Part shown: in pieces, positions 1 through 64,000 of the stretch
Layout: each line of letters begins with the position of its first letter
How positions within the stretch are numbered: position 1 is the stretch's first letter
Origin: Salipiger sp. H15
GTDB taxonomy: Bacteria; Pseudomonadota; Alphaproteobacteria; Rhodobacterales; Rhodobacteraceae
DNA: 64,000 nt
Assembly: GCF_040409955.1 (NCBI RefSeq)
Contig: NZ_CP123385.1
Span: 248,001-312,000 of the forward strand
Direction of reading: 5' to 3'
The notes under the pieces: generated by a model
What the model saw: only the letters and a program-made list of their open reading frames with translations
What the model was told of the DNA's origin: nothing
The model's database searches: none
Translations under genes and position numbers: made by a program

Positions 1-329
1 CCGCAATGCTGCAGCACGTATTGCATCTCTTCGGCGACCGCGTCCTGGTAGAGCGGCACGGGCACCGCCCCGACCATCTGCGCCGCGACCATCGACCAGT
101 AGAGCGTGGGGCGGTTGCGGCCGATCACCGCGACGTGATCCCCCTTTGCCACGCCGAGGTTCAGCAGACCCAGCGCGAAGGCCTCGATCTCTTCCTGCGT
201 CGCGGCCCAGCTCCAGCTCTGCCAGATGCCGAACTCCTTCTCCCGGTAGGCGGGACGGCCGGCAAAGCTCTCGGCATTGCGCTTCAACAGGGCCGGAACG
301 GAGCGCAGCCCCGCCGCGCCCTCGGACAT
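1..329 (-). CDS. Acyl-CoA synthetase (AMP-binding), N-terminal part only
   Basis: Reading leftward from an ATG at 329, the product begins MSEGAAGLRSVPALLKRNAE and runs off the window edge after about 109 residues. The stretch KGDHVAVIGRNRP and the following YWSMVAAQMVGAVPVPLYQ are typical of the N-terminal domain of long-chain or aryl acyl-CoA ligases of the ANL superfamily, which activate a carboxylate with ATP and transfer it to CoA. The AMP-binding signature and catalytic lysine lie outside the window, so the substrate cannot be named. A GGAGGAG ribosome site sits about 15 bases upstream. In roseobacters such a gene often heads a branched-chain amino acid type ABC transporter cluster (family knowledge, not visible here). 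The two-component pair transcribed away from it may regulate it. Confidence 0.85.
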   Translation of the reverse strand, partial: MSEGAAGLRSVPALLKRNAESFAGRPAYREKEFGIWQSWSWAATQEEIEAFALGLLNLGVAKGDHVAVIGRNRPTLYWSMVAAQMVGAVPVPLYQDAVAEEMQYVLQHC

Positions 330-425
330 GTAAGCCAAAGTGTCTCCTCCCTAGGCTCCCGGTTTCCCGGACGCCCCAAGCCACCTCCTCTGCAGCTTGG
401 GACGCGCATTTTGCGAGTCAGCCCC

Positions 426-455
426 ATTAAGGGGTTCGCCCAGCCTGACCGTCAA
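426..455 (-). promoter_or_regulatory. Possible sigma-70 promoter for the acyl-CoA synthetase
   Basis: On the minus strand TTGACG (450-455) and CTTAAT (426-431) are separated by 18 bases, about 100 bases before the synthetase start. The -10 match is modest. The rest of the 318-base divergent gap (330-647) holds one copy of the dispersed extragenic motif and no gene that I can support. Confidence 0.3.
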
Positions 456-546
456 TGTTTTCGTGATCTTTGCCTGAATCTAACGAATTGTAACGACAGG
501 GTGGTTCGCCCCTCCCACGCGCCCCGCCCGTGGCAGCGCCGGATAT

Positions 547-568
547 GCGTATTTGGAAAGAGAAGAAG
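547..568 (+). repeat. Dispersed extragenic motif, copy A
   Basis: The sequence GCGTATTTGGAAAGAGAAGA and two further bases is one of five related copies in the window (others near 7260, 7315, 9508 and 16838). All share a GTATTTG core followed by an A/G-rich tail ending AGA(A/T)GAA. This copy lies about 80 bases before the hybrid kinase start. Function unknown. Confidence 0.6.
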
Positions 569-647
569 ATGGGGTGCGCGCTGCGACGTCGCGGCGCGCT
601 TCTCTCCGGCGCCCCGGGGTGCTAGCCCTTGGGACGGAGGAGAATTC

Positions 648-2540
648 ATGGACAAGGATGCGCTCACGCAGGCGGGGCTGAACCTGATCCAGCAGGCGCT
701 CTCGATCTACGATCGGGAGCTGAAGCTGGCCGTCTGCAACCGGCCCTTCGCGCTGATGTTCGACCTGCCCGAGCGGCTGACCCGCCCCGGCGCCAGTTTC
801 GAGGACACGATCCGGCACCTCGTGGAAGCGGGCGAATACGGCGCGGTCGAGGAGCCCGAGGGCTTCGTGCGCGCGCGCGTCGAGCAGGCCCGCGCCTTTG
901 CCCCGCATTACATGGAGCGCACCCGCGCCAATGGCCGGACCATCTCGGTCGAGGGAGCGCCGCTGCCGCAGGGCGGCTGGGTCACCGTCTATACCGACAT
1001 CACCGCGGTCAGGGCGCAGGAGGCGCTGCTGCGCACCCGCTCGGAGCTGCTGTCGGAAGAGGTGATCCGCCGCGCCGAGGCGCTCGCCGCCACCAACCGC
1101 CAGCTTGCCGCCACCAATGCCGCGCTCGAGGAGGCGCGGCGCGAGCTGACCGAGATGGAGGCGCGCACCCGGCTCACCACCGAGATGATGCCCGCGCATA
1201 TCGCCCGGGTCGGGGCCGACGGGCGCTACACCTATTCCAACCGCCGCCTGTCGCAGGTCATGCCGGGGCGGCCGTCCGAGATCACCGGGCTGCACGTCTC
1301 CGAAGCGCTGGGGCCGGCCTATGCCAAAGTGCGCCCGCACCTCGCCCGGGCGCTCGACGGCGCGCAGAGCATCTTCGAGTTCACCGACGACGTCTCGTCG
1401 CGGCGCATCCGCGCCGTCTTCACCCCCGACCCGGCCGAGCGCGGCGTCTACATCCTGTCGCTCGACGTGACCGAGGAGACCCAGGCGCGGGCGGCGCTGC
1501 AGCACGCCCGGCGGCGCGAGCTGGCCGCGCAGCTCACCTCGGGGCTGGCGCATGACTTCTCCAACCTGCTGACCATCATCCTCGGCATGCAGTCGAAGCT
1601 CGCGCGCATGGACCTCGCTCCGGAGGCGGCGCAGCTGGCCGCGGGCACGTTGCAGGCGGCGCGGCGCGGCGGCGACCTGCTGGACCGGATCGCCGGGATC
1701 ACCTCGCACCGTGCCTGGACACCCGAGCCGGTCGACCCCGCGAATTTCCTGCGCGACCTTGGCACCCTCACCGGGCCGACGCTGCCGGAGCGTGTCACGC
1801 TGGAGATCGCCGCCGCGCCGGAGGGGGTCTTCCTGCTCGACCGCGGGCTGCTGCAGGACGCGGCGCTGAACCTCGTGCTGAACGCGCGCGACGCCTGCGG
1901 CGCGGCGGGCGGGTGCATCCGCGTGGCGCTGCGCACGGTCAAGGACACCTGGCTCGAGCTCACCGTCAGCGACAGCGGGCCGGGCTTCTCGACCGAGGCG
2001 CTGAAGCACGGGCTCGATCCCTTCTTCACCACCAAGGGCGGCGCGGGATCCGGGCTCGGCCTCGCGATGGTCTACGACATGGTCAAGCTGGCGGGCGGCA
2101 CGATCAAGCTCGGCAACGGACCGCAGGAGGCACCGGGCGCGCGCGTCACGCTGCGCCTGCCGCTGCGCCGGGCGCCGCGGCTGCAGGACCGGGCGCGCGG
2201 GCTGGTGCTGCTGGTCGAGGACGACACCGAGCTGCGCGCGCAGCTGCGCGAGATGCTGACCGGTCTCGGCCACGCCGTGGTCGAGGCAAGCTCGGTGGCC
2301 GAGGCGCGCGCGCTGGCGGAGGGGCTGACGCTCGAGCTGGTGCTGTCCGACCTTCTGCTCGAAGGGGACGAGCCCGGCTCGGCCCTGCCCGCCGCCCTGC
2401 CCGGGCTCGACGTGCGGCTGATGACCTCGCTGCCGCCCGGCGATCCGCGCCGCATGGCCGCCGAGGCCGCCGCGCCGGTCATCGCCAAGCCCTTCAGCCA
2501 GGGCCAGCTTGCCACCTTCCTTTCGGGAGTTCCCGCATGA
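648..2540 (+). CDS. Hybrid sensor histidine kinase with PAS domains and C-terminal receiver
   Basis: A 630-residue protein with no membrane segment, so a cytoplasmic sensor. Order: a PAS-like domain (about 10-120), a predicted coiled coil rich in R/E/A (about 125-185), a second PAS domain (about 190-290), an HisKA domain with the H-box GLAHDFSNLL and phospho-accepting His302, and an HATPase domain with NLVLNARDAC, DSGPGFS and GSGLGLAMVYDMV. A receiver domain follows, starting LVLLVEDDTEL, with acceptor Asp568. The ATG at 648 is chosen because a GGAGGA site stands just before it; upstream in-frame codons do not resemble the family. Its stop overlaps the next start (ATGA), so kinase and regulator are translationally coupled. 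The internal receiver suggests a phosphorelay or self-damping of the signal. The ligand is unknown. Confidence 0.9.
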   Translation: MDKDALTQAGLNLIQQALSIYDRELKLAVCNRPFALMFDLPERLTRPGASFEDTIRHLVEAGEYGAVEEPEGFVRARVEQARAFAPHYMERTRANGRTISVEGAPLPQGGWVTVYTDITAVRAQEALLRTRSELLSEEVIRRAEALAATNRQLAATNAALEEARRELTEMEARTRLTTEMMPAHIARVGADGRYTYSNRRLSQVMPGRPSEITGLHVSEALGPAYAKVRPHLARALDGAQSIFEFTDDVSSRRIRAVFTPDPAERGVYILSLDVTEETQARAALQHARRRELAAQLTSGLAHDFSNLLTIILGMQSKLARMDLAPEAAQLAAGTLQAARRGGDLLDRIAGITSHRAWTPEPVDPANFLRDLGTLTGPTLPERVTLEIAAAPEGVFLLDRGLLQDAALNLVLNARDACGAAGGCIRVALRTVKDTWLELTVSDSGPGFSTEALKHGLDPFFTTKGGAGSGLGLAMVYDMVKLAGGTIKLGNGPQEAPGARVTLRLPLRRAPRLQDRARGLVLLVEDDTELRAQLREMLTGLGHAVVEASSVAEARALAEGLTLELVLSDLLLEGDEPGSALPAALPGLDVRLMTSLPPGDPRRMAAEAAAPVIAKPFSQGQLATFLSGVPA

Positions 2541-3238
2541 GCGCACCGCTGATCTCCATCCTCGACGACGAGCCGGCGATCCGCGCGATCCTCTCCGAGG
2601 CGCTGACCGAGGCGGGGTTCCGCACCATGGCCTTTGCCCGCGCCACCGAGTTCGAGGCGGCGCTGAAGCGCTGCGCGCCGGATGTCTGCCTCGTCGATCT
2701 CGGCCTGCCGGACCGCGACGGGCTCAGCCTCGTGCACCGGCTGGCGCTGGAACAGGGGGCGACGGTGATCATCGTCTCGGGCCGGGCGCAGGTGCAGGAC
2801 CGGGTCACCGGGCTCGAACTCGGGGCGGACGACTATATCATCAAGCCCTTCGATCCGGCCGAGGTGGTCGCCCGCGTCCGCGCCAGGCTGCGCGGCCCGC
2901 GCGCCGCCCCGGCACGGGGCGAGACCGCGCGCTTCGCCGGCTGGACCGCGCATTTCGACCGCTACGCGCTCGAGGATGCCGAAGGCGGCGAGACGCCCTT
3001 CTCCCACGCGGAGGGCGAGGTGCTGCGGCTGTTTCTGGAAAGCCCGAAACGGCTCATCACGCGCGCGCACATGCAGGAAAGCCTTGGCGGCGCGGCGGGG
3101 GAAAGCTTCGACCGGGCGATGGACGTGCGCATCTCGCGGCTGCGCACGAAGCTGCGGGAGGATCCGAAAAACCCGCGCCTGATCAAGACGATCTACGGCG
3201 CGGGCTATATCTTCCTCGGGGATGTGGTCTGGGGCTGA
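2537..3238 (+). CDS. Response regulator, receiver plus winged-helix DNA-binding domain (OmpR/PhoB type)
   Basis: A 233-residue cognate regulator of the kinase directly upstream, with which it overlaps by four bases. Residues 1-115 form the receiver: acidic DDE near the start, phospho-acceptor Asp54 in CLVDLGLPDRDG, and the conserved Lys in DYIIKPF. The C-terminal half carries a Trans_reg_C winged helix ending in the family-typical RTKLREDPKNPRLIKTIYGA, followed by GYIF. It is expected to bind DNA as a phosphorylated dimer. Targets are unknown; the divergent acyl-CoA synthetase gene is a plausible one by position only. Confidence 0.93.
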   Translation: MSAPLISILDDEPAIRAILSEALTEAGFRTMAFARATEFEAALKRCAPDVCLVDLGLPDRDGLSLVHRLALEQGATVIIVSGRAQVQDRVTGLELGADDYIIKPFDPAEVVARVRARLRGPRAAPARGETARFAGWTAHFDRYALEDAEGGETPFSHAEGEVLRLFLESPKRLITRAHMQESLGGAAGESFDRAMDVRISRLRTKLREDPKNPRLIKTIYGAGYIFLGDVVWG

Positions 3239-3249
3239 GCCCGGCTCAG
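3235..3249. terminator. Palindrome across convergent stop codons
   Basis: CTGAGCC and GGCTCAG flank a single C, covering the stop codon of the response regulator and the last bases of the convergent 162-residue gene. It could help end transcription in both directions, though it lacks a T-run and the loop is very tight. Confidence 0.3.
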
Positions 3250-3734
3250 TCCTGTTTCGGCTTTTCCGGAAGCGAGCGTTCCTCGGCCTGCACGGCCTGC
3301 AGCAGATCCTGAAGCTCGGCCTGCATCTGCACCAGTTCGTCGCGGTAGCGCGAGGGCTCCAAGGCCTTGATCACCTCGGTGAAGCCGGCGAGCACCTTCG
3401 CCTCGGACTCGCGGATGCGGTCCATCATGTCGCCGTCGATCCCGCCGAAGACCGCGCGCACTGACAGGCCCGCGCGTTTCATCACCGCGCTGAGGTTGTC
3501 CGACGGATCGGCCTCGCCCCCCACGGCGGTGATCAGCGAGGTCAGCCGCTGCACCTGCTCGACGTGGAGCCCGTGGAAGCGCACCGCGACGAAGCGGAAC
3601 TCGGGCTCGGATCTTTCCACCATCTCGTCGAACCAGCCGCGCGCGCCAATGCTGCGCGCCAGCAGGTGCTGCAGCTGGTCAAGCTGGCTCGGGCTGGCGG
3701 TGATCGCCTGAATGTCTCTCTGGGCGTCCTTCAT
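3246..3734 (-). CDS. Small helical protein, DUF2383/PA2169-like four-helix bundle
   Basis: A 162-residue protein with no signal peptide or membrane segment, predicted almost entirely helical and rich in E, Q, L and V. The pattern RGWFDEMVERSEPEFRFVAV, LTSLITAVGGEADPSDNLS and a later DRIRESEAKVLAGFTEVIK resembles DUF2383 ferritin-like proteins. These carry out no proven reaction and are often found with envelope or stress genes. The assignment rests on visual similarity and is tentative. A GGAGGAC site precedes the ATG. It follows the M20 hydrolase by 65 bases on the same strand and may be the tail gene of that operon. Confidence 0.7.
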   Translation of the reverse strand: MKDAQRDIQAITASPSQLDQLQHLLARSIGARGWFDEMVERSEPEFRFVAVRFHGLHVEQVQRLTSLITAVGGEADPSDNLSAVMKRAGLSVRAVFGGIDGDMMDRIRESEAKVLAGFTEVIKALEPSRYRDELVQMQAELQDLLQAVQAEERSLPEKPKQD

Positions 3735-3799
3735 CTCTGCGTCCTCCGGCTCTGGTCACCGGACAAACGCCGCTGGCCCGCGCCAGTTCCCGCGCGGCC

Positions 3800-5005
<1,206 letters not shown>

Positions 5006-5035
5006 GGCTGTCTCCTTCTGTGCCCCGCGCCGCGC

Positions 5036-5473
5036 TCAGCTGCCGCGCAAGATCGCCTCAATGGCCGGGCGGTAGCGGTCGGGGATGCGCTCGGGCCGGG
5101 TCTCGGCATTCACCGCGACGTGCAGGATGAACCCCTCGGCGCAGGCGATGTCGTCGTCGTTGCGGAAGAACCCCACCTCGAAGCGCGCCGAGCTGTTGCC
5201 GAGATGGCCACAGCGCACCCCGGCGTGCAGCAGGTCGGGAAAGCGCGCCTCGGCATGGTAAGTGCAGCCGTTCTGCGCGGCGAGGAAGCGCAGCCCGCCG
5301 GGATGGTCGATCTCCATCCCGGCATCCAGCTGCCAGAGCGTGACGGCGGTGTCGAGGAACGACAGGTACGCGGCGTTGTTGAGGTGGCCGTAGGCGTCCA
5401 TGTCCTTCCAGCGCGTGGCGATGGGGTAGAAGGCGCAATAGGCACCCCGGCGGGAGGGCGGCGGACGGCTCAT
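5036..5473 (-). CDS. Acyl-CoA thioesterase, hotdog (4HBT) fold
   Basis: A 145-residue single-domain thioesterase. The segment RWKDMDAYGHLNNAAYLSFL is the 4HBT/YbgC-like signature, with the catalytic Asp of the DAYGHLNN box. A typical beta strand pattern and the mid-protein GCTYHAEARFPDLL follow. It hydrolyses an acyl-CoA to the free acid and CoA; chain preference is unknown. Its ATG overlaps the stop of the TIGR02186 gene (ATGA), so it is translated as part of the TauE operon. The ATG at 5473 was preferred to longer in-frame starts because it gives the normal family length. Confidence 0.88.
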   Translation of the reverse strand: MSRPPPSRRGAYCAFYPIATRWKDMDAYGHLNNAAYLSFLDTAVTLWQLDAGMEIDHPGGLRFLAAQNGCTYHAEARFPDLLHAGVRCGHLGNSSARFEVGFFRNDDDIACAEGFILHVAVNAETRPERIPDRYRPAIEAILRGS

Positions 5474-6231
5474 CCCGAACGGATCGCCCGGAACAGCGCC
5501 GAGGCGCCCCAGCCCGCCAGCGCGGCGATGGCGAGCGACAGCAGCCCGTAGGCCAGCGGCATCTGCCGCGACAGGGTGAAGAGCCAGCGCTCGAGCCCGA
5601 CCTTGCCGACCTGGATCTCGCTCTCGTGGGCCGAGACGACCTTGCCGCCCCGCGTCAGGAAGACGCGGGTCAGGTAGCGCCCCTCGGAGATGTTGGCGGG
5701 CATGGTGATCGAGGTGTCGAAGAGCGTCGAGTCGCGCAGCTCCACGCTCTCCTCCTCGACCCGGTAGAGCCCCTGCTCCTCGCGCACGCGGATCAGCGCC
5801 TCGGTGAAGGCCTCGCTGTCCATGATGTCCATCGGTGCGCCGACCGAGCGGATGGCGCGCGGGATCGACACGCCGTGGCGCAGGTCCTCGACCGCCGAGA
5901 TGCTTTCCTTCCACGGCGCCGAGGTGGCGACGGCGTAGAAGCTCGGGGCGCTGTCGATCTCCACCGCCTCGGCGTTGACCCAGATGCCGAGCCGGCGCGC
6001 CTTGCGCCAGACGGTGACCGGCTCGAGCGGCCCCTCGACGGTGACGATGACCTGCAGCGGCGGCACGGCCTGGATCGCCGTCTCGCGCTTCACCGCGCCG
6101 AAGATCAGGATGTCGGACCCGTCGAAATCCGTGGTGATCGACACGCTGTCCCGGCTGAGCCCCAGCACCACCTCCTCGGCCCGCGCCGGCAGCGCGGCAA
6201 GGAGCAGCAGCAGCGCCGCGAGCAGCCTCAT
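5470..6231 (-). CDS. TIGR02186 family membrane-anchored periplasmic protein
   Basis: A 253-residue protein with a signal peptide (about 1-18, ending LPARAEE). A beta-rich periplasmic body contains VVLGLSRDSVSITTDFDGSD and a later TRVFLTRGGKVV, and one C-terminal membrane helix (about 220-245) is followed by a short basic tail. The family is conserved in alphaproteobacteria and nearly always sits beside a TauE/SafE exporter, as here, where start and stop overlap by four bases with both neighbours. It is presumably a partner of that exporter; no biochemical role is established to my knowledge. Confidence 0.9.
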   Translation of the reverse strand: MRLLAALLLLLAALPARAEEVVLGLSRDSVSITTDFDGSDILIFGAVKRETAIQAVPPLQVIVTVEGPLEPVTVWRKARRLGIWVNAEAVEIDSAPSFYAVATSAPWKESISAVEDLRHGVSIPRAIRSVGAPMDIMDSEAFTEALIRVREEQGLYRVEEESVELRDSTLFDTSITMPANISEGRYLTRVFLTRGGKVVSAHESEIQVGKVGLERWLFTLSRQMPLAYGLLSLAIAALAGWGASALFRAIRSG

Positions 6232-7133
6232 GGCGCCACCAGCTCGTAGAGCTCGGACGGGGTGATGAAGAGATCGAGCGCCAGCTTGCCGCAGACCAGC
6301 AGCACCAGCGAGGCGAGCGCGATGCGCAGCTGCTCGGCCTTGAGCCGGGTGCCGAAGGCGGTGCCGATCTGCGCGCCGATGACCCCGCCGAGGATCAGCA
6401 CCAGCGCCAGCATGATGTCGACGGTGTAGTTGGTGGTGGCGTGCAGCAAGGTGGTGAAGGCGCTGACGAAGATGATCTGGAAGAGCGAGGTGCCCACCAC
6501 CACCTTGGTCGGCATGCCGAGCAGGTAGATCATCGCCGGCACCATGATGAAGCCGCCGCCCACCCCCATGATCGCGGCGAGCACGCCCACCGAGAGCCCG
6601 ACCAGCACTGGTGGGATCGCCGAGATGTAGAGCCCCGAGGTGCGGAAGCGCATCTTGAAGGGCAGCCCGTGCACCCAGCCGTGGTGGCGGCGCTTCGGCA
6701 CCGCGCCCTTGCGCGACTTGAAGATGGCGTTGACGCTCTCGATGAACATCAGCCCGCCGATGATCCCGAGAAAGACCACGTAGCAGAGCCGCACCAGCAG
6801 GTCGACCTGGCCGAGCCCCTTCAAGAGGTTGAAGATCCACACCCCCAGCGCCGCGCCGACGAGCCCGCCGGCCAGCAGCACGAAGCCCATGCGCAGGTCC
6901 ACGGTCTTGCGCTTGAAATGCGCCAGAACACCCGAGATCGAGCTTGCCACGATCTGGTTCGCCCCGGTCGCCACGGCGACCGCCGGCGGGATGCCCATGA
7001 AGAACAGCAGCGGCGTGATCAGGAAGCCGCCGCCGACGCCGAACATGCCCGACAGGACACCGACCAGCCCGCCCAACCCGAAGAGCAGGAAGACATTGAC
7101 CGAGACCTCGGCGATGGGGAGGTAGATCTGCAT
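6228..7133 (-). CDS. Sulfite exporter TauE/SafE family transporter
   Basis: A 301-residue integral membrane protein with about eight helices in two halves, each carrying the family glycine motif: SGMFGVGGGFLITPLLFFMG near the N terminus and AAIMGVGGGFIMVPAMIYLL in the second half. A cytoplasmic loop with KSRKGAVPKRRHHGW separates them. TauE/SafE proteins export sulfite or organosulfur anions; the actual cargo is unknown. It is the first gene of a tightly coupled unit (TauE, TIGR02186, thioesterase, M20 hydrolase). The 252-base gap upstream contains a strong hairpin that probably isolates it from the ABC importer operon. Confidence 0.92.
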   Translation of the reverse strand: MQIYLPIAEVSVNVFLLFGLGGLVGVLSGMFGVGGGFLITPLLFFMGIPPAVAVATGANQIVASSISGVLAHFKRKTVDLRMGFVLLAGGLVGAALGVWIFNLLKGLGQVDLLVRLCYVVFLGIIGGLMFIESVNAIFKSRKGAVPKRRHHGWVHGLPFKMRFRTSGLYISAIPPVLVGLSVGVLAAIMGVGGGFIMVPAMIYLLGMPTKVVVGTSLFQIIFVSAFTTLLHATTNYTVDIMLALVLILGGVIGAQIGTAFGTRLKAEQLRIALASLVLLVCGKLALDLFITPSELYELVAP

Positions 7134-7259
7134 GGGCCGACTTTGCTTGCCCCCGGGTGATTTGGCAACCGAGGTGCAGCGCTCCTCGGCCACGAAGATG
7201 CTGCGCCGCGGCGGTTTTCCCACAGCCCCGGCGCGGCGCGGGCGGCGAGCGAAGGATTT

Positions 7260-7336
7260 GCGTATTTTTGAAGAGAAGAAGCGCAGGGGGAGAGCGGTGC
7301 CGCGCCGCCTCCCCCTTCTTCTCTTTTCAAATACGC
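7260..7336 (-). terminator. Large hairpin built from two inverted copies of the extragenic motif
   Basis: GCGTATTTTTGAAGAGAAGA plus two bases (7260-7281, copy B) faces its inverted partner (7315-7336, copy C). Each is followed inward by a run of G or C (7286-7290 with 7311-7315), giving an imperfect stem of about 27 pairs and a 20-base loop. It lies about 50 bases after the stop of the last importer permease and 127 bases before the TauE start. It probably acts as the end of the importer transcript. The motif itself recurs elsewhere in the window. Confidence 0.6.
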
Positions 7337-7385
7337 CCTTCGGGGCGGTGCCGCCCACGGATCGCTGCGGCAGGGGCGCGCGGGT

Positions 7386-8351
7386 TCAGCGCTCCTTCAC
7401 GTAGGGCTCGCCACCGGCGCGCGGCGGGATCGCCTTGCCGACGAACCCGGCGAGGATCACCACGGTCAGGATGTAGGGCAGCGCGTCCATGACCTGCACC
7501 GGGATGATGAACCCGCCGAGGTCGATGTTCTGGTAGCGCAGCGCCACCGCCTGCAGCAGGCCGAAGAGCAGGCAGGCGTAAAGCGCGTACCACGGCCGCC
7601 ACTTGGCAAAGATCAGCGCCGCGAGAGCGATGTAGCCGCGGCCCGCGGTCATCTCGCGCACGAAGCCCGCCTGCAGGCCGGTGGCGAGGTAAGCGCCGGC
7701 GAGGCCGCAGAGCAGCCCGCAGATGGCGATCGCGGCAAAGCGCAGCCCGACCACCGAGACACCCGCCGTGTCCACCGCCTCGGGCGCCTCGCCCACCGCG
7801 CGCAGGCGCAGGCCGAAGCGGGTGCGGTAGAGGATCCACCAGGTCAGCGGCACCATCAGGAAGGCGACGTAGACGAGGATGGAGTGGCCCGAGATCAGCT
7901 CGTAGTAGAGCGGGCCGATGATCGGCACGCCGCTCAGCGCCTCGGCGAAGGGCAGCGTGATGCTCTCGAACCGGCCGCCGCCCATCAGCGAGGGCGTGCG
8001 CCCGCCCTGGCTGAACCAGTCCTGCGCGATGAGCACGGTGATGCCCGAGGCGAGGAAGTTGATCGCCACCCCCGAGATCAACTGGTTGCCGCGGAAGGTG
8101 ATCGAAGCCAGCCCGTGGATCCCCGACATGACCAGCGAGGCGGCGATGCCCGCCAGCAGGCCGAGCCAGACCGAGCCGGTGACCGCCGCCACCGCCGCCG
8201 AGAAGAAGGCGGCGGCGAGCATCTTGCCCTCGAGCCCGATGTCGACGATGCCGGCGCGTTCCGAGAAGAGGCCCGCGAGGCAGGCCAGCAGCAGCGGCGT
8301 GGCGAGGCGCACGGTGGAATCGAGCACCTGCAGAAGCGTCGCGTAATCCAT
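7386..8351 (-). CDS. ABC importer permease 2 (BMP/nucleoside-type, NupQ-like)
   Basis: A 321-residue polytopic permease of the BPD_transp_2 family used by simple-sugar and nucleoside importers. The segments GIVDIGLEGKMLAAAFFSA, GNQLISGVAINFLASGI and LRAVGEAPEAVDTAGVSV match this class; the last is the coupling loop contacting the ATPase. About eight to nine membrane helices are evident. Its start shares one base with the stop of the first permease (TGATG), so the two subunits are translationally coupled and probably form the heterodimeric channel. It is the final gene of the four-gene importer operon. Confidence 0.92.
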   Translation of the reverse strand: MDYATLLQVLDSTVRLATPLLLACLAGLFSERAGIVDIGLEGKMLAAAFFSAAVAAVTGSVWLGLLAGIAASLVMSGIHGLASITFRGNQLISGVAINFLASGITVLIAQDWFSQGGRTPSLMGGGRFESITLPFAEALSGVPIIGPLYYELISGHSILVYVAFLMVPLTWWILYRTRFGLRLRAVGEAPEAVDTAGVSVVGLRFAAIAICGLLCGLAGAYLATGLQAGFVREMTAGRGYIALAALIFAKWRPWYALYACLLFGLLQAVALRYQNIDLGGFIIPVQVMDALPYILTVVILAGFVGKAIPPRAGGEPYVKER

Positions 8352-9445
8352 CACGAGGACCTCCGGCGCAGCGAGACGAAGAGTTTTTCGAGCGGCATCC
8401 GCACCATGTTGTCGAGCGCGCCGGTGAAGAGGATGACCAGCGCCTGGATCACGGTGATCAGCTCGCGCGGGATCGAGGTCCAGAGCGCCAGCTCCGCCCC
8501 GCCCTGGTAGAGGAAGCCGAAGAGCAGCGCCGCGAGGAACACGCCCACCGGGTGCGAGCGGCCCATCAGCGCCACGGCGATGCCGATGAAGCCCGCGCCC
8601 TCGGTGGCGTTGAGCACCAGCCGCTCGGCCTCGCCCATGGTGGTGTTGAGCGCCATCATCCCGGCGAGCCCGCCGGAGATCAGCATCGAGATCACGGTGA
8701 TGCGCACCGGCGAGATGCCGGCGTAGCGCGCGGCGCTCTCGGAATGGCCGAAGGCGCGGATCTCGTAGCCGAGCTTGGTGCGCCAGATCAGGTACCAGAA
8801 GGCGATGCAGGCGACGACGGCGAGGAAGAAGGACACGTTCGCCGGCGAGCCGCGGAAGAGCGGGTTCTCGGGCGTGGCGAAGAGGTCCTGGAAGGTGGGC
8901 AGGCTGGTGGCCGCGGGGAAGTTCGCGGTGGCCGGCTCCATCGCACCGACGGGGCGCAGGATGTTCACCAGCACGTAGTTCAGCAGCGCCGCGGCGATGA
9001 AGTTGAACATGATCGTGGTGATCACTATGTGGCTGCCGCGCTTGGCCTGCAGCCAGGCCGGGATGAAGGCCCAGGCCGCGCCGAAGGCGGCTGCCGCGAG
9101 GGTCGCCACGAGCAGTGCCACCGACCAGTGCGGGAAGGGGATGAAGAGGCAGGCCAGCGCCACGCCGAGCCCGCCGACCATCGCCTGGCCCTCGCCGCCG
9201 ATGTTGAACATCTTGGCATGGAAGGCGACCGCGACGCAGAGGCCGGTGAAGATGAAGTTGGTGGTGTAATAGAGCGTGTAGCCCCAGCCGGTGCTGCGCA
9301 TCAGCGCGCCGTCGACCATCAGCTTGAAGGCCTCGACCGGGTTCTCGCCGATGGCGAGGATCACCAGGGCCGACAGGATCGCCGCCAGCAGGATCGAGAT
9401 CAGGGGCACGAGCACCGCGTCGGCCCATGCGGGCATCTTATCCAT
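8351..9445 (-). CDS. ABC importer permease 1 (BMP/nucleoside-type, NupP-like)
   Basis: A 364-residue polytopic membrane protein. FNIGGEGQAMVGGLGVAL, IVITTIMFNFIAAALLNYVL and the coupling segment IRAFGHSESAARYAGIS identify a permease of the nucleoside/BMP importer class, partner of the following permease. The first helix lies at residues 10-30, with no cleavable signal. The C-terminal MPLEKLFVSLRRRSS is cytosolic. It follows the ATPase gene by 92 bases, a gap that contains extragenic motif copy D. Confidence 0.92.
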   Translation of the reverse strand: MDKMPAWADAVLVPLISILLAAILSALVILAIGENPVEAFKLMVDGALMRSTGWGYTLYYTTNFIFTGLCVAVAFHAKMFNIGGEGQAMVGGLGVALACLFIPFPHWSVALLVATLAAAAFGAAWAFIPAWLQAKRGSHIVITTIMFNFIAAALLNYVLVNILRPVGAMEPATANFPAATSLPTFQDLFATPENPLFRGSPANVSFFLAVVACIAFWYLIWRTKLGYEIRAFGHSESAARYAGISPVRITVISMLISGGLAGMMALNTTMGEAERLVLNATEGAGFIGIAVALMGRSHPVGVFLAALLFGFLYQGGAELALWTSIPRELITVIQALVILFTGALDNMVRMPLEKLFVSLRRRSS

Positions 9446-9507
9446 TCGGAACCTCGTTCGTCGTGCCGGTGCGGCGCGCGCCCTGCGGGCGCTGGTGCCT
9501 CCGGCGG

Positions 9508-9530
9508 GAGTATTTGGGGAAAGATGAAGG
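9508..9530 (+). repeat. Dispersed extragenic motif, copy D
   Basis: GAGTATTTGGGGAAAGATGA plus AGG, only seven bases past the ATPase stop codon and inside the importer operon. It is almost identical to copy E at 16838-16859. Confidence 0.6.
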
Positions 9531-9537
9531 CGCGCGG

Positions 9538-11139
9538 TCAGTCATGCCGGCCGGCCTCGCGCGCTTCCTTGTCCTTCAGCGAGGCATCGACCGCCGCGAT
9601 CAGCGAGCCCTCGGGCATCTCGGTGACGCCGGCCATCAGCAGGCCGAGCTCGGTCTGGTCGGTCTCGTCCGGCATGCGCTCGCCCATGATCCGGCCGTCG
9701 AACATCACCGCGATGCGGTCCGAGAGCGAGAAGATCTCATCGAGCTCGACCGAGACCAGCAGGATCGCCTTGCCCTTGTCGCGCAGGCGGATGATCTCCT
9801 GGTGGATGAACTCGATGGCACCGATGTCGACGCCGCGGGTGGGCTGGCCGATCAGCAGCACGTCGGGGTCGCGCTCGATCTCGCGCGCGAGCACGATCTT
9901 CTGCTGGTTGCCGCCCGAGAAGTTGCGCGCCGCGAGATTGGGGTTGGGCGGGCGCACGTCGTAGCGGGTCATTTTGTCCTGCGCCTCTTCCTTGATCAGC
10001 GCATTGTTCATCAGCATGCCCGACTGGTAGCGCGGGTCGCGGTGGTAGCCGAAGACGGTATTCTCCCAGGCGGTGTAGGCCATGATCAGCCCCTCTTCCT
10101 GCCGGTCCTCCGGCACATGGCCGATGCCGGCGGCGCGGCGGGCGCTGCCGTCGGAGCCGGGCCCGGAGAGCGGCAGCGGCGCGCCCTTCATGGTGATCGA
10201 GCCGGTTGCACCCGCGTAGCCGCCCAGCACCTCGAGGAGTTCCGACTGACCGTTGCCGGCGACCCCGGCGATGCCCAGCACCTCGCCCGCGCGCAGCTGC
10301 AGCGACACGCCCTTGAGCCGTTCGACCCCGGCCTCGTCCACGTGGCGCAGGTTCTGCACGTCGAGCAGCACCTCGCCCGGATGCGCGGGGGTTTTGTCGA
10401 CGCGCAGCAGCACCTTGCGCCCGACCATCAGCTCGGCGAGCTGCTCGGGCGAGGTCTCGGCGGTCTTGACGGTGGCGGTCATCTGGCCGCGGCGCATCAC
10501 CGAGACCGTGTCGGTGATCTCCATGATCTCGCGCAGCTTGTGGGTGATCAGGATGACGGTCTTTCCCTCGGCCCGCAGGTGGTCGAGGATGCGGAAGAGG
10601 TGGTCGGCCTCGGCCGGGGTCAGCACCCCGGTCGGCTCGTCGAGGATGAGGATGTCGGCCTGGCGGTAGAGCGCCTTGAGGATCTCGACGCGCTGCTGGT
10701 GACCGACCGAGAGGTTCTCGACCAGTTCGTCGGGATCGACCGACAGCTCGTATTCCTCGGCCAGCTGCTTCAGCACGCCGCGGGCGCGCGCCAGCGAGGG
10801 GCGCAGCATCGGGCCGTCCTCGGCACCGAGGATGACGTTCTCGAGCACGGTGAAGTTCTGCACCAGCTTGAAGTGCTGGAACACCATGCCGATGCCGGCC
10901 GAGATCGCGGCCTGGCTGTCGGTGATGTCCTTGTGCGATCCGTTGACCCAGATCTCGCCGGCGTCGGCCTTGTAGAAGCCGTAGAGGATCGACATGAGCG
11001 TCGATTTCCCTGCGCCGTTCTCGCCGATGATGCCGTGGATGGTGCCGGGCATCACGCGGATCGAGATGTCCTTGTTGGCCTGGACGGGGCCGAAGGCCTT
11101 GGAAATGCCCTTCAGCTCGATGGCGGGGGTGTCGTTCAT
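9538..11139 (-). CDS. ABC importer ATPase with two nucleotide-binding domains (BMP/nucleoside-type)
   Basis: A 533-residue fused ATPase. Domain 1 (about 7-240) has Walker A GENGAGKST, signature LSVGHQQRVEIL and Walker B ILILDEPTGVL. Domain 2 (about 255-510) has a degenerate Walker A GVAGNGQSE, signature FSGGNQQKIVLA and a Walker B LLIGQPTRGVD in which the catalytic Glu is replaced by Gln. Such asymmetry is normal for RbsA/NupO-like proteins, where one site is hydrolytically weak. It powers the two permeases downstream. Two hairpins lie in the 118-base gap separating it from the binding-protein gene. Confidence 0.95.
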   Translation of the reverse strand: MNDTPAIELKGISKAFGPVQANKDISIRVMPGTIHGIIGENGAGKSTLMSILYGFYKADAGEIWVNGSHKDITDSQAAISAGIGMVFQHFKLVQNFTVLENVILGAEDGPMLRPSLARARGVLKQLAEEYELSVDPDELVENLSVGHQQRVEILKALYRQADILILDEPTGVLTPAEADHLFRILDHLRAEGKTVILITHKLREIMEITDTVSVMRRGQMTATVKTAETSPEQLAELMVGRKVLLRVDKTPAHPGEVLLDVQNLRHVDEAGVERLKGVSLQLRAGEVLGIAGVAGNGQSELLEVLGGYAGATGSITMKGAPLPLSGPGSDGSARRAAGIGHVPEDRQEEGLIMAYTAWENTVFGYHRDPRYQSGMLMNNALIKEEAQDKMTRYDVRPPNPNLAARNFSGGNQQKIVLAREIERDPDVLLIGQPTRGVDIGAIEFIHQEIIRLRDKGKAILLVSVELDEIFSLSDRIAVMFDGRIMGERMPDETDQTELGLLMAGVTEMPEGSLIAAVDASLKDKEAREAGRHD

Positions 11140-11166
11140 GCGAAGCCTCGCGGCATTGGAAAGTAC

Positions 11167-11198
11167 GGCCCGGCCTCATCTAATCGAGGAACCGGGCC
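11167..11198 (-). promoter_or_regulatory. RNA hairpin ahead of the importer ATPase gene
   Basis: GGCCCGG (11167-11173) pairs with CCGGGCC (11192-11198), and inside it CCTC pairs with GAGG. It lies 28 bases before the ATPase ATG and just after the terminator-like stem. It may stabilise the processed downstream mRNA or modulate translation. Confidence 0.45.
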
Positions 11199-11209
11199 AC
11201 ACGAAAGCA

Positions 11210-11243
11210 GAAAACGGGGACACGGCATCAGCCGCGCCCCCGT
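11210..11243 (-). terminator. Rho-independent terminator/attenuator inside the importer operon
   Basis: ACGGGGACACGGC (11214-11226) pairs with GCCGCGCCCCCGT (11231-11243) around a four-base loop with two mismatches. On the minus strand the stem is followed by TTTT. Placed directly after the binding-protein gene, it would let that gene be made in excess over the membrane components, a common arrangement for ABC importers. Confidence 0.7.
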
Positions 11244-11257
11244 CCGTCAAGTCCCTA

Positions 11258-12262
11258 TCAGAAGTTCAGGGCCGGGCAGCTGTCATCCGCCGAGTAGTCG
11301 TGGACCTCGATCTCGCCCGCGATGATCTTCTCCGCGGCGGCGTCCACGGCCGCCTTCATGTCGTCGGAGACCAGCGAGGCGTTGTTCTCGTCGAGCGCGT
11401 AGCCGACGCCGTTCTCGGCGAGGCCCAGCACCTTGACGCCGGTCTCGAGGTCGGGGCCAGCGGTCATCGCCTCGGCCACGGCCACGTCGACGCGCTTGAG
11501 CATCGAGGTCAGGACCTTGCCCGGGTGCAGGTAGTTCTGGTTGCTGTCCACGCCGATCGACAGGATGCCCTCGTCGGCGGCGGTCTGCAGCACGCCGAGA
11601 CCTGTGCCGCCGGCCGCGGCAAAGACCACGTCCGCGCCCTGGCTGATCTGCGCCTTGGTCAGCTCCGAGCCCTTCACCGGGTCGTTCCACGCGGCCGGGG
11701 TGGTGCCGGTCATGTTCGAGATGACCTTCATGTCGGCGTTCACCGCCTTGGCGCCCTGGGCGTAGCCGCAGGCGAACTTGCGGATCAGCGGGATGTCCAT
11801 GCCGCCGACGAAGCCGACGGTGCCCGACTTCGAGGCCATCGCGGCCAGCATGCCGACGAGGTAGGAGCCCTCATGCTCGGAGAAGAGGATCGACAGCACG
11901 TTCGGGTGCTCGGCCGGGTCGACGAAACCGTCGATGGTGACGAACTTGGTGTCCGGGTAGTCCGCGGCGACCGAGGCGATCGGCGAGGACATCGAGAAGC
12001 CGGTGGTCACGACCGGGTTGAACCCGGCCTCGGCGAAGCGGCGCAGGGCCTGCTCGCGCTGTGCCTCGGACTGCAGCTCGATATCCTTGTACGCGCCGCC
12101 GGTTTCCTTGGCGTAGATCTCGGCGCCGTTGAAGGCCGCCTCGTTGAAGGACTTGTCGAACTTGCCGCCGAGATCGTAGATCAGCGCCGGATCCGCCAGC
12201 GCGGCGCCGGCGGTCAGGGCCAGCGTTGCGGCGGTGCCGAGGATGGATTTCATGAAGGTCAT
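11258..12262 (-). CDS. BMP-family periplasmic substrate-binding protein of the ABC importer
   Basis: A 334-residue protein with a signal peptide (about 1-23, cleaved after GAALA). The mature body shows the BMP/PnrA-like fold: LIYDLGGKFDKSFNEAAFNG at the start, GFVGGMDIPLIRKFACGYAQ in the middle and IGVDSNQNYLHPGKVLTSML towards the end. Family members bind purine nucleosides or related ligands (knowledge of the class); the ligand here is inferred only. Start at 12262 has a GGGAG site six bases away; a second ATG three codons in is possible. It is first in the operon, with a likely promoter about 80 bases upstream. Confidence 0.94.
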   Translation of the reverse strand: MTFMKSILGTAATLALTAGAALADPALIYDLGGKFDKSFNEAAFNGAEIYAKETGGAYKDIELQSEAQREQALRRFAEAGFNPVVTTGFSMSSPIASVAADYPDTKFVTIDGFVDPAEHPNVLSILFSEHEGSYLVGMLAAMASKSGTVGFVGGMDIPLIRKFACGYAQGAKAVNADMKVISNMTGTTPAAWNDPVKGSELTKAQISQGADVVFAAAGGTGLGVLQTAADEGILSIGVDSNQNYLHPGKVLTSMLKRVDVAVAEAMTAGPDLETGVKVLGLAENGVGYALDENNASLVSDDMKAAVDAAAEKIIAGEIEVHDYSADDSCPALNF

Positions 12263-12341
12263 GTCTTGCTCCCGGGTCTGGACGTGCGGGCATCTTTCAA
12301 CGGGCCCGCGAATTGGACTGCACTGTGGCAGATCATGCCCG

Positions 12342-12370
12342 ATTAATCCTGTGCCCTACCGGAGGGTCAA
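12342..12370 (-). promoter_or_regulatory. Sigma-70-like promoter of the BMP importer operon
   Basis: On the minus strand TTGACC (12365-12370) and ATTAAT (12342-12347) are separated by exactly 17 bases, ending about 80 bases before the binding-protein ATG. No riboswitch-like structure was evident in the leader. Confidence 0.5.
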
Positions 12371-12420
12371 CAGGTTTTTGCAAGTCCATGCACGGGGTTG
12401 GCCCAGCGTTGCATCTGACC

Positions 12421-12840
12421 TCAGGTCAGCGCCCGGCACATGAGCAGCGCGTCGTCGCGGCTGCCATCCGCATGACGGTAATAGCCTTTCCGGCGACCGG
12501 AGGTGGTGTAGCCGCAGGCCTCGTAGAAGCCGATCGCGGGCTGGTTCGCCGCGGCGACCTCGAGAAACACCTGCGCCGCGCCGCGGGCCGCGGCCTCGGC
12601 CTCGAACATTGCGAGCAGCGCGCGGCCGACACCCCGGCGCTGCTGCGCGGGATCGGTGGCCAGGGCGAGAATCTCCGCCTCGTCCAGCACGACCCGCCCC
12701 AGCACGAAGCCGCCCTGTGCGCTCACCAGCAAGCTGCTCGGCTGCGCAAGCGTGCCTTCGAAGGCGCGCGCGCTCCAGGGCTCCATGTGGACATAGGCGC
12801 GGGCCGCGATGGCGGCCAGATCGGCGGCGGAGAGACTCAC
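12421..12840 (-). CDS. rimI: RimI-type GNAT N-acetyltransferase
   Basis: A 139-residue GNAT enzyme. The acetyl-CoA pyrophosphate loop DPAQQRRGVGRALLAMFE and the following FLEVAAANQPAIGFYEACGY are the RimI signature. It acetylates the N terminus of ribosomal protein S18 or other proteins. A GTG at 12840, four bases after the TsaB stop, gives the normal family length and was chosen over an upstream ATG lying inside tsaB. The order Nfu, TsaB, RimI on one strand is the usual roseobacter arrangement. Confidence 0.88.
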   Translation of the reverse strand: MSLSAADLAAIAARAYVHMEPWSARAFEGTLAQPSSLLVSAQGGFVLGRVVLDEAEILALATDPAQQRRGVGRALLAMFEAEAAARGAAQVFLEVAAANQPAIGFYEACGYTTSGRRKGYYRHADGSRDDALLMCRALT

Positions 12841-12844
12841 CGGA

Positions 12845-13408
12845 TCAGTCGAGCAGCCGCGGCGGTGCATCGCGCGAGGGCGCGGCATCGGCGGGGCGGA
12901 TGTAGAGCGGCGCGGGGCGCAGGCCGGGCTCCTTCAGCGCGGCGGCGCGGGCGATGCGGATCGCCAGCTCTCGCGGATCGGGCGGCAGGAGCGCGTCGAT
13001 GCCCTCGGCCTCCACGAGCTCGGGCGCCTCGGTGTGGCGCTGCACGTAGATCTGCCCGCGCGGCGCAGGCACCCCGGCGAGCGCTTCGGGCGCGTCGAGA
13101 TGGATCGCCTCGAAGGTGCTGACGCCGACCGCGGGCCTGCCGAGCCCCAGCGCCAGCCCGCGCGCGGTCGAGACCGAGATGCGGATGCCGGTGAAGTTGC
13201 CGGGCCCGACCCCCACCGCGATGCGGTCGAGATCGCCCCAGCTTGCCCCGCCCTCGGCCAGCACTTCCTCGAGCAGCGGCATCAGCCGCTCGGCCTGCCC
13301 CCGGCCCATCTCCTCGGCGCGGGCGGCAAGCACGGCGTCGCCGCGCAGCAAAGCGGCCGCGCAATGCGCGGCCGATGTGTCGAAGGCTAGGATCAAGAGA
13401 TCACCCAT
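12845..13408 (-). CDS. tsaB: tRNA threonylcarbamoyladenosine biosynthesis protein TsaB
   Basis: A 187-residue protein, slightly short for the family. It opens MGDLLILAFDTSAAHCAAAL, the ASKHA-fold first strand, and carries GVGPGNFTGIRISVSTARGL, the TsaB hallmark. It is the partner and scaffold of TsaD in making t6A37 of ANN-decoding tRNAs. The ATG at 13408 was chosen because everything upstream in frame overlaps the Nfu gene without homology. It is tightly linked to rimI (four-base gap). Confidence 0.92.
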   Translation of the reverse strand: MGDLLILAFDTSAAHCAAALLRGDAVLAARAEEMGRGQAERLMPLLEEVLAEGGASWGDLDRIAVGVGPGNFTGIRISVSTARGLALGLGRPAVGVSTFEAIHLDAPEALAGVPAPRGQIYVQRHTEAPELVEAEGIDALLPPDPRELAIRIARAAALKEPGLRPAPLYIRPADAAPSRDAPPRLLD

Positions 13409-13424
13409 AGAGGGAACCGGCCGC

Positions 13425-13985
13425 TCAGACGGCGACCGGGCGCACCTCGGTGACCTCGGGGATGTAATGGCGCAGCAGGTTCTCGATGCCCATCTTGAGG
13501 GTGAGCGTCGAGGACGGGCAGCCGGCGCAGGCGCCCTGCATGTGCAGGTAGACGACGCCGCGGTCAAAGCCGTGGAAGGTGATGTCGCCACCGTCCTGCG
13601 CCACGGCCGGGCGCACGCGGCTGTCGAGCAGCTCCTTGATCTGGCCGACGATCTCGGCGTCCTCGCCGGTGAATTCCTTGTGGCCCGAGGCGCGCGCCTC
13701 GCCGGCCATCACCGGCTCGCCGGACTGGAAATGTTCCATGATCGCGCCGAGGACGGCGGGCTTCACGTGATCCCAGTCAGCGGCCTCGTCCTTCGTCACG
13801 GTGACGAAGTCATTGCCGAAGAACACGCCGGTCACGCCCTTCACGCCGAAGAGGCGCTTGGCGAGCGGCGAGGTTTCGGCGCCTTCAGGGCTGGGGAAAT
13901 CCGCGGTGCCGGCCTCGAGCACGGTCTGGCCCGGCAGGAACTTCAGCGTCGCGGGGTTCGGGGTGGATTCGGTCTGGATGAACAT
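13425..13985 (-). CDS. Nfu-type iron-sulfur cluster carrier (Nfu_N plus NifU C-terminal domain)
   Basis: A 186-residue Fe-S carrier. Residues 1-90 are the Nfu_N domain, starting MFIQTESTPNPATLKFLPG. Residues about 105-180 are the NifU-like domain with the cluster-binding CxxC in MQGACAGCPSSTLTLKMGIE. A dimer holds a [4Fe-4S] cluster for delivery to apo-enzymes. Start at 13985 matches the invariant family N terminus. It leads the tsaB-rimI unit with a 16-base gap. Confidence 0.93.
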   Translation of the reverse strand: MFIQTESTPNPATLKFLPGQTVLEAGTADFPSPEGAETSPLAKRLFGVKGVTGVFFGNDFVTVTKDEAADWDHVKPAVLGAIMEHFQSGEPVMAGEARASGHKEFTGEDAEIVGQIKELLDSRVRPAVAQDGGDITFHGFDRGVVYLHMQGACAGCPSSTLTLKMGIENLLRHYIPEVTEVRPVAV

Positions 13986-14095
13986 CTGCGAAATACCTTT
14001 CTGCGGGCTGCCCTCTATATGCGCCGCCGCCGCCCGGACGTCAAGTTTTGGAACGGTTCTAAAGTGCATCCGGCGGCGTTGTAAGGCCAGCCGCC

Positions 14096-14551
14096 TCAGG
14101 TGATGGCCTCGAGCCGCTCCTTGGACATGTCGCCCGGAACGATGGTCAGCGGTATCGGCAGGCTGCCCGAGCTGCGCGTCATCTGCGTGACCAGCGGCCC
14201 CGGCCCCTTCTTGTCGGCGGCGGCGCCCAGCACCAGCACGCCGATGGTGGGATCGTCGCTCACCTGCCCGAGGATCTCGGTCACCGGGTCGCCCTCGCGG
14301 ATCACCAGCTCGGGGTCCACCCCCTGCCGGTCACGCATCCACTTGGCAAAGACCTCGTAATGCGCCTCGATGCGTTCACGCGCCTCGGCACGCATGATGT
14401 CCCCGACCCCGATCCAGTGGTTGAATTCGTCCGGCGCGATCACCGACAGGATCGCCACCCCGCCCCCGGTCTTGGCCGCCCGCATCGCGGCGAACCGCAT
14501 GGCGTTGAGGCATTCGCGGCTGTCATCCAGCACGACGAGAAACTTGCGCAT
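14096..14551 (-). CDS. Universal stress protein (UspA family)
   Basis: A 151-residue single Usp domain. It starts MRKFLVVLDDSRECLNAMRF and contains the ATP-binding style loop LVLGAAADKKGPGPLVTQMT followed by IPLTIVPG. This is the usual nucleotide-binding G-2x-G-9x-G(S/T) region in a modified form. Role: generic stress and energy-state response. An AGGAGA site precedes the ATG at 14551. It lies 110 bases upstream of the Nfu gene on the same strand. Confidence 0.88.
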   Translation of the reverse strand: MRKFLVVLDDSRECLNAMRFAAMRAAKTGGGVAILSVIAPDEFNHWIGVGDIMRAEARERIEAHYEVFAKWMRDRQGVDPELVIREGDPVTEILGQVSDDPTIGVLVLGAAADKKGPGPLVTQMTRSSGSLPIPLTIVPGDMSKERLEAIT

Positions 14552-14624
14552 CCCTTGGTCTCCTTCGCGGCGATCATGGCGCAGGGGCAAGGCTCAGGCA
14601 ACGGCCTTTTGGGAGCAGCAAAAT

Positions 14625-15854
14625 TCAGCGCTCGAGACGGCCCGCCACGCCGCGCGCCGCCGGGCGCAGCATCCGCGTGCCGAGCCAGCCTCCCAGCGCC
14701 GTGAGCGCCTGCGCGAACCCGAGCCAGATCAGCGCCGCGACGGCGACCGCATGGTCCGACAGGCGCACGAGCGTGCGGAAGGTCCGCGACTTGCCCAGCA
14801 CCTCCATCACCCCGCGCGTCTCCGAGCCCGCCACGTCCGACACCCGCGCCAGCCGCGCCGCGTCCTCGGCGCTGTCGACATGGCGCAGCAGCAGCACGCC
14901 GTCGGTCATCGAGGTGTTGCGCACCACCCGGCTCACGTCGCCCGCCACCGCCTCGGTGCGCGCGAGCCGCGCCGTGTCGGCGGCGTCGCCGGTCCCGGCG
15001 AGCAGGCGGCGCAGCATCGCCGGGTCCATCGCCCGGCCAAGCTCGTCGAGGAACCCCGGCGTCAGGGTGCGCAGCCGCCGCCCCATGCGCAGCGCGGTCG
15101 AGCCCGCCTTGACCGAGGCCGAGGTGCCGCCGGTGAACACCAGCGCGCCGGTGGCGGCGAGCCCGACGGTGGCAAGCGTCACCTCGACCTCGTCCACCTC
15201 GTCCCCCGCGAGATACGCCATCCCCGCCCGCCGCAGGGCGTTGAGGTCGCCGATCGGTGTCAGCTCCAGCGGGATGCCGCAATAGGCGAGCATTTCCAGC
15301 GACGGGCAATTGGCGATGTCGGCGGCGCAGATGCCGCAGGCCTCGACCTTGGCGCCGACGCTCTCCTTCTGCTCGCGCAGCGCGGCGATCTGCTCGGCCT
15401 GCTCGATCCCCGGCGTCACCCCGACCCGCGCCGCCACCGGCAGCAGCATGTCGATCCTGTCGAGGTCTTCCTCCGCCAAGGCGGAGCCGATCTCCTCGCC
15501 GAGCCGCCGGGGCGTCAGCGCATGGGCGAGCGCCCGGTCGAGCGCCTCGCGCACCTCGGCTTCGCTGGCGCGCAGGAAGGGCCGCGCAAAGGGATTGGTG
15601 GTAAGCGCCCAGACCGCAAGCGCGAGGCTCAGCAGCAGCGGCAGCGCCCGGATGATCCGCGCCAGCCTCCGCCGGGGCCGCCGCCGCGCAGGCCTCCGCG
15701 CGGGGCCCGGCGCGCGCGCCACGGCCGCGCCCTGCCCCGTCTCGACCCGCGGCGCGCCATGGGCAGACGCGGCATCAAAGTGCCGCTCGGCCCGCAGCAC
15801 GGCGCGCTGCGGCTCGGCGGGGCGTGTCGCGCGGAGCGGCGGCTCGCGGCGCAA
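14625..15854 (-). CDS. Conserved membrane protein of unknown function, linked to branched-chain aminotransferase
   Basis: A 409-residue protein I do not recognise as a named family. The first 60 residues are Arg/Pro/Ala-rich and probably disordered and cytosolic. A membrane helix follows (RALPLLLSLALAVWALTT, about 68-87). A large extracytoplasmic region of predicted helices has four cysteines in the segment EACGICAADIANC and EMLAYCGIP. Hydrophobic hairpins occur near 230-255 and 365-390. It starts four bases after the aminotransferase stop, so it is co-transcribed. The clustered cysteines suggest disulfides or metal binding. The first ATG was used; a later start would shorten the disordered head. 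Confidence 0.75.
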   Translation of the reverse strand: MRREPPLRATRPAEPQRAVLRAERHFDAASAHGAPRVETGQGAAVARAPGPARRPARRRPRRRLARIIRALPLLLSLALAVWALTTNPFARPFLRASEAEVREALDRALAHALTPRRLGEEIGSALAEEDLDRIDMLLPVAARVGVTPGIEQAEQIAALREQKESVGAKVEACGICAADIANCPSLEMLAYCGIPLELTPIGDLNALRRAGMAYLAGDEVDEVEVTLATVGLAATGALVFTGGTSASVKAGSTALRMGRRLRTLTPGFLDELGRAMDPAMLRRLLAGTGDAADTARLARTEAVAGDVSRVVRNTSMTDGVLLLRHVDSAEDAARLARVSDVAGSETRGVMEVLGKSRTFRTLVRLSDHAVAVAALIWLGFAQALTALGGWLGTRMLRPAARGVAGRLER

Positions 15855-15857
15855 GGC

Positions 15858-16721
15858 TCAGCCTTCGGTCAGCGCCCAGTCCCAGTAGAGCTCGCGCACG
15901 CGGCGCGTCACGGGACCGATCTGGTAGCTGGTGTCCTCGAAGCCCGAGACCGGCGTCACCTTCTGCAGGTTGCCCGACAGGAAGACCTCGTCCGCGCCCT
16001 CGAAATCCTCGAAGGACAGCACCGCCTCGTGCACCTCCATGCCGTCGGCGCGCATGTTCCGGATGTGGCGCGCGCGGGTGATGCCCGACAGGAAGGTGCC
16101 GTTGGCGATCGGCGTGAAGACCGCGCCGTCCTTGACCATGAAGACGTTGGCCGTGGCGCTTTCCGCCACGTTGCCGAGCGCGTCGGCCACCAGAGCATTG
16201 CTGAAGCCGCGCGTGCGCACGTCCTTCAGCATCCGCGCGTTGTTGGGGTATAGGCAACCGGCCTTGGCGTTGCAGACCGAGCTTTCCAGCAGCGGCCGGC
16301 AGAAGCGGGTGCGGCCGAGATGCGCCGCCGCGCCTTCGGGTGCCATCGGGATTTCCTCGAGCGAGATGGCAAAGGCGGTGCCCTCCTCGCCCGGCACGAT
16401 GGCCGAGGCGTCGCCCTGCGTCGCCCAGTACATCGGGCGGATGTAGATGGCCGCCTCCCTGGGATAGGCCGCGAGCCCTTCCCAGACGATCTGCACCATC
16501 TCCTCGGTCGAGACGAACGGCGTCAGCATCAGCGCGACGGCCGAGCGGTTGATCCGCGCACAATGGGCATAGAGGTCGGGCGCGATGCCGTTGACGTAGC
16601 GCGCCCCGTCGAAGACCGAGCTGCCGAGCCACGCGGCGTGATCGGCGCCGCGCATGATCATCACGTCGCCGTCGTGCCAGGTGCCCTGGAAATAGGTGCG
16701 GATGTTCTTGCCCGTTGCCAT
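15858..16721 (-). CDS. Branched-chain amino acid aminotransferase (PLP fold type IV)
   Basis: A 287-residue enzyme that interconverts branched-chain amino acids and 2-oxo acids with glutamate. Visible are GSSVFDGARYVNG near the N terminus, IYIRPMYWATQG, the PLP lysine in VCNAKAGCLYPNN (Lys153), GNVAESATANVFMV and the phosphate-binding GTFLSGITRARHI. The substitution CLYPNN for the more usual GNYA pattern places it in the roseobacter subgroup that is sometimes annotated only as aminotransferase class IV. An aminodeoxychorismate lyase or D-amino acid transaminase role is less likely. It is followed four bases later by the membrane protein gene. Confidence 0.88.
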   Translation of the reverse strand: MATGKNIRTYFQGTWHDGDVMIMRGADHAAWLGSSVFDGARYVNGIAPDLYAHCARINRSAVALMLTPFVSTEEMVQIVWEGLAAYPREAAIYIRPMYWATQGDASAIVPGEEGTAFAISLEEIPMAPEGAAAHLGRTRFCRPLLESSVCNAKAGCLYPNNARMLKDVRTRGFSNALVADALGNVAESATANVFMVKDGAVFTPIANGTFLSGITRARHIRNMRADGMEVHEAVLSFEDFEGADEVFLSGNLQKVTPVSGFEDTSYQIGPVTRRVRELYWDWALTEG

Positions 16722-16837
16722 CTTCGTGTCTCCTTCGAAAGTTGCGCGGACCCTATGCCCGCGCGCCCGCAAGGTCCAGTGCGCGCGCGTCCGCCCTCAC
16801 GGAAGAGCGAGCCCCCCGCACCGCACCGAGGCAGGCC

Positions 16838-16859
16838 TTTCATCTTTCCCCAAATACTC
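16838..16859 (-). repeat. Dispersed extragenic motif, copy E
   Basis: In minus orientation it reads GAGTATTTGGGGAAAGATGA plus AA, nearly identical to copy D. It lies about 48 bases after the ZIP transporter stop, in the 185-base gap before the aminotransferase. Confidence 0.6.
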
Positions 16860-16906
16860 GCCTCCCGCCCCCTCCGCCCCGCGCCGGCGCCGGGCAGACG
16901 CGCCGC

Positions 16907-17680
16907 TCAGCCCAGCGTCACGTCGAGGAACATCATCAGGATGAGCCCGAAGAGCAGCCCGGTGGTCGCGCGCCGCTGGTGGCCGTTGCGGTGGGTCTCG
17001 GGGACGATCTCGTGGCTGATGATGTAGAGCATCGCGCCCGCGGCGAAGGTCAGCCCCCAGGGCAGCAGCACCGAGCTGACCGAGACCGCCAGCACGCCCA
17101 GCAGCGCCCCCACCGGCTCGACGAGCCCGGTCAGCGCGCTGTAGGAAAGCGCCTTCCACCGCGAGTAGCCGAGCCCGACCAGCGCCACCGCCACCGCCAG
17201 CCCCTCGGGCATGTCCTGCAGCGAGATGCCGGTCATCACCGAGAAACCGTTGGTCCGGTCGACGCCGTAGGCCACGCCGATCGACAGGCCCTCGGGGAAG
17301 TTGTGGATCGAGATTGCCAGCACGAAGAGCCAGATCCGCGCGAAGGTCGCCTGGTCGGCGCCGCCCTCGGGGCCGGTCTTGAAATGCTCGTGCGGGATCG
17401 CGTGGTTGAGCCAGGCGACGAAGCCCGCGCCGAAGGCGATGCCGAAGGCGGCGATGGCGGCGGCGGTCCAGACCGAGCCGGTCTGCTCCTGCGCCACCTC
17501 GATGCCCGGGATGATCAGCGAGAAATACGAGGCTGAGAGCATCACCCCCGCGGCGAAGCCCAGCATCATGTCCGACGTGGCCTGCGTCATCTTGCGCCCG
17601 ATCAGCGCCGGGATCGCCCCTGCCGTTGTCGCGAGCGCGGCGATCATCCCGCCACCGACGCCCCAGAGAATGTCCTGCAT
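16907..17680 (-). CDS. ZIP family divalent metal transporter
   Basis: A 257-residue, eight-helix membrane protein. The binuclear metal centre motifs are HNFPEGLSIGVAYG in helix 4 and DMPEGLAVAVALVGLG in helix 5. A histidine-bearing loop (NHAIPHEHFKTG) precedes helix 4. It imports zinc or related divalent cations into the cytosol. The ATG at 17680 with GGAGG ten bases before was preferred to a longer in-frame start. It diverges from the lactate dehydrogenase gene, with 124 bases between starts. No Zur box was recognised. Confidence 0.92.
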   Translation of the reverse strand: MQDILWGVGGGMIAALATTAGAIPALIGRKMTQATSDMMLGFAAGVMLSASYFSLIIPGIEVAQEQTGSVWTAAAIAAFGIAFGAGFVAWLNHAIPHEHFKTGPEGGADQATFARIWLFVLAISIHNFPEGLSIGVAYGVDRTNGFSVMTGISLQDMPEGLAVAVALVGLGYSRWKALSYSALTGLVEPVGALLGVLAVSVSSVLLPWGLTFAAGAMLYIISHEIVPETHRNGHQRRATTGLLFGLILMMFLDVTLG

Positions 17681-17804
17681 GTCGCCTCCGAACTGCTCCG
17701 GCGCACTAAAGGCACTCCGGGCAGAAGACACAAGCACATGTCATTGCGCCGTTATCCCGAAAGCGGTAAGGAAACCTGACCAGTCAGAGGAGGATGTCCG
17801 GCCC

Positions 17805-18971
17805 ATGCCCGTGATCACCGAGATCGAAGACCTGAAGCGCATCTACAGGCGCCGGGTGCCGAAGATGTTCTACGACTACTGCGAGTCGGGCAGCTGGACG
17901 GAGCAGACCTTCCGCGAGAACAGCTCGGACTTCGACAAGCTCTACCTGCGCCAGCGCGTCGCGATCGACATGACCGGCCGCAGCACGGCGACGCAGATGA
18001 TCGGGCAGGACGTGGCGATGCCGGTGGCGCTTGCGCCGGTGGGCATGACCGGGATGCAGCACGCCGACGGTGAGATCCACGCCGCCCGCGCCGCCGAGAA
18101 GTTCGGCCTGCCCTATTGCCTGTCGACCATGTCGATCTGCTCGATCGAGGACGTGGCGTCGAACACCTCCAAGCCGTTCTGGATGCAGGTCTACACGCTC
18201 AAGGACGACGACTACATGAAGCGGCTCTTCGACCGCGCCAAGGCCGCCAAGTGCTCGGCCGCGGTGATCACGGTCGACCTGCAGATGCTGGGCCAGCGCC
18301 ACAAGGACCTGAAGAACGGCCTTTCGGCCCCGCCCAAGCTGACCCCGAAGTCGGTCGCCAACATGATGACCAAGGTGCCATGGGGCCTCGAGATGCTGCA
18401 GACCAAGCGGCGGTTCTTCGGCAACATCGTCGGCCATGCCAAGGGCGTGACGGATCCCTCCTCGCTGACCACCTGGACGGCGCAGAGCTTTGACCAGGCG
18501 CTCGACTGGGACCGCATCCGCGAGTTCCGCAAGATGTGGGACGGCCCGCTCATCATCAAGGGCATCATCGACCCGCGCGACGCGCTCGAGGCCTGCAACG
18601 TCGGCGCCGATGCCATCGTGGTCTCGAACCACGGCGGGCGGCAGCTTGACGGCGCGCTGAGCTCGATCCGCGCGCTGGCGCCGATCATGGATGCGGTGGG
18701 CGACAAGATCGAGGTGCATCTCGACAGCGGCGTGCGCTCGGGTCAGGACGTGCTGAAGGCCGTTGCCATGGGCGCCAAGGGTGTCTGGATCGGCCGCGCC
18801 TACATCTACGGGCTCGGCGCCATGGGCGAAGCCGGGGTGACTCGCGCGCTCGAGGTGATCCACAAGGAGCTCGACGTGTCGATGGCGCTCTGCGGGCGCA
18901 CCGACATCACCACCGTGGACCGCGACATCCTGATGATCCCCAAGGGCTTCTCGGGCGACTGGGAAGAGTAA
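17805..18971 (+). CDS. FMN-dependent alpha-hydroxy acid dehydrogenase, L-lactate dehydrogenase (LldD) type
   Basis: A 388-residue TIM-barrel flavoenzyme. It opens with TEIEDLKRIYRRRVPKMFYD, typical of LldD/glycolate oxidase proteins. FMN and active-site motifs are APVGMTGMQHADGE, VSNHGGRQLDG with catalytic His276, and LDSGVRSGQDVLKA. The insertion around residues 170-215 (LKNGLSAPPKLTPKSVANMM) is as in membrane-associated L-lactate dehydrogenases that pass electrons to quinone. L-lactate to pyruvate is the best guess; glycolate or mandelate relatives cannot be excluded. An AGGAGG site stands 14 bases before the ATG. Confidence 0.9.
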   Translation: MPVITEIEDLKRIYRRRVPKMFYDYCESGSWTEQTFRENSSDFDKLYLRQRVAIDMTGRSTATQMIGQDVAMPVALAPVGMTGMQHADGEIHAARAAEKFGLPYCLSTMSICSIEDVASNTSKPFWMQVYTLKDDDYMKRLFDRAKAAKCSAAVITVDLQMLGQRHKDLKNGLSAPPKLTPKSVANMMTKVPWGLEMLQTKRRFFGNIVGHAKGVTDPSSLTTWTAQSFDQALDWDRIREFRKMWDGPLIIKGIIDPRDALEACNVGADAIVVSNHGGRQLDGALSSIRALAPIMDAVGDKIEVHLDSGVRSGQDVLKAVAMGAKGVWIGRAYIYGLGAMGEAGVTRALEVIHKELDVSMALCGRTDITTVDRDILMIPKGFSGDWEE

Positions 18972-18996
18972 CCCCGGCGCCCCGTCCGCGAAGCAG

Positions 18997-19022
18997 GAAG
19001 GCGCGGCCCCGGCCGCGCCTTC
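18997..19022. terminator. Strong hairpin between convergent genes
   Basis: GAAGGCGCGGC pairs over 11 bases with GCCGCGCCTTC around a CCCG loop, between the lactate dehydrogenase stop and the convergent FAH gene. There is no clear T-run, so the call rests on position and stem strength. Confidence 0.55.
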
Positions 19023-19033
19023 GCATGTCTGCC

Positions 19034-19723
19034 TCAGCCGATGCTGATGCTGAGCGGTGCAAGCCCCTCGATCTCGACGAGGCAGGTATCGCCGCGCTCG
19101 AGCGCGCTGACCCCGGCGGGCGTGCCGGTGTAGATGAGATCGCCGGCCTTCAGCTCGACCAGCCCCGACAGGTAGGCGATCACCTCGGGCACCGACCAGA
19201 TCATCTCCGACAGGTCGCCGTTCTGCCGCTCCTCGCCGTTCACCGCGAGCCGCAGCGTGCCCTTGTCGAGGTGCCCGACCTCGGTCACCGGGTGCACCGG
19301 GCCGCAGACGGCCGAGTAGTCGAAGCCCTTCGCCATGGTCCAGGGACGACCCTGCTTCTTGGCCACGGCCTGCACGTCGCGGCGGGTGAGGTCGATCCCG
19401 GCGGCATAGCCCCAGACGCAGTCCAGCGCCTCGCTCTCGGGGATGTTCACCCCGCCCTTGCCGAGCGCCACCACCAGTTCGCCCTCGTGGTGCAGGTCGC
19501 AGGTCGCGGGCGGGTACGGGATGGCGTCGCCGGCCTCGGCGATCGTGTCGATCGGCTTGTCGAAGAAGAACGGCGGCTCGCGGTCCGGGTCATGGCCCAT
19601 CTCGCGCGCGTGCTCGGCGTAGTTTCGCCCGACGCAGAAGATCCGGCGCAGCGGGAAGCGCGCGTCGGTCCCGGTGACGGCCACCGAGGGCTGCGGCTGC
19701 GGGTCAAAGACGAAATCGGTCAT
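19034..19723 (-). CDS. Fumarylacetoacetate hydrolase family protein (acylpyruvase-like)
   Basis: A 229-residue FAH-fold enzyme. RRIFCVGRNYAEHAREMG is the acylpyruvase/FAHD1-type opening. Metal ligands are in CDLHHEGELVVALGKG and YAAGIDLTRRDVQ, and GDLIYTGTPAGVSALERGD lies near the C terminus. Family members cleave C-C bonds of acylpyruvates or decarboxylate oxaloacetate; the substrate is unresolved. It converges with the lactate dehydrogenase and diverges from rarA. The 197-base gap upstream shows no convincing operator. Confidence 0.9.
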   Translation of the reverse strand: MTDFVFDPQPQPSVAVTGTDARFPLRRIFCVGRNYAEHAREMGHDPDREPPFFFDKPIDTIAEAGDAIPYPPATCDLHHEGELVVALGKGGVNIPESEALDCVWGYAAGIDLTRRDVQAVAKKQGRPWTMAKGFDYSAVCGPVHPVTEVGHLDKGTLRLAVNGEERQNGDLSEMIWSVPEVIAYLSGLVELKAGDLIYTGTPAGVSALERGDTCLVEIEGLAPLSISIG

Positions 19724-19920
19724 GGGAGGTCCTTCCTGTGCTGTTGCCCGCTTCTTCGGGTCGGGGGGCAAGTTGCGGAAATGTCTAGCAGGTCCGCCAG
19801 CCATGACCAGCGGGTAGAAGAAAGAATGATGGACCGATCAGCACCCGTGCCCCGCGGCGTTTGCCCACCCTCGCGCGATCTGCTAGCGCAATGGGCAACG
19901 CCCAGAAAACAGGCCCGACC

Positions 19921-21249
19921 ATGAGCGATCTCTTCGACGCAGCGCCCCTCAAGGGCCACCTGCCCCTCGCCGCCGCGCTGCGGCCCGAGACGCTGGACGA
20001 CGTGATCGGGCAGCACGCGATCACCGCGCCGGGCTCGATCCTGCGCCGGCGCATCGCGGCCAAGGCGCTGGGGAGCATCATCCTCTACGGCCCGCCCGGC
20101 ATCGGCAAGACCACCATCGCCCGCGCGGTGGGCAACATGCTGGGCAAGGAGTTCCGCCCGCTGCACGCCACCCGCGACGGGGTGAAGGAGCTGCGCAAGA
20201 TCGCCGACGAGGCGCGCATCCGGCCGCTGCTGATCTTCGTCGACGAGGTACACCGCTTTTCCGCGACGCAGGCCGACGACCTCTTGTCGATCTGCGAGGA
20301 AGGCACCGCCGATTTTGTCGGCGCCACCACCGGCAACCCCTACCACGCTCTGCCGCCCGCGCTGGTCTCGCGCTCGACCATCCTCAAGCTCGAGCCGATG
20401 AGCCTCGAGGACATGGAGGTGGTGGTCCGCCGCGGCATCGAGCATCTGGCGAAACAGGGCGCCGAGGTGACCATGACGCCCGAGCAGGTCCGCCTCATCG
20501 CAGGGCGCTCGGGTGGCGACGCGCGGCGCGCGCTGACGACGCTGGAAAGCCTCGCGATCGGCCATGGCGTCGGGCAGGAGGGCGGCACGGTCCAGATCAC
20601 CGAGGCCATGCTCGAGGAGGCCTATGCCTCGGCGGCGATCAACCACGACCGGTCGGGCGATCAGCATTACGACGTGGTCTCTGCCTTCGTGAAATCCATG
20701 CGCGGCTCGGATCCGGACGCGACACTCTACTGGCTGGCGCGGCTGATCCACGCCGGCGAGGACCCGCGCTACATCGCCCGGCGCATCATGATCCATGCCT
20801 CCGAGGACGTGGGCCTTGCCGACAACACCGCGCTGCAGACCGCCGTGGCGGCCTCGCAGGCGGTCGAGAAGATCGGCTATCCCGAAAGCCAGATCATCCT
20901 TGCCCATGCGGCGCTGCACGTGGCGCGCGCGCCGAAGTCGGGCTCGGCCACCCGCGGCATCGGCGCGGCGCTTGCCCATGTCACCGGCCAGCCCCCCGCC
21001 CTGGTGCCGCTGCACCTGCGCGACGCGCATTACAAGGGCGCCGAGAAGCTCGGCCACGTCGGCTATCTCTTCCCGCATGACGACCCGCGCGGATGGGTGG
21101 AACAGGTCTACGCGCCCGGCATCCGGCAAGGGGCCTTCTACCAGAGCGACGCGCGCGATGCCGCGACCTTCGAGAAGCGCGCCGATGCCTTCTGGCACGA
21201 GGTCACCGGCCAGCCGCAGCCACGGCGCTTGCCGACGCGGGACAGGTGA
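19921..21249 (+). CDS. rarA: Replication-associated recombination protein RarA (MgsA)
   Basis: A 442-residue AAA+ clamp-loader-like ATPase acting at stalled forks. MSDLFDAAPLKGHLPLAAAL is followed by Walker A GPPGIGKTT (about 58-66), Walker B LIFVDEVHRFS, sensor GATTGNPYHALPPALVSRS, and the MgsA_C region with MRGSDPDATLYWLARLIHAG and SEDVGLADNTAL. The ATG at 19921 gives the standard N terminus. An ATG ten codons upstream and a TTG twenty codons upstream are alternatives without support. Confidence 0.95.
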   Translation: MSDLFDAAPLKGHLPLAAALRPETLDDVIGQHAITAPGSILRRRIAAKALGSIILYGPPGIGKTTIARAVGNMLGKEFRPLHATRDGVKELRKIADEARIRPLLIFVDEVHRFSATQADDLLSICEEGTADFVGATTGNPYHALPPALVSRSTILKLEPMSLEDMEVVVRRGIEHLAKQGAEVTMTPEQVRLIAGRSGGDARRALTTLESLAIGHGVGQEGGTVQITEAMLEEAYASAAINHDRSGDQHYDVVSAFVKSMRGSDPDATLYWLARLIHAGEDPRYIARRIMIHASEDVGLADNTALQTAVAASQAVEKIGYPESQIILAHAALHVARAPKSGSATRGIGAALAHVTGQPPALVPLHLRDAHYKGAEKLGHVGYLFPHDDPRGWVEQVYAPGIRQGAFYQSDARDAATFEKRADAFWHEVTGQPQPRRLPTRDR

Positions 21250-21370
21250 TGCACATTCGCTTTGCAATCATGGCGTGGCTGCCGCCGCGGTGATCACTGA
21301 GCGGGAATCGACCTGTCCCAAACCCGGGCTTGCATCACTGCAAGAGTCGATGCTTTCTGGTTCCAGAACA

Positions 21371-21386
21371 TTAACGATATATTAAC
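21371..21386. promoter_or_regulatory. CtrA-type binding site upstream of the acyltransferase
   Basis: TTAA-N7-TTAAC (TTAACGATATATTAAC) exactly matches the CtrA full-site consensus. A third TTAAC follows at 21392-21396 with a six-base spacing. The site lies 110-125 bases before the acyltransferase ATG in a 246-base, AT-rich gap. TATATT inside it could also be a -10 element. Confidence 0.55.
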
Positions 21387-21495
21387 CTTAGTTAACGGCC
21401 CGGCGAGTCGCCGCACCGCAACGCATTTTCAGGTCTGCCGAACGATTTTTCACGGCACCCAGATTTTTTGAAATTCGACGATTGGACCACGGCTG

Positions 21496-23499
21496 ATGAA
21501 ATACCGTTCAGAAATTGATGGTCTGCGTTCCGTCGCCGTCCTTCCGGTCATATTCTTCCACGCCGGATGGCAGCTCTTCAGCGGTGGCTTCGTCGGCGTC
21601 GACATCTTCTTCGTCATCTCCGGCTACCTGATCACCACGATCATCGTCGACGAGCTGGGGCGCGGCGAGTTCAGCATCCTGCGCTTCTACGAACGGCGGG
21701 CGAAACGCATCCTTCCCGCGCTCTTCGTCGTCTGCCTCGTATCGCTCGTGCTGGCCTGGATGCTGCTCCACAGCCGCGACTTCACCGATTTCTCGCGCAG
21801 CCTCGTGGCGGTGGCGAGCTTCTCGTCGAACATCCTGTTCTGGCTCGAGGCGGATTACTTCGACACCGCCGCCGAGCTGAAGCCGATGCTGCACACCTGG
21901 AGCCTTGCCGTCGAGGAGCAGTTCTACATCTTCTTCCCGCTGCTGCTGATGGCGCTCTGGAAATACGGGACGAAGCGCCTCACCTGGGTCATCGTCGCGA
22001 TCTGCGCCGGCAGCCTCGCGCTGGCGCAATGGCAGGTGGTGCATGCCCCGATGGCGGCCTTCTTCCTGCTGCCCGCCCGCGCCTGGGAACTGGGGATCGG
22101 CGCGCTCTGCGCCGTCTACCTGCGGGGCAGCCCGGTGCCGATCGGCGGCGCGCTGCGGAACGCGCTCTCGCTGCTCGGGCTGGGGCTCATCGCCTATGCA
22201 GTCTTCCTCTTCGACGACCAGACCCCGACGCCCGGCGTCGCCACCCTGATCCCCACAGTCGGCACGGCGCTGATCATCCTCTTCGCCACCCCGGGCACCT
22301 GGGTGCAGGGCCTCCTCAGCCTCAGGCCCATGGTCGCCGTCGGGCTCATCTCCTACAGCGCCTATCTCTGGCACCAGCCGCTGATGTCCTTCACCCGCCA
22401 CAACGCGCTCAACGAGCCGCCCTGGTACGTGATGGCCGGGATCGTCCTGCTGACGCTGGTCCTCGCCGCGCTCAGCCTGAAATACATCGAGACCCCGGTC
22501 CGCAAGGGGCGGATGCCCCGCCTCCGGGTCTTTGCCTACAGCGCCACCGGGCTCTGCGCCTTCCTCGCGGTGGGGCTCGTCGTGCACTTCAACGACAGGC
22601 TGAACTTCGGCAGCGGCCGGTTCAACGTGCTCGACGAGCAGATCGCCATGCTGGACTACGACAACGACAACGACAGCCTGCGGCAGGCGAGCTGGGTGCC
22701 GCTGCGCACCTACGCCAAGGGGCTCGACTGCCTCGTCAGCTGCAAGCTCGGCAACAACCAGCGCAAGTGGTTCGACGCGCGGACCGACAAGCTGCGCGTG
22801 CTGCTCGTCGGCAACTCGCACTCCAAGGACATGTTCAACATGATGTTCATGAGCGAGGAGATCTCGGCGCAGGTGGAGCTGGCGCGCTTCAATGCGCAGG
22901 TGGGCGAGCTGACCCCCAAGAACGCGATGTTCTCGTCGGAGAACTACCGCGACGCCGACGTGGTGATGATCGTCAGCCGCTACGACGGGCGGCGCGGCGA
23001 CGTCTCGATCCTCGAGGACCTCGTGCGGCGGCTCCGCGACGACGGCAAGTCGGTGGTGCTGGTGAAGAGCATCTTCGAGTTCCCCACCTACCTCGGCGGC
23101 AAGTGGACCATCTTCGACAAGATCGTGCACGAGGCCTATTCCGAGGGGCTGACCGACGGGCCCGCGATCGCGGCGCGCTCGAACGCCGAGTATTACGCCG
23201 TCTACAAGAGCGGCGTGCAGGACGAGCGGGTCATCGAGGCCAATGCCGAGATCGACCGGGTCGGAAAGCTGTTCCCGGGGGTGATCGTGCTCGACCGCAT
23301 GGATTACATCTGCTCTCAACCCGACGAGACCTGCTACTCGGCCAACGACCAGCTCGAGAAGTATTTCCCCGACTACGGTCACCACACCGTGGCCGGGGCG
23401 CAGTATTTCAGCCATCGCATCGACCGGACCGGCTGGCTGAAGCCGGTGCTGGACCTCGCGCAGTACAAGCAGTCGGCGCAGGTCTCGCCGATGCGTTGA
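21496..23499 (+). CDS. Surface polysaccharide O-acyltransferase: acyltransferase-3 membrane domain fused to SGNH domain
   Basis: A 667-residue protein. Residues 1-370 form the acyltransferase-3 domain with about ten helices, opening YRSEIDGLRSVAVLPVIFFH and GVDIFFVISGYLIT, with RRAKRILPALF and TWSLAVEEQFYIFFPLLL. Residues about 400-660 are a periplasmic SGNH-type domain with nucleophile motif LLVGNSHSKDM and the C-terminal Asp/His pair in FPDYGHHTVAGAQYF. Such OafA/PatB-like fusions move acyl groups across the membrane to O-antigen, capsule or peptidoglycan sugars. The acceptor here is unknown; the neighbouring flippase and glycosyltransferase suggest a surface glycan. Confidence 0.92.
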   Translation: MKYRSEIDGLRSVAVLPVIFFHAGWQLFSGGFVGVDIFFVISGYLITTIIVDELGRGEFSILRFYERRAKRILPALFVVCLVSLVLAWMLLHSRDFTDFSRSLVAVASFSSNILFWLEADYFDTAAELKPMLHTWSLAVEEQFYIFFPLLLMALWKYGTKRLTWVIVAICAGSLALAQWQVVHAPMAAFFLLPARAWELGIGALCAVYLRGSPVPIGGALRNALSLLGLGLIAYAVFLFDDQTPTPGVATLIPTVGTALIILFATPGTWVQGLLSLRPMVAVGLISYSAYLWHQPLMSFTRHNALNEPPWYVMAGIVLLTLVLAALSLKYIETPVRKGRMPRLRVFAYSATGLCAFLAVGLVVHFNDRLNFGSGRFNVLDEQIAMLDYDNDNDSLRQASWVPLRTYAKGLDCLVSCKLGNNQRKWFDARTDKLRVLLVGNSHSKDMFNMMFMSEEISAQVELARFNAQVGELTPKNAMFSSENYRDADVVMIVSRYDGRRGDVSILEDLVRRLRDDGKSVVLVKSIFEFPTYLGGKWTIFDKIVHEAYSEGLTDGPAIAARSNAEYYAVYKSGVQDERVIEANAEIDRVGKLFPGVIVLDRMDYICSQPDETCYSANDQLEKYFPDYGHHTVAGAQYFSHRIDRTGWLKPVLDLAQYKQSAQVSPMR

Positions 23500-23598
23500 G
23501 CGCCGGAGCCGGGCGGGTGTCATCGTCCGGCGGCCGAAACCCCTATGTTATTCTTCAATTCACATATATGATTTCGTTGTCAAAGGGAGGAGACGACG

Positions 23599-24030
23599 AT
23601 GATCAGGAGAACCGCGCTCGCCGCGATGCTGGCGGCCCTGCCGCTTGCGGCCATGGCAGAAGGCAAGACCCACCACGTGGCGATCCACGTGGACCAGGAC
23701 GATCCGCAAGTGCTCAACATGGCGCTCAACAACGCCCAGAACGTCGCCTCGCACTACGCCGGACAGGGCGACGAGGTGGTGATCGAGCTGGTCGCCTACG
23801 GGCCCGGCCTGCAGATGCTGGTCGCGGGCAAGAGCCCGGTGAAGGACCGCATCTCGACCATGTCCATGGAGCTTCCGATCACTTTCTCGGCCTGCGGCAA
23901 CACCATCGCCGGGCTGGAAAAGAAGACCGGCGAGAAGGTCGTGCTGCTCGACGAGGCCCAGGTCGTGCCCTCGGGCGTGGTGCGGCTGATCGAGCTGCAG
24001 GAAGAGGGTTACGCCTACGTGCGGCCGTGA
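23599..24030 (+). CDS. Exported DsrE-family protein
   Basis: A 143-residue protein with a signal peptide (1-20, MIRRTALAAMLAALPLAAMA). The mature part is a DsrE/DsrF-like alpha/beta domain: HHVAIHVDQDDPQVLNMALN, EVVIELVAYGPGLQMLVAG, then FSACGNTIAGLEKKTG. The lone cysteine in SACGNT is at the position used for persulfide relay in DsrE proteins; the rest of the chemistry is inferred. AGGAGA lies before the ATG. It follows the acyltransferase by 99 bases, an AT-rich gap that probably holds its own promoter. It converges with the radical SAM gene. Confidence 0.85.
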   Translation: MIRRTALAAMLAALPLAAMAEGKTHHVAIHVDQDDPQVLNMALNNAQNVASHYAGQGDEVVIELVAYGPGLQMLVAGKSPVKDRISTMSMELPITFSACGNTIAGLEKKTGEKVVLLDEAQVVPSGVVRLIELQEEGYAYVRP

Positions 24031-24089
24031 CGCGCCGCGGGTCACGGCCCTCTGCCGGGGCAAGGCCGTGACCGCAACGTGACGCGCGC

Positions 24090-25217
24090 CTAGCTCGGCG
24101 TGTAGAGCGCCCGCGACTGGCGGTGCAGGTTCACCCGCTTGTCGTAGCCGCAGTTGCAGTTCGGGCAGTTGAGGTTGAACGCATCGCGCGAGAAGCGCGT
24201 GTGCTTCTCGGTGAACAGCATCTCGGTCAGCCGCTGCTTGTGCAGGTTGCCCATCCTGAAGGTCACGAAGCAGAGCTGCACCGTACCGTCCGGGCCGATC
24301 CAGAGCATGTCGTAGCTCGTGCAGGGAAGGCGCATCTTCTCCTTGCGGATCAGCCAGTCGGGGATCGAGCGGATGCCGCGCTCGGTGTTGCGGATGAGGT
24401 CCGGCTCCTTCTGCTTGGCCTCGAGCAGCATGCCGCAGATCTCGTCGAGCAGCGGCCGGTCCTCCTCCTCGAACCAGAAGGGCTGGTTGTCGCCCGCCCC
24501 GTCCTTCTTGACGAAGTAGGGCAGCGAGTAGTGGATCAGGTTGATGTAGATCTGCATGTCGAGATCGCGGGCGAACTGCAGCGTGTCGCGCACCGTCTCG
24601 GGCTTGCCGGTGCCGCGCATCAGCAGCCAGTCGAGGCTCATCGGCAGCCTGTCCGCGCCGTGGCGGCGGCGGGTCTCGGTGAGCGAGGCCTTCACCAGCT
24701 CGAAAGAGCCCCGGCGCTGCACGTAGTCGTCGTAATCCTGCCCCAGCCCGTAGAGCCCGACCGAGACCTTGCGCAGCCCGGCGTCGACCAGCTTGTCGAT
24801 CTTCTTGTCGAGCAGCAGCCCGTTGGTGGTGACATACATGTTGAGGCCGCGGTCGCGGATCCGGGACACGAACTTGTCGAGGTCGCGGTGCAGCAGAGGC
24901 TCGCCGCCGTAGAGGCGGATATTGCCGATACCGAGGTCCCTGCAATCGTCGATGAGCTGCGCGCCGATCTCCCAGGGCAGCTGCGTTCCGTGCATGAAGT
25001 CCCGCCCGTAACAGCAGGCCCCGCAACGCAGATTGCAGTTTGACGTCAGGCTCAGGAAGACCTCGTGCGGGGCCGGGCGCACCAGCTTGTCGCTGACCTG
25101 CGCCATCGAGAAATGCGCCCGCCGCATGTGCTCCTTGACCAGCTTGGCGGGCGCGTAGAGCGGTGAGCCCCGCAGCGCCGACTTGACGCTCCTTTCGAAC
25201 CTGTTGCCGTTCGGCAT
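24090..25217 (-). CDS. Radical SAM/SPASM-type enzyme of unknown substrate
   Basis: A 375-residue protein. The [4Fe-4S]-SAM motif is SNCNLRCGACCYG (Cys61, Cys65, Cys68), followed by a GGEPLLH motif at the end of strand 2 and VTTNGLLLD. The C-terminal part has a SPASM-like cysteine set: LPCTSYDMLWIGPDGTVQLC, then LNCPNCNCGYDKR. Such enzymes modify peptides, cofactors or sugars by radical chemistry. It is the last gene of an operon after a flippase and a glycosyltransferase (32-base gap, AGGAGG site), so a sugar- or lipid-linked substrate is plausible. No small precursor peptide gene was found beside it. Confidence 0.9.
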   Translation of the reverse strand: MPNGNRFERSVKSALRGSPLYAPAKLVKEHMRRAHFSMAQVSDKLVRPAPHEVFLSLTSNCNLRCGACCYGRDFMHGTQLPWEIGAQLIDDCRDLGIGNIRLYGGEPLLHRDLDKFVSRIRDRGLNMYVTTNGLLLDKKIDKLVDAGLRKVSVGLYGLGQDYDDYVQRRGSFELVKASLTETRRRHGADRLPMSLDWLLMRGTGKPETVRDTLQFARDLDMQIYINLIHYSLPYFVKKDGAGDNQPFWFEEEDRPLLDEICGMLLEAKQKEPDLIRNTERGIRSIPDWLIRKEKMRLPCTSYDMLWIGPDGTVQLCFVTFRMGNLHKQRLTEMLFTEKHTRFSRDAFNLNCPNCNCGYDKRVNLHRQSRALYTPS

Positions 25218-25249
25218 CGACTTTCTCCTCCTCCATGTGGGTGTAGGTG

Positions 25250-26461
25250 TCAGAACGGGTCGGCGCGGAACACCTCCTCGTCCAGCGCGCCCGCCTCGAT
25301 CGAAACGCCGTTGAAATCGCCTTCCGCCGCCTTGCGGTAGAGCCGGCGCAGCGCCGCGCTCCAGTCCTCGACCCGGTAGCTGCGCAGCACGCGCGCCCGC
25401 GCCGAGCGGCCAAGCTCGGCGCGCAGCGCCGGGTCCGCCGCAAGCTCGGCCATGGCGCAGGCCAGCGCCTCGGGCGCGGCCGGGGGCACCCGCCGCCCGA
25501 CGCTGGCGTCGACCACCGAGAAGGCGCTGCCCGCGGGCGTCGCAATGACCGGCAGCGCGTGGCTCATCGCTTCCAGAAGCGCGATCGACAGCCCCTCGGC
25601 GCGCGAGGCGCTGACGTAGACGTCGTGCAGCCGCAGCAGGTCCGGGACATCCCGCCGCGCCCCGAGGAAGGCGACCCGGCCCAGCAGGCCGAGCGCCCGC
25701 GCCCGCGCCTCGAGCTCGGCCCGGCAGGTGCCGTCGCCGACGACCGAGAGCCGGAAGTGCACCCCACGCGCCGCCAGCCGTGCGGCGGCGAAGAGCACCG
25801 TGTCGACGTCCTTTTCGGGCGAGAGCCGCCCCACCGACAGGAAGCGCACCGGGCCGCCGGGCACCCGGCCGGTGCTCCGGCGCAGCTCGAGCGCCGCCAG
25901 CGGCGGCGGCGGCGGCGCGGGATTGGGCAGCACCGCGATGGGCAGCGTGCCGAGACGGGCGCGGTTCTCGCGCGCGACGCTGGCGGCACAGGCGATCGCC
26001 CCGAGCGCGGCGCGCCGCAGCGACTGCGCCTCGGCGAGCCCGCGCAGCCTTGCGCGCCGGCCCGGGCCCGGCGGCGGCAGGTGCAGCCCGCCGAGCACCG
26101 GCACGCCCGCCAGCCGCCCCGCCGGCGGCGCGACCGTGTTGGCCAGCCGCAGATGCGCATGGACCAGCTGCACCCCGTGCGCGCGCAGCCCCGCGGCGAG
26201 GCGGCGCACCAGCCCCGGCAGGCCGCCGGCACCGCGCTTCAGGTAGGTAACCGGCACCCCCGCGCCTTCAAGCCGCGCCGCGTAGGGCGTCTCCAGCGGG
26301 CCCGACAGCACGAAGACCCGCAGCGCCAGCCGCTCGATCTGCTGCCGCTCGGCGAGGTAGACCAGCAGCTCCTGCGTGCCGCCCCAGTCGAGGGTGCCGA
26401 TGACCTGCGCCACGCGCAGCGGCGGCAGTCCGGGCGTCCCCCCGGGCGGCGGCGCGCTCAT
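25250..26461 (-). CDS. Glycosyltransferase family 4-like (GT-B fold)
   Basis: A 403-residue cytosolic enzyme. The N-terminal acceptor domain begins VAQVIGTLDWGGTQELLVYL. The C-terminal nucleotide-sugar domain has FLSVGRLSPEKDVDTVLFAA, LSVVGDGTCRAELEARARAL and the EX7E-type SASRAEGLSIALLEAMSHAL. It transfers a sugar from an NDP-sugar to a lipid-linked or protein acceptor. The ATG overlaps the stop of the flippase gene (ATGA), so both are translationally coupled. The linker around residues 195-220 is a run of Pro, Ala and Leu. Confidence 0.92.
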   Translation of the reverse strand: MSAPPPGGTPGLPPLRVAQVIGTLDWGGTQELLVYLAERQQIERLALRVFVLSGPLETPYAARLEGAGVPVTYLKRGAGGLPGLVRRLAAGLRAHGVQLVHAHLRLANTVAPPAGRLAGVPVLGGLHLPPPGPGRRARLRGLAEAQSLRRAALGAIACAASVARENRARLGTLPIAVLPNPAPPPPPLAALELRRSTGRVPGGPVRFLSVGRLSPEKDVDTVLFAAARLAARGVHFRLSVVGDGTCRAELEARARALGLLGRVAFLGARRDVPDLLRLHDVYVSASRAEGLSIALLEAMSHALPVIATPAGSAFSVVDASVGRRVPPAAPEALACAMAELAADPALRAELGRSARARVLRSYRVEDWSAALRRLYRKAAEGDFNGVSIEAGALDEEVFRADPF

Positions 26462-28239
26462 GTCCCGGCCCGGTGGAAGGCGTGGAATTTCGACTCGCGC
26501 CCGGTCAGCTCGGCGTAGCTGCCCTGTTCCAGCACCCGGCCCGCGCCGATCAGGTAGATCAGGTCGCACCCCCGCACCGAGCTCAGCCGGTGCGCCACGA
26601 TCACCACGGTTGTCCGGCCGCGCAGCCCCTGCACGGCGGCGGTCAGCTCGGCCTCGCTGATCGTGTCGAGCGCCGAGGTCGACTCGTCGAGCACCAGCAG
26701 CGCCGGGTCGCGAAAGACCGCCCGGGCGATGCCGATGCGCTGGCGCTGGCCGACCGAGAGGCTCTGGCCGCGCTCGCCAAGCGGCGTCTCGTAGCCCTCG
26801 GGCAGCTCGGCGATCAGCCCGTCCAGCCCGGCAAAGCTGCCGGCGCGGCGCAGCGCCTCCGCCGCATCGCCCGCGGGCGCGAAGCCGAAACGGATGTTGT
26901 CGCCGATCGTGCCCTCGATCATGCAGCTGTCCTGCGGCACATAGGCCACCGAGCGCCGCCAGCGCGCGAGATTGCCCGCCTCGATGCGGGTGCCGTCGAC
27001 GTAGAGCCCGCCGGTATCGGGGCGGATGAGCCCGGTCATCATGTCGAGGATGGTGCTCTTGCCCGCGCCGGTGGCGCCGACCAGCCCGACGATCTGCCCC
27101 GCCGGGACCCTCAGGTCGAGGTCCCGGATGAGCTGGCCCCGGCCGTCGGGATAATCGTAGCCGACCCCGCGCAGCTCCAGCGCCTCCCGGAGCGGCAGCC
27201 CCTCGCCCGGCAGCGCGTCCGACAGGCCCAGCCCCTCGACCGCGGCAAGGTCGGCGTGCAGCTCGTCCACCGCCGGAAGATCGCCGCGCAGCGCCGCGGC
27301 CGAGGCATAGATGCGTTGCAGCGCCGGAAAGAGCCGCGCCGCGGCAAAGGCGTAGAGCGCGACGACGGGCAGCGCGCTGCTGCCCTCGCCCTGTTCCACC
27401 AGCGTCCAGACCACCAGCAGGATCATCGTGCCGAAGGTCAGCACCTCGAGCACCGACTTCGGCACGTCGCGCAGCAGGTCGGCGGTGGTCGTCGCCTCGG
27501 CACGGCGGCGGAAGGCGCTCTCGAAGCGGTCGAGATAGCTCTGCTCCATGCCGTAGAGCTTGACCTCGCGCGAGCCCGCCAGCGCCTCGCTCAGAAGCCG
27601 CGCGGTCTCGCGCGTGGCGCGCATGCGCTCGGCGCCGACCCGGCGCATCGGCCCGCGCACCGCGGCGAAGATCGCGCCGTAGCCGAGCCCCAGCAGCAGC
27701 CCCATCGTCAGCGCCGCGCGCGGCTCGACCACCACCAGCATGATCGCCAGCGAGGCCGCGGTGCTGACCCCGGTGAGCAGGCGCACGGCGTTCATCATCA
27801 CCCCGTTCACCACCCGCTCGACCTCGGACTGGATGTTGCTCACCAGCTCCGCCGAGTGCCGCCGCAGCCGCGTGTCGAGCGGCGCGCGCATGTAGCGCGA
27901 CACCAGCCGCGAGGCGAGGCTCACGCTCTGGCCCCGCACGAAACCGCGCAGGAAGGTATGGCCCCAGATGCGGAAGAGGATGGCCGCGGTCAGCATCCCG
28001 AGCGAGCCGAGCGCCAGCAGCACCAGGAACCCCGTCTCGCCCTCGATGCCGAGCGCGCCGCGCAGCGCCGCGAGCCGCGGGTTCTCGAGCGCCGCCTGCG
28101 GGCGCGCCGCGACCATCAGGAAGGGCGCTATAGACAGCACCGCCGCCATGTCGGCGAGCCCCATGCCGATGCTGACGGCAAACACCCGCCAGAGCCGGCG
28201 GCGGGCGCGGCTGTCGAGCAGGAAGAGGATGCGATCCAT
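26458..28239 (-). CDS. ABC exporter half-transporter, PglK-like lipid-linked oligosaccharide flippase
   Basis: A 593-residue protein with a six-helix exporter domain (about 15-310) fused to an ATPase (about 355-590). The N terminus (FLLDSRARRRLWRVF, then VLSIAPFLMVAARP) and the helix-2/3 region LRGFVRGQSVSLASRLVSRY resemble PglK, which flips lipid-linked oligosaccharides, more than peptide or drug exporters. No peptidase domain is present. ATPase motifs: Walker A GATGAGKST, Q-loop VPQDSCMIEGTI, signature LSVGQRQRIGIA, Walker B LLVLDESTSALD, H-loop IVAHRLS. It is first in the operon with the glycosyltransferase and radical SAM genes. Cargo assignment is an inference from similarity and neighbours. 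Confidence 0.88.
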   Translation of the reverse strand: MDRILFLLDSRARRRLWRVFAVSIGMGLADMAAVLSIAPFLMVAARPQAALENPRLAALRGALGIEGETGFLVLLALGSLGMLTAAILFRIWGHTFLRGFVRGQSVSLASRLVSRYMRAPLDTRLRRHSAELVSNIQSEVERVVNGVMMNAVRLLTGVSTAASLAIMLVVVEPRAALTMGLLLGLGYGAIFAAVRGPMRRVGAERMRATRETARLLSEALAGSREVKLYGMEQSYLDRFESAFRRRAEATTTADLLRDVPKSVLEVLTFGTMILLVVWTLVEQGEGSSALPVVALYAFAAARLFPALQRIYASAAALRGDLPAVDELHADLAAVEGLGLSDALPGEGLPLREALELRGVGYDYPDGRGQLIRDLDLRVPAGQIVGLVGATGAGKSTILDMMTGLIRPDTGGLYVDGTRIEAGNLARWRRSVAYVPQDSCMIEGTIGDNIRFGFAPAGDAAEALRRAGSFAGLDGLIAELPEGYETPLGERGQSLSVGQRQRIGIARAVFRDPALLVLDESTSALDTISEAELTAAVQGLRGRTTVVIVAHRLSSVRGCDLIYLIGAGRVLEQGSYAELTGRESKFHAFHRAGT

Positions 28240-28515
28240 CGTGCCGCCCAAGACAATCTCCCATGGGCTTCGCGGTCGAAATGCATGTTGCCGCCTTGCG
28301 GGACCGGAAGGCCCGGCGCGGGGCGGATGAAATATGTCGTCTGGAAATCGAGACCTCAGGATCGCCGATCCGGGCCGGAGAGCAAGGCTTTCCTCCGCCG
28401 GTGCCGGACCGTGCCCGGTCGCGCGGCGGAATCCCGCCGGTGCGCCCCGGGGGCGCCGCCCGGCCGTGCAGCAGGGCGGCTTGCCCCGTGCCGGGCGGCG
28501 GATAAGCTCGCCGCG

Positions 28516-29541
28516 ATGACACAGCCTGACTTCGGCCCCATGGCCGACCCTTCGGATCGCGCCGCGGTGGTGTGCCTGACGCTGGGCGACGGCGGGACCC
28601 GGGCGCAGGCGCTCGGCCTTGCCGAGGCGCTGGCCCGCCGCTTCGACGCGCTCCTCGAGGAGCGGCGCTTCGCCTTCCGCCGCTGGTCGCGGCGGCTCTC
28701 GGCCCGGGCCTGGCACGGCGCGGCTCGGGTGGTTCCCGGCTGGCCCGAACTCGGGCTGGCGGAGGGCGCGCGGGTCATGGCGCCGCTGCCCACGGGCGGA
28801 CCCGCCATCGTGCTCGGCGCGGGACGCCACGCCGCGCCGCTGGTCGCGGCGCTCTCGCGCCGGACCGCCGCGGCGGCGGTGATGATCCTCGACCCGGAAC
28901 TGCCGCACGCGCTGTTCGACGCGGTGATCCTGCCCGCGCATGACGGCGTGACGGGCCCTTCGGTGCTGACCACGCTCGGCTCGCTCGGGCGGGTCACGCA
29001 GGAAAACATCACCGAGGCGGCGGGTGTGCAGGCGGCCCGCTTCGCCCATCTTCCCGGCCCGCGCCTCGCGGTGCTGCTCGGCGGCCCGGCGCGCGAGTTC
29101 ACCTGGACCGGCGCCGACACCGGGCGCCTTGTGGCAAGCCTCGCGGCGGTGCAGGGCGCGGGCTGGTCGCTGCTCGTCACCCCCTCGCCGCGCAGCGATC
29201 CGGCGGTCATCGCGCAGCTGCGCGCGGCGCTGTCCGCGTCGGGCTGCTGGATCTGGGACGGGCAAGGCACGAACCCCTACCCGGCCCTGCTCGGCCTTGC
29301 CGACGCGGTGCTGGTGACCGAAGATTCGGTCAACATGGTCTCGGAGGCCGCCACCAGCGGCCTGCCGGTGCACGCCTTCCGGCTGACCGGGCGCGTGGCG
29401 AAGATGGACCGGTTCTACCAGGCGATCGAGGCGCAGGGCGCAGTGCGCGGCTTCCAGGGCACGATCGGGCGCTGGAGCTACCCGCCGCTCGACGAGACCG
29501 CCCGCATCGCCGCGATCCTCGGCAGCCGCCACCTGCGCTGA
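28516..29541 (+). CDS. ELM1/DUF1022 family protein (GT-B-like)
   Basis: A 341-residue protein starting MTQPDFGPMADPSDRAAVVC. Family features are LGDGGTRAQALGLAEALA, ARLAVLLGGP-type strand (RLAVLLGGPAREFTW), and the C-terminal VTEDSVNMVSEAATSGLPVH. Plant homologues (ELM1) act in mitochondrial fission. Bacterial members are of unknown function but look like GT-B glycosyltransferases. It is divergent from the flippase operon, with 276 bases between starts, so it may belong to the same surface glycan system. Confidence 0.85.
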   Translation: MTQPDFGPMADPSDRAAVVCLTLGDGGTRAQALGLAEALARRFDALLEERRFAFRRWSRRLSARAWHGAARVVPGWPELGLAEGARVMAPLPTGGPAIVLGAGRHAAPLVAALSRRTAAAAVMILDPELPHALFDAVILPAHDGVTGPSVLTTLGSLGRVTQENITEAAGVQAARFAHLPGPRLAVLLGGPAREFTWTGADTGRLVASLAAVQGAGWSLLVTPSPRSDPAVIAQLRAALSASGCWIWDGQGTNPYPALLGLADAVLVTEDSVNMVSEAATSGLPVHAFRLTGRVAKMDRFYQAIEAQGAVRGFQGTIGRWSYPPLDETARIAAILGSRHLR

Positions 29542-29611
29542 GCGCCCCGCCGCGGGCGGCGTTTTCAAATAGTCTCACAACAATTCGCCGCCACGCTTGC
29601 GCCATTCCCCG

Positions 29612-29693
29612 GGCCGCGACGCGGCCGTGTCACCCCCAAGGCCGAAACGCGGCCATCCCACCCCCAGGCCGCGAAGCGGCCGTCCCACCTCAA
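29612..29693 (+). repeat. Three tandem 27-base repeats, each with an internal inverted repeat
   Basis: Copies at 29612-29638, 29640-29666 and 29667-29693 share the pattern GGCCGcgAcGCGGCCgtccCA followed by a C-rich tail. Each unit could form a small GGCCG/CGGCC hairpin. They fill the noncoding gap between the ELM1 gene and the BCCT transporter, about 100-180 bases before the latter's start. Confidence 0.7.
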
Positions 29694-29791
29694 GGCGCCC
29701 CGCAGGGCAGCCCGTTCCCGAACGCGCCGGCCCCCATGGCCCGGCCGAAGGCCCCCCTGTGCCGCGCGCCCCTCCCCGAGGAGACCGCCCC

Positions 29792-31387
29792 ATGCCCGCA
29801 GAGACCCGGACCGCGCAATTGCAGCTGAGGACGGTGCCCCAAGGCTTCTACCGCGGGTTCAACCCGGCCGTGTCGATCACCGCCAAGGCGCTCATCGTCG
29901 CGCTCATGCTGCTGATCCTGCTGGCGCCGGGACCGGCCACGGGCGAGCTGCAGGCGCTGAAGGACCTGGTGCTCACCCGCTTTGCCGGCTGGTACATCTA
30001 CCTGCTGGCGGGCTTCGTGCTCTTCAACCTCGTGGTGATCTGCCTGCCGGTCTCGGGACGGCTGCGGCTCGGCCCGCCGGGCGCGCGGCCCGAGATCGGC
30101 ACCTTCTCGTGGCTGGCGATGATGTTCTGCGCGGGGATCGGCATCGGCATCCTCGTCTTTTCCGTGAGCGAGCCGGTGTCCGACTTCCTCGCCAATCCCG
30201 ACATCCTCGCCGGTGAGCTGCCCGCCGCCCGGCCCGAGACGCTGACCTCCGCCATGCGCTTCGTGTTTTTCCACTGGGGGCTCTCGGCCTGGAGCAGCTA
30301 CGTCATCGTCGGGCTGGCGCTCGGGCTCGCCTGCCACCGCAACGGCCACCCGCTCACCATGCGCTCGGCGCTCGAGCCGCTGGTCGGCAAGCGGCTCGAG
30401 GGGCGGCTCGGCGACGTGATCGACGTGCTGGCCATCCTCGCGACGGTCTCGGGCATCGCGACCACGATCGTGCTCGGGCTCGAACACATCTGCTCGGGCC
30501 TCTCGGAGCTGACCGGCAGCGCGTTCTTCGCCGACCAGGCCGGCAACCCGCCGCTGGTCGCGCTGCTGACCGCGCTGGTCCTCGCCCTCGCCGCGACCAT
30601 CGCCTCGATCTGCTCGGGGATGGAGCGCGGGGTGAAATGGACCTCGCATTGCGGCATCGCGCTGGCCTTCGTGGTGCTGGCGGTCTTCGTGGTCTGCGGC
30701 GGCGGCACCGGGGTGATCCGCGTCTTCGCCGAGAGCCTCTGGCACTACGCCGCAACGCTGCCGCGCCAGATGGTGACGCTCTACGACCCGGTCGCCGAGC
30801 GCGCCGAGCACCTCTGGCAGGGCGACTGGACGATCTTCTACTGGGCATGGTGGATCGCCTTCGCCCCCTTCGTCGGGCTCTTCCTCGTGCGCATCTCGAG
30901 GGGGCGGACGGTGCGCGAGTTCATCCTCGGCGCGATGCTCGGCCCGTCGCTCATGTGCTTTGCCTGGTTCTCGGGCACCGGCGGCTCGGCGCTGCTGATG
31001 GAGATCGACGGCCGCGCCGGCGGCACGATCCTCGGGGCCGAGCACGCCTACCGGCTGGTCGCGGCGGTGAACGTGATGCTGGGGCCGACCGGGGCGGCGC
31101 TGATGACCGGCGTTCTGACCCTGCTCTTCGTGGTGCTGATCATGGCCTCCTCGACCGCCGCGATCATCGCCATCAAGTCGATCGGCGCGGCGGGCAGCCC
31201 GCTGGGCGAGACGCCGCTGCACTCGATGCTCTGGGCCGTGGCGATCGCCGCGCTGACCGGGGCGATCATTGCTGCGGGCGGGATCGGGGCAATCCGCGAC
31301 GCCATGCTGGTGATGACGCTGCCCTTCTCGCTGGTGCTGGCGGCGATGTTCCTCGCGGTGCTCCGGCAGCTGCTGCGCGGGGCCTGA
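29792..31387 (+). CDS. BCCT family transporter (betaine/carnitine/choline type)
   Basis: A 531-residue carrier with twelve predicted helices. The family hallmark in helix 8 is clear: DWTIFYWAWWIAFAPFVGLF followed by ARISRG-like LVRISRGRTVREF. MFCAGIGIGILVFSVSEP is the helix-3 glycine-rich segment; the sodium-independent MGxGxGxG form is not seen. It imports quaternary ammonium or related compounds using ion gradients. Both termini are short, unlike osmosensing BetP, so a nutrient role is more likely than osmosensing. The ATG at 29792 with GAGGAGA upstream was chosen; the in-frame codons before it are repeat DNA. Confidence 0.93.
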   Translation: MPAETRTAQLQLRTVPQGFYRGFNPAVSITAKALIVALMLLILLAPGPATGELQALKDLVLTRFAGWYIYLLAGFVLFNLVVICLPVSGRLRLGPPGARPEIGTFSWLAMMFCAGIGIGILVFSVSEPVSDFLANPDILAGELPAARPETLTSAMRFVFFHWGLSAWSSYVIVGLALGLACHRNGHPLTMRSALEPLVGKRLEGRLGDVIDVLAILATVSGIATTIVLGLEHICSGLSELTGSAFFADQAGNPPLVALLTALVLALAATIASICSGMERGVKWTSHCGIALAFVVLAVFVVCGGGTGVIRVFAESLWHYAATLPRQMVTLYDPVAERAEHLWQGDWTIFYWAWWIAFAPFVGLFLVRISRGRTVREFILGAMLGPSLMCFAWFSGTGGSALLMEIDGRAGGTILGAEHAYRLVAAVNVMLGPTGAALMTGVLTLLFVVLIMASSTAAIIAIKSIGAAGSPLGETPLHSMLWAVAIAALTGAIIAAGGIGAIRDAMLVMTLPFSLVLAAMFLAVLRQLLRGA

Positions 31388-31452
31388 GCCCCGACGATAC
31401 CCGGCCTCTGCGGAGTGACTTCGCGGCACATCCCCTCCCGGCACCTTGAAAA

Positions 31453-31487
31453 TGACCGGCGGTCACAATATTCCTGACCGCTGGTCA
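31453..31487. promoter_or_regulatory. Twin palindromic operators (TetR-like) overlapping a likely promoter
   Basis: TGACCGGCGGTCA (31453-31465) and TGACCGCTGGTCA (31475-31487) are near-identical palindromes 22 bases apart centre to centre, i.e. two helical turns. Together they form a larger inverted repeat whose arms extend outward through AAAT/ATTT. A possible -35 TTGAAA (31446-31451) and -10 TATTCC (31469-31474), spaced 17, sit within them. They lie about 260 bases before the glucose dehydrogenase start. No matching regulator gene is adjacent. Confidence 0.65.
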
Positions 31488-31749
31488 TTTTCGGACAGCG
31501 CCACCTCTCTCGAAGCCGCAGACGGGGTCGCACGCGCTCCGACAAGCAGAAGGCTGGCCGAGGGGTGCAGGACACAACCGTCACGCAAGGCAGGACCGCG
31601 CGCCGCGAAACGCGCGCCGATCCCGCTTGCCGAGGGGGCTCGCCCCGTTGGCCCGGCGCCGCGTCCGCTCCCTTGCGGGCAGCGCCATCCGTCCGTTCCG
31701 CGCGCGCCGGCGCGCTCTTCCTCATCCTTGAAACCATGGGAGAATCCCT

Positions 31750-34155
31750 GTGACCGAGGTCGCAAAACGCCCCCGTCCGTCCGCCCTGCTCTGGGCCTTC
31801 GGACTTCTTCTCGCCGTCGTCGGGCTCGTGCTTGCCGCCGGCGGCATCTACCTCATCAGCCTTGGCGGGTCGTGGTACTACGGTATCGCGGGCCTGCTCA
31901 TGCTCGTCTCCGCCGTCCTGACCTTCCGGGGCCGGGCCGCGGGGCTCACGCTCTTCCTCGCGCTCTTCGCGGGCACCGTGGTCTGGTCGTTCTGGGAGGC
32001 CGGGCTTGACTTCTGGGCCCTGGTGCCGCGCCTCGTCGCGCCGGTCTTCATGGCGGCGCTGGCGCTGCTGCTGCTGCCCGCCGCCCGTCGCCACGAAGGC
32101 AAGCCCGCCTGCGCCCTCGGCCTGCGGCTCGGCGGCCTTGGCATGCTGGCCGTCTTCGCCGGCTTCCTCGGCCTGATGTTCGTGCCGCACAACGTGGTGC
32201 AGAACGACCTGCCGATCGTGCCGGGCGAGGTTTCGGCCGCGACCGAGACCTCCGGCGAGAGCTGGCTCTCCTGGGGTAAGACCACCGAGGGCACGCGCTT
32301 CTCGACCGCCGGGCAGATCACCCCGGAGAACGTTGGCGAGCTCGAGGTCGCCTGGACCGCGCACACCGGCTTCGTCGCCGACCAGAGCAAGGATCTGCAG
32401 GACCAGAACACCCCGCTCTACGTCGACGGCACGCTCTACCAGTGCGCCGCCGCCTCGCAGGTCACCGCGCTTGACGGCACCACCGGCGAGATCAAGTGGC
32501 AGTTCGACCCCGAGGGCGCCTCGCCGCTGTGGAAGCGCTGCCGGACCATGGGCTATTACGAGCCGCCCGCCGGCGACGACTGCGGCCCGCGCATCGTGAT
32601 GACCACCACCGACATGCGCCTCATCTCGCTCAAGGCCGAGACCGGCGAGGTGTGCGAGAGCTTCGGCGAGGGCGGCACGGTCGACCTTGCCGAGGGGATG
32701 ACCCAGCTGACGCCGCAGAGCGATCTCGACGGCGCCGCCGAGGTCTCGCCGCTGCCGGGCTTCCTCGCCCAGACCACCGGGCCGTTCATCGGCCGGGGCA
32801 AGATCGTGCTCGGCGGCTGGGTCGCCGACAACATCAGCCGCGGCGAGCCCTCGGGCGTCGTGCGCGCCTTCAACGCGCTCACCGGCGAGCTCGAATGGGC
32901 CTGGGACCTCGGCAATCCCGAGATCACCAAGCTGCCGCCGGAAGGCGAAGGCTACACCAAGGGCACGCCCAACGTCTGGAGCGGCATCGCCATCGACGAG
33001 GAACTGGGCATGGTCTACCTGCCCATGGGCAACGCCACGCCGGACTACTACGGCGGCGCGCGGCGCGACATCGACGACGAGTATGGCGCGGCGCTGGTGG
33101 CGCTCAACCTCGACGACGGCCGCGAAGCCTGGCACTTCAGCACCGTGCACCATGACATCTGGGACTACGACCTGCCGGCGCAGCCCGCGCTCGCGGACAT
33201 CCCCGACGGCAAGGGCGGCACCGACAAGGCGATCATCCAGGTCACCAAGCGCGGCCAGATCTTCGTGCTCGACCGGCGCACCGGCACGCCGCTGAAGAAG
33301 GTCGTCGAGAAACCCGTGCCCGCCTCGGACGGCAAGATCGAGGGCGAGTACTACTCGGAGACCCAGCCCTATTCGGTCGAGATGCCCACCATCGCGGCGG
33401 ATCACCTGACCGAGGCCTCGATGTGGGGCGCGACGCCGATCGACCAGATGCTCTGCCGCATCATGTTCAGGAGCTACCGCTACGAGGGCGAGTTCACCAC
33501 GCAGTCGACCGACAAGACGCTGATGAACCCGGGCAACGGCGGCGGCTTCAACTGGGCCTCGGTCTCCTACGACCAGACGCGCAACCGCATGATGGTCGTC
33601 GACATGCGCATGCCCACGGTGAACTGGCTGATCCCGCGCGACGAGTACGGCGACACCAGCGAGCTGGTGATGAACTCGCACGGCCGCTCGCCGCAGTTCG
33701 GCCTGCCCTACGGCCACGACCTGCACAACTTCATGTCGCCGCTCGGCGTGCCCTGCATCACCCCGCCCTGGGGCATGGTCTCGGCCATCGACCTCGCGAC
33801 CGGGCAGATCGCCTGGCAGCAGCCGGCGGGCACCTCCGAGGACACGCCGCTCGGCACCCTCGGCAAGAGCCCCCTCAAGGCGCAGATCGGCATGCCGGGC
33901 ATGGCGGGCCTCGTCTCGACCAAGTCGGGCCTGTCGTTCCACTCGGGCACCCAGGACTACTACCTGCGCGCCTATGACACCGAGACCGGTGACATCCTGT
34001 GGAAGGGCCGCCTGCCCTCGGGCTCGCAGGCCGCGCCGATGACCTACATCGGCAAGGACGGCCGGCAGTACGTGGTGCTGACCGCCGGGGGCGCGCGGTA
34101 CAACCCGTTCGACCAGTCGGACTGGATCATCGCCTACGCCCTGCCGAAGAAGTGA
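31750..34155 (+). CDS. gcd: Membrane-bound PQQ-dependent glucose dehydrogenase (quinoprotein)
   Basis: An 801-residue quinoprotein. Residues 1-145 hold about five membrane helices, the ubiquinone-linked anchor. The periplasmic remainder is the eight-bladed PQQ propeller with tryptophan-docking repeats (ALDGTTGEIKWQFD, AFNALTGELEWAWDLG, AIDLATGQIAWQQPAG, AYDTETGDILWKG). NTPLYVDGTLYQCAA, GTPNVWSGIAIDEELGMVYL and HHDIWDYDLPAQPAL match Gcd. It oxidises glucose and other aldoses to lactones in the periplasm and reduces ubiquinone. Start is a GTG at 31750 with GGGAGA seven bases upstream. Its leader (31500-31749) is long and untranslated. No pqq biosynthesis genes are in the window. Confidence 0.92.
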   Translation: MTEVAKRPRPSALLWAFGLLLAVVGLVLAAGGIYLISLGGSWYYGIAGLLMLVSAVLTFRGRAAGLTLFLALFAGTVVWSFWEAGLDFWALVPRLVAPVFMAALALLLLPAARRHEGKPACALGLRLGGLGMLAVFAGFLGLMFVPHNVVQNDLPIVPGEVSAATETSGESWLSWGKTTEGTRFSTAGQITPENVGELEVAWTAHTGFVADQSKDLQDQNTPLYVDGTLYQCAAASQVTALDGTTGEIKWQFDPEGASPLWKRCRTMGYYEPPAGDDCGPRIVMTTTDMRLISLKAETGEVCESFGEGGTVDLAEGMTQLTPQSDLDGAAEVSPLPGFLAQTTGPFIGRGKIVLGGWVADNISRGEPSGVVRAFNALTGELEWAWDLGNPEITKLPPEGEGYTKGTPNVWSGIAIDEELGMVYLPMGNATPDYYGGARRDIDDEYGAALVALNLDDGREAWHFSTVHHDIWDYDLPAQPALADIPDGKGGTDKAIIQVTKRGQIFVLDRRTGTPLKKVVEKPVPASDGKIEGEYYSETQPYSVEMPTIAADHLTEASMWGATPIDQMLCRIMFRSYRYEGEFTTQSTDKTLMNPGNGGGFNWASVSYDQTRNRMMVVDMRMPTVNWLIPRDEYGDTSELVMNSHGRSPQFGLPYGHDLHNFMSPLGVPCITPPWGMVSAIDLATGQIAWQQPAGTSEDTPLGTLGKSPLKAQIGMPGMAGLVSTKSGLSFHSGTQDYYLRAYDTETGDILWKGRLPSGSQAAPMTYIGKDGRQYVVLTAGGARYNPFDQSDWIIAYALPKK

Positions 34156-34162
34156 GACAACG

Positions 34163-34191
34163 ACCCCCGCGCCACCCGGCGCGGGGGTTTT
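34163..34191 (+). terminator. Rho-independent terminator after the glucose dehydrogenase
   Basis: CCCCCGCGCC pairs with GGCGCGGGGG around ACCC, with an outer A-T pair and a TTTT tail. It also separates the gene from the convergent TctA gene. Confidence 0.85.
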
Positions 34192-34210
34192 CGCATGGGC
34201 TGTGGCGCTC

Positions 34211-35707
34211 TCAGGCCCCGGCCTTCTCCGCGCGCCGCTGCAGCGCCTGCCGCCGCAGCGAGGCGACATGGCCGACGACAAGCGCGAGGATCGCCAGCCC
34301 GAGGAAGGCCGCGACCGGGCGCTCGAAGAAATCGGTGAAGACCTCGACCCGCGCCATCGCCGGGCGGAACTTCGTCTCCATGATCCCGCCCAGCACCAGC
34401 CCGAGGATGATCGGCACCGGCGGCAGGTCCTGCCGCTTCAGCACCAGCCCGATCCAGCCGAAGACCGCCGCGAGCACGCAGTCGGTGATCGAGTTGCGCA
34501 GGCTGTAGACCCCGACGAAGCTCATCGTCAGGATCATCACCCCGAGGAAGCGCGTCGGGATGCGGATGATCTTCAGCAGAAGGTTGGACGAGACCATCAT
34601 GAAGAGCACGACGATCACGTTGAGCAGGATCATCGCGGCGTAAAGCGCGTAGACGAAGTCGATCTGCCCCTGGAAGAGCTGCGGGCCGGGGATCACGTTG
34701 TGCACGTAGAAGACCGAGAGCATCATCGCGGTCAGCGCCTCGCCCGGGATGCCGAGCGCAAGGAGCGGGATCATCGCGGCGGCGGGCACGGCGTTGTTGG
34801 CCGACTCCGAGGCGACGAGCCCCTCTGGGCTGCCCTTGCCGAAGGCGTCCGGGTCCTTCGAGGTCTTCTGCGCGTAGGTGTAGCTGAGGAATTGCGCGGT
34901 GAACTCGCCCACGCCGGGGATCATCCCCATCAGCACGCCGAAGCCAGAGCCCACCGCGACGATCCGCTTGTAGCGGAAGGTGCCCAGCATCGCCCGCCCC
35001 ATCGAGCCGCGGATCGGCTTCGCCTCGGGGGCCTCGTCGGGGCCGGAAAGCAGCACGAAGGCCTGGCTCAGCGCGAAGAGCCCCAGCACCACGACGATGA
35101 GATCGAAGCCCGAGGCGAGCCACGGCTGGTCGAAGGTGAAGCGCTGGGTGTACTTGAGCGGCTCGAGCCCGACGGTTCCGAGGAACACGCCGAAGCCCGC
35201 CAGCATCCCGGCGGCAAGGCTCTGGCCCCGGTGCGCGATCACCACCAGCACGAGGCCGAGCAGCGCCGCGAGGAAGATCTCCTTCGAGCCGAACATGGGC
35301 GCCACCTTCGCCAGCACCGGCGAGAGCAGGATCAGCGCGAGGATCGACAGGATGCCGCTGCCGAACGAGGCGCCATAGGCCAGCCCCAGCGCCCTCAACG
35401 CCTCGCCGCGCTTGGTCATCGGGTGGCCGTCATAGGTGGTGAGCGCGTTGACCGCGGTGCCCGGCGTGTTGATCAGGATCGCCGGCAGCGCGCCGCCGAA
35501 CATCGACGAGCCGTAGATACCGAGCAGCATGACCAGCCCGACCAGCGGCGGCAGAGCGAAGGTCGCGGGCAACAGGATGGCGATCGCCACCGCCGGGCCG
35601 ACCCCGGGGATGGCGCCGATGATCACCCCGCCGACCGAGCCGATCAGCAGGGCCATCAGCACGTCGAGATGCATCAGCATGCCGATGCCGGAAAGAAGCA
35701 TGTCCAT
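34211..35707 (-). CDS. tctA: Tripartite tricarboxylate transporter large membrane subunit (TctA)
   Basis: A 498-residue membrane protein with about eleven or twelve helices. GAIPGVGPAVAIAILLPATF and GSSMFGGALPAILINTPGTA in the first half and GMIPGVGEFTAQFLSYTYAQ and ALGIPGEALTAMMLS in the second are TctA signatures. Together with TctB and TctC it imports carboxylates using an ion gradient. It is last in a five-gene unit headed by the copper amine oxidase, suggesting uptake of a compound metabolised with amines or their acid products. Confidence 0.95.
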   Translation of the reverse strand: MDMLLSGIGMLMHLDVLMALLIGSVGGVIIGAIPGVGPAVAIAILLPATFALPPLVGLVMLLGIYGSSMFGGALPAILINTPGTAVNALTTYDGHPMTKRGEALRALGLAYGASFGSGILSILALILLSPVLAKVAPMFGSKEIFLAALLGLVLVVIAHRGQSLAAGMLAGFGVFLGTVGLEPLKYTQRFTFDQPWLASGFDLIVVVLGLFALSQAFVLLSGPDEAPEAKPIRGSMGRAMLGTFRYKRIVAVGSGFGVLMGMIPGVGEFTAQFLSYTYAQKTSKDPDAFGKGSPEGLVASESANNAVPAAAMIPLLALGIPGEALTAMMLSVFYVHNVIPGPQLFQGQIDFVYALYAAMILLNVIVVLFMMVSSNLLLKIIRIPTRFLGVMILTMSFVGVYSLRNSITDCVLAAVFGWIGLVLKRQDLPPVPIILGLVLGGIMETKFRPAMARVEVFTDFFERPVAAFLGLAILALVVGHVASLRRQALQRRAEKAGA

Positions 35708-35716
35708 GTCGGGCCC

Positions 35717-36346
35717 TCAGAAACGGGTCATCAGGAACGAGCGGAAACCGCCCGGCGGAAGCAGCTCGTAGATCGCGCCCGAGGGGATGTTGACGCCGAG
35801 CAGGCTGCGGAACACCAGCACCACGCAGAGCGCGAAGAGCAGCGCGATCCCCATCCAGCGCGCCGAGCGGTAGCCCAGCCGCCAGCCGAGCGCAGAGGTA
35901 AAGCCGAGCGTCGACAGGAGGTACCCGGCCCATGGCACCAGTTGCACGTAGGCCAGGAACCACAGCGCGAATTCCAGCGGCCGCAGCCAGCCCAGCAGCT
36001 CCTGCCGCAGACCGCCGGCGGGCCGCGCCGCAAGGGCGCGCAGCAGGTGCCCGCCGGAGAAGACCAGCATCGTCAGGATCGCCACCGCCGGCCAGAAGCG
36101 CGGCTGCACGAAGGGCTTGGTGCGCGGCAGCCACTCGGTCTGCCAGGGCAGCAGCAGCAAAAGCAGCAGCGACAGGCCGAAGAAGGCGGCGGCGAAGACC
36201 ACCTCTCCGGGCCCGGCGTCGCGGCGGCCGGTGACGTCGCGCATCCGGATCGTGCGGATCACGCGCTGGAAGCGGCTGCCGATGCGCTGCCCCGGGCGTG
36301 GAGGGATGTCCACGCCCGGCACCGGTTTGGTCATGCTCTCACTCAT
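35717..36346 (-). CDS. tctB: Tripartite tricarboxylate transporter small membrane subunit (TctB)
   Basis: A 209-residue protein with a basic cytosolic N-terminal tail of about 45 residues, then four helices (FAAAFFGLSLLLLLLLPW, PRFWPAVAILTMLVFS, FALWFLAYVQLVPWAGYLLS, MGIALLFALCVVLVF). It is the small subunit pairing with TctA. The ATG at 36346 overlaps the TctC stop by eight bases; an ATG four codons later would leave no overlap. The N-terminal tail is longer than usual for TctB. Confidence 0.88.
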   Translation of the reverse strand: MSESMTKPVPGVDIPPRPGQRIGSRFQRVIRTIRMRDVTGRRDAGPGEVVFAAAFFGLSLLLLLLLPWQTEWLPRTKPFVQPRFWPAVAILTMLVFSGGHLLRALAARPAGGLRQELLGWLRPLEFALWFLAYVQLVPWAGYLLSTLGFTSALGWRLGYRSARWMGIALLFALCVVLVFRSLLGVNIPSGAIYELLPPGGFRSFLMTRF

Positions 36347-37277
36347 CGAGCAGCTCGGCGATCTTGGCCCGCGCCGCCATGTCGGCCTGGAGCTGCGCCT
36401 CGGCCTCCGCCGCGTCCTGCCAGTAGATCAGCGCGCCGGTGTCGGCGGCGAGCTTCTTGGCCGCGTCCGAGGCCATGACCTTCTCGGCCACCGCGGCGAT
36501 CTTGTCGCGCGCCTCCAGCGGCACGTCCGACTTGACGAAAAGCCCGTTCCAGAGCGCGAGGTTCAGCTCGGGCAGCACCTCGCCGACGGTCGGCGTCTCG
36601 GGGGTCAGCGGGATGCGCTCCGAGCCGATCGAGGCCAGCACCTTGATGTCGCCGAGGCAGGGGAAGACCTGCTGCAGCGTGGTGTTCATCACGTCGACGT
36701 CGCCCGAGGCGAGCGTGTTGCAGTCGAGCGCGTCGAAGGCGCTCTCGTAGGCGAAGTCGAAGCCCTTGGCCTTGGCCACGGCGAAGGTGATCTGCGTCGG
36801 CGTCAGCATGGCGCCGAAATGGCCGAGCGCGACGTCGTTCTCCCTGGCGTAGTCCGCCAGCTCGTCGAGCGAGGAATAGGGCGCGTCACCCGAGGTGGCG
36901 ATGACGAAGGGATAGGTGACGAAGATGCCGACCGGCTCGAACGGGTTCGGCGACAGCTGCGGGATGCCGATCTCGGGACCGGAAAGCGGCACGTCCGACA
37001 CGAAGGAGCCGATGGTGTAGCCGTCCGCCGGGGCGCCGGCCACCTCGACCGCGCCGGGGAACGGGCCGCCGCCGCCGCCGGGCTTGTTCACCACCGCCGC
37101 GGCGACGCCGTAGTCCTTCTGGAACTCGTCGGCGATCATCCGGGTCAGGATGTCCTCGAGGTCGCCGGGCGGGAAGGGAATGACGAACTCGACCGGCTTC
37201 TCCGGGTAGTCCGCCAGCGCGGCCAGCGGAAGGGCCGCAAGGACGCCAGTGAGGGCGAGCGGGGCAATGCGTGTCAT
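36339..37277 (-). CDS. tctC: Tripartite tricarboxylate transporter substrate-binding protein (TctC)
   Basis: A 312-residue periplasmic protein with a signal peptide (about 1-22, ending LAALA). The Bug/TctC fold is shown by YPEKPVEFVIPFPPGD, VVNKPGGGGGPFPGAVEVAG and the later IGSERIPLTPETPTVGEVLP. Acidic residues (DLEDI) replace the usual small residues of the first carboxylate-binding loop, which may shift specificity. An unusually A/C-rich leader with CAGGAG stands before the ATG. It follows the 171-residue membrane protein gene by 41 bases. Confidence 0.92.
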   Translation of the reverse strand: MTRIAPLALTGVLAALPLAALADYPEKPVEFVIPFPPGDLEDILTRMIADEFQKDYGVAAAVVNKPGGGGGPFPGAVEVAGAPADGYTIGSFVSDVPLSGPEIGIPQLSPNPFEPVGIFVTYPFVIATSGDAPYSSLDELADYARENDVALGHFGAMLTPTQITFAVAKAKGFDFAYESAFDALDCNTLASGDVDVMNTTLQQVFPCLGDIKVLASIGSERIPLTPETPTVGEVLPELNLALWNGLFVKSDVPLEARDKIAAVAEKVMASDAAKKLAADTGALIYWQDAAEAEAQLQADMAARAKIAELLDE

Positions 37278-37318
37278 GGTCAGTCTCCTGTTGGGTTTGT
37301 TGGTCTTCTTGTTGTTCT

Positions 37319-37834
37319 TCAGGTGAGGCCCACGCCCATTCCGGCGGTGGCCAGCGTCATCGGCGCGATCTCGCCCAGCCGGGCGAAGTCTCCGCGCCAG
37401 AGCGCGCGCAGGCAGAGCAGCAGTCCGAACCCGGCGTAGAGCGCCAGCGCCAGCGCCGCGCCCTGCAAATAGAAGTCCGGCCCCGGCATCGGCAGTCGGG
37501 TGAGCCCCTGCACCGTGAGCAGCGGGATCGCGCCGCTGGCGCAGAGCGCGCTGCCGTTGAGGACGAAGAGCGCCCCCAGCACCAGCGCCATCACGAGGTT
37601 CGACGCCGCCCGGTTCGCGCAGAGCGCCGGGGCAGACCCCCGCGCGGCAAGAGGCACCAGCGCCAGCAGCGCCCCCGCCCCCAGCACCAGACCGGCCGCC
37701 CCCCCGGCCATGGCAACCGCCATGGCCAGAAGCGAGGCCAGCGCCGCCCCGCGCTGCGCCCGACCTGCCCCGGCCATGCAGCCGAAGGTGCCAAGCGCCG
37801 CGAGGGCCAGCAGGGTCAGGTGCCAGCCGGACAC
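37319..37834 (-). CDS. Small polytopic membrane protein of unknown function
   Basis: A 171-residue protein with five likely helices: WHLTLLALAALGTFGCMAG, a long Ala/Gly-rich pair at 28-62, NLVMALVLGALFVLNGSALC and YLQGAALALALYAGFGLLLC. No family is recognised. It lies three bases after the copper amine oxidase stop and before tctC, so it is co-transcribed with both. It could be an accessory transporter subunit or a helper for the amine oxidase; nothing in the sequence decides. Five cysteines are spread through the helices and loops. Confidence 0.7.
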   Translation of the reverse strand: MSGWHLTLLALAALGTFGCMAGAGRAQRGAALASLLAMAVAMAGGAAGLVLGAGALLALVPLAARGSAPALCANRAASNLVMALVLGALFVLNGSALCASGAIPLLTVQGLTRLPMPGPDFYLQGAALALALYAGFGLLLCLRALWRGDFARLGEIAPMTLATAGMGVGLT

Positions 37835-37837
37835 GGG

Positions 37838-39817
37838 CTATTCCGCCGCGACCTTGTTCGACCGGCAGCACTTGGCGCCGTTCGGGTCCTTCGGCACGTC
37901 CAGCGTCGGGTTGCGGTCGAAGAAGTTCTCGGGGCGCAGCTTGAAGCCCGCGTAGTCCACCGGCATCACCGGCCAGTCCTCGGTGCGCGGGAAATGCGTC
38001 AGCCCGAAGGTGTGCCAGACCACGATGTCCTCGCCGTCGACCGAGCGGTTCGCCGCGGCATAGGCCGGAAGCCCCGCGCCGCCCGGGTGCTGGTTCGGCG
38101 TGTAGCCCGCTGCCCACATCTCGTCGCGGTCGAAGCGGGTGACCCAGAGCGATCTGGTGGCAAAGCCCGCGCGCTTGCTGATCGAGGCCGCGTCATCCGC
38201 CAGCAGCAGCGGCAGCCCCTCGGGGGCCAGCACGTAGGCCGTGGGCTCGCCGAGGTAGTTGGTCGCCTCGGCCGAGGAGATGCGCCAGACCCGGCCCAGC
38301 TCGTTCCGCGCGACGCGCTGCGCGTCGCCTTCGGTTTCCAGCCGGGTGATCTGCCGGGTGAAGGCGTTGCCCACCGGGTTGCCCGGCCCCATCGGCACGC
38401 GCTTCACGTCGATCTCGTCGACGCGGTTCCTCAGCCCGTCGATGGCAAAGTCGAGCCGCGCCGAGAACATGTGCTGGTGCTGCGGCGCGCCGAGCTGCGG
38501 GGCAAGCTCGGTCGCCCATTCATACTCGCCCTCGGGACGCCCCGAGGTGAAGACGATGCCCGTCGCCTTGCACTCGAGCTCGATCTTCCCGTCGAGATAG
38601 AAGTACCAGTAGAAGCCGTAGTCGTAGTTGCCGACGGTGACGAAGAAGGACACCACAAGGCGGCGCTGGCGGCGCACGTCGGAGCGGCCGGTGAAGATAT
38701 CGGTGTGCTTCCAGAGCGTGCCGAAATCCTCCTCGTGGATACAGACGGCGTTCCGGATCTCGATCGGGTTGCAGAAGTCGTCTACCACGGTGGCGTCGAC
38801 GTAATGGATCTCGCCAAGGCAGTCGCAGCCCAGCACCAGCGAATTCGCCAGCCGCCCGAATTGGTACTCGCCCGCATCGAAGTAGTTCTGCCATTCATGC
38901 GTCGGCTGCGGCTCGCCGTAGGGCACCACCATCTCCGACACCGAGGCGCGGTTGAGGATCGACCGCTCGCGGCCGCCGTCGTTGAAGCGGATGTCATGCA
39001 GGGTCAGCCCCTCGCGACCGTTGAAGCCGACGCGGACGGACCAGTTCTCCCAGCTGAGCACGTTGTCCTTCATACTGAAGGAGCCGCCCTGCGGCTGGGT
39101 GATGTTGAGCGGCTTCATCGTCCGGCGCATCTCGATCGCCGGGTCGAGGTAGTTGTCCTTCTGCTGCGGGACATGGGTGAAGCCGGTGTCGACGAAGCGC
39201 AGCACCTTGCGCTCGGTCAGATCGACGTGGCAGACGACGCCCTCGATCGGATGGGCCCAGAGCGCGTGGATGGCATCGGCGCTCGGCGCCTGGAAGCTGA
39301 GCACGCGAAGCATGCGGCGGCCCTTCTCCTCCTCGAAGCCGAAGACCCCGGCCGAGAGAGGGCAGCAGAAGACGCTGTCCAGATCGGTGATGCCGCGCTT
39401 GGCCAGCGCCTCGACGAAGCGCGGGTCGGCCTTGGCGATCTGCTCGGCGGCGACGTAATCCTCGTCGAGCACCGGGCCCCAGCCGTCGGTCCTGGGATCG
39501 AGGCTGCGCTGGCTGATGATCTTCCGCGCCGGGATGTCGACGACGATCTCGGTCAGCGCGCCGGCGGCAAGGTCGGTGACCAGCACGCCGATCTCGCGCG
39601 GGACCGGGGCGCCGGGCACGAAGCGCGCCAGCGTCTCGCGGGCCGGCTCGCGCAGCATGACGTAGGAGTAGCGGGTGCTCTCGCCGGCGAAGCCCGCCGC
39701 TTCGAGCACGGCCTTCAGCGTGGTGATCTCGGCGGCGCAAATGGGGTCGAGCGGGTGCTTGACGGCTTGCGTGGCGGCGGCCTCGGCGGGCGGGGTCTGG
39801 GTGATGGTGTCGCTCAT
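37838..39817 (-). CDS. Copper-containing primary amine oxidase (TPQ cofactor)
   Basis: A 659-residue enzyme converting primary amines, oxygen and water to aldehyde, ammonia and hydrogen peroxide. The topaquinone precursor is Tyr398 in TVGNYDYGFYW. The catalytic-base region is YFDAGEYQFG (Asp near 314). The copper histidines are in QHQHMFSARLD and in WHTFGLTHFPRTEDWPVMP. Two N-terminal domains (N2/N3) occupy about 20-220. There is no signal peptide, so it is cytosolic like Arthrobacter phenethylamine/histamine oxidases. The ATG at 39817 was chosen by length. An upstream AraC regulator and repeat boxes suggest amine-inducible control. Confidence 0.94.
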   Translation of the reverse strand: MSDTITQTPPAEAAATQAVKHPLDPICAAEITTLKAVLEAAGFAGESTRYSYVMLREPARETLARFVPGAPVPREIGVLVTDLAAGALTEIVVDIPARKIISQRSLDPRTDGWGPVLDEDYVAAEQIAKADPRFVEALAKRGITDLDSVFCCPLSAGVFGFEEEKGRRMLRVLSFQAPSADAIHALWAHPIEGVVCHVDLTERKVLRFVDTGFTHVPQQKDNYLDPAIEMRRTMKPLNITQPQGGSFSMKDNVLSWENWSVRVGFNGREGLTLHDIRFNDGGRERSILNRASVSEMVVPYGEPQPTHEWQNYFDAGEYQFGRLANSLVLGCDCLGEIHYVDATVVDDFCNPIEIRNAVCIHEEDFGTLWKHTDIFTGRSDVRRQRRLVVSFFVTVGNYDYGFYWYFYLDGKIELECKATGIVFTSGRPEGEYEWATELAPQLGAPQHQHMFSARLDFAIDGLRNRVDEIDVKRVPMGPGNPVGNAFTRQITRLETEGDAQRVARNELGRVWRISSAEATNYLGEPTAYVLAPEGLPLLLADDAASISKRAGFATRSLWVTRFDRDEMWAAGYTPNQHPGGAGLPAYAAANRSVDGEDIVVWHTFGLTHFPRTEDWPVMPVDYAGFKLRPENFFDRNPTLDVPKDPNGAKCCRSNKVAAE

Positions 39818-39884
39818 CTCGTCCTCTCGGGTGTCGCGGTTTCCCAAAGGCTGAAGAGAGGCGGCGGGTGCATCTATTGCGAGA

Positions 39885-39912
39885 TGCGCCATAAATTCGA
39901 TAATTTGCGCCA
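39885..39912 (-). promoter_or_regulatory. Direct-repeat boxes, likely AraC-family operator of the amine oxidase operon
   Basis: On the minus strand TGGCGCA occurs twice (39906-39912 and 39885-39891), exactly 21 bases apart, about two helical turns. It lies 68-95 bases before the amine oxidase ATG. This spacing and orientation fit AraC/XylS-type operators; the AraC gene is the next gene upstream. Confidence 0.55.
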
Positions 39913-40077
39913 ACTACGCCGCAAAATGCCGATTGGGGCGGTCCGAAGGCGCCGAATAGCCCGGTCTCGCCGCGAAGCTGTCTTCGATTTGCATGTTTGG
40001 CGGGCATTTTGTCGCACCCGAAGGGCACCGCGCCCGCAGGGCGCAAAGCCCGCCCGGTCCCGCACGGGGTGAGTCGC

Positions 40078-41109
40078 CTAGTCCCGGCTGCGCGAGGGCG
40101 CCTCTCCGGTCCAGCTGCGCCAGGCGCGCCAGAACACCGTCTCGTCGGAATAGCCGAGCGTCGCCGCCACCGCCTTCAGCCGCGTGCCGGGCCGGGCCAG
40201 CTGCGCCTCGGCGATCTGCCGGCGCTCGGCCTGCACCAGCGCGCGCAGCGAGGTGCCCTCCTGCGCGAGGTGGCGCTGCAGGCTGCGCGGCGCCATGCCG
40301 AGCGCGGCGGCGATGGCACCAAGGTCCACCGGCGCGCGCCCGAGGTTGCGGCTGACCACCAGCTGCACCCGGTCCGAGACGCTCATCTCGGGATCCTGCG
40401 CGCGCACGAGGTCCGAGACATGCCGCTCGATCACCGCGATCAGCCCGGCATCCTCGGTCCGGCGCGGCGTGTCGAGCCCCTCCTCGCCGAAGAGCACCCG
40501 GTTGGCGCTCTGCTCGAAGCGCACCGGCGCGCCGAAGAGCCGTTCCAGCAGGTCGGGCCGGCGTGAATGGGCATGGGCGAAATGCACCTCGGCGGGGGAC
40601 CAGCCCCGGTCGAAGCACTGGCGCAGCAACTGGCAGAGCGACGAGAGCGAGAACTCGGCATCCTGCGCGCCGGAGGCCTTGGCCGCGCCGCGGATCTGGT
40701 AGCTGATGCCGAGCCAGCCGGTCTCGTCCGGCTGCTCGGTGAAGGTCATCTCGGTGGCGCTCTGCAGCGCCGCGAGCGCGCCGAGGAACCGGGTGATCCC
40801 CAGCCGCAGCGTCGCCGACTGCGCCAGCAAGAGGCCCGTGGGTCCGAGGTCGGCGGGGGTGATCGCCCGGCCGAGCCGCGCCCCCAGCACCGGGTCATGC
40901 GCGGCGCGGGCGGCGGCCTCGAAAAGGCGCAGGTAGGCGGCGAGGGGGATTTCCTCGTAGGGATCGCGCAGCGCGCCCGCCGCCAACCCCTCGGCCGCGA
41001 GGATCTCCGCCAGTTCTGCCTCGCGCCCCTCGAAATGGCGCAGCACCGGGGCGAGCGCGGTGGCACGCACGAAGGGCCGGTCATCGGGCAGGCGTTTCGG
41101 GAAGGTCAT
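40078..41109 (-). CDS. AraC-family transcriptional regulator (OruR-like)
   Basis: A 343-residue regulator. Residues about 15-210 are the arabinose-binding-type N-terminal domain (PLAAYLRLFEAAARAAHDPV). The C-terminal double helix-turn-helix has LGMAPRSLQRHLAQEGTSLR and VAATLGYSDETVFWRAWRSW, the usual second-helix signature. It probably senses an amine or its product and activates the amine oxidase-tct operon that begins 260 bases downstream on the same strand. It is 124 bases after the end of the aldehyde oxidoreductase operon. Confidence 0.92.
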   Translation of the reverse strand: MTFPKRLPDDRPFVRATALAPVLRHFEGREAELAEILAAEGLAAGALRDPYEEIPLAAYLRLFEAAARAAHDPVLGARLGRAITPADLGPTGLLLAQSATLRLGITRFLGALAALQSATEMTFTEQPDETGWLGISYQIRGAAKASGAQDAEFSLSSLCQLLRQCFDRGWSPAEVHFAHAHSRRPDLLERLFGAPVRFEQSANRVLFGEEGLDTPRRTEDAGLIAVIERHVSDLVRAQDPEMSVSDRVQLVVSRNLGRAPVDLGAIAAALGMAPRSLQRHLAQEGTSLRALVQAERRQIAEAQLARPGTRLKAVAATLGYSDETVFWRAWRSWTGEAPSRSRD

Positions 41110-41232
41110 GCGGCAAGGGTCATGCGGCGGGGCGGGCTCCGGTCGGAACGGTCGCTGCCACTATCCTCCGCGTCCTTCCGCAGGGCAAGCCTGCGCCCCG
41201 GCGCGCCGCGAGGACGCGCCGGGGTGTGCCCG

Positions 41233-43473
41233 TCAGATCAGGCTCTCGGGGTGGATCGGGAAGCGCGTCGGCTGGATGCCGGTGGCGTGCCAGACCGCGT
41301 TGCCGATGGCCCCGACGGTGCCGGTGACGCCGATCTCGCCGACGCCCTTGATGCCGAGCGCGTTCACGTAGGGGTCGTCCTCGTGCACGGTCAGCGCCTC
41401 GATCATCGGCACGTCGGCATTGACCGGCACGTGGTAGCCCGCAAGGTCGGCATTGGTCAGCCGCCCGCTGCGCACGTCATGCACCGCCTCTTCCTGCAGC
41501 GCCATGCCGATGCCCCAGATCATCCCGCCCAGCAGCTGGCTGCGCGCCAGCCGCGGGTTGACGATCCGCCCCGCCGCGAAGGCGCCGATCAGGCGGCTGA
41601 CCCGCACCTGCCCGAGATCGGGATCGACCAGCACCTCGGCGAACACCGCCCCGTGCGAGAACATCGCCCGCTCCGGCTCGCCCTCGCGCGCACCCTTGCC
41701 CTCGCCGCGGATGAGCTCGAGCCCGGCCCGCGCGAGGATGTCCTCGTAGGCCTCGGACCGCTCGTCGTCGTTGCGCCAGAGCCGTCCTGCGCGCGCCGTG
41801 ACCCCGGCATTGCCCGCGCCGAAGAGCGGCGAGGCGGGATCCTTGGTGGCAAGGTCGGCCAGCTGCCGCACCGCGTCCGCGCCGGCGTTGAAGAGCGCCG
41901 TGCCGGCAGTGGCGGTGTGGCCAGAGCCGCCCGCGACACCCGCGTCGGGCAGATCGGAATGGCCCGAGCGGAACTCGACCTTGTCGATGTCGATGCCCAA
42001 CCCGTCGGCGGCGATCTGCGCCAGCGCGGTCCATGCCCCCTGCCCCATATCGGCGGCCGAGGTCTCGACCACCGCGGTGCCGTCGGCGCGCAGCGAGGCA
42101 TGGGCCGCGGCCTGGAACATCGGGCAGGGAAACTGCGCCGTGCCCATGCCCCAGCCCTTCAGCAGCCGCCCCTCGCGCAGGCTGCGCGGCTCGGCGGGGC
42201 GGCCCGCCCAGCCGAAGAGCTTCGCGGCCTCGGCGTAGCACTCGCGCAGGCCCTTCGAGGAAAACACCTGCCCGGTCGAGGGATCGTGCTCGGCGTAGTT
42301 CCTCAGGCGGAACTCCAGCGGGTCCATGCCGGCGGCCCGCGCCGCCGCGTCCATGGCGATCTCGAGCGCGGCCGAGCCCGGCGCCTCGCCCGGTGCGCGC
42401 ATCGGCCCCGGCGTGCCCACATCCGCCCGCCGCCCGTGGTGCGAGGTGCGCAGGTTCGGCGCGGCATAGAGGCTGTGCGAGGCGTTGGACGCGCTCTCGA
42501 GGAACTGGTCGAAGCTCGAGGTCAGCGTCACCGTGTCATGTTCGAGCGCGGAGATGTTGCCGCCCTCGTCGAGGTCGATCTGCAGCGCCTGCCGGGTCGG
42601 CGCGCGGTGCCCGACCGGCCCGTACATCTGGTCGCGCCGCAGCACCAGCTTCACCGGGCGGCCAAGCTCGCGCGCGGCGAGGATCGCCAGCAGCTGCCCG
42701 CCGTAGAGGATCGCCTTGGACCCGAAGCCGCCGCCGATGAACGGGCTGCGCAGCAGGATCTGCGACGGGTCGATCCCGAGGAAGGCGGCGAAGGTCTGCT
42801 TCGAGAGGCCGATCGCCTGGTTGGGCGTGTCGAGCTCCAGCCGGTCGCCGTCCCAGCGGGCGGTGATGGCGTGGGGCTCGATGGCGTTGTGGTACTGTTG
42901 CGAGGTCTCGACCGTGGCGCTGACGTGATGCGCCGCCCCCGCGCGCGCCGCATCGACGTCGCCCGAGCTGTGCATCGCGGGCCTGCCAAAGACCGTGGTG
43001 TCGGTCTCGAAGGGCTCGGCATCGTCGAGCGTCACCCTGTGGGTCTCGGCCTCGTAGCGCGGGGCGAGCAGCCGCGCGCCCTCGGTCGCCGCCTCGAGCG
43101 TCTCGGCCAGCACCAGCGCCACCGGCTGCCCGGCATAGCGCACCCGGTCGTCGGTCAGCGTCTCCATCCGCCAGACGAAGAAGTGGATCTTCTCGTCCGG
43201 GCTGATCGCGAGCTTCGGCGCGTTGGCATGGGTGTAGACCTTGACCACGCCCGGATGCGCCTCGGCCGCCGCCACGTCGAGATGCGTGACCCGTCCCCTG
43301 GCGATGCCTGCGGTGGCGAGCACCGCGTGCAGCAGCCCCTCGGGGCGGTTGTCGGCGGCATAGGTGGCGGCGCCGGTCACCTTGAGGACCCCGTCGCGCC
43401 GTGTCAGCGCCTGCCCGGCGCTCGAGCCGAGGCGGACGTGGCCCTGCCCCTGCATGTTCATCAGGTCATCCAT
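41233..43473 (-). CDS. Molybdenum cofactor-binding subunit of aldehyde oxidoreductase (PaoC-like)
   Basis: A 746-residue xanthine dehydrogenase-family large subunit. Moco-contact segments: SPFIGGGFGSKAILYGGQL, MRAPGEAPGSAALEIAMD, and AADMGQGAWTALAQIAADGL; the catalytic base is Glu713 in GIKGVGEIGVTG. The arrangement Fe-S, FAD, Mo with its short FAD subunit resembles E. coli PaoABC, which oxidises aromatic and aliphatic aldehydes to acids. The ATG at 43473 has GGAG six bases before it and overlaps the FAD subunit stop; an ATG two codons earlier is possible. Confidence 0.92.
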   Translation of the reverse strand: MDDLMNMQGQGHVRLGSSAGQALTRRDGVLKVTGAATYAADNRPEGLLHAVLATAGIARGRVTHLDVAAAEAHPGVVKVYTHANAPKLAISPDEKIHFFVWRMETLTDDRVRYAGQPVALVLAETLEAATEGARLLAPRYEAETHRVTLDDAEPFETDTTVFGRPAMHSSGDVDAARAGAAHHVSATVETSQQYHNAIEPHAITARWDGDRLELDTPNQAIGLSKQTFAAFLGIDPSQILLRSPFIGGGFGSKAILYGGQLLAILAARELGRPVKLVLRRDQMYGPVGHRAPTRQALQIDLDEGGNISALEHDTVTLTSSFDQFLESASNASHSLYAAPNLRTSHHGRRADVGTPGPMRAPGEAPGSAALEIAMDAAARAAGMDPLEFRLRNYAEHDPSTGQVFSSKGLRECYAEAAKLFGWAGRPAEPRSLREGRLLKGWGMGTAQFPCPMFQAAAHASLRADGTAVVETSAADMGQGAWTALAQIAADGLGIDIDKVEFRSGHSDLPDAGVAGGSGHTATAGTALFNAGADAVRQLADLATKDPASPLFGAGNAGVTARAGRLWRNDDERSEAYEDILARAGLELIRGEGKGAREGEPERAMFSHGAVFAEVLVDPDLGQVRVSRLIGAFAAGRIVNPRLARSQLLGGMIWGIGMALQEEAVHDVRSGRLTNADLAGYHVPVNADVPMIEALTVHEDDPYVNALGIKGVGEIGVTGTVGAIGNAVWHATGIQPTRFPIHPESLI

Positions 43474-44491
43474 TGTCATCTCCTGCAAAGACGGAGGCGG
43501 GAAGCGCGGGCAGCCGGTCCGGCGTGCCGGCGGCGGCGCGGTCCAGCGCGCGCAGGGCAATGCGCTGCGCGAGGGGGATCTTGGCGGCGTTGTCGCCCGA
43601 GGGGCGCGCGCCCTCGGTGGCAAGCTCGGCGGCGCGGGCAAGGTTCTCGGGCGTGGCGGGCAGACCCTTCAGCGCCGCCTCGGCCTTGCGGCAGCGCCAC
43701 GGGCGCGCGGCGACACCGCCGAGCGCCAGCCGGGCCTCGGTGATGGTGCCGTCCTCGATCGCCAGCGCAGCGGCGGCCGAGACGATGGCGAAGGCGAAGG
43801 AGGTGCGCTCGCGCAGCTTCACGTAGCGCGCATGGCGCGCCAGCGGCCCGGGATCGGGAAGGCGGATGTGGGTGATGATCTCGCCCGGCATGAGCGGCGG
43901 CGTTCCGGCCCCTTCGGCATCGGGCAGCGGGTGGAACTCCTCCATCGCCACCTCGCGCAGCCCGCCCGGCCCGGTGATCTCGACCACCGCGTCATAGGCG
44001 GCGAGCGCCACGCACATGTCCGACGGGTGCACGGCGATGCAGCCCTCGGTCCAGCCGAGCACCGCGTGGTTCCGCGTCACGCCGCCAAGCGCGCCGCAGC
44101 CGCTGCCCGGCTCGCGCCGGTTGCAGGGGGAAAGCGGGTCCTGGAAGTAGCTGCAGCGGGTGGCCTGCATGACGTTGCCGCCGGTGGTCGCAGCGTTGCG
44201 CAGCTGCGCCGAGGCCCCCGAGAGCAGCGCCTCGGCCAGCGCGGGATAGCGCGCCAGCACCTGCGCATCGCGCGCGATGTCGGAATTGCGCACCATGGCG
44301 CCGATGCGCAGCCCGCCGCCGCTTTCCTCGATCCGGTCGAGCGGCAGATGCGAGATGTCGACAAGACGCTCCGGCGTCGCGACGCCGATCTTCATCAGGT
44401 CGAGCAGGTTGGTGCCCCCGGCAAGGAAGGCCCCCTCCGCCCCGACGGCGGCGCCGAGCGTCTCGGCCCGGATGTAGTCGAAGCGGTTCAT
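43466..44491 (-). CDS. FAD-binding subunit of aldehyde oxidoreductase (PaoB-like)
   Basis: A 341-residue subunit with the FAD-binding fold: FLAGGTNLLDLMKIGV near the N terminus and AATTGGNVMQATRCSYFQ in the middle. The loop at about 113-131 (CSYFQDPLSPCNRREPGSGC) carries three spaced cysteines as in PaoB, which holds an extra [4Fe-4S] cluster; further Cys lie in GCIAVHPSDMC. It passes electrons between Fe-S centres and the acceptor. Start and stop overlap both neighbours, so the three subunits are co-translated. Confidence 0.92.
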   Translation of the reverse strand: MNRFDYIRAETLGAAVGAEGAFLAGGTNLLDLMKIGVATPERLVDISHLPLDRIEESGGGLRIGAMVRNSDIARDAQVLARYPALAEALLSGASAQLRNAATTGGNVMQATRCSYFQDPLSPCNRREPGSGCGALGGVTRNHAVLGWTEGCIAVHPSDMCVALAAYDAVVEITGPGGLREVAMEEFHPLPDAEGAGTPPLMPGEIITHIRLPDPGPLARHARYVKLRERTSFAFAIVSAAAALAIEDGTITEARLALGGVAARPWRCRKAEAALKGLPATPENLARAAELATEGARPSGDNAAKIPLAQRIALRALDRAAAGTPDRLPALPASVFAGDDNG

Positions 44492-44988
44492 GCGGTTTCC
44501 CTTTCCCCGGTTCCCGCCGCGATCTCGCGGGTGGCCTCGAGCACGGCCTCGGTGATCCCGGCATAGGCGGCGCAGCGGCAGAGGTTGCCGCTCATCCCCT
44601 CGCGCACCCGCTCGGGGTCGAGCCCGGCCTCGCCCTCGGCGATGAGCCCGACGGCGGACATGATCTGGCCCGGCGTGCAGTAGCCGCACTGGAAGCCGTC
44701 ATGGGCGATGAAGGCGGCCTGCACCGGGTGCAGCGTCTCGCCGCGGGCGAGGCCCTCGATGGTGGTGATCTCGGCGCCGTCATGGGAGAGCGCCAGCGCG
44801 AGGCAGGAGTTCATCCGCCGCCCGTCGATCAGCACCGTGCAGGCGCCGCACTGGCCGCGGTCGCAGCCCTTCTTGGTGCCGGTGAGGCCGATCCGCTCGC
44901 GCAGCACGTCGAGCAGCGTGGCGCGCGGATCGTCGAGGGCGATCTGCTGCGGCACTCCGTTTATTGTGAGATTGAGTGTCGGTGTCAT
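44488..44988 (-). CDS. 2Fe-2S subunit of aldehyde oxidoreductase (PaoA-like)
   Basis: A 166-residue subunit with two [2Fe-2S] clusters: KKGCDRGQCGACTVLIDG for the plant-type cluster, and QCGYCTPGQI with GNLCRCAAYAGI for the second. Unlike E. coli PaoA it has no twin-arginine signal (MTPTLNLTINGVPQQ), so this enzyme should be cytosolic. That fits a role behind the cytosolic amine oxidase. It is first in the operon, divergent from the TetR gene, with an operator in the shared gap. Confidence 0.93.
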   Translation of the reverse strand: MTPTLNLTINGVPQQIALDDPRATLLDVLRERIGLTGTKKGCDRGQCGACTVLIDGRRMNSCLALALSHDGAEITTIEGLARGETLHPVQAAFIAHDGFQCGYCTPGQIMSAVGLIAEGEAGLDPERVREGMSGNLCRCAAYAGITEAVLEATREIAAGTGERETA

Positions 44989-45044
44989 CTTTCCCTCTCT
45001 TGCAATAAGCTGGTTGGGAAGCCGGAAGACCCGGCCGTGGATGA

Positions 45045-45078
45045 TTAAATACGGAGGCACCCTCCGTTTTCAAGTGGG
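45045..45078 (-). promoter_or_regulatory. Aldehyde oxidoreductase promoter with palindromic TetR operator in its spacer
   Basis: ACGGAGG-CAC-CCTCCGT (45051-45067) is a perfect palindrome. On the minus strand it is bracketed by TTGAAA and TTTAAT with 18 bases between, so the operator fills the promoter spacer. The TetR gene starts 19 bases away on the other strand. Direct repression of the oxidoreductase and autoregulation are the simple reading. Confidence 0.65.
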
Positions 45079-45085
45079 TTGACCT

Positions 45086-45637
45086 ATGGAAAGCGAAATA
45101 GGCCAGGAAAAGCCGAAGGCGAGGAAGCCGCGGGCCGACACGCTGCGCAACCGCGAGCGGCTGCTGGACGCGGCGCGCGAGGTATTCCGCGAGGAAGGCG
45201 GCAGCCTCGAGGCGGTGGCGCGCGAGGCCGGCGTCGGAATCGGCACGCTTTACCGGCACTTCCCGTCTCGCGAGGCGCTGTTCCAGGCGGTCTATGCGCG
45301 CGAAGTCGAGACGCTCGAACGCCGCGCCAAGGAGGACGAGCTCGAGGAGTGGATGCGCGGCGCCTTGCGGCTCATGGCCACCAAGAAGGGCATGGTCGCG
45401 GCGCTTTCGCCGGTGTTCGAGCCCGACTCGACCTTCTTCGGCGAGCAGTCCCAGCGCCTGCGCGGCGCGGTGGCGGCACTGCACGCGCGCGCCGTCGCGG
45501 CCGGCCGGTTGCGCGAGGACGTGACCGCCGAAGACCTGCTGCGCGTGCTGCTCGGCCTCAACTACGGGCCCGGCGCCGACCCCGAGCGCTCGGGCGTGCT
45601 GCTCGACGTGTTCCTCGACGGGCTGCGGCCGCGGTAG
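45086..45637 (+). CDS. TetR-family transcriptional repressor
   Basis: A 183-residue regulator. The N-terminal helix-turn-helix is clear: RERLLDAAREVFREEGGSLE, then VAREAGVGIGTLYRHFPSRE and ALFQAVYAREVETL. The ligand domain (about 70-183) is helical and without recognisable specificity. It is divergent from the aldehyde oxidoreductase operon and almost certainly binds the palindrome between them. An aldehyde or aromatic acid is a reasonable inducer guess. Confidence 0.93.
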   Translation: MESEIGQEKPKARKPRADTLRNRERLLDAAREVFREEGGSLEAVAREAGVGIGTLYRHFPSREALFQAVYAREVETLERRAKEDELEEWMRGALRLMATKKGMVAALSPVFEPDSTFFGEQSQRLRGAVAALHARAVAAGRLREDVTAEDLLRVLLGLNYGPGADPERSGVLLDVFLDGLRPR

Positions 45638-45657
45638 CGGCGCGTCCCCGCTTGATG

Positions 45658-45681
45658 CTGTCCCCGCGGGGACAGGCATTT
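45658..45681 (+). terminator. Terminator of the TetR gene
   Basis: A perfect palindrome TGTCCCCGCGGGGACA (extended by an outer C-G pair) is followed by GCATTTT, 21 bases after the TetR stop. Confidence 0.7.
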
Positions 45682-45712
45682 TCGCCTGGCGCCATGACCC
45701 CCGAAAGACGAA

Positions 45713-45742
45713 CCACCCGCCCGGACTTCTCCGGGCGGGTGG
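45713..45742 (-). terminator. Terminator-like stem after the giant gene
   Basis: CCACCCGCCCGG pairs perfectly over 12 bases with CCGGGCGGGTGG around a six-base loop, 27 bases beyond the giant gene's stop. The tail on the minus strand (TTCGTCTTT) is only moderately T-rich. Confidence 0.65.
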
Positions 45743-45768
45743 CGCTTGGGCTTGCGGGCCGCGCGCGG

Positions 45769-48700
45769 TCAGACCGCGAGAAGCTCGTCGATGTAGACAT
45801 ACTCCAGGAAGTCGATGCGCAGTGGCTCGCCGGCGTTCGGGGTGCCCGACAGTTCCAGCACGTCGCCGGTCTCGATCGCGATCCCGGTGATCTCGCGCTC
45901 GGCATAGGAGGTGGCGTTGACGATCGCCGCCCCGGCATCCGCGTCCCAGATGAAGTCGTCGATCACCTCGCCGTTGAGCAACACCGAAAGCTGCGACTGC
46001 CCGTCGGACTCGTCGTAGTAGCCGAGCTTGAGGGTGTAGACCCCCGACGCCGCGGTGAAGCCGAAGCTTGCCACATGCGCCCCCGACCCGGTCGCCTGGA
46101 CGAACTGCCCCCCAGAGGCGTGGCCGTTGTTCGTCACCTGCAGGCCGGTGAGGTCCATGGACTCGGCCTCGACCCGCACCGGCTCGGCATCCGGCGGCGG
46201 CGTGACCGGGACCGCGACGGTGAAGCCGGTGAGCGCCCCGTTCGCCGCAACCGCATTGCCGTTCGTGTCGAAGACCTGGTTGCCGAGCAGCGCGACGCTG
46301 TAGCTGCCGTTGTCGCCCGCATCCCAGCTGCCGCCCGGCGCTGCGACCGTATAGGTTGCGCTTCGCGGCGTGCCGTCGCCTCCGATGTCGAGCGTCACCC
46401 CGGTCACCGTCAGCGCCCCGCCCGGGCCGCTGACCGAGATGTCGGCGGTGCCGATGGTCGAGGCGTCCACCGCCACGTTGTCGGCATAGGTGACCGTCAC
46501 CGTGGTCGAGACGCCGCCGCCGGAGGCGATGCCCGCGGCGCTGGCCGAGGCCACCGTGGGTGCCTGCAGATCCTCGACCGGCCCGCCGCCCGAGGTCGGC
46601 GTGAAGTCGAGGTAGTCGATCCGCAGCGGCTCGCCGCCGTCCGGCGCGCCGGCAAAGGCCACCACGTCGCCCGCCGACAGTGCCACGCCGGCAAAGGTGT
46701 ACTCGGCGAAGGACGAGGCGTTGACGATGGCGTCCCCGGCGTTCTTGTTCCAGGTGAAGGTCTCGCGCACCGCGCCGTTGACCAGCAGGCTGAGCACCGC
46801 GTTGCCGTCGGATTCGTCGAAATGCCCGACGGTGATCTCGTAGGTGCCCGCCGTCTCGGCGAAGGTCATCGACGCGACGTGCGCCCCCGACCCCGTCGCC
46901 TGGATGAGCTGCCTGCCCGAGGCATGGGCATTGTTGCTCACCTGGAAGCCCTCGAGCGCGAGGTCCTCGGCCTCGACCCGGAACGGATCGCCCGTCGGCG
47001 GCGGCGTGGTCGGCACCGCGACGCTGAAGCTGGTCAGCGCGACGTTCGCCGCCACCGGGTTGCCGCTGGTGTCGACCACCTGCCCGCCCAGAAGCGCAAC
47101 CGTGTAGGTGCCGTTGTCGCCGGTGTCCCAGCTGCCGCCGGGAGCCGCCACGGTGTAGGTCGCGCTGCGCGGCGTGCCGTCGCTGCCGACGCTGAGGCTC
47201 ACCCCGGTCACCACCAGCGCGCCGCCCGGGCCGCTGACGGTGATGTCGTTCACCCCTATGCTCGAGGCGTCGATGGCCACGTTGTCGGCATAGGTGACCG
47301 TCACCGTGGTCGAGCTGCCGCCGGCGCTGGCGATGCTGGCCGCGCTGGCCGCGCTGACCGTCGGCGCCTGCAGGTCCTCGGGATCGCCGCCGCCCGAGGT
47401 CGGCGTGAAGTCGAGGTAGTCGACCCGCAGCGGCTCGCCACCGTTCGGCGTGCCCGAGACCGAGACCCTGTCCCCCGCCGCGAGGGTGATCGCGTCGAAG
47501 GTGAACTCGGAGAAGGAGGAGGCGTCGGCGATGGCGCCGCCCGCGTCCCTGTTCCAGACAAAGCTCTGCATCACCTCGCCGTTGCGCAGCAGGCTCAGCA
47601 CCGACTGGCCGTCGGATTCGTCGAAGTGCCCGACGGTGATCGCGTAGGCGCCCGCCGCGGCGGCGAAGGTCATGCCCGCCTCGTGCGTGCCGCTGCCCGT
47701 GGCCTGGATGAACCGGTCGCCCGAGGCCTGGCCGTTGTTGACCACCTGGAAGCCCTGCAGGTCGAGGGTCTCGGCCTCGATGCGGAACGGATCGCCGGCG
47801 GGTGGCGGGGTGTCCGGCACCGAGACGTTGAAGCTGGCCAGCGCGGCGTTCGCCGCGACCGGGTTGCCGCTGGTGTCGGTCACCTGGCCTCCGAGCAGCG
47901 CGACCGTGTAGGCGCCGTTGTCGGCGCTGTCCCAGCTGCCGCCGGGCGCGGCGAGGGTATAGGTCACGCTGCGCGGGCTGCCGTTGCCCGCCGCGCTCAG
48001 GCTGAAGCCAGTCACCTGGAGCGCGCCGTTCGGACCGGTCACCGAGATGTCGCCGGTGCCGAAGCTCGAGGCGTCGAGCGCCACGTCGTCGCTGAAGGTG
48101 ATGGTGACCGTGGCGCTTGCCCCGCCCGCGGCGGTGATGTCCGCCGCGACCACCGCCCCCACGAGCGGTGCGACCGTGTCCCCCGGTTCGGGATCAACCG
48201 TGACCTGCTCGAGCGTGAAGGAACGGAAGTCGAGGATGTAGCCGTTCGACGCCGGCGCCCCGTCGAAGGTGAAGCGCAGCGTCTGCAGCCCCGCCCCGAG
48301 CGTGACGGTGGTTGCCGCCGTCGCGGCGAAGACCGTGCCGTTGAACGAGGTCGAGCTGCCGTTGCTGTCGGGCAGCGCGAAGGTGGCGAGCGGCGTGCCG
48401 TCCTCCAGCGTCGCGGTGACCGTGTTGCCGCCGATCGGGGTCTTGGCGTTGACGCTGAGCGCGTAGCTGCCCGCCTGCGCCACGTCGATCGTGTACTCGA
48501 CCCATTCGCCGGGCTGCACGTAGCCGATGTCGTTGCTCGAGCCGACCAGCTCGACATCGGTGTCGGCGCGCAGCGGGTGCGAGCCGTCGCGGCCCGGGTC
48601 GTCGTTCCACGACACGTCCTGCCCGCCGTTGTCGAAATTCGCGGCGAGCACGGTCAGGCTGTCTTCCAGCACCGGCGCCGCGGGGCCCGGATAGGGCGTC

Positions 48701-51700
48701 TGCACCGGGGCCGGCGTGTTGTCCTGGTCGAAGAAGTCCGGCGTGCCGTCGCCGTCGCTGTCGGTCTGCAGCGCGTCGTTGATCCCGTCGGCATTCGCGT
48801 CCTCGGCGGCAGAGAGGTCGTAGCCCTGCACGTTGGTCACGAGGAACATGTGGTCGTTGTAGTCGAAGTTCGACCCGCCGGGGTAATCCTGGATGCCGAT
48901 GAAGGTGCCCTCGATGACGTTGCCCGCGGCGTCCTTCGCCTGGAAGAAGCGGATGTAGTGGCCCTCGTTCGGCGGCGTGATGCCGTAGGTGTCATCCGCC
49001 ACGTTGGCATCGGGATCGCTCCAGGCCGAGTAGGTCGGCTGGCCGTCCACCGTGACCCGGAGCCCGAAGGCCCCGTCGCGGTCGATGCTTGCCCGCGCCA
49101 CGCCCGGCTGCGCGCCCGGCCCCGCGACCAGCCCGTCCGGCAGGAGGGTCTGGTACTGGTTGTCGTCCTGCGCGTAGAGCTCGGTGAGCGCGCCGCTCGA
49201 GACGTCGTGCAGGCTCAGTCGGCTGGTGCCCGCGCTGAGGTAGGCGGCAAGCTGGATCACCTCGATCGGCCGGCTGTCGTCGAGCCGCTGCAGGTAGGGC
49301 AGCAGCACCTCGTCGCCCACCGTCTCGACGATGCCGCCGTTCGAGAGCAACCCCTGCGCCACGTCGGTCGAATAGCCGAAGGCCTGCACGATCTGCGCCA
49401 CGGTCGGCTCCTCGCCGCCCTCGGACTGGATCTGCGCCAGACCGGCGAGCGCGATCTCGCGGGTCCCGGCAGAGCTGCCGATGGTCAGCGTGCCCTCGTA
49501 GGCGGTGGCCTGGTTGTCGTCGGCGGGGTCGATGCCGATGAAGGTGACGGTCAGCTGCGCCGAGGCGCCGGGGGCGATCACCTGCCCCTCGGCAAGGCCG
49601 CTGATGGTGAAGGCCCCGGTGACCTCGAGATCGTCGATGCTGAGCCCGGCGATGCCGTCGTTGGTGATGGTGATCACCGCGCTGTCGCGGAAGGCCTGGT
49701 TGCCGTTCGCGGGGTTGTCGATACGCGAGAAGACCAGCCGGTCGTCGGCCGCGGCATCGTCGAGCCCCTCGATGGTGGCAACCGCGCCGTAATAGACCGG
49801 AGCGACGCCCTCGATGACGAACATGTTGTCGTTGTAGTCGTAGTTGATCCCCGTGTAGTCCATCACGCCGAGGAAGACGTTCTCGATGATCGCGCCATCC
49901 TCGTCCACGGCCTGGTACATCCGCACGGTGTAGCCGTCCGAGACCTCGTTGCCCTCGGGGTCGTAGACCTGCCCGTTCACCACCGTGTAGCCGGGGAACC
50001 GCGCGTCGAGGTCGGCCTGCGTCGGCGTGCCGGCGCCGGTCGGGTTGAGCCGCGGGTCGGTCGACTGGTTGTTGATCTCGATGCCGAAGAGATCGTTGCC
50101 CGCCCAGCCATCGGGAATGTCGGCCGCGGTGAACACCCGCGTCGCGAAGCTGTTGCTGCTGGCCAGCGGCAGCAGCGTCTGGTTGTTCGAGCTGATGTGG
50201 GTGGTCATGCCGACGTCGATGCCGCTGTCACCCGGCGCGTGGAAGCGGATCCCCGCCCCGGAGGGGCTGTGGAAGGCCGCGATCTGCGTGATCCGCGCCT
50301 CGGTCACCCCGTCGGCGATCCGCCAGTAGGGAGACAGCACCTCGGTCTCGTCCGAGGGGATGTAGAGGTCGTAGAAGTCCAGCACGCTGCCGCCGCCGCC
50401 CGAGGAATAGCTCAGCCCCTCGATCCGGTTGCCGAAGCCGAAGACCTCCCAGACCTCGTTGAGGTTGGGCTCCTGCCCGCCCTCGTCCTGCGACTGCCAG
50501 AAGCCCGCGAGGTCGACCGTGGCGACCGGGGTGTCGGCATCGTTGCTGCGGATGTCGAGCGCGCCCTTGAAGACGCCGCTGACGTTGCCGCTGCCCGAGG
50601 TATAGGCGGCGCGGTCGAAGAGCACCTGAACGTTGATCGACTGTCCCGCCGCCAGCGTCAGCCCGTAGAAGACGTCGGGATCGGCCAGTTCGAAGGGTCC
50701 GGTGATCGTCGCCTCGAGCACCTCGAGCGGCTCGGTGCCGGAGTTCGAGATGGTGACGGTGGCGCTCTCCTTGTAGTCGCGCGGGGTGCCGGCCACCGCG
50801 TCGGGATCGTCGATCCACGAGAAGTGCAGGCGGTTGTCGAAATAGGCCGGATCGTTGCTGCGGATCTCGATGTCGGCATTGTCGTTGCCCGGCGCCGGGC
50901 GCACGTCGAGATAGTCGAGCGCGCTGGCCCCGGCGGCGTCGGAGATCACCGTCAGCTTGTACTGCACGCCTGCGGCCAGTTCGACATAGGCGGTGGTCTC
51001 GCCCGCGTCGCCCTGCCCCGGGAAGCCGATGTCGCCGATCTCGACCGGCTGCGCGCCGTTGGCGCTGAGATAGACCGTCAGGCCCGCGCCATCGGGTGCC
51101 CCGGCGTTGGCCGCGAGGTCGAGCGCGTAGGTGTCGTCCGCCGCGACGGTGAAGTAGAACTCCACCTGCGTCGCGCCGAGCGTGCGGGTGGTGTCGTCGG
51201 TGGCCTCGAGCTCGATCCGCCCCTCGCCGTCGATCGCGGCATAGGCGGGTACGAAGCTGTCCACCGGCGCCTGCGAGACGCGCAGGTAGTCGATGTTGGC
51301 GCCGTTGGCGTCGGGCACGCTGATCGAGATCGTGTTGAGCCCGGCGGAAAGCGAGACCTGCGCGCTCTGCGGGCCCCAGACGTTCTCGGCCGCGGTGCTG
51401 TTCGGCTCGAAGGCGAGGATGCCCTGGTCGATGCCGTTGACGAAGAGCGAGGCGGGACGCGCGGCCTTGGTGGTGGCGAGCGCATAGAGGATGTCCATGC
51501 CGTAGATGCCCGCCTCGGTGACCGAGACCGTCCAGGTGATGCTCTGCGTGCCGGTGCCGTCGAAGTCGACAAACTCGCCGCCGCTCTGGTTGCGCTCGTC
51601 GGTGGCGATCACCGCGCCGTCGAGCACCGCGTGTTCCGCCTCGTACCTGGTGTAGGTGACGCCGCCGACGGACTCGCTGCCGTCGTTCGGCGCGGTGGGC

Positions 51701-54700
51701 AGGTTGGGCACCACGGCGACGCTGTCGATGTTGGGCCCGCCCGCCGCGGCAAGCTGCTCGATGATCACCGTGTTCGGCCCCTCGACGAGGTCGAGGGTGA
51801 TCTCGAAGCTCTGCCAGGTGGCGAAGCTGCCGGTGTCGGTCGAGGCGATCTGCACGGTCTGGATGCCCGCGTGGATGGCGACGGGCCGCGGCGTGCCGGA
51901 GCCGTTCGCCATGCGGAAGCTCAGCGTGTAGGACCCCGCGCTCGGCGCGTCGTAGACGAAGGACGCCTTGTCCTCGGCCCCGCCGTTCATGTCGAGATAG
52001 CCGGCGCCGTCGTAGCCGTCGTTCATGCCGTCGCCGTTGGCGTCGTAGGTGCCACCGGGCGTCTCGTGTGTGGCGGGATCGCTCAGCAACCGGATCAGCG
52101 TGCCGCCATCCGTGTCGAGCACGGTGAAGGCGCTGGCGTCGATGAAATTGCCGCTGGCGCTGTCGCCGGGGGTGAAGGCCGTGCTGGTCGAGGCGGTGTT
52201 GCCGTCGTCGTCGAAGACCTGCAGCGTGGCCGAGACCTGCTCGGTCCCGCCGCTGAGATCGACGCTGAAGCGGTTCTGCGCATCGAGGCTCACCGCCTGC
52301 GCCGGGCCGCCGTCGAAGCTGATCGTCAGGCTCTGGATGTCCGGGTCGAGCCCGATCACCTGGAAGAGCACGTTGGCCGGATCGGCGGCGCTGACCACCA
52401 GCAGCGCGAGATTGCCGCCCTCGTCGGCGGTGGTGTCCTCGATCGCCCCGCCCGGCGCCGCGTCGAGCCGGATGATCTGGCTGACGCCGTTGGCGCGGTT
52501 GAGCGTGAGCATGTAGAGCCGCCCGTCGGCGCCCTCGATCACGTCGAGCGGGTCGACGTAGTTGATCTCGTTGCCGTCGAGGTCGGTGAGGATGAAATCC
52601 GCCGCCGGGGTGCCGTCCTCGTTGAGCAGCACCGCCCGCAGGTTGTCGCCCGAGGAGTACTGGGTGAAGATCACCGCGTGCTGCAGCGAGGTGCCGAAGA
52701 CGCCGCTCATGTACTCGATGGCGCCGTTGGGCGAACGGTTGTTGCCGAGGTTGTAGGCGCCTTCGAGGTCGTAGTCGGGATCGGGATCCGTGCCGACCGG
52801 GTAGTTGCCGACCTGGTTCGGATCGGTGCCGCTGGTCGGGTTGGCGCCGTTGAGGATGTACTTGTCGCGCAGCGGGTTCGGGTGGCCGTAATAGCCGCCC
52901 TCGACCATGCGGAAGAGGTAGTCGGCCTGCAGCCCGACGTTGGTGATCGCCTCGTTCTCGGGCGTCGAGGGATCGTCGGGCACGTTGCCGCCCGCCGCAG
53001 AGCCGTTGGTCGGCACGTAGAGATAGCCGTTGCTGTGCCAGACGAGGTCATAGCCGTTGCGGTTGCCCTCGGCGAAGATGCTGAGCACCGCATCCTCGGC
53101 GAAGGGGTCGTAGTAGCGTACGATCAGCTCGGACGAGGCATCCTCGCCGGTGCGCACCTCGGCCACGCCGTTCTCGTCGAAATGCAGGTAGTTGCCGACA
53201 TAGATGCCGTCGGTGATCGCGATGCCGCCGTTCTTGAGGTCATTGTCCGTGTCGGCGTAGCGCCGGTTCTGCCCGTCCGCCGGCAGCGGCTCGGTCGAGA
53301 CGTCGAAGCCGCCTTCCGGGGCCTCGCGCGAGCGGTCGATCTCGAGGATGGCGGCGTTGAGCAGCCGCTCGGGGCGGTTGCCCCAGGCCGAGTCCGGCGC
53401 GCCCATGGCCGAGTTCGAGCCCTGCGTGAGGTAGAGCAGGTATTGCGGCGCGTCGCCGCCCTCGACGAAGTCGGGGTTGAGCCGGAACTCGAGGCTGTTG
53501 GTCACGTGGTCGCCGTTCGAGCGCGGCAGGCCGGTGATGTAGGTCTCGATGGTCGCGTCCTCGAGCGAGCCGCCGTCGCCGAGCGTCACCTTCGAGATGC
53601 GGCCCGAGAAGTCCGGCACCGCGTTCGACCGGCCGTTGAGCGGGATCGGGTAGTTGTCCGAGATCCAGATGGTGTTCTCGTCCTCGGGGTCGAAGGCGAT
53701 GCCGATGATCCCGCGGGTGCCCTCGCCCGGCACGACGAAGTCGCCGCCGGGGAACCAGACCTCCTTGCTGGCCTGATCCAGCGAGCCGTCGGCATTCACC
53801 GCCCAGCGGGTGATCGAGCCGGTGATCGAGGTGACATAGAGGAACTGCTTGTCGGGCGACATCTCGATCGAGGTGTAGCTCTCGCCCTGCATCGGGTTCG
53901 AATTGACCTCGACCGTGTCGCTGAAGGCCACCTCGCGCGCCTCGACCAGCGGCGCGGCGCCGGTGGTGAAGGTGGTGGTGAACTTCTGGAACTCACGGGT
54001 CAGCGCCGCGCTGTCGTCGTTGTCGCCGCGGTCGCGGAAGCCGTCGATGACCACGGTGTAGCTGGTGTAGGGCTTGAGGTCGGTCACCGGGGCGATGGTG
54101 ACGGAGTCGAAACCGCCGGTGGTGTTGGCGTTGTAGGCCACCTCCTGCCCGGTCAGCGTCTCGTAGATGCGGATCGAGCCGTCCTCTAGGCTTTCGAGCA
54201 GCACGCCGCCGCGCCCGTCCACCACGCTCACGCCCAGCACAATGTCGGAGGTCGGGTCGATGTCGGTGGGCAGATCGCCGCCGTGGATGCCGAGGTCCAC
54301 CTCACCGCCGGTCGAGACCGCGCGCGGGTTGATGAAGAAGGCATAGTCGTCCGGCGCCTCGTTGCCGTCCTCCGGGGTGAGGTCGGGCAGCGCGCGGATC
54401 TCGAGATACTGCATCTCGGTGATCGTCCCGCCCTGCGCCGAGAGCGTCAGGTGCCCGTCCTGCACATGCGCCAGCGTGGTCAGCAGCTCGGTCTTGAAGG
54501 CCGAGGTGCTGGTCCATTCCGTCGCCAGCGCCCCCTCGATGAAGAGCCGGTTGTGGCTGTCGTTGGCGCCGCCGGTATCGCCGACCGAGACCGTCACCTC
54601 GTACCAGCCGTTGTCGAGCTCGATCTCCCAGGCGGTGCGGCCCGGGAAGGTGCCCTCGAGGTCGAAATGCGCGTAGCCGGTCAGGCGCGGGTCCATGGCG

Positions 54701-57700
54701 TTGAAGTTCACGCTGAGCTTGTCGGCCGGAAGCGTGCCGTCGTCGGGCAGCGTGCCGGTGCCGGTGCGCACGTTGACCGCGATCGCCGGGTAGGCCGAGC
54801 CGGTGGGCGTGTTGGTGGTGCCGTCGGCATCGAGCGCCGAGGCCTCGGTGACGAAGCCGTAGGTCAGCCCGTTCGACTGCAGCCCATAGTCGGTGAAGTT
54901 GCCGACGAGGTAGTCGGGATCGACCGGCGTGCTGCCGTCCTGGAAGTTGATGCGGATGGTCTCGCGCACGCCCGGCTCGGAGGGCGTCGGCGGCGGCGTC
55001 ACGTCGTTGAAGATCGTCACGCTGTCGATGTTGGGCCCGTTCGCGACGGTGTTGGCCAGCGTCACGGTGTTGGCGCCCGCCGCCAGAGTCACCTCGACCT
55101 CGACGTCGAGCCAGACGTCCCAGTCGGGGGTCATGCCGAAGGGCACGATCACCGTCTGGCCGTTGACCTGCATCTCCATCGGGCGGTCGGGGGTGGTGGG
55201 CGAGCCGTTGGCGTAGCGGAAGCTCATCGTGTAGGTGCCCGCCTCGGGGACGCTCACGTCGAACTGCACCGCGTCTCCGATGTCGCCACCCATGTCGAGA
55301 TAGCCGGTGCCGGTGTAGTTCGACCAGATGCCCTCGGGCCGGTCGGCGGTGACGCCCTCGGGGTTCGAGGCGTCGCGGACCTGGGTCGAGAGCGGGTCGC
55401 CCTCGCCCGTGCCGGTGTCGTCGAGGATGAGGATCGAGCCGTCGCGGTTCTCGAGCTGGATCGTGGTCGAGAAGGCCTCGGGCGCGTCGCCGATGGCGAT
55501 CAACGCCGAGGTCTCGGCGGTGTTCCCGGTCCCGTCGGTCACCCGGAAGACCAGCGCCAGCGAGGTCTCGGCGGCAAAGGCCGAGAGGTCGAGCGTGACA
55601 GTGCCGCCCGAGGGCACGATCGGCGCGAAGCTGGCGCCGCCGTCGGTCGAGACCTCTAAGAGCACGATGTCGGGATCGACGCCGGCGAGCGCGAACTCGA
55701 CCGCGCCGAGCGCGGCGGGGTCGATGGTCGACGCCTCGGGCGCGGCGGCGAGGTCATTGCCCTCGTCGGCGGTGGTGTCGGGCTCGGGGATCGGGCCGGT
55801 TCCGGCCTCGGTGATCTCGATCCGGTCGACGTTGGGGCCCGAGGTGGCCCCCGCCGGGATCGCCAGCGCAAGCGTGTTGTCGCCCGCGACCAGCGTCACG
55901 GTGGTGGTCTGGAAGAGCCAGTGGTCGAAGCCCTCCTCGGCGCCGGAGCCGTCGGGATCGGTGGTGACGAAGGGCAGCGACACCGCCCCGCCGCCATTCA
56001 CCGACAGGTCGAGCGGGCGCGCGCCGTTCGAGGCGTAGCGCACGTTCAGGTCATAGCTGCCGCCGGCGGCGACGGTCACGGTGAAGGTGACCGCATCGCC
56101 GGGCGTGTCGCCGAAGTCGAGGTAGCCGGTGCCGCTGAAGTCCGGCCGCAACCCGTTGACGAGGTTGACGTTGCTCTCGGGGTTGTCGGCATCGCGGATC
56201 TGCGTGTCGTTGGTGTTCGCGTCCACATCGAGGATGGTGAGCTGCGCGAGGGTCTCGTCCTCGGCCTCGATGACGATGGGCTCGAAGGTTGCGCCGGGAT
56301 CGGTGACGGCGATGACGAAGGTCTGGCTGGACTGCTGGCCGGTCTCGTCGAAGGCGGTGACCACCACCTCGACCGTGGGCTCGGTGGCGAAGTCGAGGCT
56401 CTGGTTGGCCAGCAGGGTCAGCTGGTCGTCGCCGTCGATCTGGAAGCGCGGATCATCGACGCTGAACGAGACCGCCGTGCCCTCGGGATCGACCGCCGAG
56501 ACCGTGCCGATGATCGCGCCCGCGACGCCTGAGCCGACGCTCAGCGAGGTGATCTGCGGCAGCGAGGGCGCCTCGTCGACGTCGAGCGTGGTGATGGTGA
56601 GCGTCGTGGTGGTGGACTCGTTCGCGGCATCGGTGGCGGTGACCGCCACCTGCACGCTCGGCGTGGTCTCGAAATCGAGCGACTCCCCGTCCTTGAGCTT
56701 CAGCGCGCCGCCGACGACCTCGAAGTCCGAGGCCGGATCGACGCTGAAGGTGATCGCGGCGCTGTCGCCGTCCGGATCGACCGCCGAGAGCGTGCCGATC
56801 ACTGCACCCGCGGCGTTCTCGGCCACCGCGCTCGCGCTCAGCGCGATGGAATTGGGCTGCGTCGCCTCGATCACGTCGGTGACGGTGACCGAGATGTCCT
56901 GCGAGGTGACGAGCACGCCGTCGCTGGTGCTCAGCGTGACCTCGTAGACGTTGTCGCCGTCAAGGTCCGCCGGGGCCTCGAAATCGGGGGCGCTGGCAAA
57001 GCTGAGCGTGCCGGTGGCCTCGTCGAACACGAAGGCCGCGGCATCGTCGCCGGTCAGCTCGTAGCTGAGCGCGTCGCCCTCGCCATCCGCGGCGGTGAGG
57101 CCGGTCGCGACCTCGGTGGCGTTCTCGGCCATCGTCACGTCGCCCGCCGTCCCGTCGAATTCGGGCGCGGAGTTGACCGGCGGGAAGACCGCCGCCTCGC
57201 CCGTGCTGGTGATCGCGATGGCGTCGATGTTGGGTCCGTTGCTGAAGCCCGCGGGGATCGCCAGAGTCAGGCTGTTCTCGCCCGCCTCGAGCGCGATCTG
57301 CACCGGCGCGCGCACGGCCCAGTTGGCAAAGCCGCTGCGCTCGGGGAAGCCGAGGACGCCGCCCACCGCATCAGTGCCGTTGACCAGCACCGCCAGCGGC
57401 CGGTCTGTCGCGGCCGCGTCCACCGAGGCGTAGCGGATATGCAGGTCGTAGAGCCCGGCCTCGGCCACGGTCACGGTCCAGGTGATGGTTTCGTCGCCAT
57501 CCGCCCCGTCGCCGCCGAAGTCGGTGTAGCCGAAGCCGCTGTAGCCCACACGCAGGCTGTAGGCGTCGATCGGGCCGTCGCTGCCGGTCTCGGCGGTCGT
57601 GACGTCGTTCTGCACGCGATGGAAGGTTGCCGCGCCCTCGGGGATCACCCCGCTCTCGCTTTGCAGCACGATCGGCGCGATGCTCGGCGAGGGCAGTTCC

Positions 57701-59343
57701 GGCTCGACGTCGGTGACGGTGATCGAGAGATCCTGCGTCACGCTGCGCACACCGTCCGAGACCTCGACCGTCACCTCGAAGACGCCGTCGAGATCGGCAT
57801 CACTTGCGAGCTCGAAGTCCGCCGGGGCGTTCAGCGTCAGGAGACCCGAGGTGCTGATCGAGACCTTGTCCGCGTCGGGGCCGGAAAGCTGGTAGCTCAA
57901 CACGTCGGGCGCAAGATCGGCAAGCTCGCGGTCATCCGCCAGCACCTGCCCGATCTCGGTCGAATTCTCGGCGATCTCGAAGCCCGCGGCGCTCAGGATC
58001 TCGGGCGCGGCGAAGCTGACCGCCGTGCCCGGCAGCGCGACGGCGACCGCGTCGATGTTGGGCGCGACCGAGGCCGCGTCCTGGATCAGCACCACCTGGT
58101 GCGTGCCATCGCCCACGGTGACGGTGAAGCTCTGCGTGCCCCAGGTGCTCCACCCGCCGGTGCGGCTGTCGGCCAGCGTGCCGGCGCCGGCACCGTCGAC
58201 CTCGACCGAGAGCGGGCGCAGCGCCGTGGAGCCGTTGGCATAGCGCAGGGTGATCTCGTAGGTGCCGGCGGGCGCGTCGAAGGAGAAGGCGATCTTGGGC
58301 CCGGCGCTGCCGTTGATGTCAATGTAGCCGCTGCCGCTGTAGTCGTGGCGCAGGCCGAACTCGTCGAACTCGTTGCCCTCGCTCTCGGGGCCGGTGTTGT
58401 CCCCCGCCCCCGAGAAGACCGCGCCGTCCTCGGGGTTGGAAAGCTCGGTGCGCTTGAGCGACGTGCCGCCCGCGTCGACGATCTCGAGCGCCTCGACGCC
58501 GAGATAGACCGGCGCGAAGGGCGCGATGACCGTGACGGTGACCGCCTGCTCGGTGGTGCCGCCCTCGGGATCGGTGGCGGAGACGAGGAGCGCGTAGCTC
58601 GGCTGGGTGGCGGATTCGGCCGGGGAGAGCAGGCGCAGCGCGCCGGTCGCGGGGTCGATCTCGAAGGCGGCCGCGTCGGCACCGCCGGTGATCGCGTAGG
58701 TCATCGCCTCGCGCGCGGGCGCGTCGGCCGAAGTGTCGTTGGCGATGTCGCTGGCCAGCACCGAGCCGACCGCGGTCTCGTTCTCGACGACCGTCAGGCT
58801 TGCCTCGCTCTCGAAGGTCGGCAGCGAGAAGTTCGGCACCACGCCGACGTCGTGGATGGCGATGGCGTCGATGTTCGGCGCCCCGGCGGCGCTGTCCTGG
58901 TTGACGACGAGCGCGTGCTCGCCGCCGCTGGCGAGGGTGATGGTGACCGTGCGGGTCTCCCAGCCGTAGAAGGCGCCGGTGTCGGTGTCTTCGATCACGT
59001 AGCTCACCCCGTCGACGGTGAGCGAGATCGGCCGGGGATCGTTGCCGCCGTTCGACAGGCGCAGGGTGATCTCGTAGGTGCCGGCCTCGGCGGTGAAGCT
59101 GGTCGAGGCCTGGGCGCCGGTGTCGCTGCCGTTGATGTCGAGATAGCCCCAGTCATCCAGGTCGCCGCTGCCGGTATAGCCGGGGCGCAGCCCGTAGGCG
59201 TCGTAGCTCGGCGCGCCGGTGTTGGCGGCGCCGGTGACCTCGACGTTGCTGCTGCGCGTGCGGATGAGGTTCGCGGGGGTCGCCTCGCCGACCACGTCGA
59301 GCACGAAATCCTCGCCTTGGATGAAAATGGTTTCGATCGGCAT
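45769..59343 (-). CDS. Giant (4524-residue) extracellular mosaic protein: CBM-like, cadherin-like and sorbosone-dehydrogenase-like propeller domains
   Basis: One uninterrupted 13.6-kb gene. There is no N-terminal signal peptide, no transmembrane helix and no cysteine that I can find, and the protein is strongly acidic. Approximate order: five CBM6/35-like beta-sandwich modules alternating with cadherin/Ig-like domains (1-1450); malectin-like module (1460-1650); Ig-like (1665-1795); glucose/sorbosone-dehydrogenase-like propeller (1805-2295: GIIGIAFDPEDENTIWISD, HVTNSLEFRLNPDF, GNRNGYDLVWHSNGYLYV); further CBM-like modules (2300-2820). Then two ASH-like domains each ending in a DUF4114-like YDYNDNMF or FDYNDHMF motif (2825-3500); a thrombospondin-3-like calcium stretch (DSDGDGTPDFFDQDN); a clear CBM6 (3560-3715); and three tandem 267-residue repeats (3722-4510). 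Probably secreted by a type I system and calcium-dependent. GGGAGAG precedes the ATG. Role inferred: polysaccharide binding or adhesion, perhaps with sugar oxidation. Confidence 0.88.
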   Translation of the reverse strand: MPIETIFIQGEDFVLDVVGEATPANLIRTRSSNVEVTGAANTGAPSYDAYGLRPGYTGSGDLDDWGYLDINGSDTGAQASTSFTAEAGTYEITLRLSNGGNDPRPISLTVDGVSYVIEDTDTGAFYGWETRTVTITLASGGEHALVVNQDSAAGAPNIDAIAIHDVGVVPNFSLPTFESEASLTVVENETAVGSVLASDIANDTSADAPAREAMTYAITGGADAAAFEIDPATGALRLLSPAESATQPSYALLVSATDPEGGTTEQAVTVTVIAPFAPVYLGVEALEIVDAGGTSLKRTELSNPEDGAVFSGAGDNTGPESEGNEFDEFGLRHDYSGSGYIDINGSAGPKIAFSFDAPAGTYEITLRYANGSTALRPLSVEVDGAGAGTLADSRTGGWSTWGTQSFTVTVGDGTHQVVLIQDAASVAPNIDAVAVALPGTAVSFAAPEILSAAGFEIAENSTEIGQVLADDRELADLAPDVLSYQLSGPDADKVSISTSGLLTLNAPADFELASDADLDGVFEVTVEVSDGVRSVTQDLSITVTDVEPELPSPSIAPIVLQSESGVIPEGAATFHRVQNDVTTAETGSDGPIDAYSLRVGYSGFGYTDFGGDGADGDETITWTVTVAEAGLYDLHIRYASVDAAATDRPLAVLVNGTDAVGGVLGFPERSGFANWAVRAPVQIALEAGENSLTLAIPAGFSNGPNIDAIAITSTGEAAVFPPVNSAPEFDGTAGDVTMAENATEVATGLTAADGEGDALSYELTGDDAAAFVFDEATGTLSFASAPDFEAPADLDGDNVYEVTLSTSDGVLVTSQDISVTVTDVIEATQPNSIALSASAVAENAAGAVIGTLSAVDPDGDSAAITFSVDPASDFEVVGGALKLKDGESLDFETTPSVQVAVTATDAANESTTTTLTITTLDVDEAPSLPQITSLSVGSGVAGAIIGTVSAVDPEGTAVSFSVDDPRFQIDGDDQLTLLANQSLDFATEPTVEVVVTAFDETGQQSSQTFVIAVTDPGATFEPIVIEAEDETLAQLTILDVDANTNDTQIRDADNPESNVNLVNGLRPDFSGTGYLDFGDTPGDAVTFTVTVAAGGSYDLNVRYASNGARPLDLSVNGGGAVSLPFVTTDPDGSGAEEGFDHWLFQTTTVTLVAGDNTLALAIPAGATSGPNVDRIEITEAGTGPIPEPDTTADEGNDLAAAPEASTIDPAALGAVEFALAGVDPDIVLLEVSTDGGASFAPIVPSGGTVTLDLSAFAAETSLALVFRVTDGTGNTAETSALIAIGDAPEAFSTTIQLENRDGSILILDDTGTGEGDPLSTQVRDASNPEGVTADRPEGIWSNYTGTGYLDMGGDIGDAVQFDVSVPEAGTYTMSFRYANGSPTTPDRPMEMQVNGQTVIVPFGMTPDWDVWLDVEVEVTLAAGANTVTLANTVANGPNIDSVTIFNDVTPPPTPSEPGVRETIRINFQDGSTPVDPDYLVGNFTDYGLQSNGLTYGFVTEASALDADGTTNTPTGSAYPAIAVNVRTGTGTLPDDGTLPADKLSVNFNAMDPRLTGYAHFDLEGTFPGRTAWEIELDNGWYEVTVSVGDTGGANDSHNRLFIEGALATEWTSTSAFKTELLTTLAHVQDGHLTLSAQGGTITEMQYLEIRALPDLTPEDGNEAPDDYAFFINPRAVSTGGEVDLGIHGGDLPTDIDPTSDIVLGVSVVDGRGGVLLESLEDGSIRIYETLTGQEVAYNANTTGGFDSVTIAPVTDLKPYTSYTVVIDGFRDRGDNDDSAALTREFQKFTTTFTTGAAPLVEAREVAFSDTVEVNSNPMQGESYTSIEMSPDKQFLYVTSITGSITRWAVNADGSLDQASKEVWFPGGDFVVPGEGTRGIIGIAFDPEDENTIWISDNYPIPLNGRSNAVPDFSGRISKVTLGDGGSLEDATIETYITGLPRSNGDHVTNSLEFRLNPDFVEGGDAPQYLLYLTQGSNSAMGAPDSAWGNRPERLLNAAILEIDRSREAPEGGFDVSTEPLPADGQNRRYADTDNDLKNGGIAITDGIYVGNYLHFDENGVAEVRTGEDASSELIVRYYDPFAEDAVLSIFAEGNRNGYDLVWHSNGYLYVPTNGSAAGGNVPDDPSTPENEAITNVGLQADYLFRMVEGGYYGHPNPLRDKYILNGANPTSGTDPNQVGNYPVGTDPDPDYDLEGAYNLGNNRSPNGAIEYMSGVFGTSLQHAVIFTQYSSGDNLRAVLLNEDGTPAADFILTDLDGNEINYVDPLDVIEGADGRLYMLTLNRANGVSQIIRLDAAPGGAIEDTTADEGGNLALLVVSAADPANVLFQVIGLDPDIQSLTISFDGGPAQAVSLDAQNRFSVDLSGGTEQVSATLQVFDDDGNTASTSTAFTPGDSASGNFIDASAFTVLDTDGGTLIRLLSDPATHETPGGTYDANGDGMNDGYDGAGYLDMNGGAEDKASFVYDAPSAGSYTLSFRMANGSGTPRPVAIHAGIQTVQIASTDTGSFATWQSFEITLDLVEGPNTVIIEQLAAAGGPNIDSVAVVPNLPTAPNDGSESVGGVTYTRYEAEHAVLDGAVIATDERNQSGGEFVDFDGTGTQSITWTVSVTEAGIYGMDILYALATTKAARPASLFVNGIDQGILAFEPNSTAAENVWGPQSAQVSLSAGLNTISISVPDANGANIDYLRVSQAPVDSFVPAYAAIDGEGRIELEATDDTTRTLGATQVEFYFTVAADDTYALDLAANAGAPDGAGLTVYLSANGAQPVEIGDIGFPGQGDAGETTAYVELAAGVQYKLTVISDAAGASALDYLDVRPAPGNDNADIEIRSNDPAYFDNRLHFSWIDDPDAVAGTPRDYKESATVTISNSGTEPLEVLEATITGPFELADPDVFYGLTLAAGQSINVQVLFDRAAYTSGSGNVSGVFKGALDIRSNDADTPVATVDLAGFWQSQDEGGQEPNLNEVWEVFGFGNRIEGLSYSSGGGGSVLDFYDLYIPSDETEVLSPYWRIADGVTEARITQIAAFHSPSGAGIRFHAPGDSGIDVGMTTHISSNNQTLLPLASSNSFATRVFTAADIPDGWAGNDLFGIEINNQSTDPRLNPTGAGTPTQADLDARFPGYTVVNGQVYDPEGNEVSDGYTVRMYQAVDEDGAIIENVFLGVMDYTGINYDYNDNMFVIEGVAPVYYGAVATIEGLDDAAADDRLVFSRIDNPANGNQAFRDSAVITITNDGIAGLSIDDLEVTGAFTISGLAEGQVIAPGASAQLTVTFIGIDPADDNQATAYEGTLTIGSSAGTREIALAGLAQIQSEGGEEPTVAQIVQAFGYSTDVAQGLLSNGGIVETVGDEVLLPYLQRLDDSRPIEVIQLAAYLSAGTSRLSLHDVSSGALTELYAQDDNQYQTLLPDGLVAGPGAQPGVARASIDRDGAFGLRVTVDGQPTYSAWSDPDANVADDTYGITPPNEGHYIRFFQAKDAAGNVIEGTFIGIQDYPGGSNFDYNDHMFLVTNVQGYDLSAAEDANADGINDALQTDSDGDGTPDFFDQDNTPAPVQTPYPGPAAPVLEDSLTVLAANFDNGGQDVSWNDDPGRDGSHPLRADTDVELVGSSNDIGYVQPGEWVEYTIDVAQAGSYALSVNAKTPIGGNTVTATLEDGTPLATFALPDSNGSSTSFNGTVFAATAATTVTLGAGLQTLRFTFDGAPASNGYILDFRSFTLEQVTVDPEPGDTVAPLVGAVVAADITAAGGASATVTITFSDDVALDASSFGTGDISVTGPNGALQVTGFSLSAAGNGSPRSVTYTLAAPGGSWDSADNGAYTVALLGGQVTDTSGNPVAANAALASFNVSVPDTPPPAGDPFRIEAETLDLQGFQVVNNGQASGDRFIQATGSGTHEAGMTFAAAAGAYAITVGHFDESDGQSVLSLLRNGEVMQSFVWNRDAGGAIADASSFSEFTFDAITLAAGDRVSVSGTPNGGEPLRVDYLDFTPTSGGGDPEDLQAPTVSAASAASIASAGGSSTTVTVTYADNVAIDASSIGVNDITVSGPGGALVVTGVSLSVGSDGTPRSATYTVAAPGGSWDTGDNGTYTVALLGGQVVDTSGNPVAANVALTSFSVAVPTTPPPTGDPFRVEAEDLALEGFQVSNNAHASGRQLIQATGSGAHVASMTFAETAGTYEITVGHFDESDGNAVLSLLVNGAVRETFTWNKNAGDAIVNASSFAEYTFAGVALSAGDVVAFAGAPDGGEPLRIDYLDFTPTSGGGPVEDLQAPTVASASAAGIASGGGVSTTVTVTYADNVAVDASTIGTADISVSGPGGALTVTGVTLDIGGDGTPRSATYTVAAPGGSWDAGDNGSYSVALLGNQVFDTNGNAVAANGALTGFTVAVPVTPPPDAEPVRVEAESMDLTGLQVTNNGHASGGQFVQATGSGAHVASFGFTAASGVYTLKLGYYDESDGQSQLSVLLNGEVIDDFIWDADAGAAIVNATSYAEREITGIAIETGDVLELSGTPNAGEPLRIDFLEYVYIDELLAV
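45772..48180 (-). repeat. Three tandem ~800-base coding repeats at the 3' end of the giant gene
   Basis: Each unit encodes an Ig-like domain (TVTYADNVAIDAS... GGSWDTGDNGTYTVALLG) and a carbohydrate-binding-like domain beginning (I/V)EAE and ending GEPLR(I/V)D(Y/F)L(D/E). Units start near 48180, 47380 and 46570. They are strongly similar but not identical. Confidence 0.85.
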
Positions 59344-60395
59344 CTAACTCTCCCACGACAAGACACGGGCCGCCCGGGGCCCGGAAATGAACTTCGCGCC
59401 GAGGCGCACAAATGAATTCGCCCTGCGGCGCAATTACCAGGCGGGCGTGAGATATCGGCCGGTCAGGGACCGGGAATACGGGAATTGACCAATACGCCGG
59501 AAGCCGGCGCACAGGACAAAGCGGAGGCGTCTCCAGGGGTCGGAGGCTGCCAGTGATCAGGATGTTTCTGAGAGGGGCCGCGCCAATTCTTGGCCGCCGA
59601 TTTGTAAGAAAGAAGCTGGGTTGAATGAAAAACTATGAAAATCGTACACTACAAAGCGCGGCGAGGCCGAGGGCCCCGTGCCCAAAAAACAGGCAAGGCG
59701 CACCTCAAATTCTTAACACTCGATGCCAATCTGGCAATACCTTTTTCACCTTCCGCGTCCACGTCCCGCTTCCGCGGCTGTCGGGAGGAAGGTGCCAGAA
59801 GGTCCGTTCGGGGATAATCCGGGCGATCATATCTCATATATCTTTTTATAGTCTAATGTATTGACGCATGAAGTTCATCCTATTCCCCGATCCGGGGCCT
59901 TCCCCGGGCACATGGCGAGCGCGAGACGGCAATTTCCCGGGCCAGGACGAAGTGACCCAGTTGGTTAAAATACCTGGCGCCACGTCGGAGCGAACTCTCC
60001 TTTGGGTAGAGTGCGAACATTTGAAAACTACCATTTCACGTAAAAAGGACTTTTACGCCACTTGACCTGCGACTTTAGTCGCGGCGAGGTTGCGTCAATT
60101 GGCGCCGAATGTCAGCGAGGCGACATTTCCAAGGACAATTCTTAAATTCCGGAATTGATATTTGTTCACGCCCTCAGTCGTATTTCAGTCCGGCGGATCG
60201 CCCCTCGGAATACACCTATATCCGCAATACCGCGGTTGCGTCCGGGCAGGGACGGAACGGCGGGCATCACGGGGGTTCTCGCGGCGGCGCGGAGAACACA
60301 GCCGCCAGCCGAGCGCCTCGGATGCAAATCAACCCGTGCCTTTCCCCGCCCGGTCGCGCTAGACCGGTCGGAGGCACACCGAGCAGGAGAAAAAG
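59344..60395. other. AT-rich noncoding region upstream of the giant gene
   Basis: About 1.05 kb between the divergent starts of the giant gene and the SH3 lipoprotein gene. From about 59550 to 60230 base composition is visibly much richer in A/T than anywhere else in the window, with runs such as ATCATATCTCATATATC near 59828. Short open frames are present but show no family, no good ribosome site and unlike codon use. It contains two palindromes (60039-60057, 60069-60082). It probably carries the promoters of both genes and may be a site of DNA acquisition. Confidence 0.6.
60039..60082. promoter_or_regulatory. Two adjacent palindromes in the AT-rich region
   Basis: CGTAAAA-AGGAC-TTTTACG (60039-60057) and GCGACT-TT-AGTCGC (60069-60082) are perfect inverted repeats with 11 bases between them. 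A TTGACC (60063-60068) lies between. They are possible protein-binding sites; no regulator is recognised. Confidence 0.4.
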
Positions 60396-60695
60396 ATGCG
60401 CAAGACCATCTGGGCCGCGATTTCGCTGGCGACACTGGCCGCATGTGGCGGCGAACCCGGGGCGGTTGCCCTCGGCCACCGGTACGAGGTGCAGGGCGTC
60501 GAGGAAGGCGACTTCCTCAAGCTGCGCGGCGGCCCCGGCACCGGCTTCGACACCTATGTCGGCCTGCCCAACGGCACCGTCGTGCGCGTGAGGGAATGCA
60601 CCCAGACCGGCGGCACGCGCTGGTGCCGGGTCGCGCTGGACCGCGCGCCGGACCTCACGGGCTACGTGTCCTGGGCCTACCTGAGGGAGCTCTAG
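60396..60695 (+). CDS. Small SH3-domain lipoprotein
   Basis: A 99-residue protein. The N terminus MRKTIWAAISLATLAACGGE has a lipobox (LAAC) with lipidated Cys17. The rest is one bacterial SH3b-like domain: YEVQGVEEGDFLKLRGGPGT, GFDTYVGLPNGTVVRV and ending TGYVSWAYLREL. Such domains bind peptidoglycan or peptides. Two further cysteines (ECTQTGGTRWC) may form a disulfide. AGGAGA precedes the ATG. It converges with the aspartase gene. Confidence 0.88.
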   Translation: MRKTIWAAISLATLAACGGEPGAVALGHRYEVQGVEEGDFLKLRGGPGTGFDTYVGLPNGTVVRVRECTQTGGTRWCRVALDRAPDLTGYVSWAYLREL

Positions 60696-60715
60696 GAGCC
60701 CCCTTCCGACAATGC

Positions 60716-60744
60716 AAAACGGGCCGCCCTTCCGGGGCGGCCCG
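60716..60744 (-). terminator. Terminator of the aspartase gene (bidirectional stem)
   Basis: CGGGCCGCCC pairs with GGGCGGCCCG around TTCCG. On the minus strand the stem is followed by TTTT. It lies between the convergent lipoprotein and aspartase genes and could serve both. Confidence 0.8.
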
Positions 60745-60772
60745 CCGATCTGTCCGGCCTGCGGTCCGGGCC

Positions 60773-62122
<1,350 letters not shown>

Positions 62123-62174
62123 CGTCGGTCCTCCCGGTGACTTCGCGGCGGCATTTACCGCGCCAGGTTCAGCT

Positions 62175-62238
62175 GGCAACGTGCAATCTTGCCGGTAGCG
62201 CCGAAGCTGACGCTGGTTGACGCGACCTGTGGCAAGAT
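62175..62238. promoter_or_regulatory. Inverted repeats between aspartase and asparaginase genes
   Basis: ATCTTGCC (62186-62193) is mirrored by GGCAAGAT (62231-62238), and GGCAA (62175-62179) also faces TTGCC (62189-62193). These elements sit in the 212-base divergent gap and could be an operator shared by both genes. Confidence 0.35.
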
Positions 62239-62334
62239 CGGCGTCAGGGGCACTCCCCGGCGCATCTGGCCCGCGACCGGCATCTGGGCGAGACAGGCCG
62301 CAACCCGACGCGCCGCAAAGAGGAAAGGACTCAC

Positions 62335-63288
62335 GTGCGACTTCTGCTGATCCATACCGGCGGCACCATCGGCATGGCCGCGACGCCGCAGGGCTTCGCG
62401 CCGCAAGCCGGTGTGCTCGAGGACGCGCTGCAACGGCTCGGGGCCGAGGGGCGCTGTCCGGCAGGGGTCACGCTGCGCCCGCTCGAGCGGCTGATCGACA
62501 GCGCCGAGGCGACGCCCGAGGACTGGAACCGCCTGACCCGCCTGCTGGCCGAGGCGCAGGGCGCGTTCGACGGCATCGTCGTGACGCATGGCACCGACAC
62601 GCTGGCTTTCTCCGCCGCCGCGCTGTGCCTGTCGCTGCGCGGGCTGGCGATGCCGGTGGTCCTGACCGGCTCGATGCTGCCGCTGACGGTCGAGGGCAGC
62701 GACGGCTGGGACAACCTCGCGGACGCGCTGCGGGCCGCGCAGACGGCGACGCCGGGGGTCTGGGTGCAGTTCGCCGGCAAGCTCCTTCACGGCGCGCGGG
62801 TCCGCAAGGCGCATTCGAGCTTCGCCGATGCCTTCGCCGGGGCCGAGGACGCGACGCCGCCGCTCACCCCGGCGGACAGCTTCGCGCCCGCCCTGCTGAG
62901 CCCGCAGCGGGTGGCGATCCACTCGGTCGCGCCGGGCGGCTGCATCGAACTGCTGGACTTCGCCGCGCAGCACTGCGACGGCATCGTGCTGCGCTGCTAC
63001 GGCTCGGGCACCGCGCCCGACACGCCGCAGATGCGCGCTGCGCTGCGCCGCGCCGCCGAGCGGCAGGTGCCGGTGGTCGCGGTCAGCCAGTCGCCCGAGG
63101 GCGGCGTCAGCCTCGGTACCTATGCCGCGGGCGGTGTGCTGCGCGAGGGCGGCGTCATCGACGGCCGCGACATGACCCCCGAGATGGCCTATGCCAAGCT
63201 GCACCATGCGCTGTCGGCGCATGCGGAGTTCGAGGCGCGCCGCGCCTTCCTCGCGACCCCGGTCTGCGGCGAAATGCACACGGGCTGA
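62335..63288 (+). CDS. L-asparaginase
   Basis: A 317-residue enzyme hydrolysing asparagine to aspartate and ammonia. The two catalytic threonine motifs are IHTGGTIGM at the N terminus and VVTHGTDTLAFSA. PVVLTGSMLPLTVEGSDGWDN follows, and a C-terminal domain has VLRCYGSGTAPD. There is no signal peptide, so it is the cytosolic type I form. It starts with GTG at 62335 preceded by AGGAAAGGA. It is divergent from aspartase, so the pair yields Asn to Asp to fumarate. Confidence 0.92.
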   Translation: MRLLLIHTGGTIGMAATPQGFAPQAGVLEDALQRLGAEGRCPAGVTLRPLERLIDSAEATPEDWNRLTRLLAEAQGAFDGIVVTHGTDTLAFSAAALCLSLRGLAMPVVLTGSMLPLTVEGSDGWDNLADALRAAQTATPGVWVQFAGKLLHGARVRKAHSSFADAFAGAEDATPPLTPADSFAPALLSPQRVAIHSVAPGGCIELLDFAAQHCDGIVLRCYGSGTAPDTPQMRAALRRAAERQVPVVAVSQSPEGGVSLGTYAAGGVLREGGVIDGRDMTPEMAYAKLHHALSAHAEFEARRAFLATPVCGEMHTG

Positions 63289-63291
63289 TCC

Positions 63292-64000
63292 TCAGGCCAG
63301 CGGCGCCTCGATCAGCGGGCCGGGATGCCGCGCCCAGGAGCCGAGCATCTCGCGCACTTCCTCGGGGATGTCGGGGCTGTCGGGTGCATAGAGCGCGCTG
63401 CGCCGCATGTTCCGGCGCAGGTCGATGTTCTCGCCCAAGTACTCGAAGACGATCTGCGTCGCCGCGGGCGGCCGCGGCGCCCGCGCCGCCACGCCCGAGA
63501 CCACGCCGGTCAGGTAGCGGATGCGGTTGTTGTAGCTCGGGTAGAGGATGATCTGCATCACCTCGTTGCGGGTCAGCGTCTCCATCACCGTCATGAAGAT
63601 GCGGTCGCCCAGCACGAAGCAGGCGCCCTGGTACTTGCAGGTGAACTTCGAGCGCCCCGGCTTGCCGACGTTCTCGATGGTCTTCACGTTCATCCCGAAG
63701 GGCGTCTCGTAGATCCGCCCGACCGAGAGCAGGATCTGCCCCGGGTGCGACATCGAGTTGTAATAGACGAGGTAGTAGCCGGTGTAGGCCATCAGCGCGC
63801 GCTGCGAGTCGAGCCGGATGTCATTGGCCATGGCGGCGACCACGTTGCGCTCGACCGTCGCGCCGATGCTGCCGGGGCGCAGCCGCACCAGTTCGGCGAA
63901 CTGCGCGTGCGGCAGCAGGAGCTCGCTCTCGTCCACCCCGAAGAAGTCGCACATGCGCTGCATCAGCCGCAGCGAGGGATAGGTCTCTCCCGACAGGTAG
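63292..64000 (-). CDS. XRE-type transcriptional regulator, C-terminal part (start beyond window)
   Basis: At least 235 residues; the N terminus lies beyond the right edge. The first visible residues, YLSGETYPSLRLMQRMCDFF, are the end of a Cro/C1 helix-turn-helix. The following domain of about 180 residues has LVRLRPGSIGATVERNVVAA, YTGYYLVYYNSMSHPGQILL and ends in APLA. It is not a known ligand family to me. It converges with the asparaginase gene with a 3-base gap and may regulate it. Confidence 0.75.
   Translation of the reverse strand, partial: YLSGETYPSLRLMQRMCDFFGVDESELLLPHAQFAELVRLRPGSIGATVERNVVAAMANDIRLDSQRALMAYTGYYLVYYNSMSHPGQILLSVGRIYETPFGMNVKTIENVGKPGRSKFTCKYQGACFVLGDRIFMTVMETLTRNEVMQIILYPSYNNRIRYLTGVVSGVAARAPRPPAATQIVFEYLGENIDLRRNMRRSALYAPDSPDIPEEVREMLGSWARHPGPLIEAPLA

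Follow-up and report, generated by a model that had tools for sequence, protein, structure and literature searches.

The propeller of the Hedgehog-interacting protein (HHIP) binds heparin. Among the AA12 enzymes, CcSDH lacks PQQ ligands, as HHIP does, yet is PQQ-dependent, as reported by the discoverers of AA12 (PMC4133262). AA12 enzymes keep Arg621, the equivalent of a bacterial Arg; they also possess three disulfides and are paired with a cytochrome (PMC6881789). BapP of Pseudoalteromonas tunicata is described as a large calcium-dependent biofilm adhesin that carries a propeller and cadherin/Big-type repeats (PMC12153261). The gene considered here lies in a stretch of 64,000 nucleotides from Salipiger sp. 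H15 (contig NZ_CP123385.1, positions 248,001 to 312,000; hereafter the window), in a genome of 6.1 Mb on 7 contigs, and its giant product places a propeller of the soluble glucose dehydrogenase (sGDH)/Asd fold among carbohydrate-binding (CBM) and adhesin modules.

Domain architecture

The giant protein contains no Cys and is strongly acidic, with 648 Asp and Glu against 147 Lys and Arg. Pfam searches with the whole protein and with pieces of it returned CBM_35, CBM_6, cadherin and Golvesin_C, and more weakly Big_5, Big_13, DUF4114 and HYDIN/ASH; the NCBIfam profiles gave no match to it. The CBM-like modules were also located with models built from CBM-like stretches of the giant itself, which distinguish two types of module, with seven members of the one and four of the other, besides a single weak stretch; the eleven modules served as seeds of these models and the weak stretch did not. 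RTX nonapeptide repeats (PF00353) had no Pfam match in the whole protein or its pieces; they are present in some relatives (e.g., P0008 and P0009).

Table 1. Features of the giant gene and its product (window positions; strand as read in the window)
Feature	Position	Strand	Basis
Whole gene	45769..59343	-	4524 aa from ATG, no internal stop
CBM35/6-like module 1, residues 7-164	58852..59325	-	Seeded own-stretch model
Cadherin domain, residues 175-272	58528..58821	-	PF00028
CBM35/6-like module 2, residues 280-436	58036..58506	-	PF03422 337-433, PF18099 340-420, own-stretch model
CBM-like module 3, residues 568-712	57208..57642	-	Golvesin_C-type match, own-stretch model
Cadherin/Ig block, residues 715-1020	56284..57201	-	PF00028 in piece 55801-57600
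CBM35/6-like module 4, residues 1026-1178	55810..56268	-	PF16990, PF03422, PF03944, own-stretch model
CBM35/6-like module 5, residues 1318-1445	55009..55392	-	PF03422 8.7e-8, PF16990 2.1e-7, own-stretch model
YxiM/malectin-like galactose-binding module, residues 1500-1662	54358..54846	-	2o14 E 0.0054; PF21254 E 0.13
Big_5-type Ig domain, residues 1664-1788	53980..54354	-	PF13205 E 0.0011
Six-bladed sGDH/Asd-fold propeller, residues 1806-2296	52456..53928	-	Family profile and fold comparison
Asp1945-His1946 = sGDH Asp143-His144 (catalytic base)	53506..53511	-	P0002 Asp157-His158; His 203/203, Asp 200/203
Arg2095-Asn2096 = sGDH Arg228-Asn229 at quinone	53056..53061	-	203/203
Asp-Pro-Leu-Asp (2264-2267) at place of sGDH Arg406-Tyr-Arg408-Asp	52543..52554	-	Alignment
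CBM-like module 6, residues 2399-2544	51712..52149	-	PF03422 1.5e-5, own-stretch model
CBM35 module 7, residues 2565-2690	51274..51651	-	PF16990 best stretch, own-stretch model
Weak CBM-like stretch, residues 2725-2814	50902..51171	-	Own-stretch model (unseeded), iE 0.00027
Two ASH + DUF4114-like units, residues 2830-3500	48844..50856	-	PF22544 3220-3268, PF13448; first unit by eye from repetition
CBM6 module 8, residues 3575-3714	48202..48621	-	PF03422, own-stretch model
Three Ig + CBM-like repeat pairs, residues 3720-4516	45796..48186	-	Weak Pfam, own-stretch model; vary between genera
Acidic/hydrophobic C-terminal tail, ends D-E-L-L-A-V	45772..45831	-	By eye; relatives' tails compared

The mosaic that the first-pass annotation had read from the sequence, with at least eight CBM-like modules and several cadherin/Ig domains, is borne out by the CBM_6, CBM_35 and PF00028 matches and by the weaker Big_5 and Big_13 matches. 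Its malectin-like module fits the weak likeness to the galactose-binding domain of YxiM, and its pair of ASH/DUF4114-like units agrees with the profile matches, the first unit being recognised by eye. The domain-profile search that it had proposed as a check gave matches to the CBM and cadherin families, weaker ones to ASH and DUF4114 and none to the Pfam GSDH family, the propeller being found by family profile and fold instead. In the predicted structure (model 2), residues 1-51 of the model, which belong to the YxiM/malectin-like module, have a pLDDT below 50. The Big_5 domain is a frequent partner of the propeller, with PF13205 precomputed for many of its small relatives.

The propeller and the ASH/DUF4114 block are the best conserved long parts of the protein, with identities to seven relatives of 52-83% and 48-77%, respectively (in relative P0069 the latter value covers 354 residues only). 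No module exceeds the propeller by more than 7 points in any of these relatives; in five of the seven, the ASH/DUF4114 block, Big_5 or single CBMs lie 1 to 7 points above it. Conservation is poor in the three C-terminal repeat pairs (28-31%), which in one of the seven were not found. The conserved central core comprises the YxiM-like module, Big_5, the propeller, two CBMs, the two ASH and DUF4114 units and a further CBM, and such a core with variable binding arms would suit a target glycan that differs between hosts.

The propeller and its active site

No match to Pfam GSDH (PF07995) over the cut-off was found in the giant by genome, whole-protein or piece searches; this family has five other matches in the host genome and is precomputed for some small relatives of the propeller. 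A single-sequence search of PDB sequences likewise gave no useful match. Since Pfam GSDH was unmatched, the propeller was established by profile and fold comparison: the family profile matched sGDH/Asd structures in the PDB, PQQ enzymes rank first among its fold neighbours, and the fold is that of a six-bladed sGDH-type propeller. This supports the sugar-dehydrogenase-like propeller among CBM and adhesin modules that the first-pass annotation had described.

Conservation was read from 203 propellers: that of the giant itself, 104 belonging to other giants and 98 to small proteins. These derive from the giant and 239 relatives (the best 120 of 249 large proteins, the giant included, and the best 120 of 589 shorter ones), and represent those of 241 proteins whose match starts ahead of query position 30 and extends beyond 480; 204 qualified, and P0001 was dropped as a duplicate of P0002. 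In P0002 numbering, His158, Arg153, Arg307 and Asn308 are each present in all 203 propellers, Arg58, Gln186 and Arg202 in 202, and Arg89 and Asp157 in 200. The assignment of the Arg228-Asn229 equivalents relies on a weak second alignment stretch (3.0 bits) together with a second alignment to bacterial enzymes.

At the place of the sGDH Arg406/Arg408 pair, both Pro and the last Asp are found in 202 of the 203 propellers and Leu in 193. The first position is Asp in 139 and otherwise mostly Asn or Ser; by alignment column it is Arg in 3 (residue 476), five sequences having an Arg in the short stretch around it. By column, none of the 203 has Arg at the Arg408-equivalent place. The R-x-R motif is kept in all eight comparators read (1c9u, 2g8s, 7cdy, 2ism, 3a9g, 3das and the host's own L001 and L002); a weak match from the same genome, L005, has G-R-P-V-G with one Arg only, and L003 and L004 were left unread. 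The comparison with the sGDH active site suggested in the first-pass annotation thus has a divided outcome, His144, Arg228 and Asn229 being kept and the Arg406/Arg408 pair lost. By its aligned residues the propeller of the giant is a distinct subfamily, in which the His144, Arg228 and Asn229 equivalents are retained and Arg406/Arg408 are replaced, mostly by D-P-L-D; it appears to keep the sugar-oxidation centre while the cofactor pocket has been remodelled. The conserved His alone proves no catalysis because HHIP, a binder, keeps it as well (PMC4133262).

The host genome also encodes a GSDH paralogue (L002, C2:1250410-1251276; 213.8 bits) in which Tyr (PLYNGGR) takes the place of the His present in the other sequences read. 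This paralogue, without the catalytic His yet with R-x-R, seems by its sequence to be the reverse of the propeller in the giant.

Distribution and genomic setting

Large proteins bearing the propeller number 249 at E up to 1e-3, the giant included, and the best 120 of these come from Alloyangia/Salipiger, Roseivivax, Mesorhizobium, Methylobacterium, Halomonas/Vreelandella, Salinicola, a Myxococcota bin and others. Full-text literature searches found no description of the propeller or of the giant family, so that the earlier remark that this architecture is not known as a described protein stands for the literature and does not stand for the databases: among the best 120 of the 249, the members are mostly unnamed or called 'carbohydrate-binding protein', a label carried by many of the named giants. 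All the parts belong to known kinds; the combination and the altered cofactor site are undescribed as far as these literature searches go. Querying with only the propeller yielded 589 shorter proteins, and the best 120 among them include members from Nostoc, Deinococcus, Streptomyces and others, many with Big_5.

The distribution is patchy. Within the genus, 7 of 20 genomes carry the gene, its own included, and an eighth among the 61 genomes (G027) shows weak partial matches only (E 3.8e-10). The class sample gave 1 of 385 genomes, namely the host itself, and the phylum sample 3 of 398, the host included. The propeller family occurs in 38 of the 151 Halomonadaceae genomes sampled, about a quarter, and is scattered in Roseobacteraceae and Rhizobiaceae. 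The nearest relatives at the locus are those of Alloyangia and Salipiger, and congeners hold the gene in differing surroundings: no shared synteny was detected by blastn of a 77-kb stretch against the stretches of the relatives (pieces >300 bases, E 1e-20), the matching pieces falling only in the giant gene or at most 70 bases past its end.

Plasmid-borne relatives were seen in Salipiger CCB-MM3, two rhizobia, Yoonia and Deinococcus. A shorter relative on a plasmid of Yoonia sp. SS1-5 (L067, 59-14154) is flanked on either side by a Tn3 transposase and a recombinase with identical protein accessions, an arrangement resembling a composite transposon. On a Deinococcus KNUC1210 plasmid (L068), a relative with an annotated NPCBM domain lies inside an exopolysaccharide synthesis cluster. 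In Rhizobium CC-CFT758 (plasmid L025, 11749-26920), the annotation divides the giant among three successive genes that precede type I secretion genes, either a split gene or a real three-protein form.

Elsewhere in the window, adjacent genes for a radical SAM protein with SPASM, a group 1 glycosyltransferase and an ABC exporter (24090-28239, -) may form a peptide-modification and export set. A PQQ-type beta-propeller dehydrogenase (31750-34155, +; PF01011 E 4.4e-209), about 12 kb from the end of the giant gene, is of the glucose/ethanol/alcohol type, with a propeller different from that of the giant; the host genome also has pqqE.

Secretion

A cell-surface or extracellular location, as suggested in the first-pass annotation, is supported by the linkage of many relatives to type I secretion system (T1SS) genes. 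In Halomonadaceae, 29 of the 38 carriers were examined, long and short forms alike. In 28 of these 29 loci, the 20 kb upstream of the propeller contain both the ABC and the HlyD gene of a T1SS, the exception being L127 with HlyD only. In the gene-by-gene maps of G467, G797 and G880, the ABC gene points away from the propeller gene and lies 0.6-0.7 kb from its start. Among the five plasmid loci inspected, T1SS genes stand beside the relative in three, with ABC and HlyD genes directly upstream in Salipiger CCB-MM3 and directly downstream on the two rhizobial plasmids; the stretches inspected from the Yoonia and Deinococcus plasmids hold no annotated T1SS gene.

Near the giant gene itself, no relative of the T1SS HlyD was found in the 64-kb window, the next 13 kb or the congener stretches fetched. 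As a rough contrast, HlyD matches longer than 300 residues occurred only in L024-L027 among the window and loci compared, L027 being the T1SS of the host genome. This system, on contig C1 (1455546), has an ABC protein 93% and an HlyD protein 83% identical to the Salipiger CCB-MM3 pair. Counterparts of this ABC gene occur in 20 of 20 genomes of the genus, with or without the giant gene, so that it does not set carriers apart. No Sec signal was seen in the giant, its ends being read by eye, and the absence of Cys with the acidic composition fits a T1SS substrate, as would the C-terminal tail, which by eye is of the kind seen in such substrates and may hold the signal. Among the best 120 of the 249 giants, 98 have no Cys and 119 have at most three. 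We infer that the giant is exported, most likely whole, by an unlinked T1SS. Not every relative need use this route, as one of 60 N-termini of giants read by eye (P0026) resembles a Sec signal of the lipoprotein type. Nor can small forms such as those of Streptomyces use a T1SS of the type known in diderms.

Genes for a MacB-like permease, a MacB/LolD-like ATPase and a MacA-like adaptor stand in a row about 8 kb upstream of the start of the giant gene (L006, 9553-12847, -), outside the stretch shared with congeners. This set is a possible alternative exporter because the putative export set of BapP includes a LolD-like ATPase (PMC12153261).

Possible functions

The explanation tentatively preferred is that of a modular protein which is secreted by the type I route and binds glycan in the matrix of biofilm or exopolysaccharide. 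The giant would be exported unfolded through the T1SS and then fold outside the cell in calcium; its CBM35 and CBM6 modules would hold polysaccharide, the cadherin and Ig modules would supply length, and the propeller in the central core would act on, or read, the bound glycan, most likely acting on it chemically with an unusual cofactor or an unusual grip on PQQ. The established parts, namely the architecture, the fold, the invariant residues, the loss of the Arg pair and the T1SS linkage of relatives, support this explanation, and the Deinococcus relative among exopolysaccharide genes lends it matrix context; the matrix location and catalysis by the propeller go beyond these parts and are put forward conditionally. 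Catalysis of some kind, whether in this form or as a true PQQ enzyme, is judged probable. A bolder proposal, regarded as fairly unlikely, is that of a new class of secreted carbohydrate-active enzyme, in which an sGDH-fold oxidation centre with the P-L-D motif and an arginine-rich invariant set in place of the PQQ grip would work with a cofactor other than canonical PQQ, or one held differently from it, within T1SS-exported giants that modify matrix or algal polysaccharide where they are bound.

That the protein is a pure adhesin or matrix scaffold is held to be somewhat unlikely; its propeller would then be a catalytically dead sGDH fold that recognises a glycan, perhaps an acidic one, through an arginine-rich pocket, much as the HHIP propeller binds heparin.

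A true PQQ- and Ca-dependent aldose dehydrogenase, held on polysaccharide by its CBMs and loading PQQ outside the cell, is considered rather improbable. The PQQ enzymes nearest in fold and the retained His, Arg and Asn equivalents speak for it, and the loss of PQQ ligands is not decisive because AA12 enzymes lost several and still use PQQ (PMC4133262, PMC6881789); against it, Arg406 and Arg408 are both gone, whereas AA12 still has Arg621 (PMC6881789). With pqqE (TIGR02109) as marker of PQQ supply, 34 of all 48 carriers tested have a match (32 over the cut-off), the host included, and 14 have none. Within the genus, pqqE exceeds the cut-off in 17 of 20 genomes and in 6 of the 7 carriers among these, and it does so in both Roseivivax; it was not found in the Rubellimicrobium carrier. 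In Halomonadaceae (E 1e-60), 26 of 38 carriers match (two below the cut-off) against 11 of 20 non-carriers, those listed among 113, with no significant association by a statistic that ignores relatedness (Fisher p 0.39); the 12 unmatched carriers include the single-contig genomes G467, G811 and G881. Carriers may take up external PQQ. Given the replaced Arg406/Arg408 pair and a patchy pqqE without significant enrichment among carriers, PQQ dependence of the canonical kind is not supported; the first-pass annotation had offered PQQ dependence as one option.

That the giant is a sequencing or assembly fusion of ordinary proteins, the artefact by which the first-pass annotation itself could have fallen, is virtually impossible: the GC content by codon position is of coding type and uniform along the gene, and independent long relatives with the same architecture refute it, so that the 4524-residue frame is real and its reading confirmed.

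If the propeller of the matrix protein preferred above has catalytic activity, bacteria would be exporting a matrix protein that bears an enzyme with a chemistry outside the GSDH and AA12 annotation; if it only binds, the family would be a bacterial counterpart of HHIP, a dehydrogenase fold turned glycan receptor.

Comparison with known systems

Compared with sGDH from Acinetobacter (1c9u/1cq1) and bacterial Asd (3a9g, 2g8s, 3das), the propeller of the giant has mostly D-P-L-D in place of Arg406/Arg408, goes unmatched by Pfam GSDH and is embedded in a CBM protein of 4524 residues. The AA12 pyranose dehydrogenase of Coprinopsis (CcPDH) combines AA8, AA12 and CBM1, whereas the giant lacks Cys, bears many CBMs and has T1SS-linked relatives. 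From the AA12-type PQQ ligands (Arg273, Arg430, Arg621 and His560), the giant has the residue aligned with sGDH Arg228, which corresponds to Arg430, and no Arg at the place of Arg621, as judged through alignment to the bacterial enzymes. HHIP differs in being a eukaryotic receptor; across the 203 propellers, the Arg-Asn pair and further residues are kept. BapP is likewise a large protein of cadherin/Big-type repeats and a propeller, and its gene lies beside a putative T1SS (PMC12153261). BapP has about 1,600 residues, a five-bladed N-terminal propeller of 226 residues and a predicted Sec signal, with no CBM in its described architecture (PMC12153261), whereas the giant shows no Sec signal and has a central propeller of six blades.
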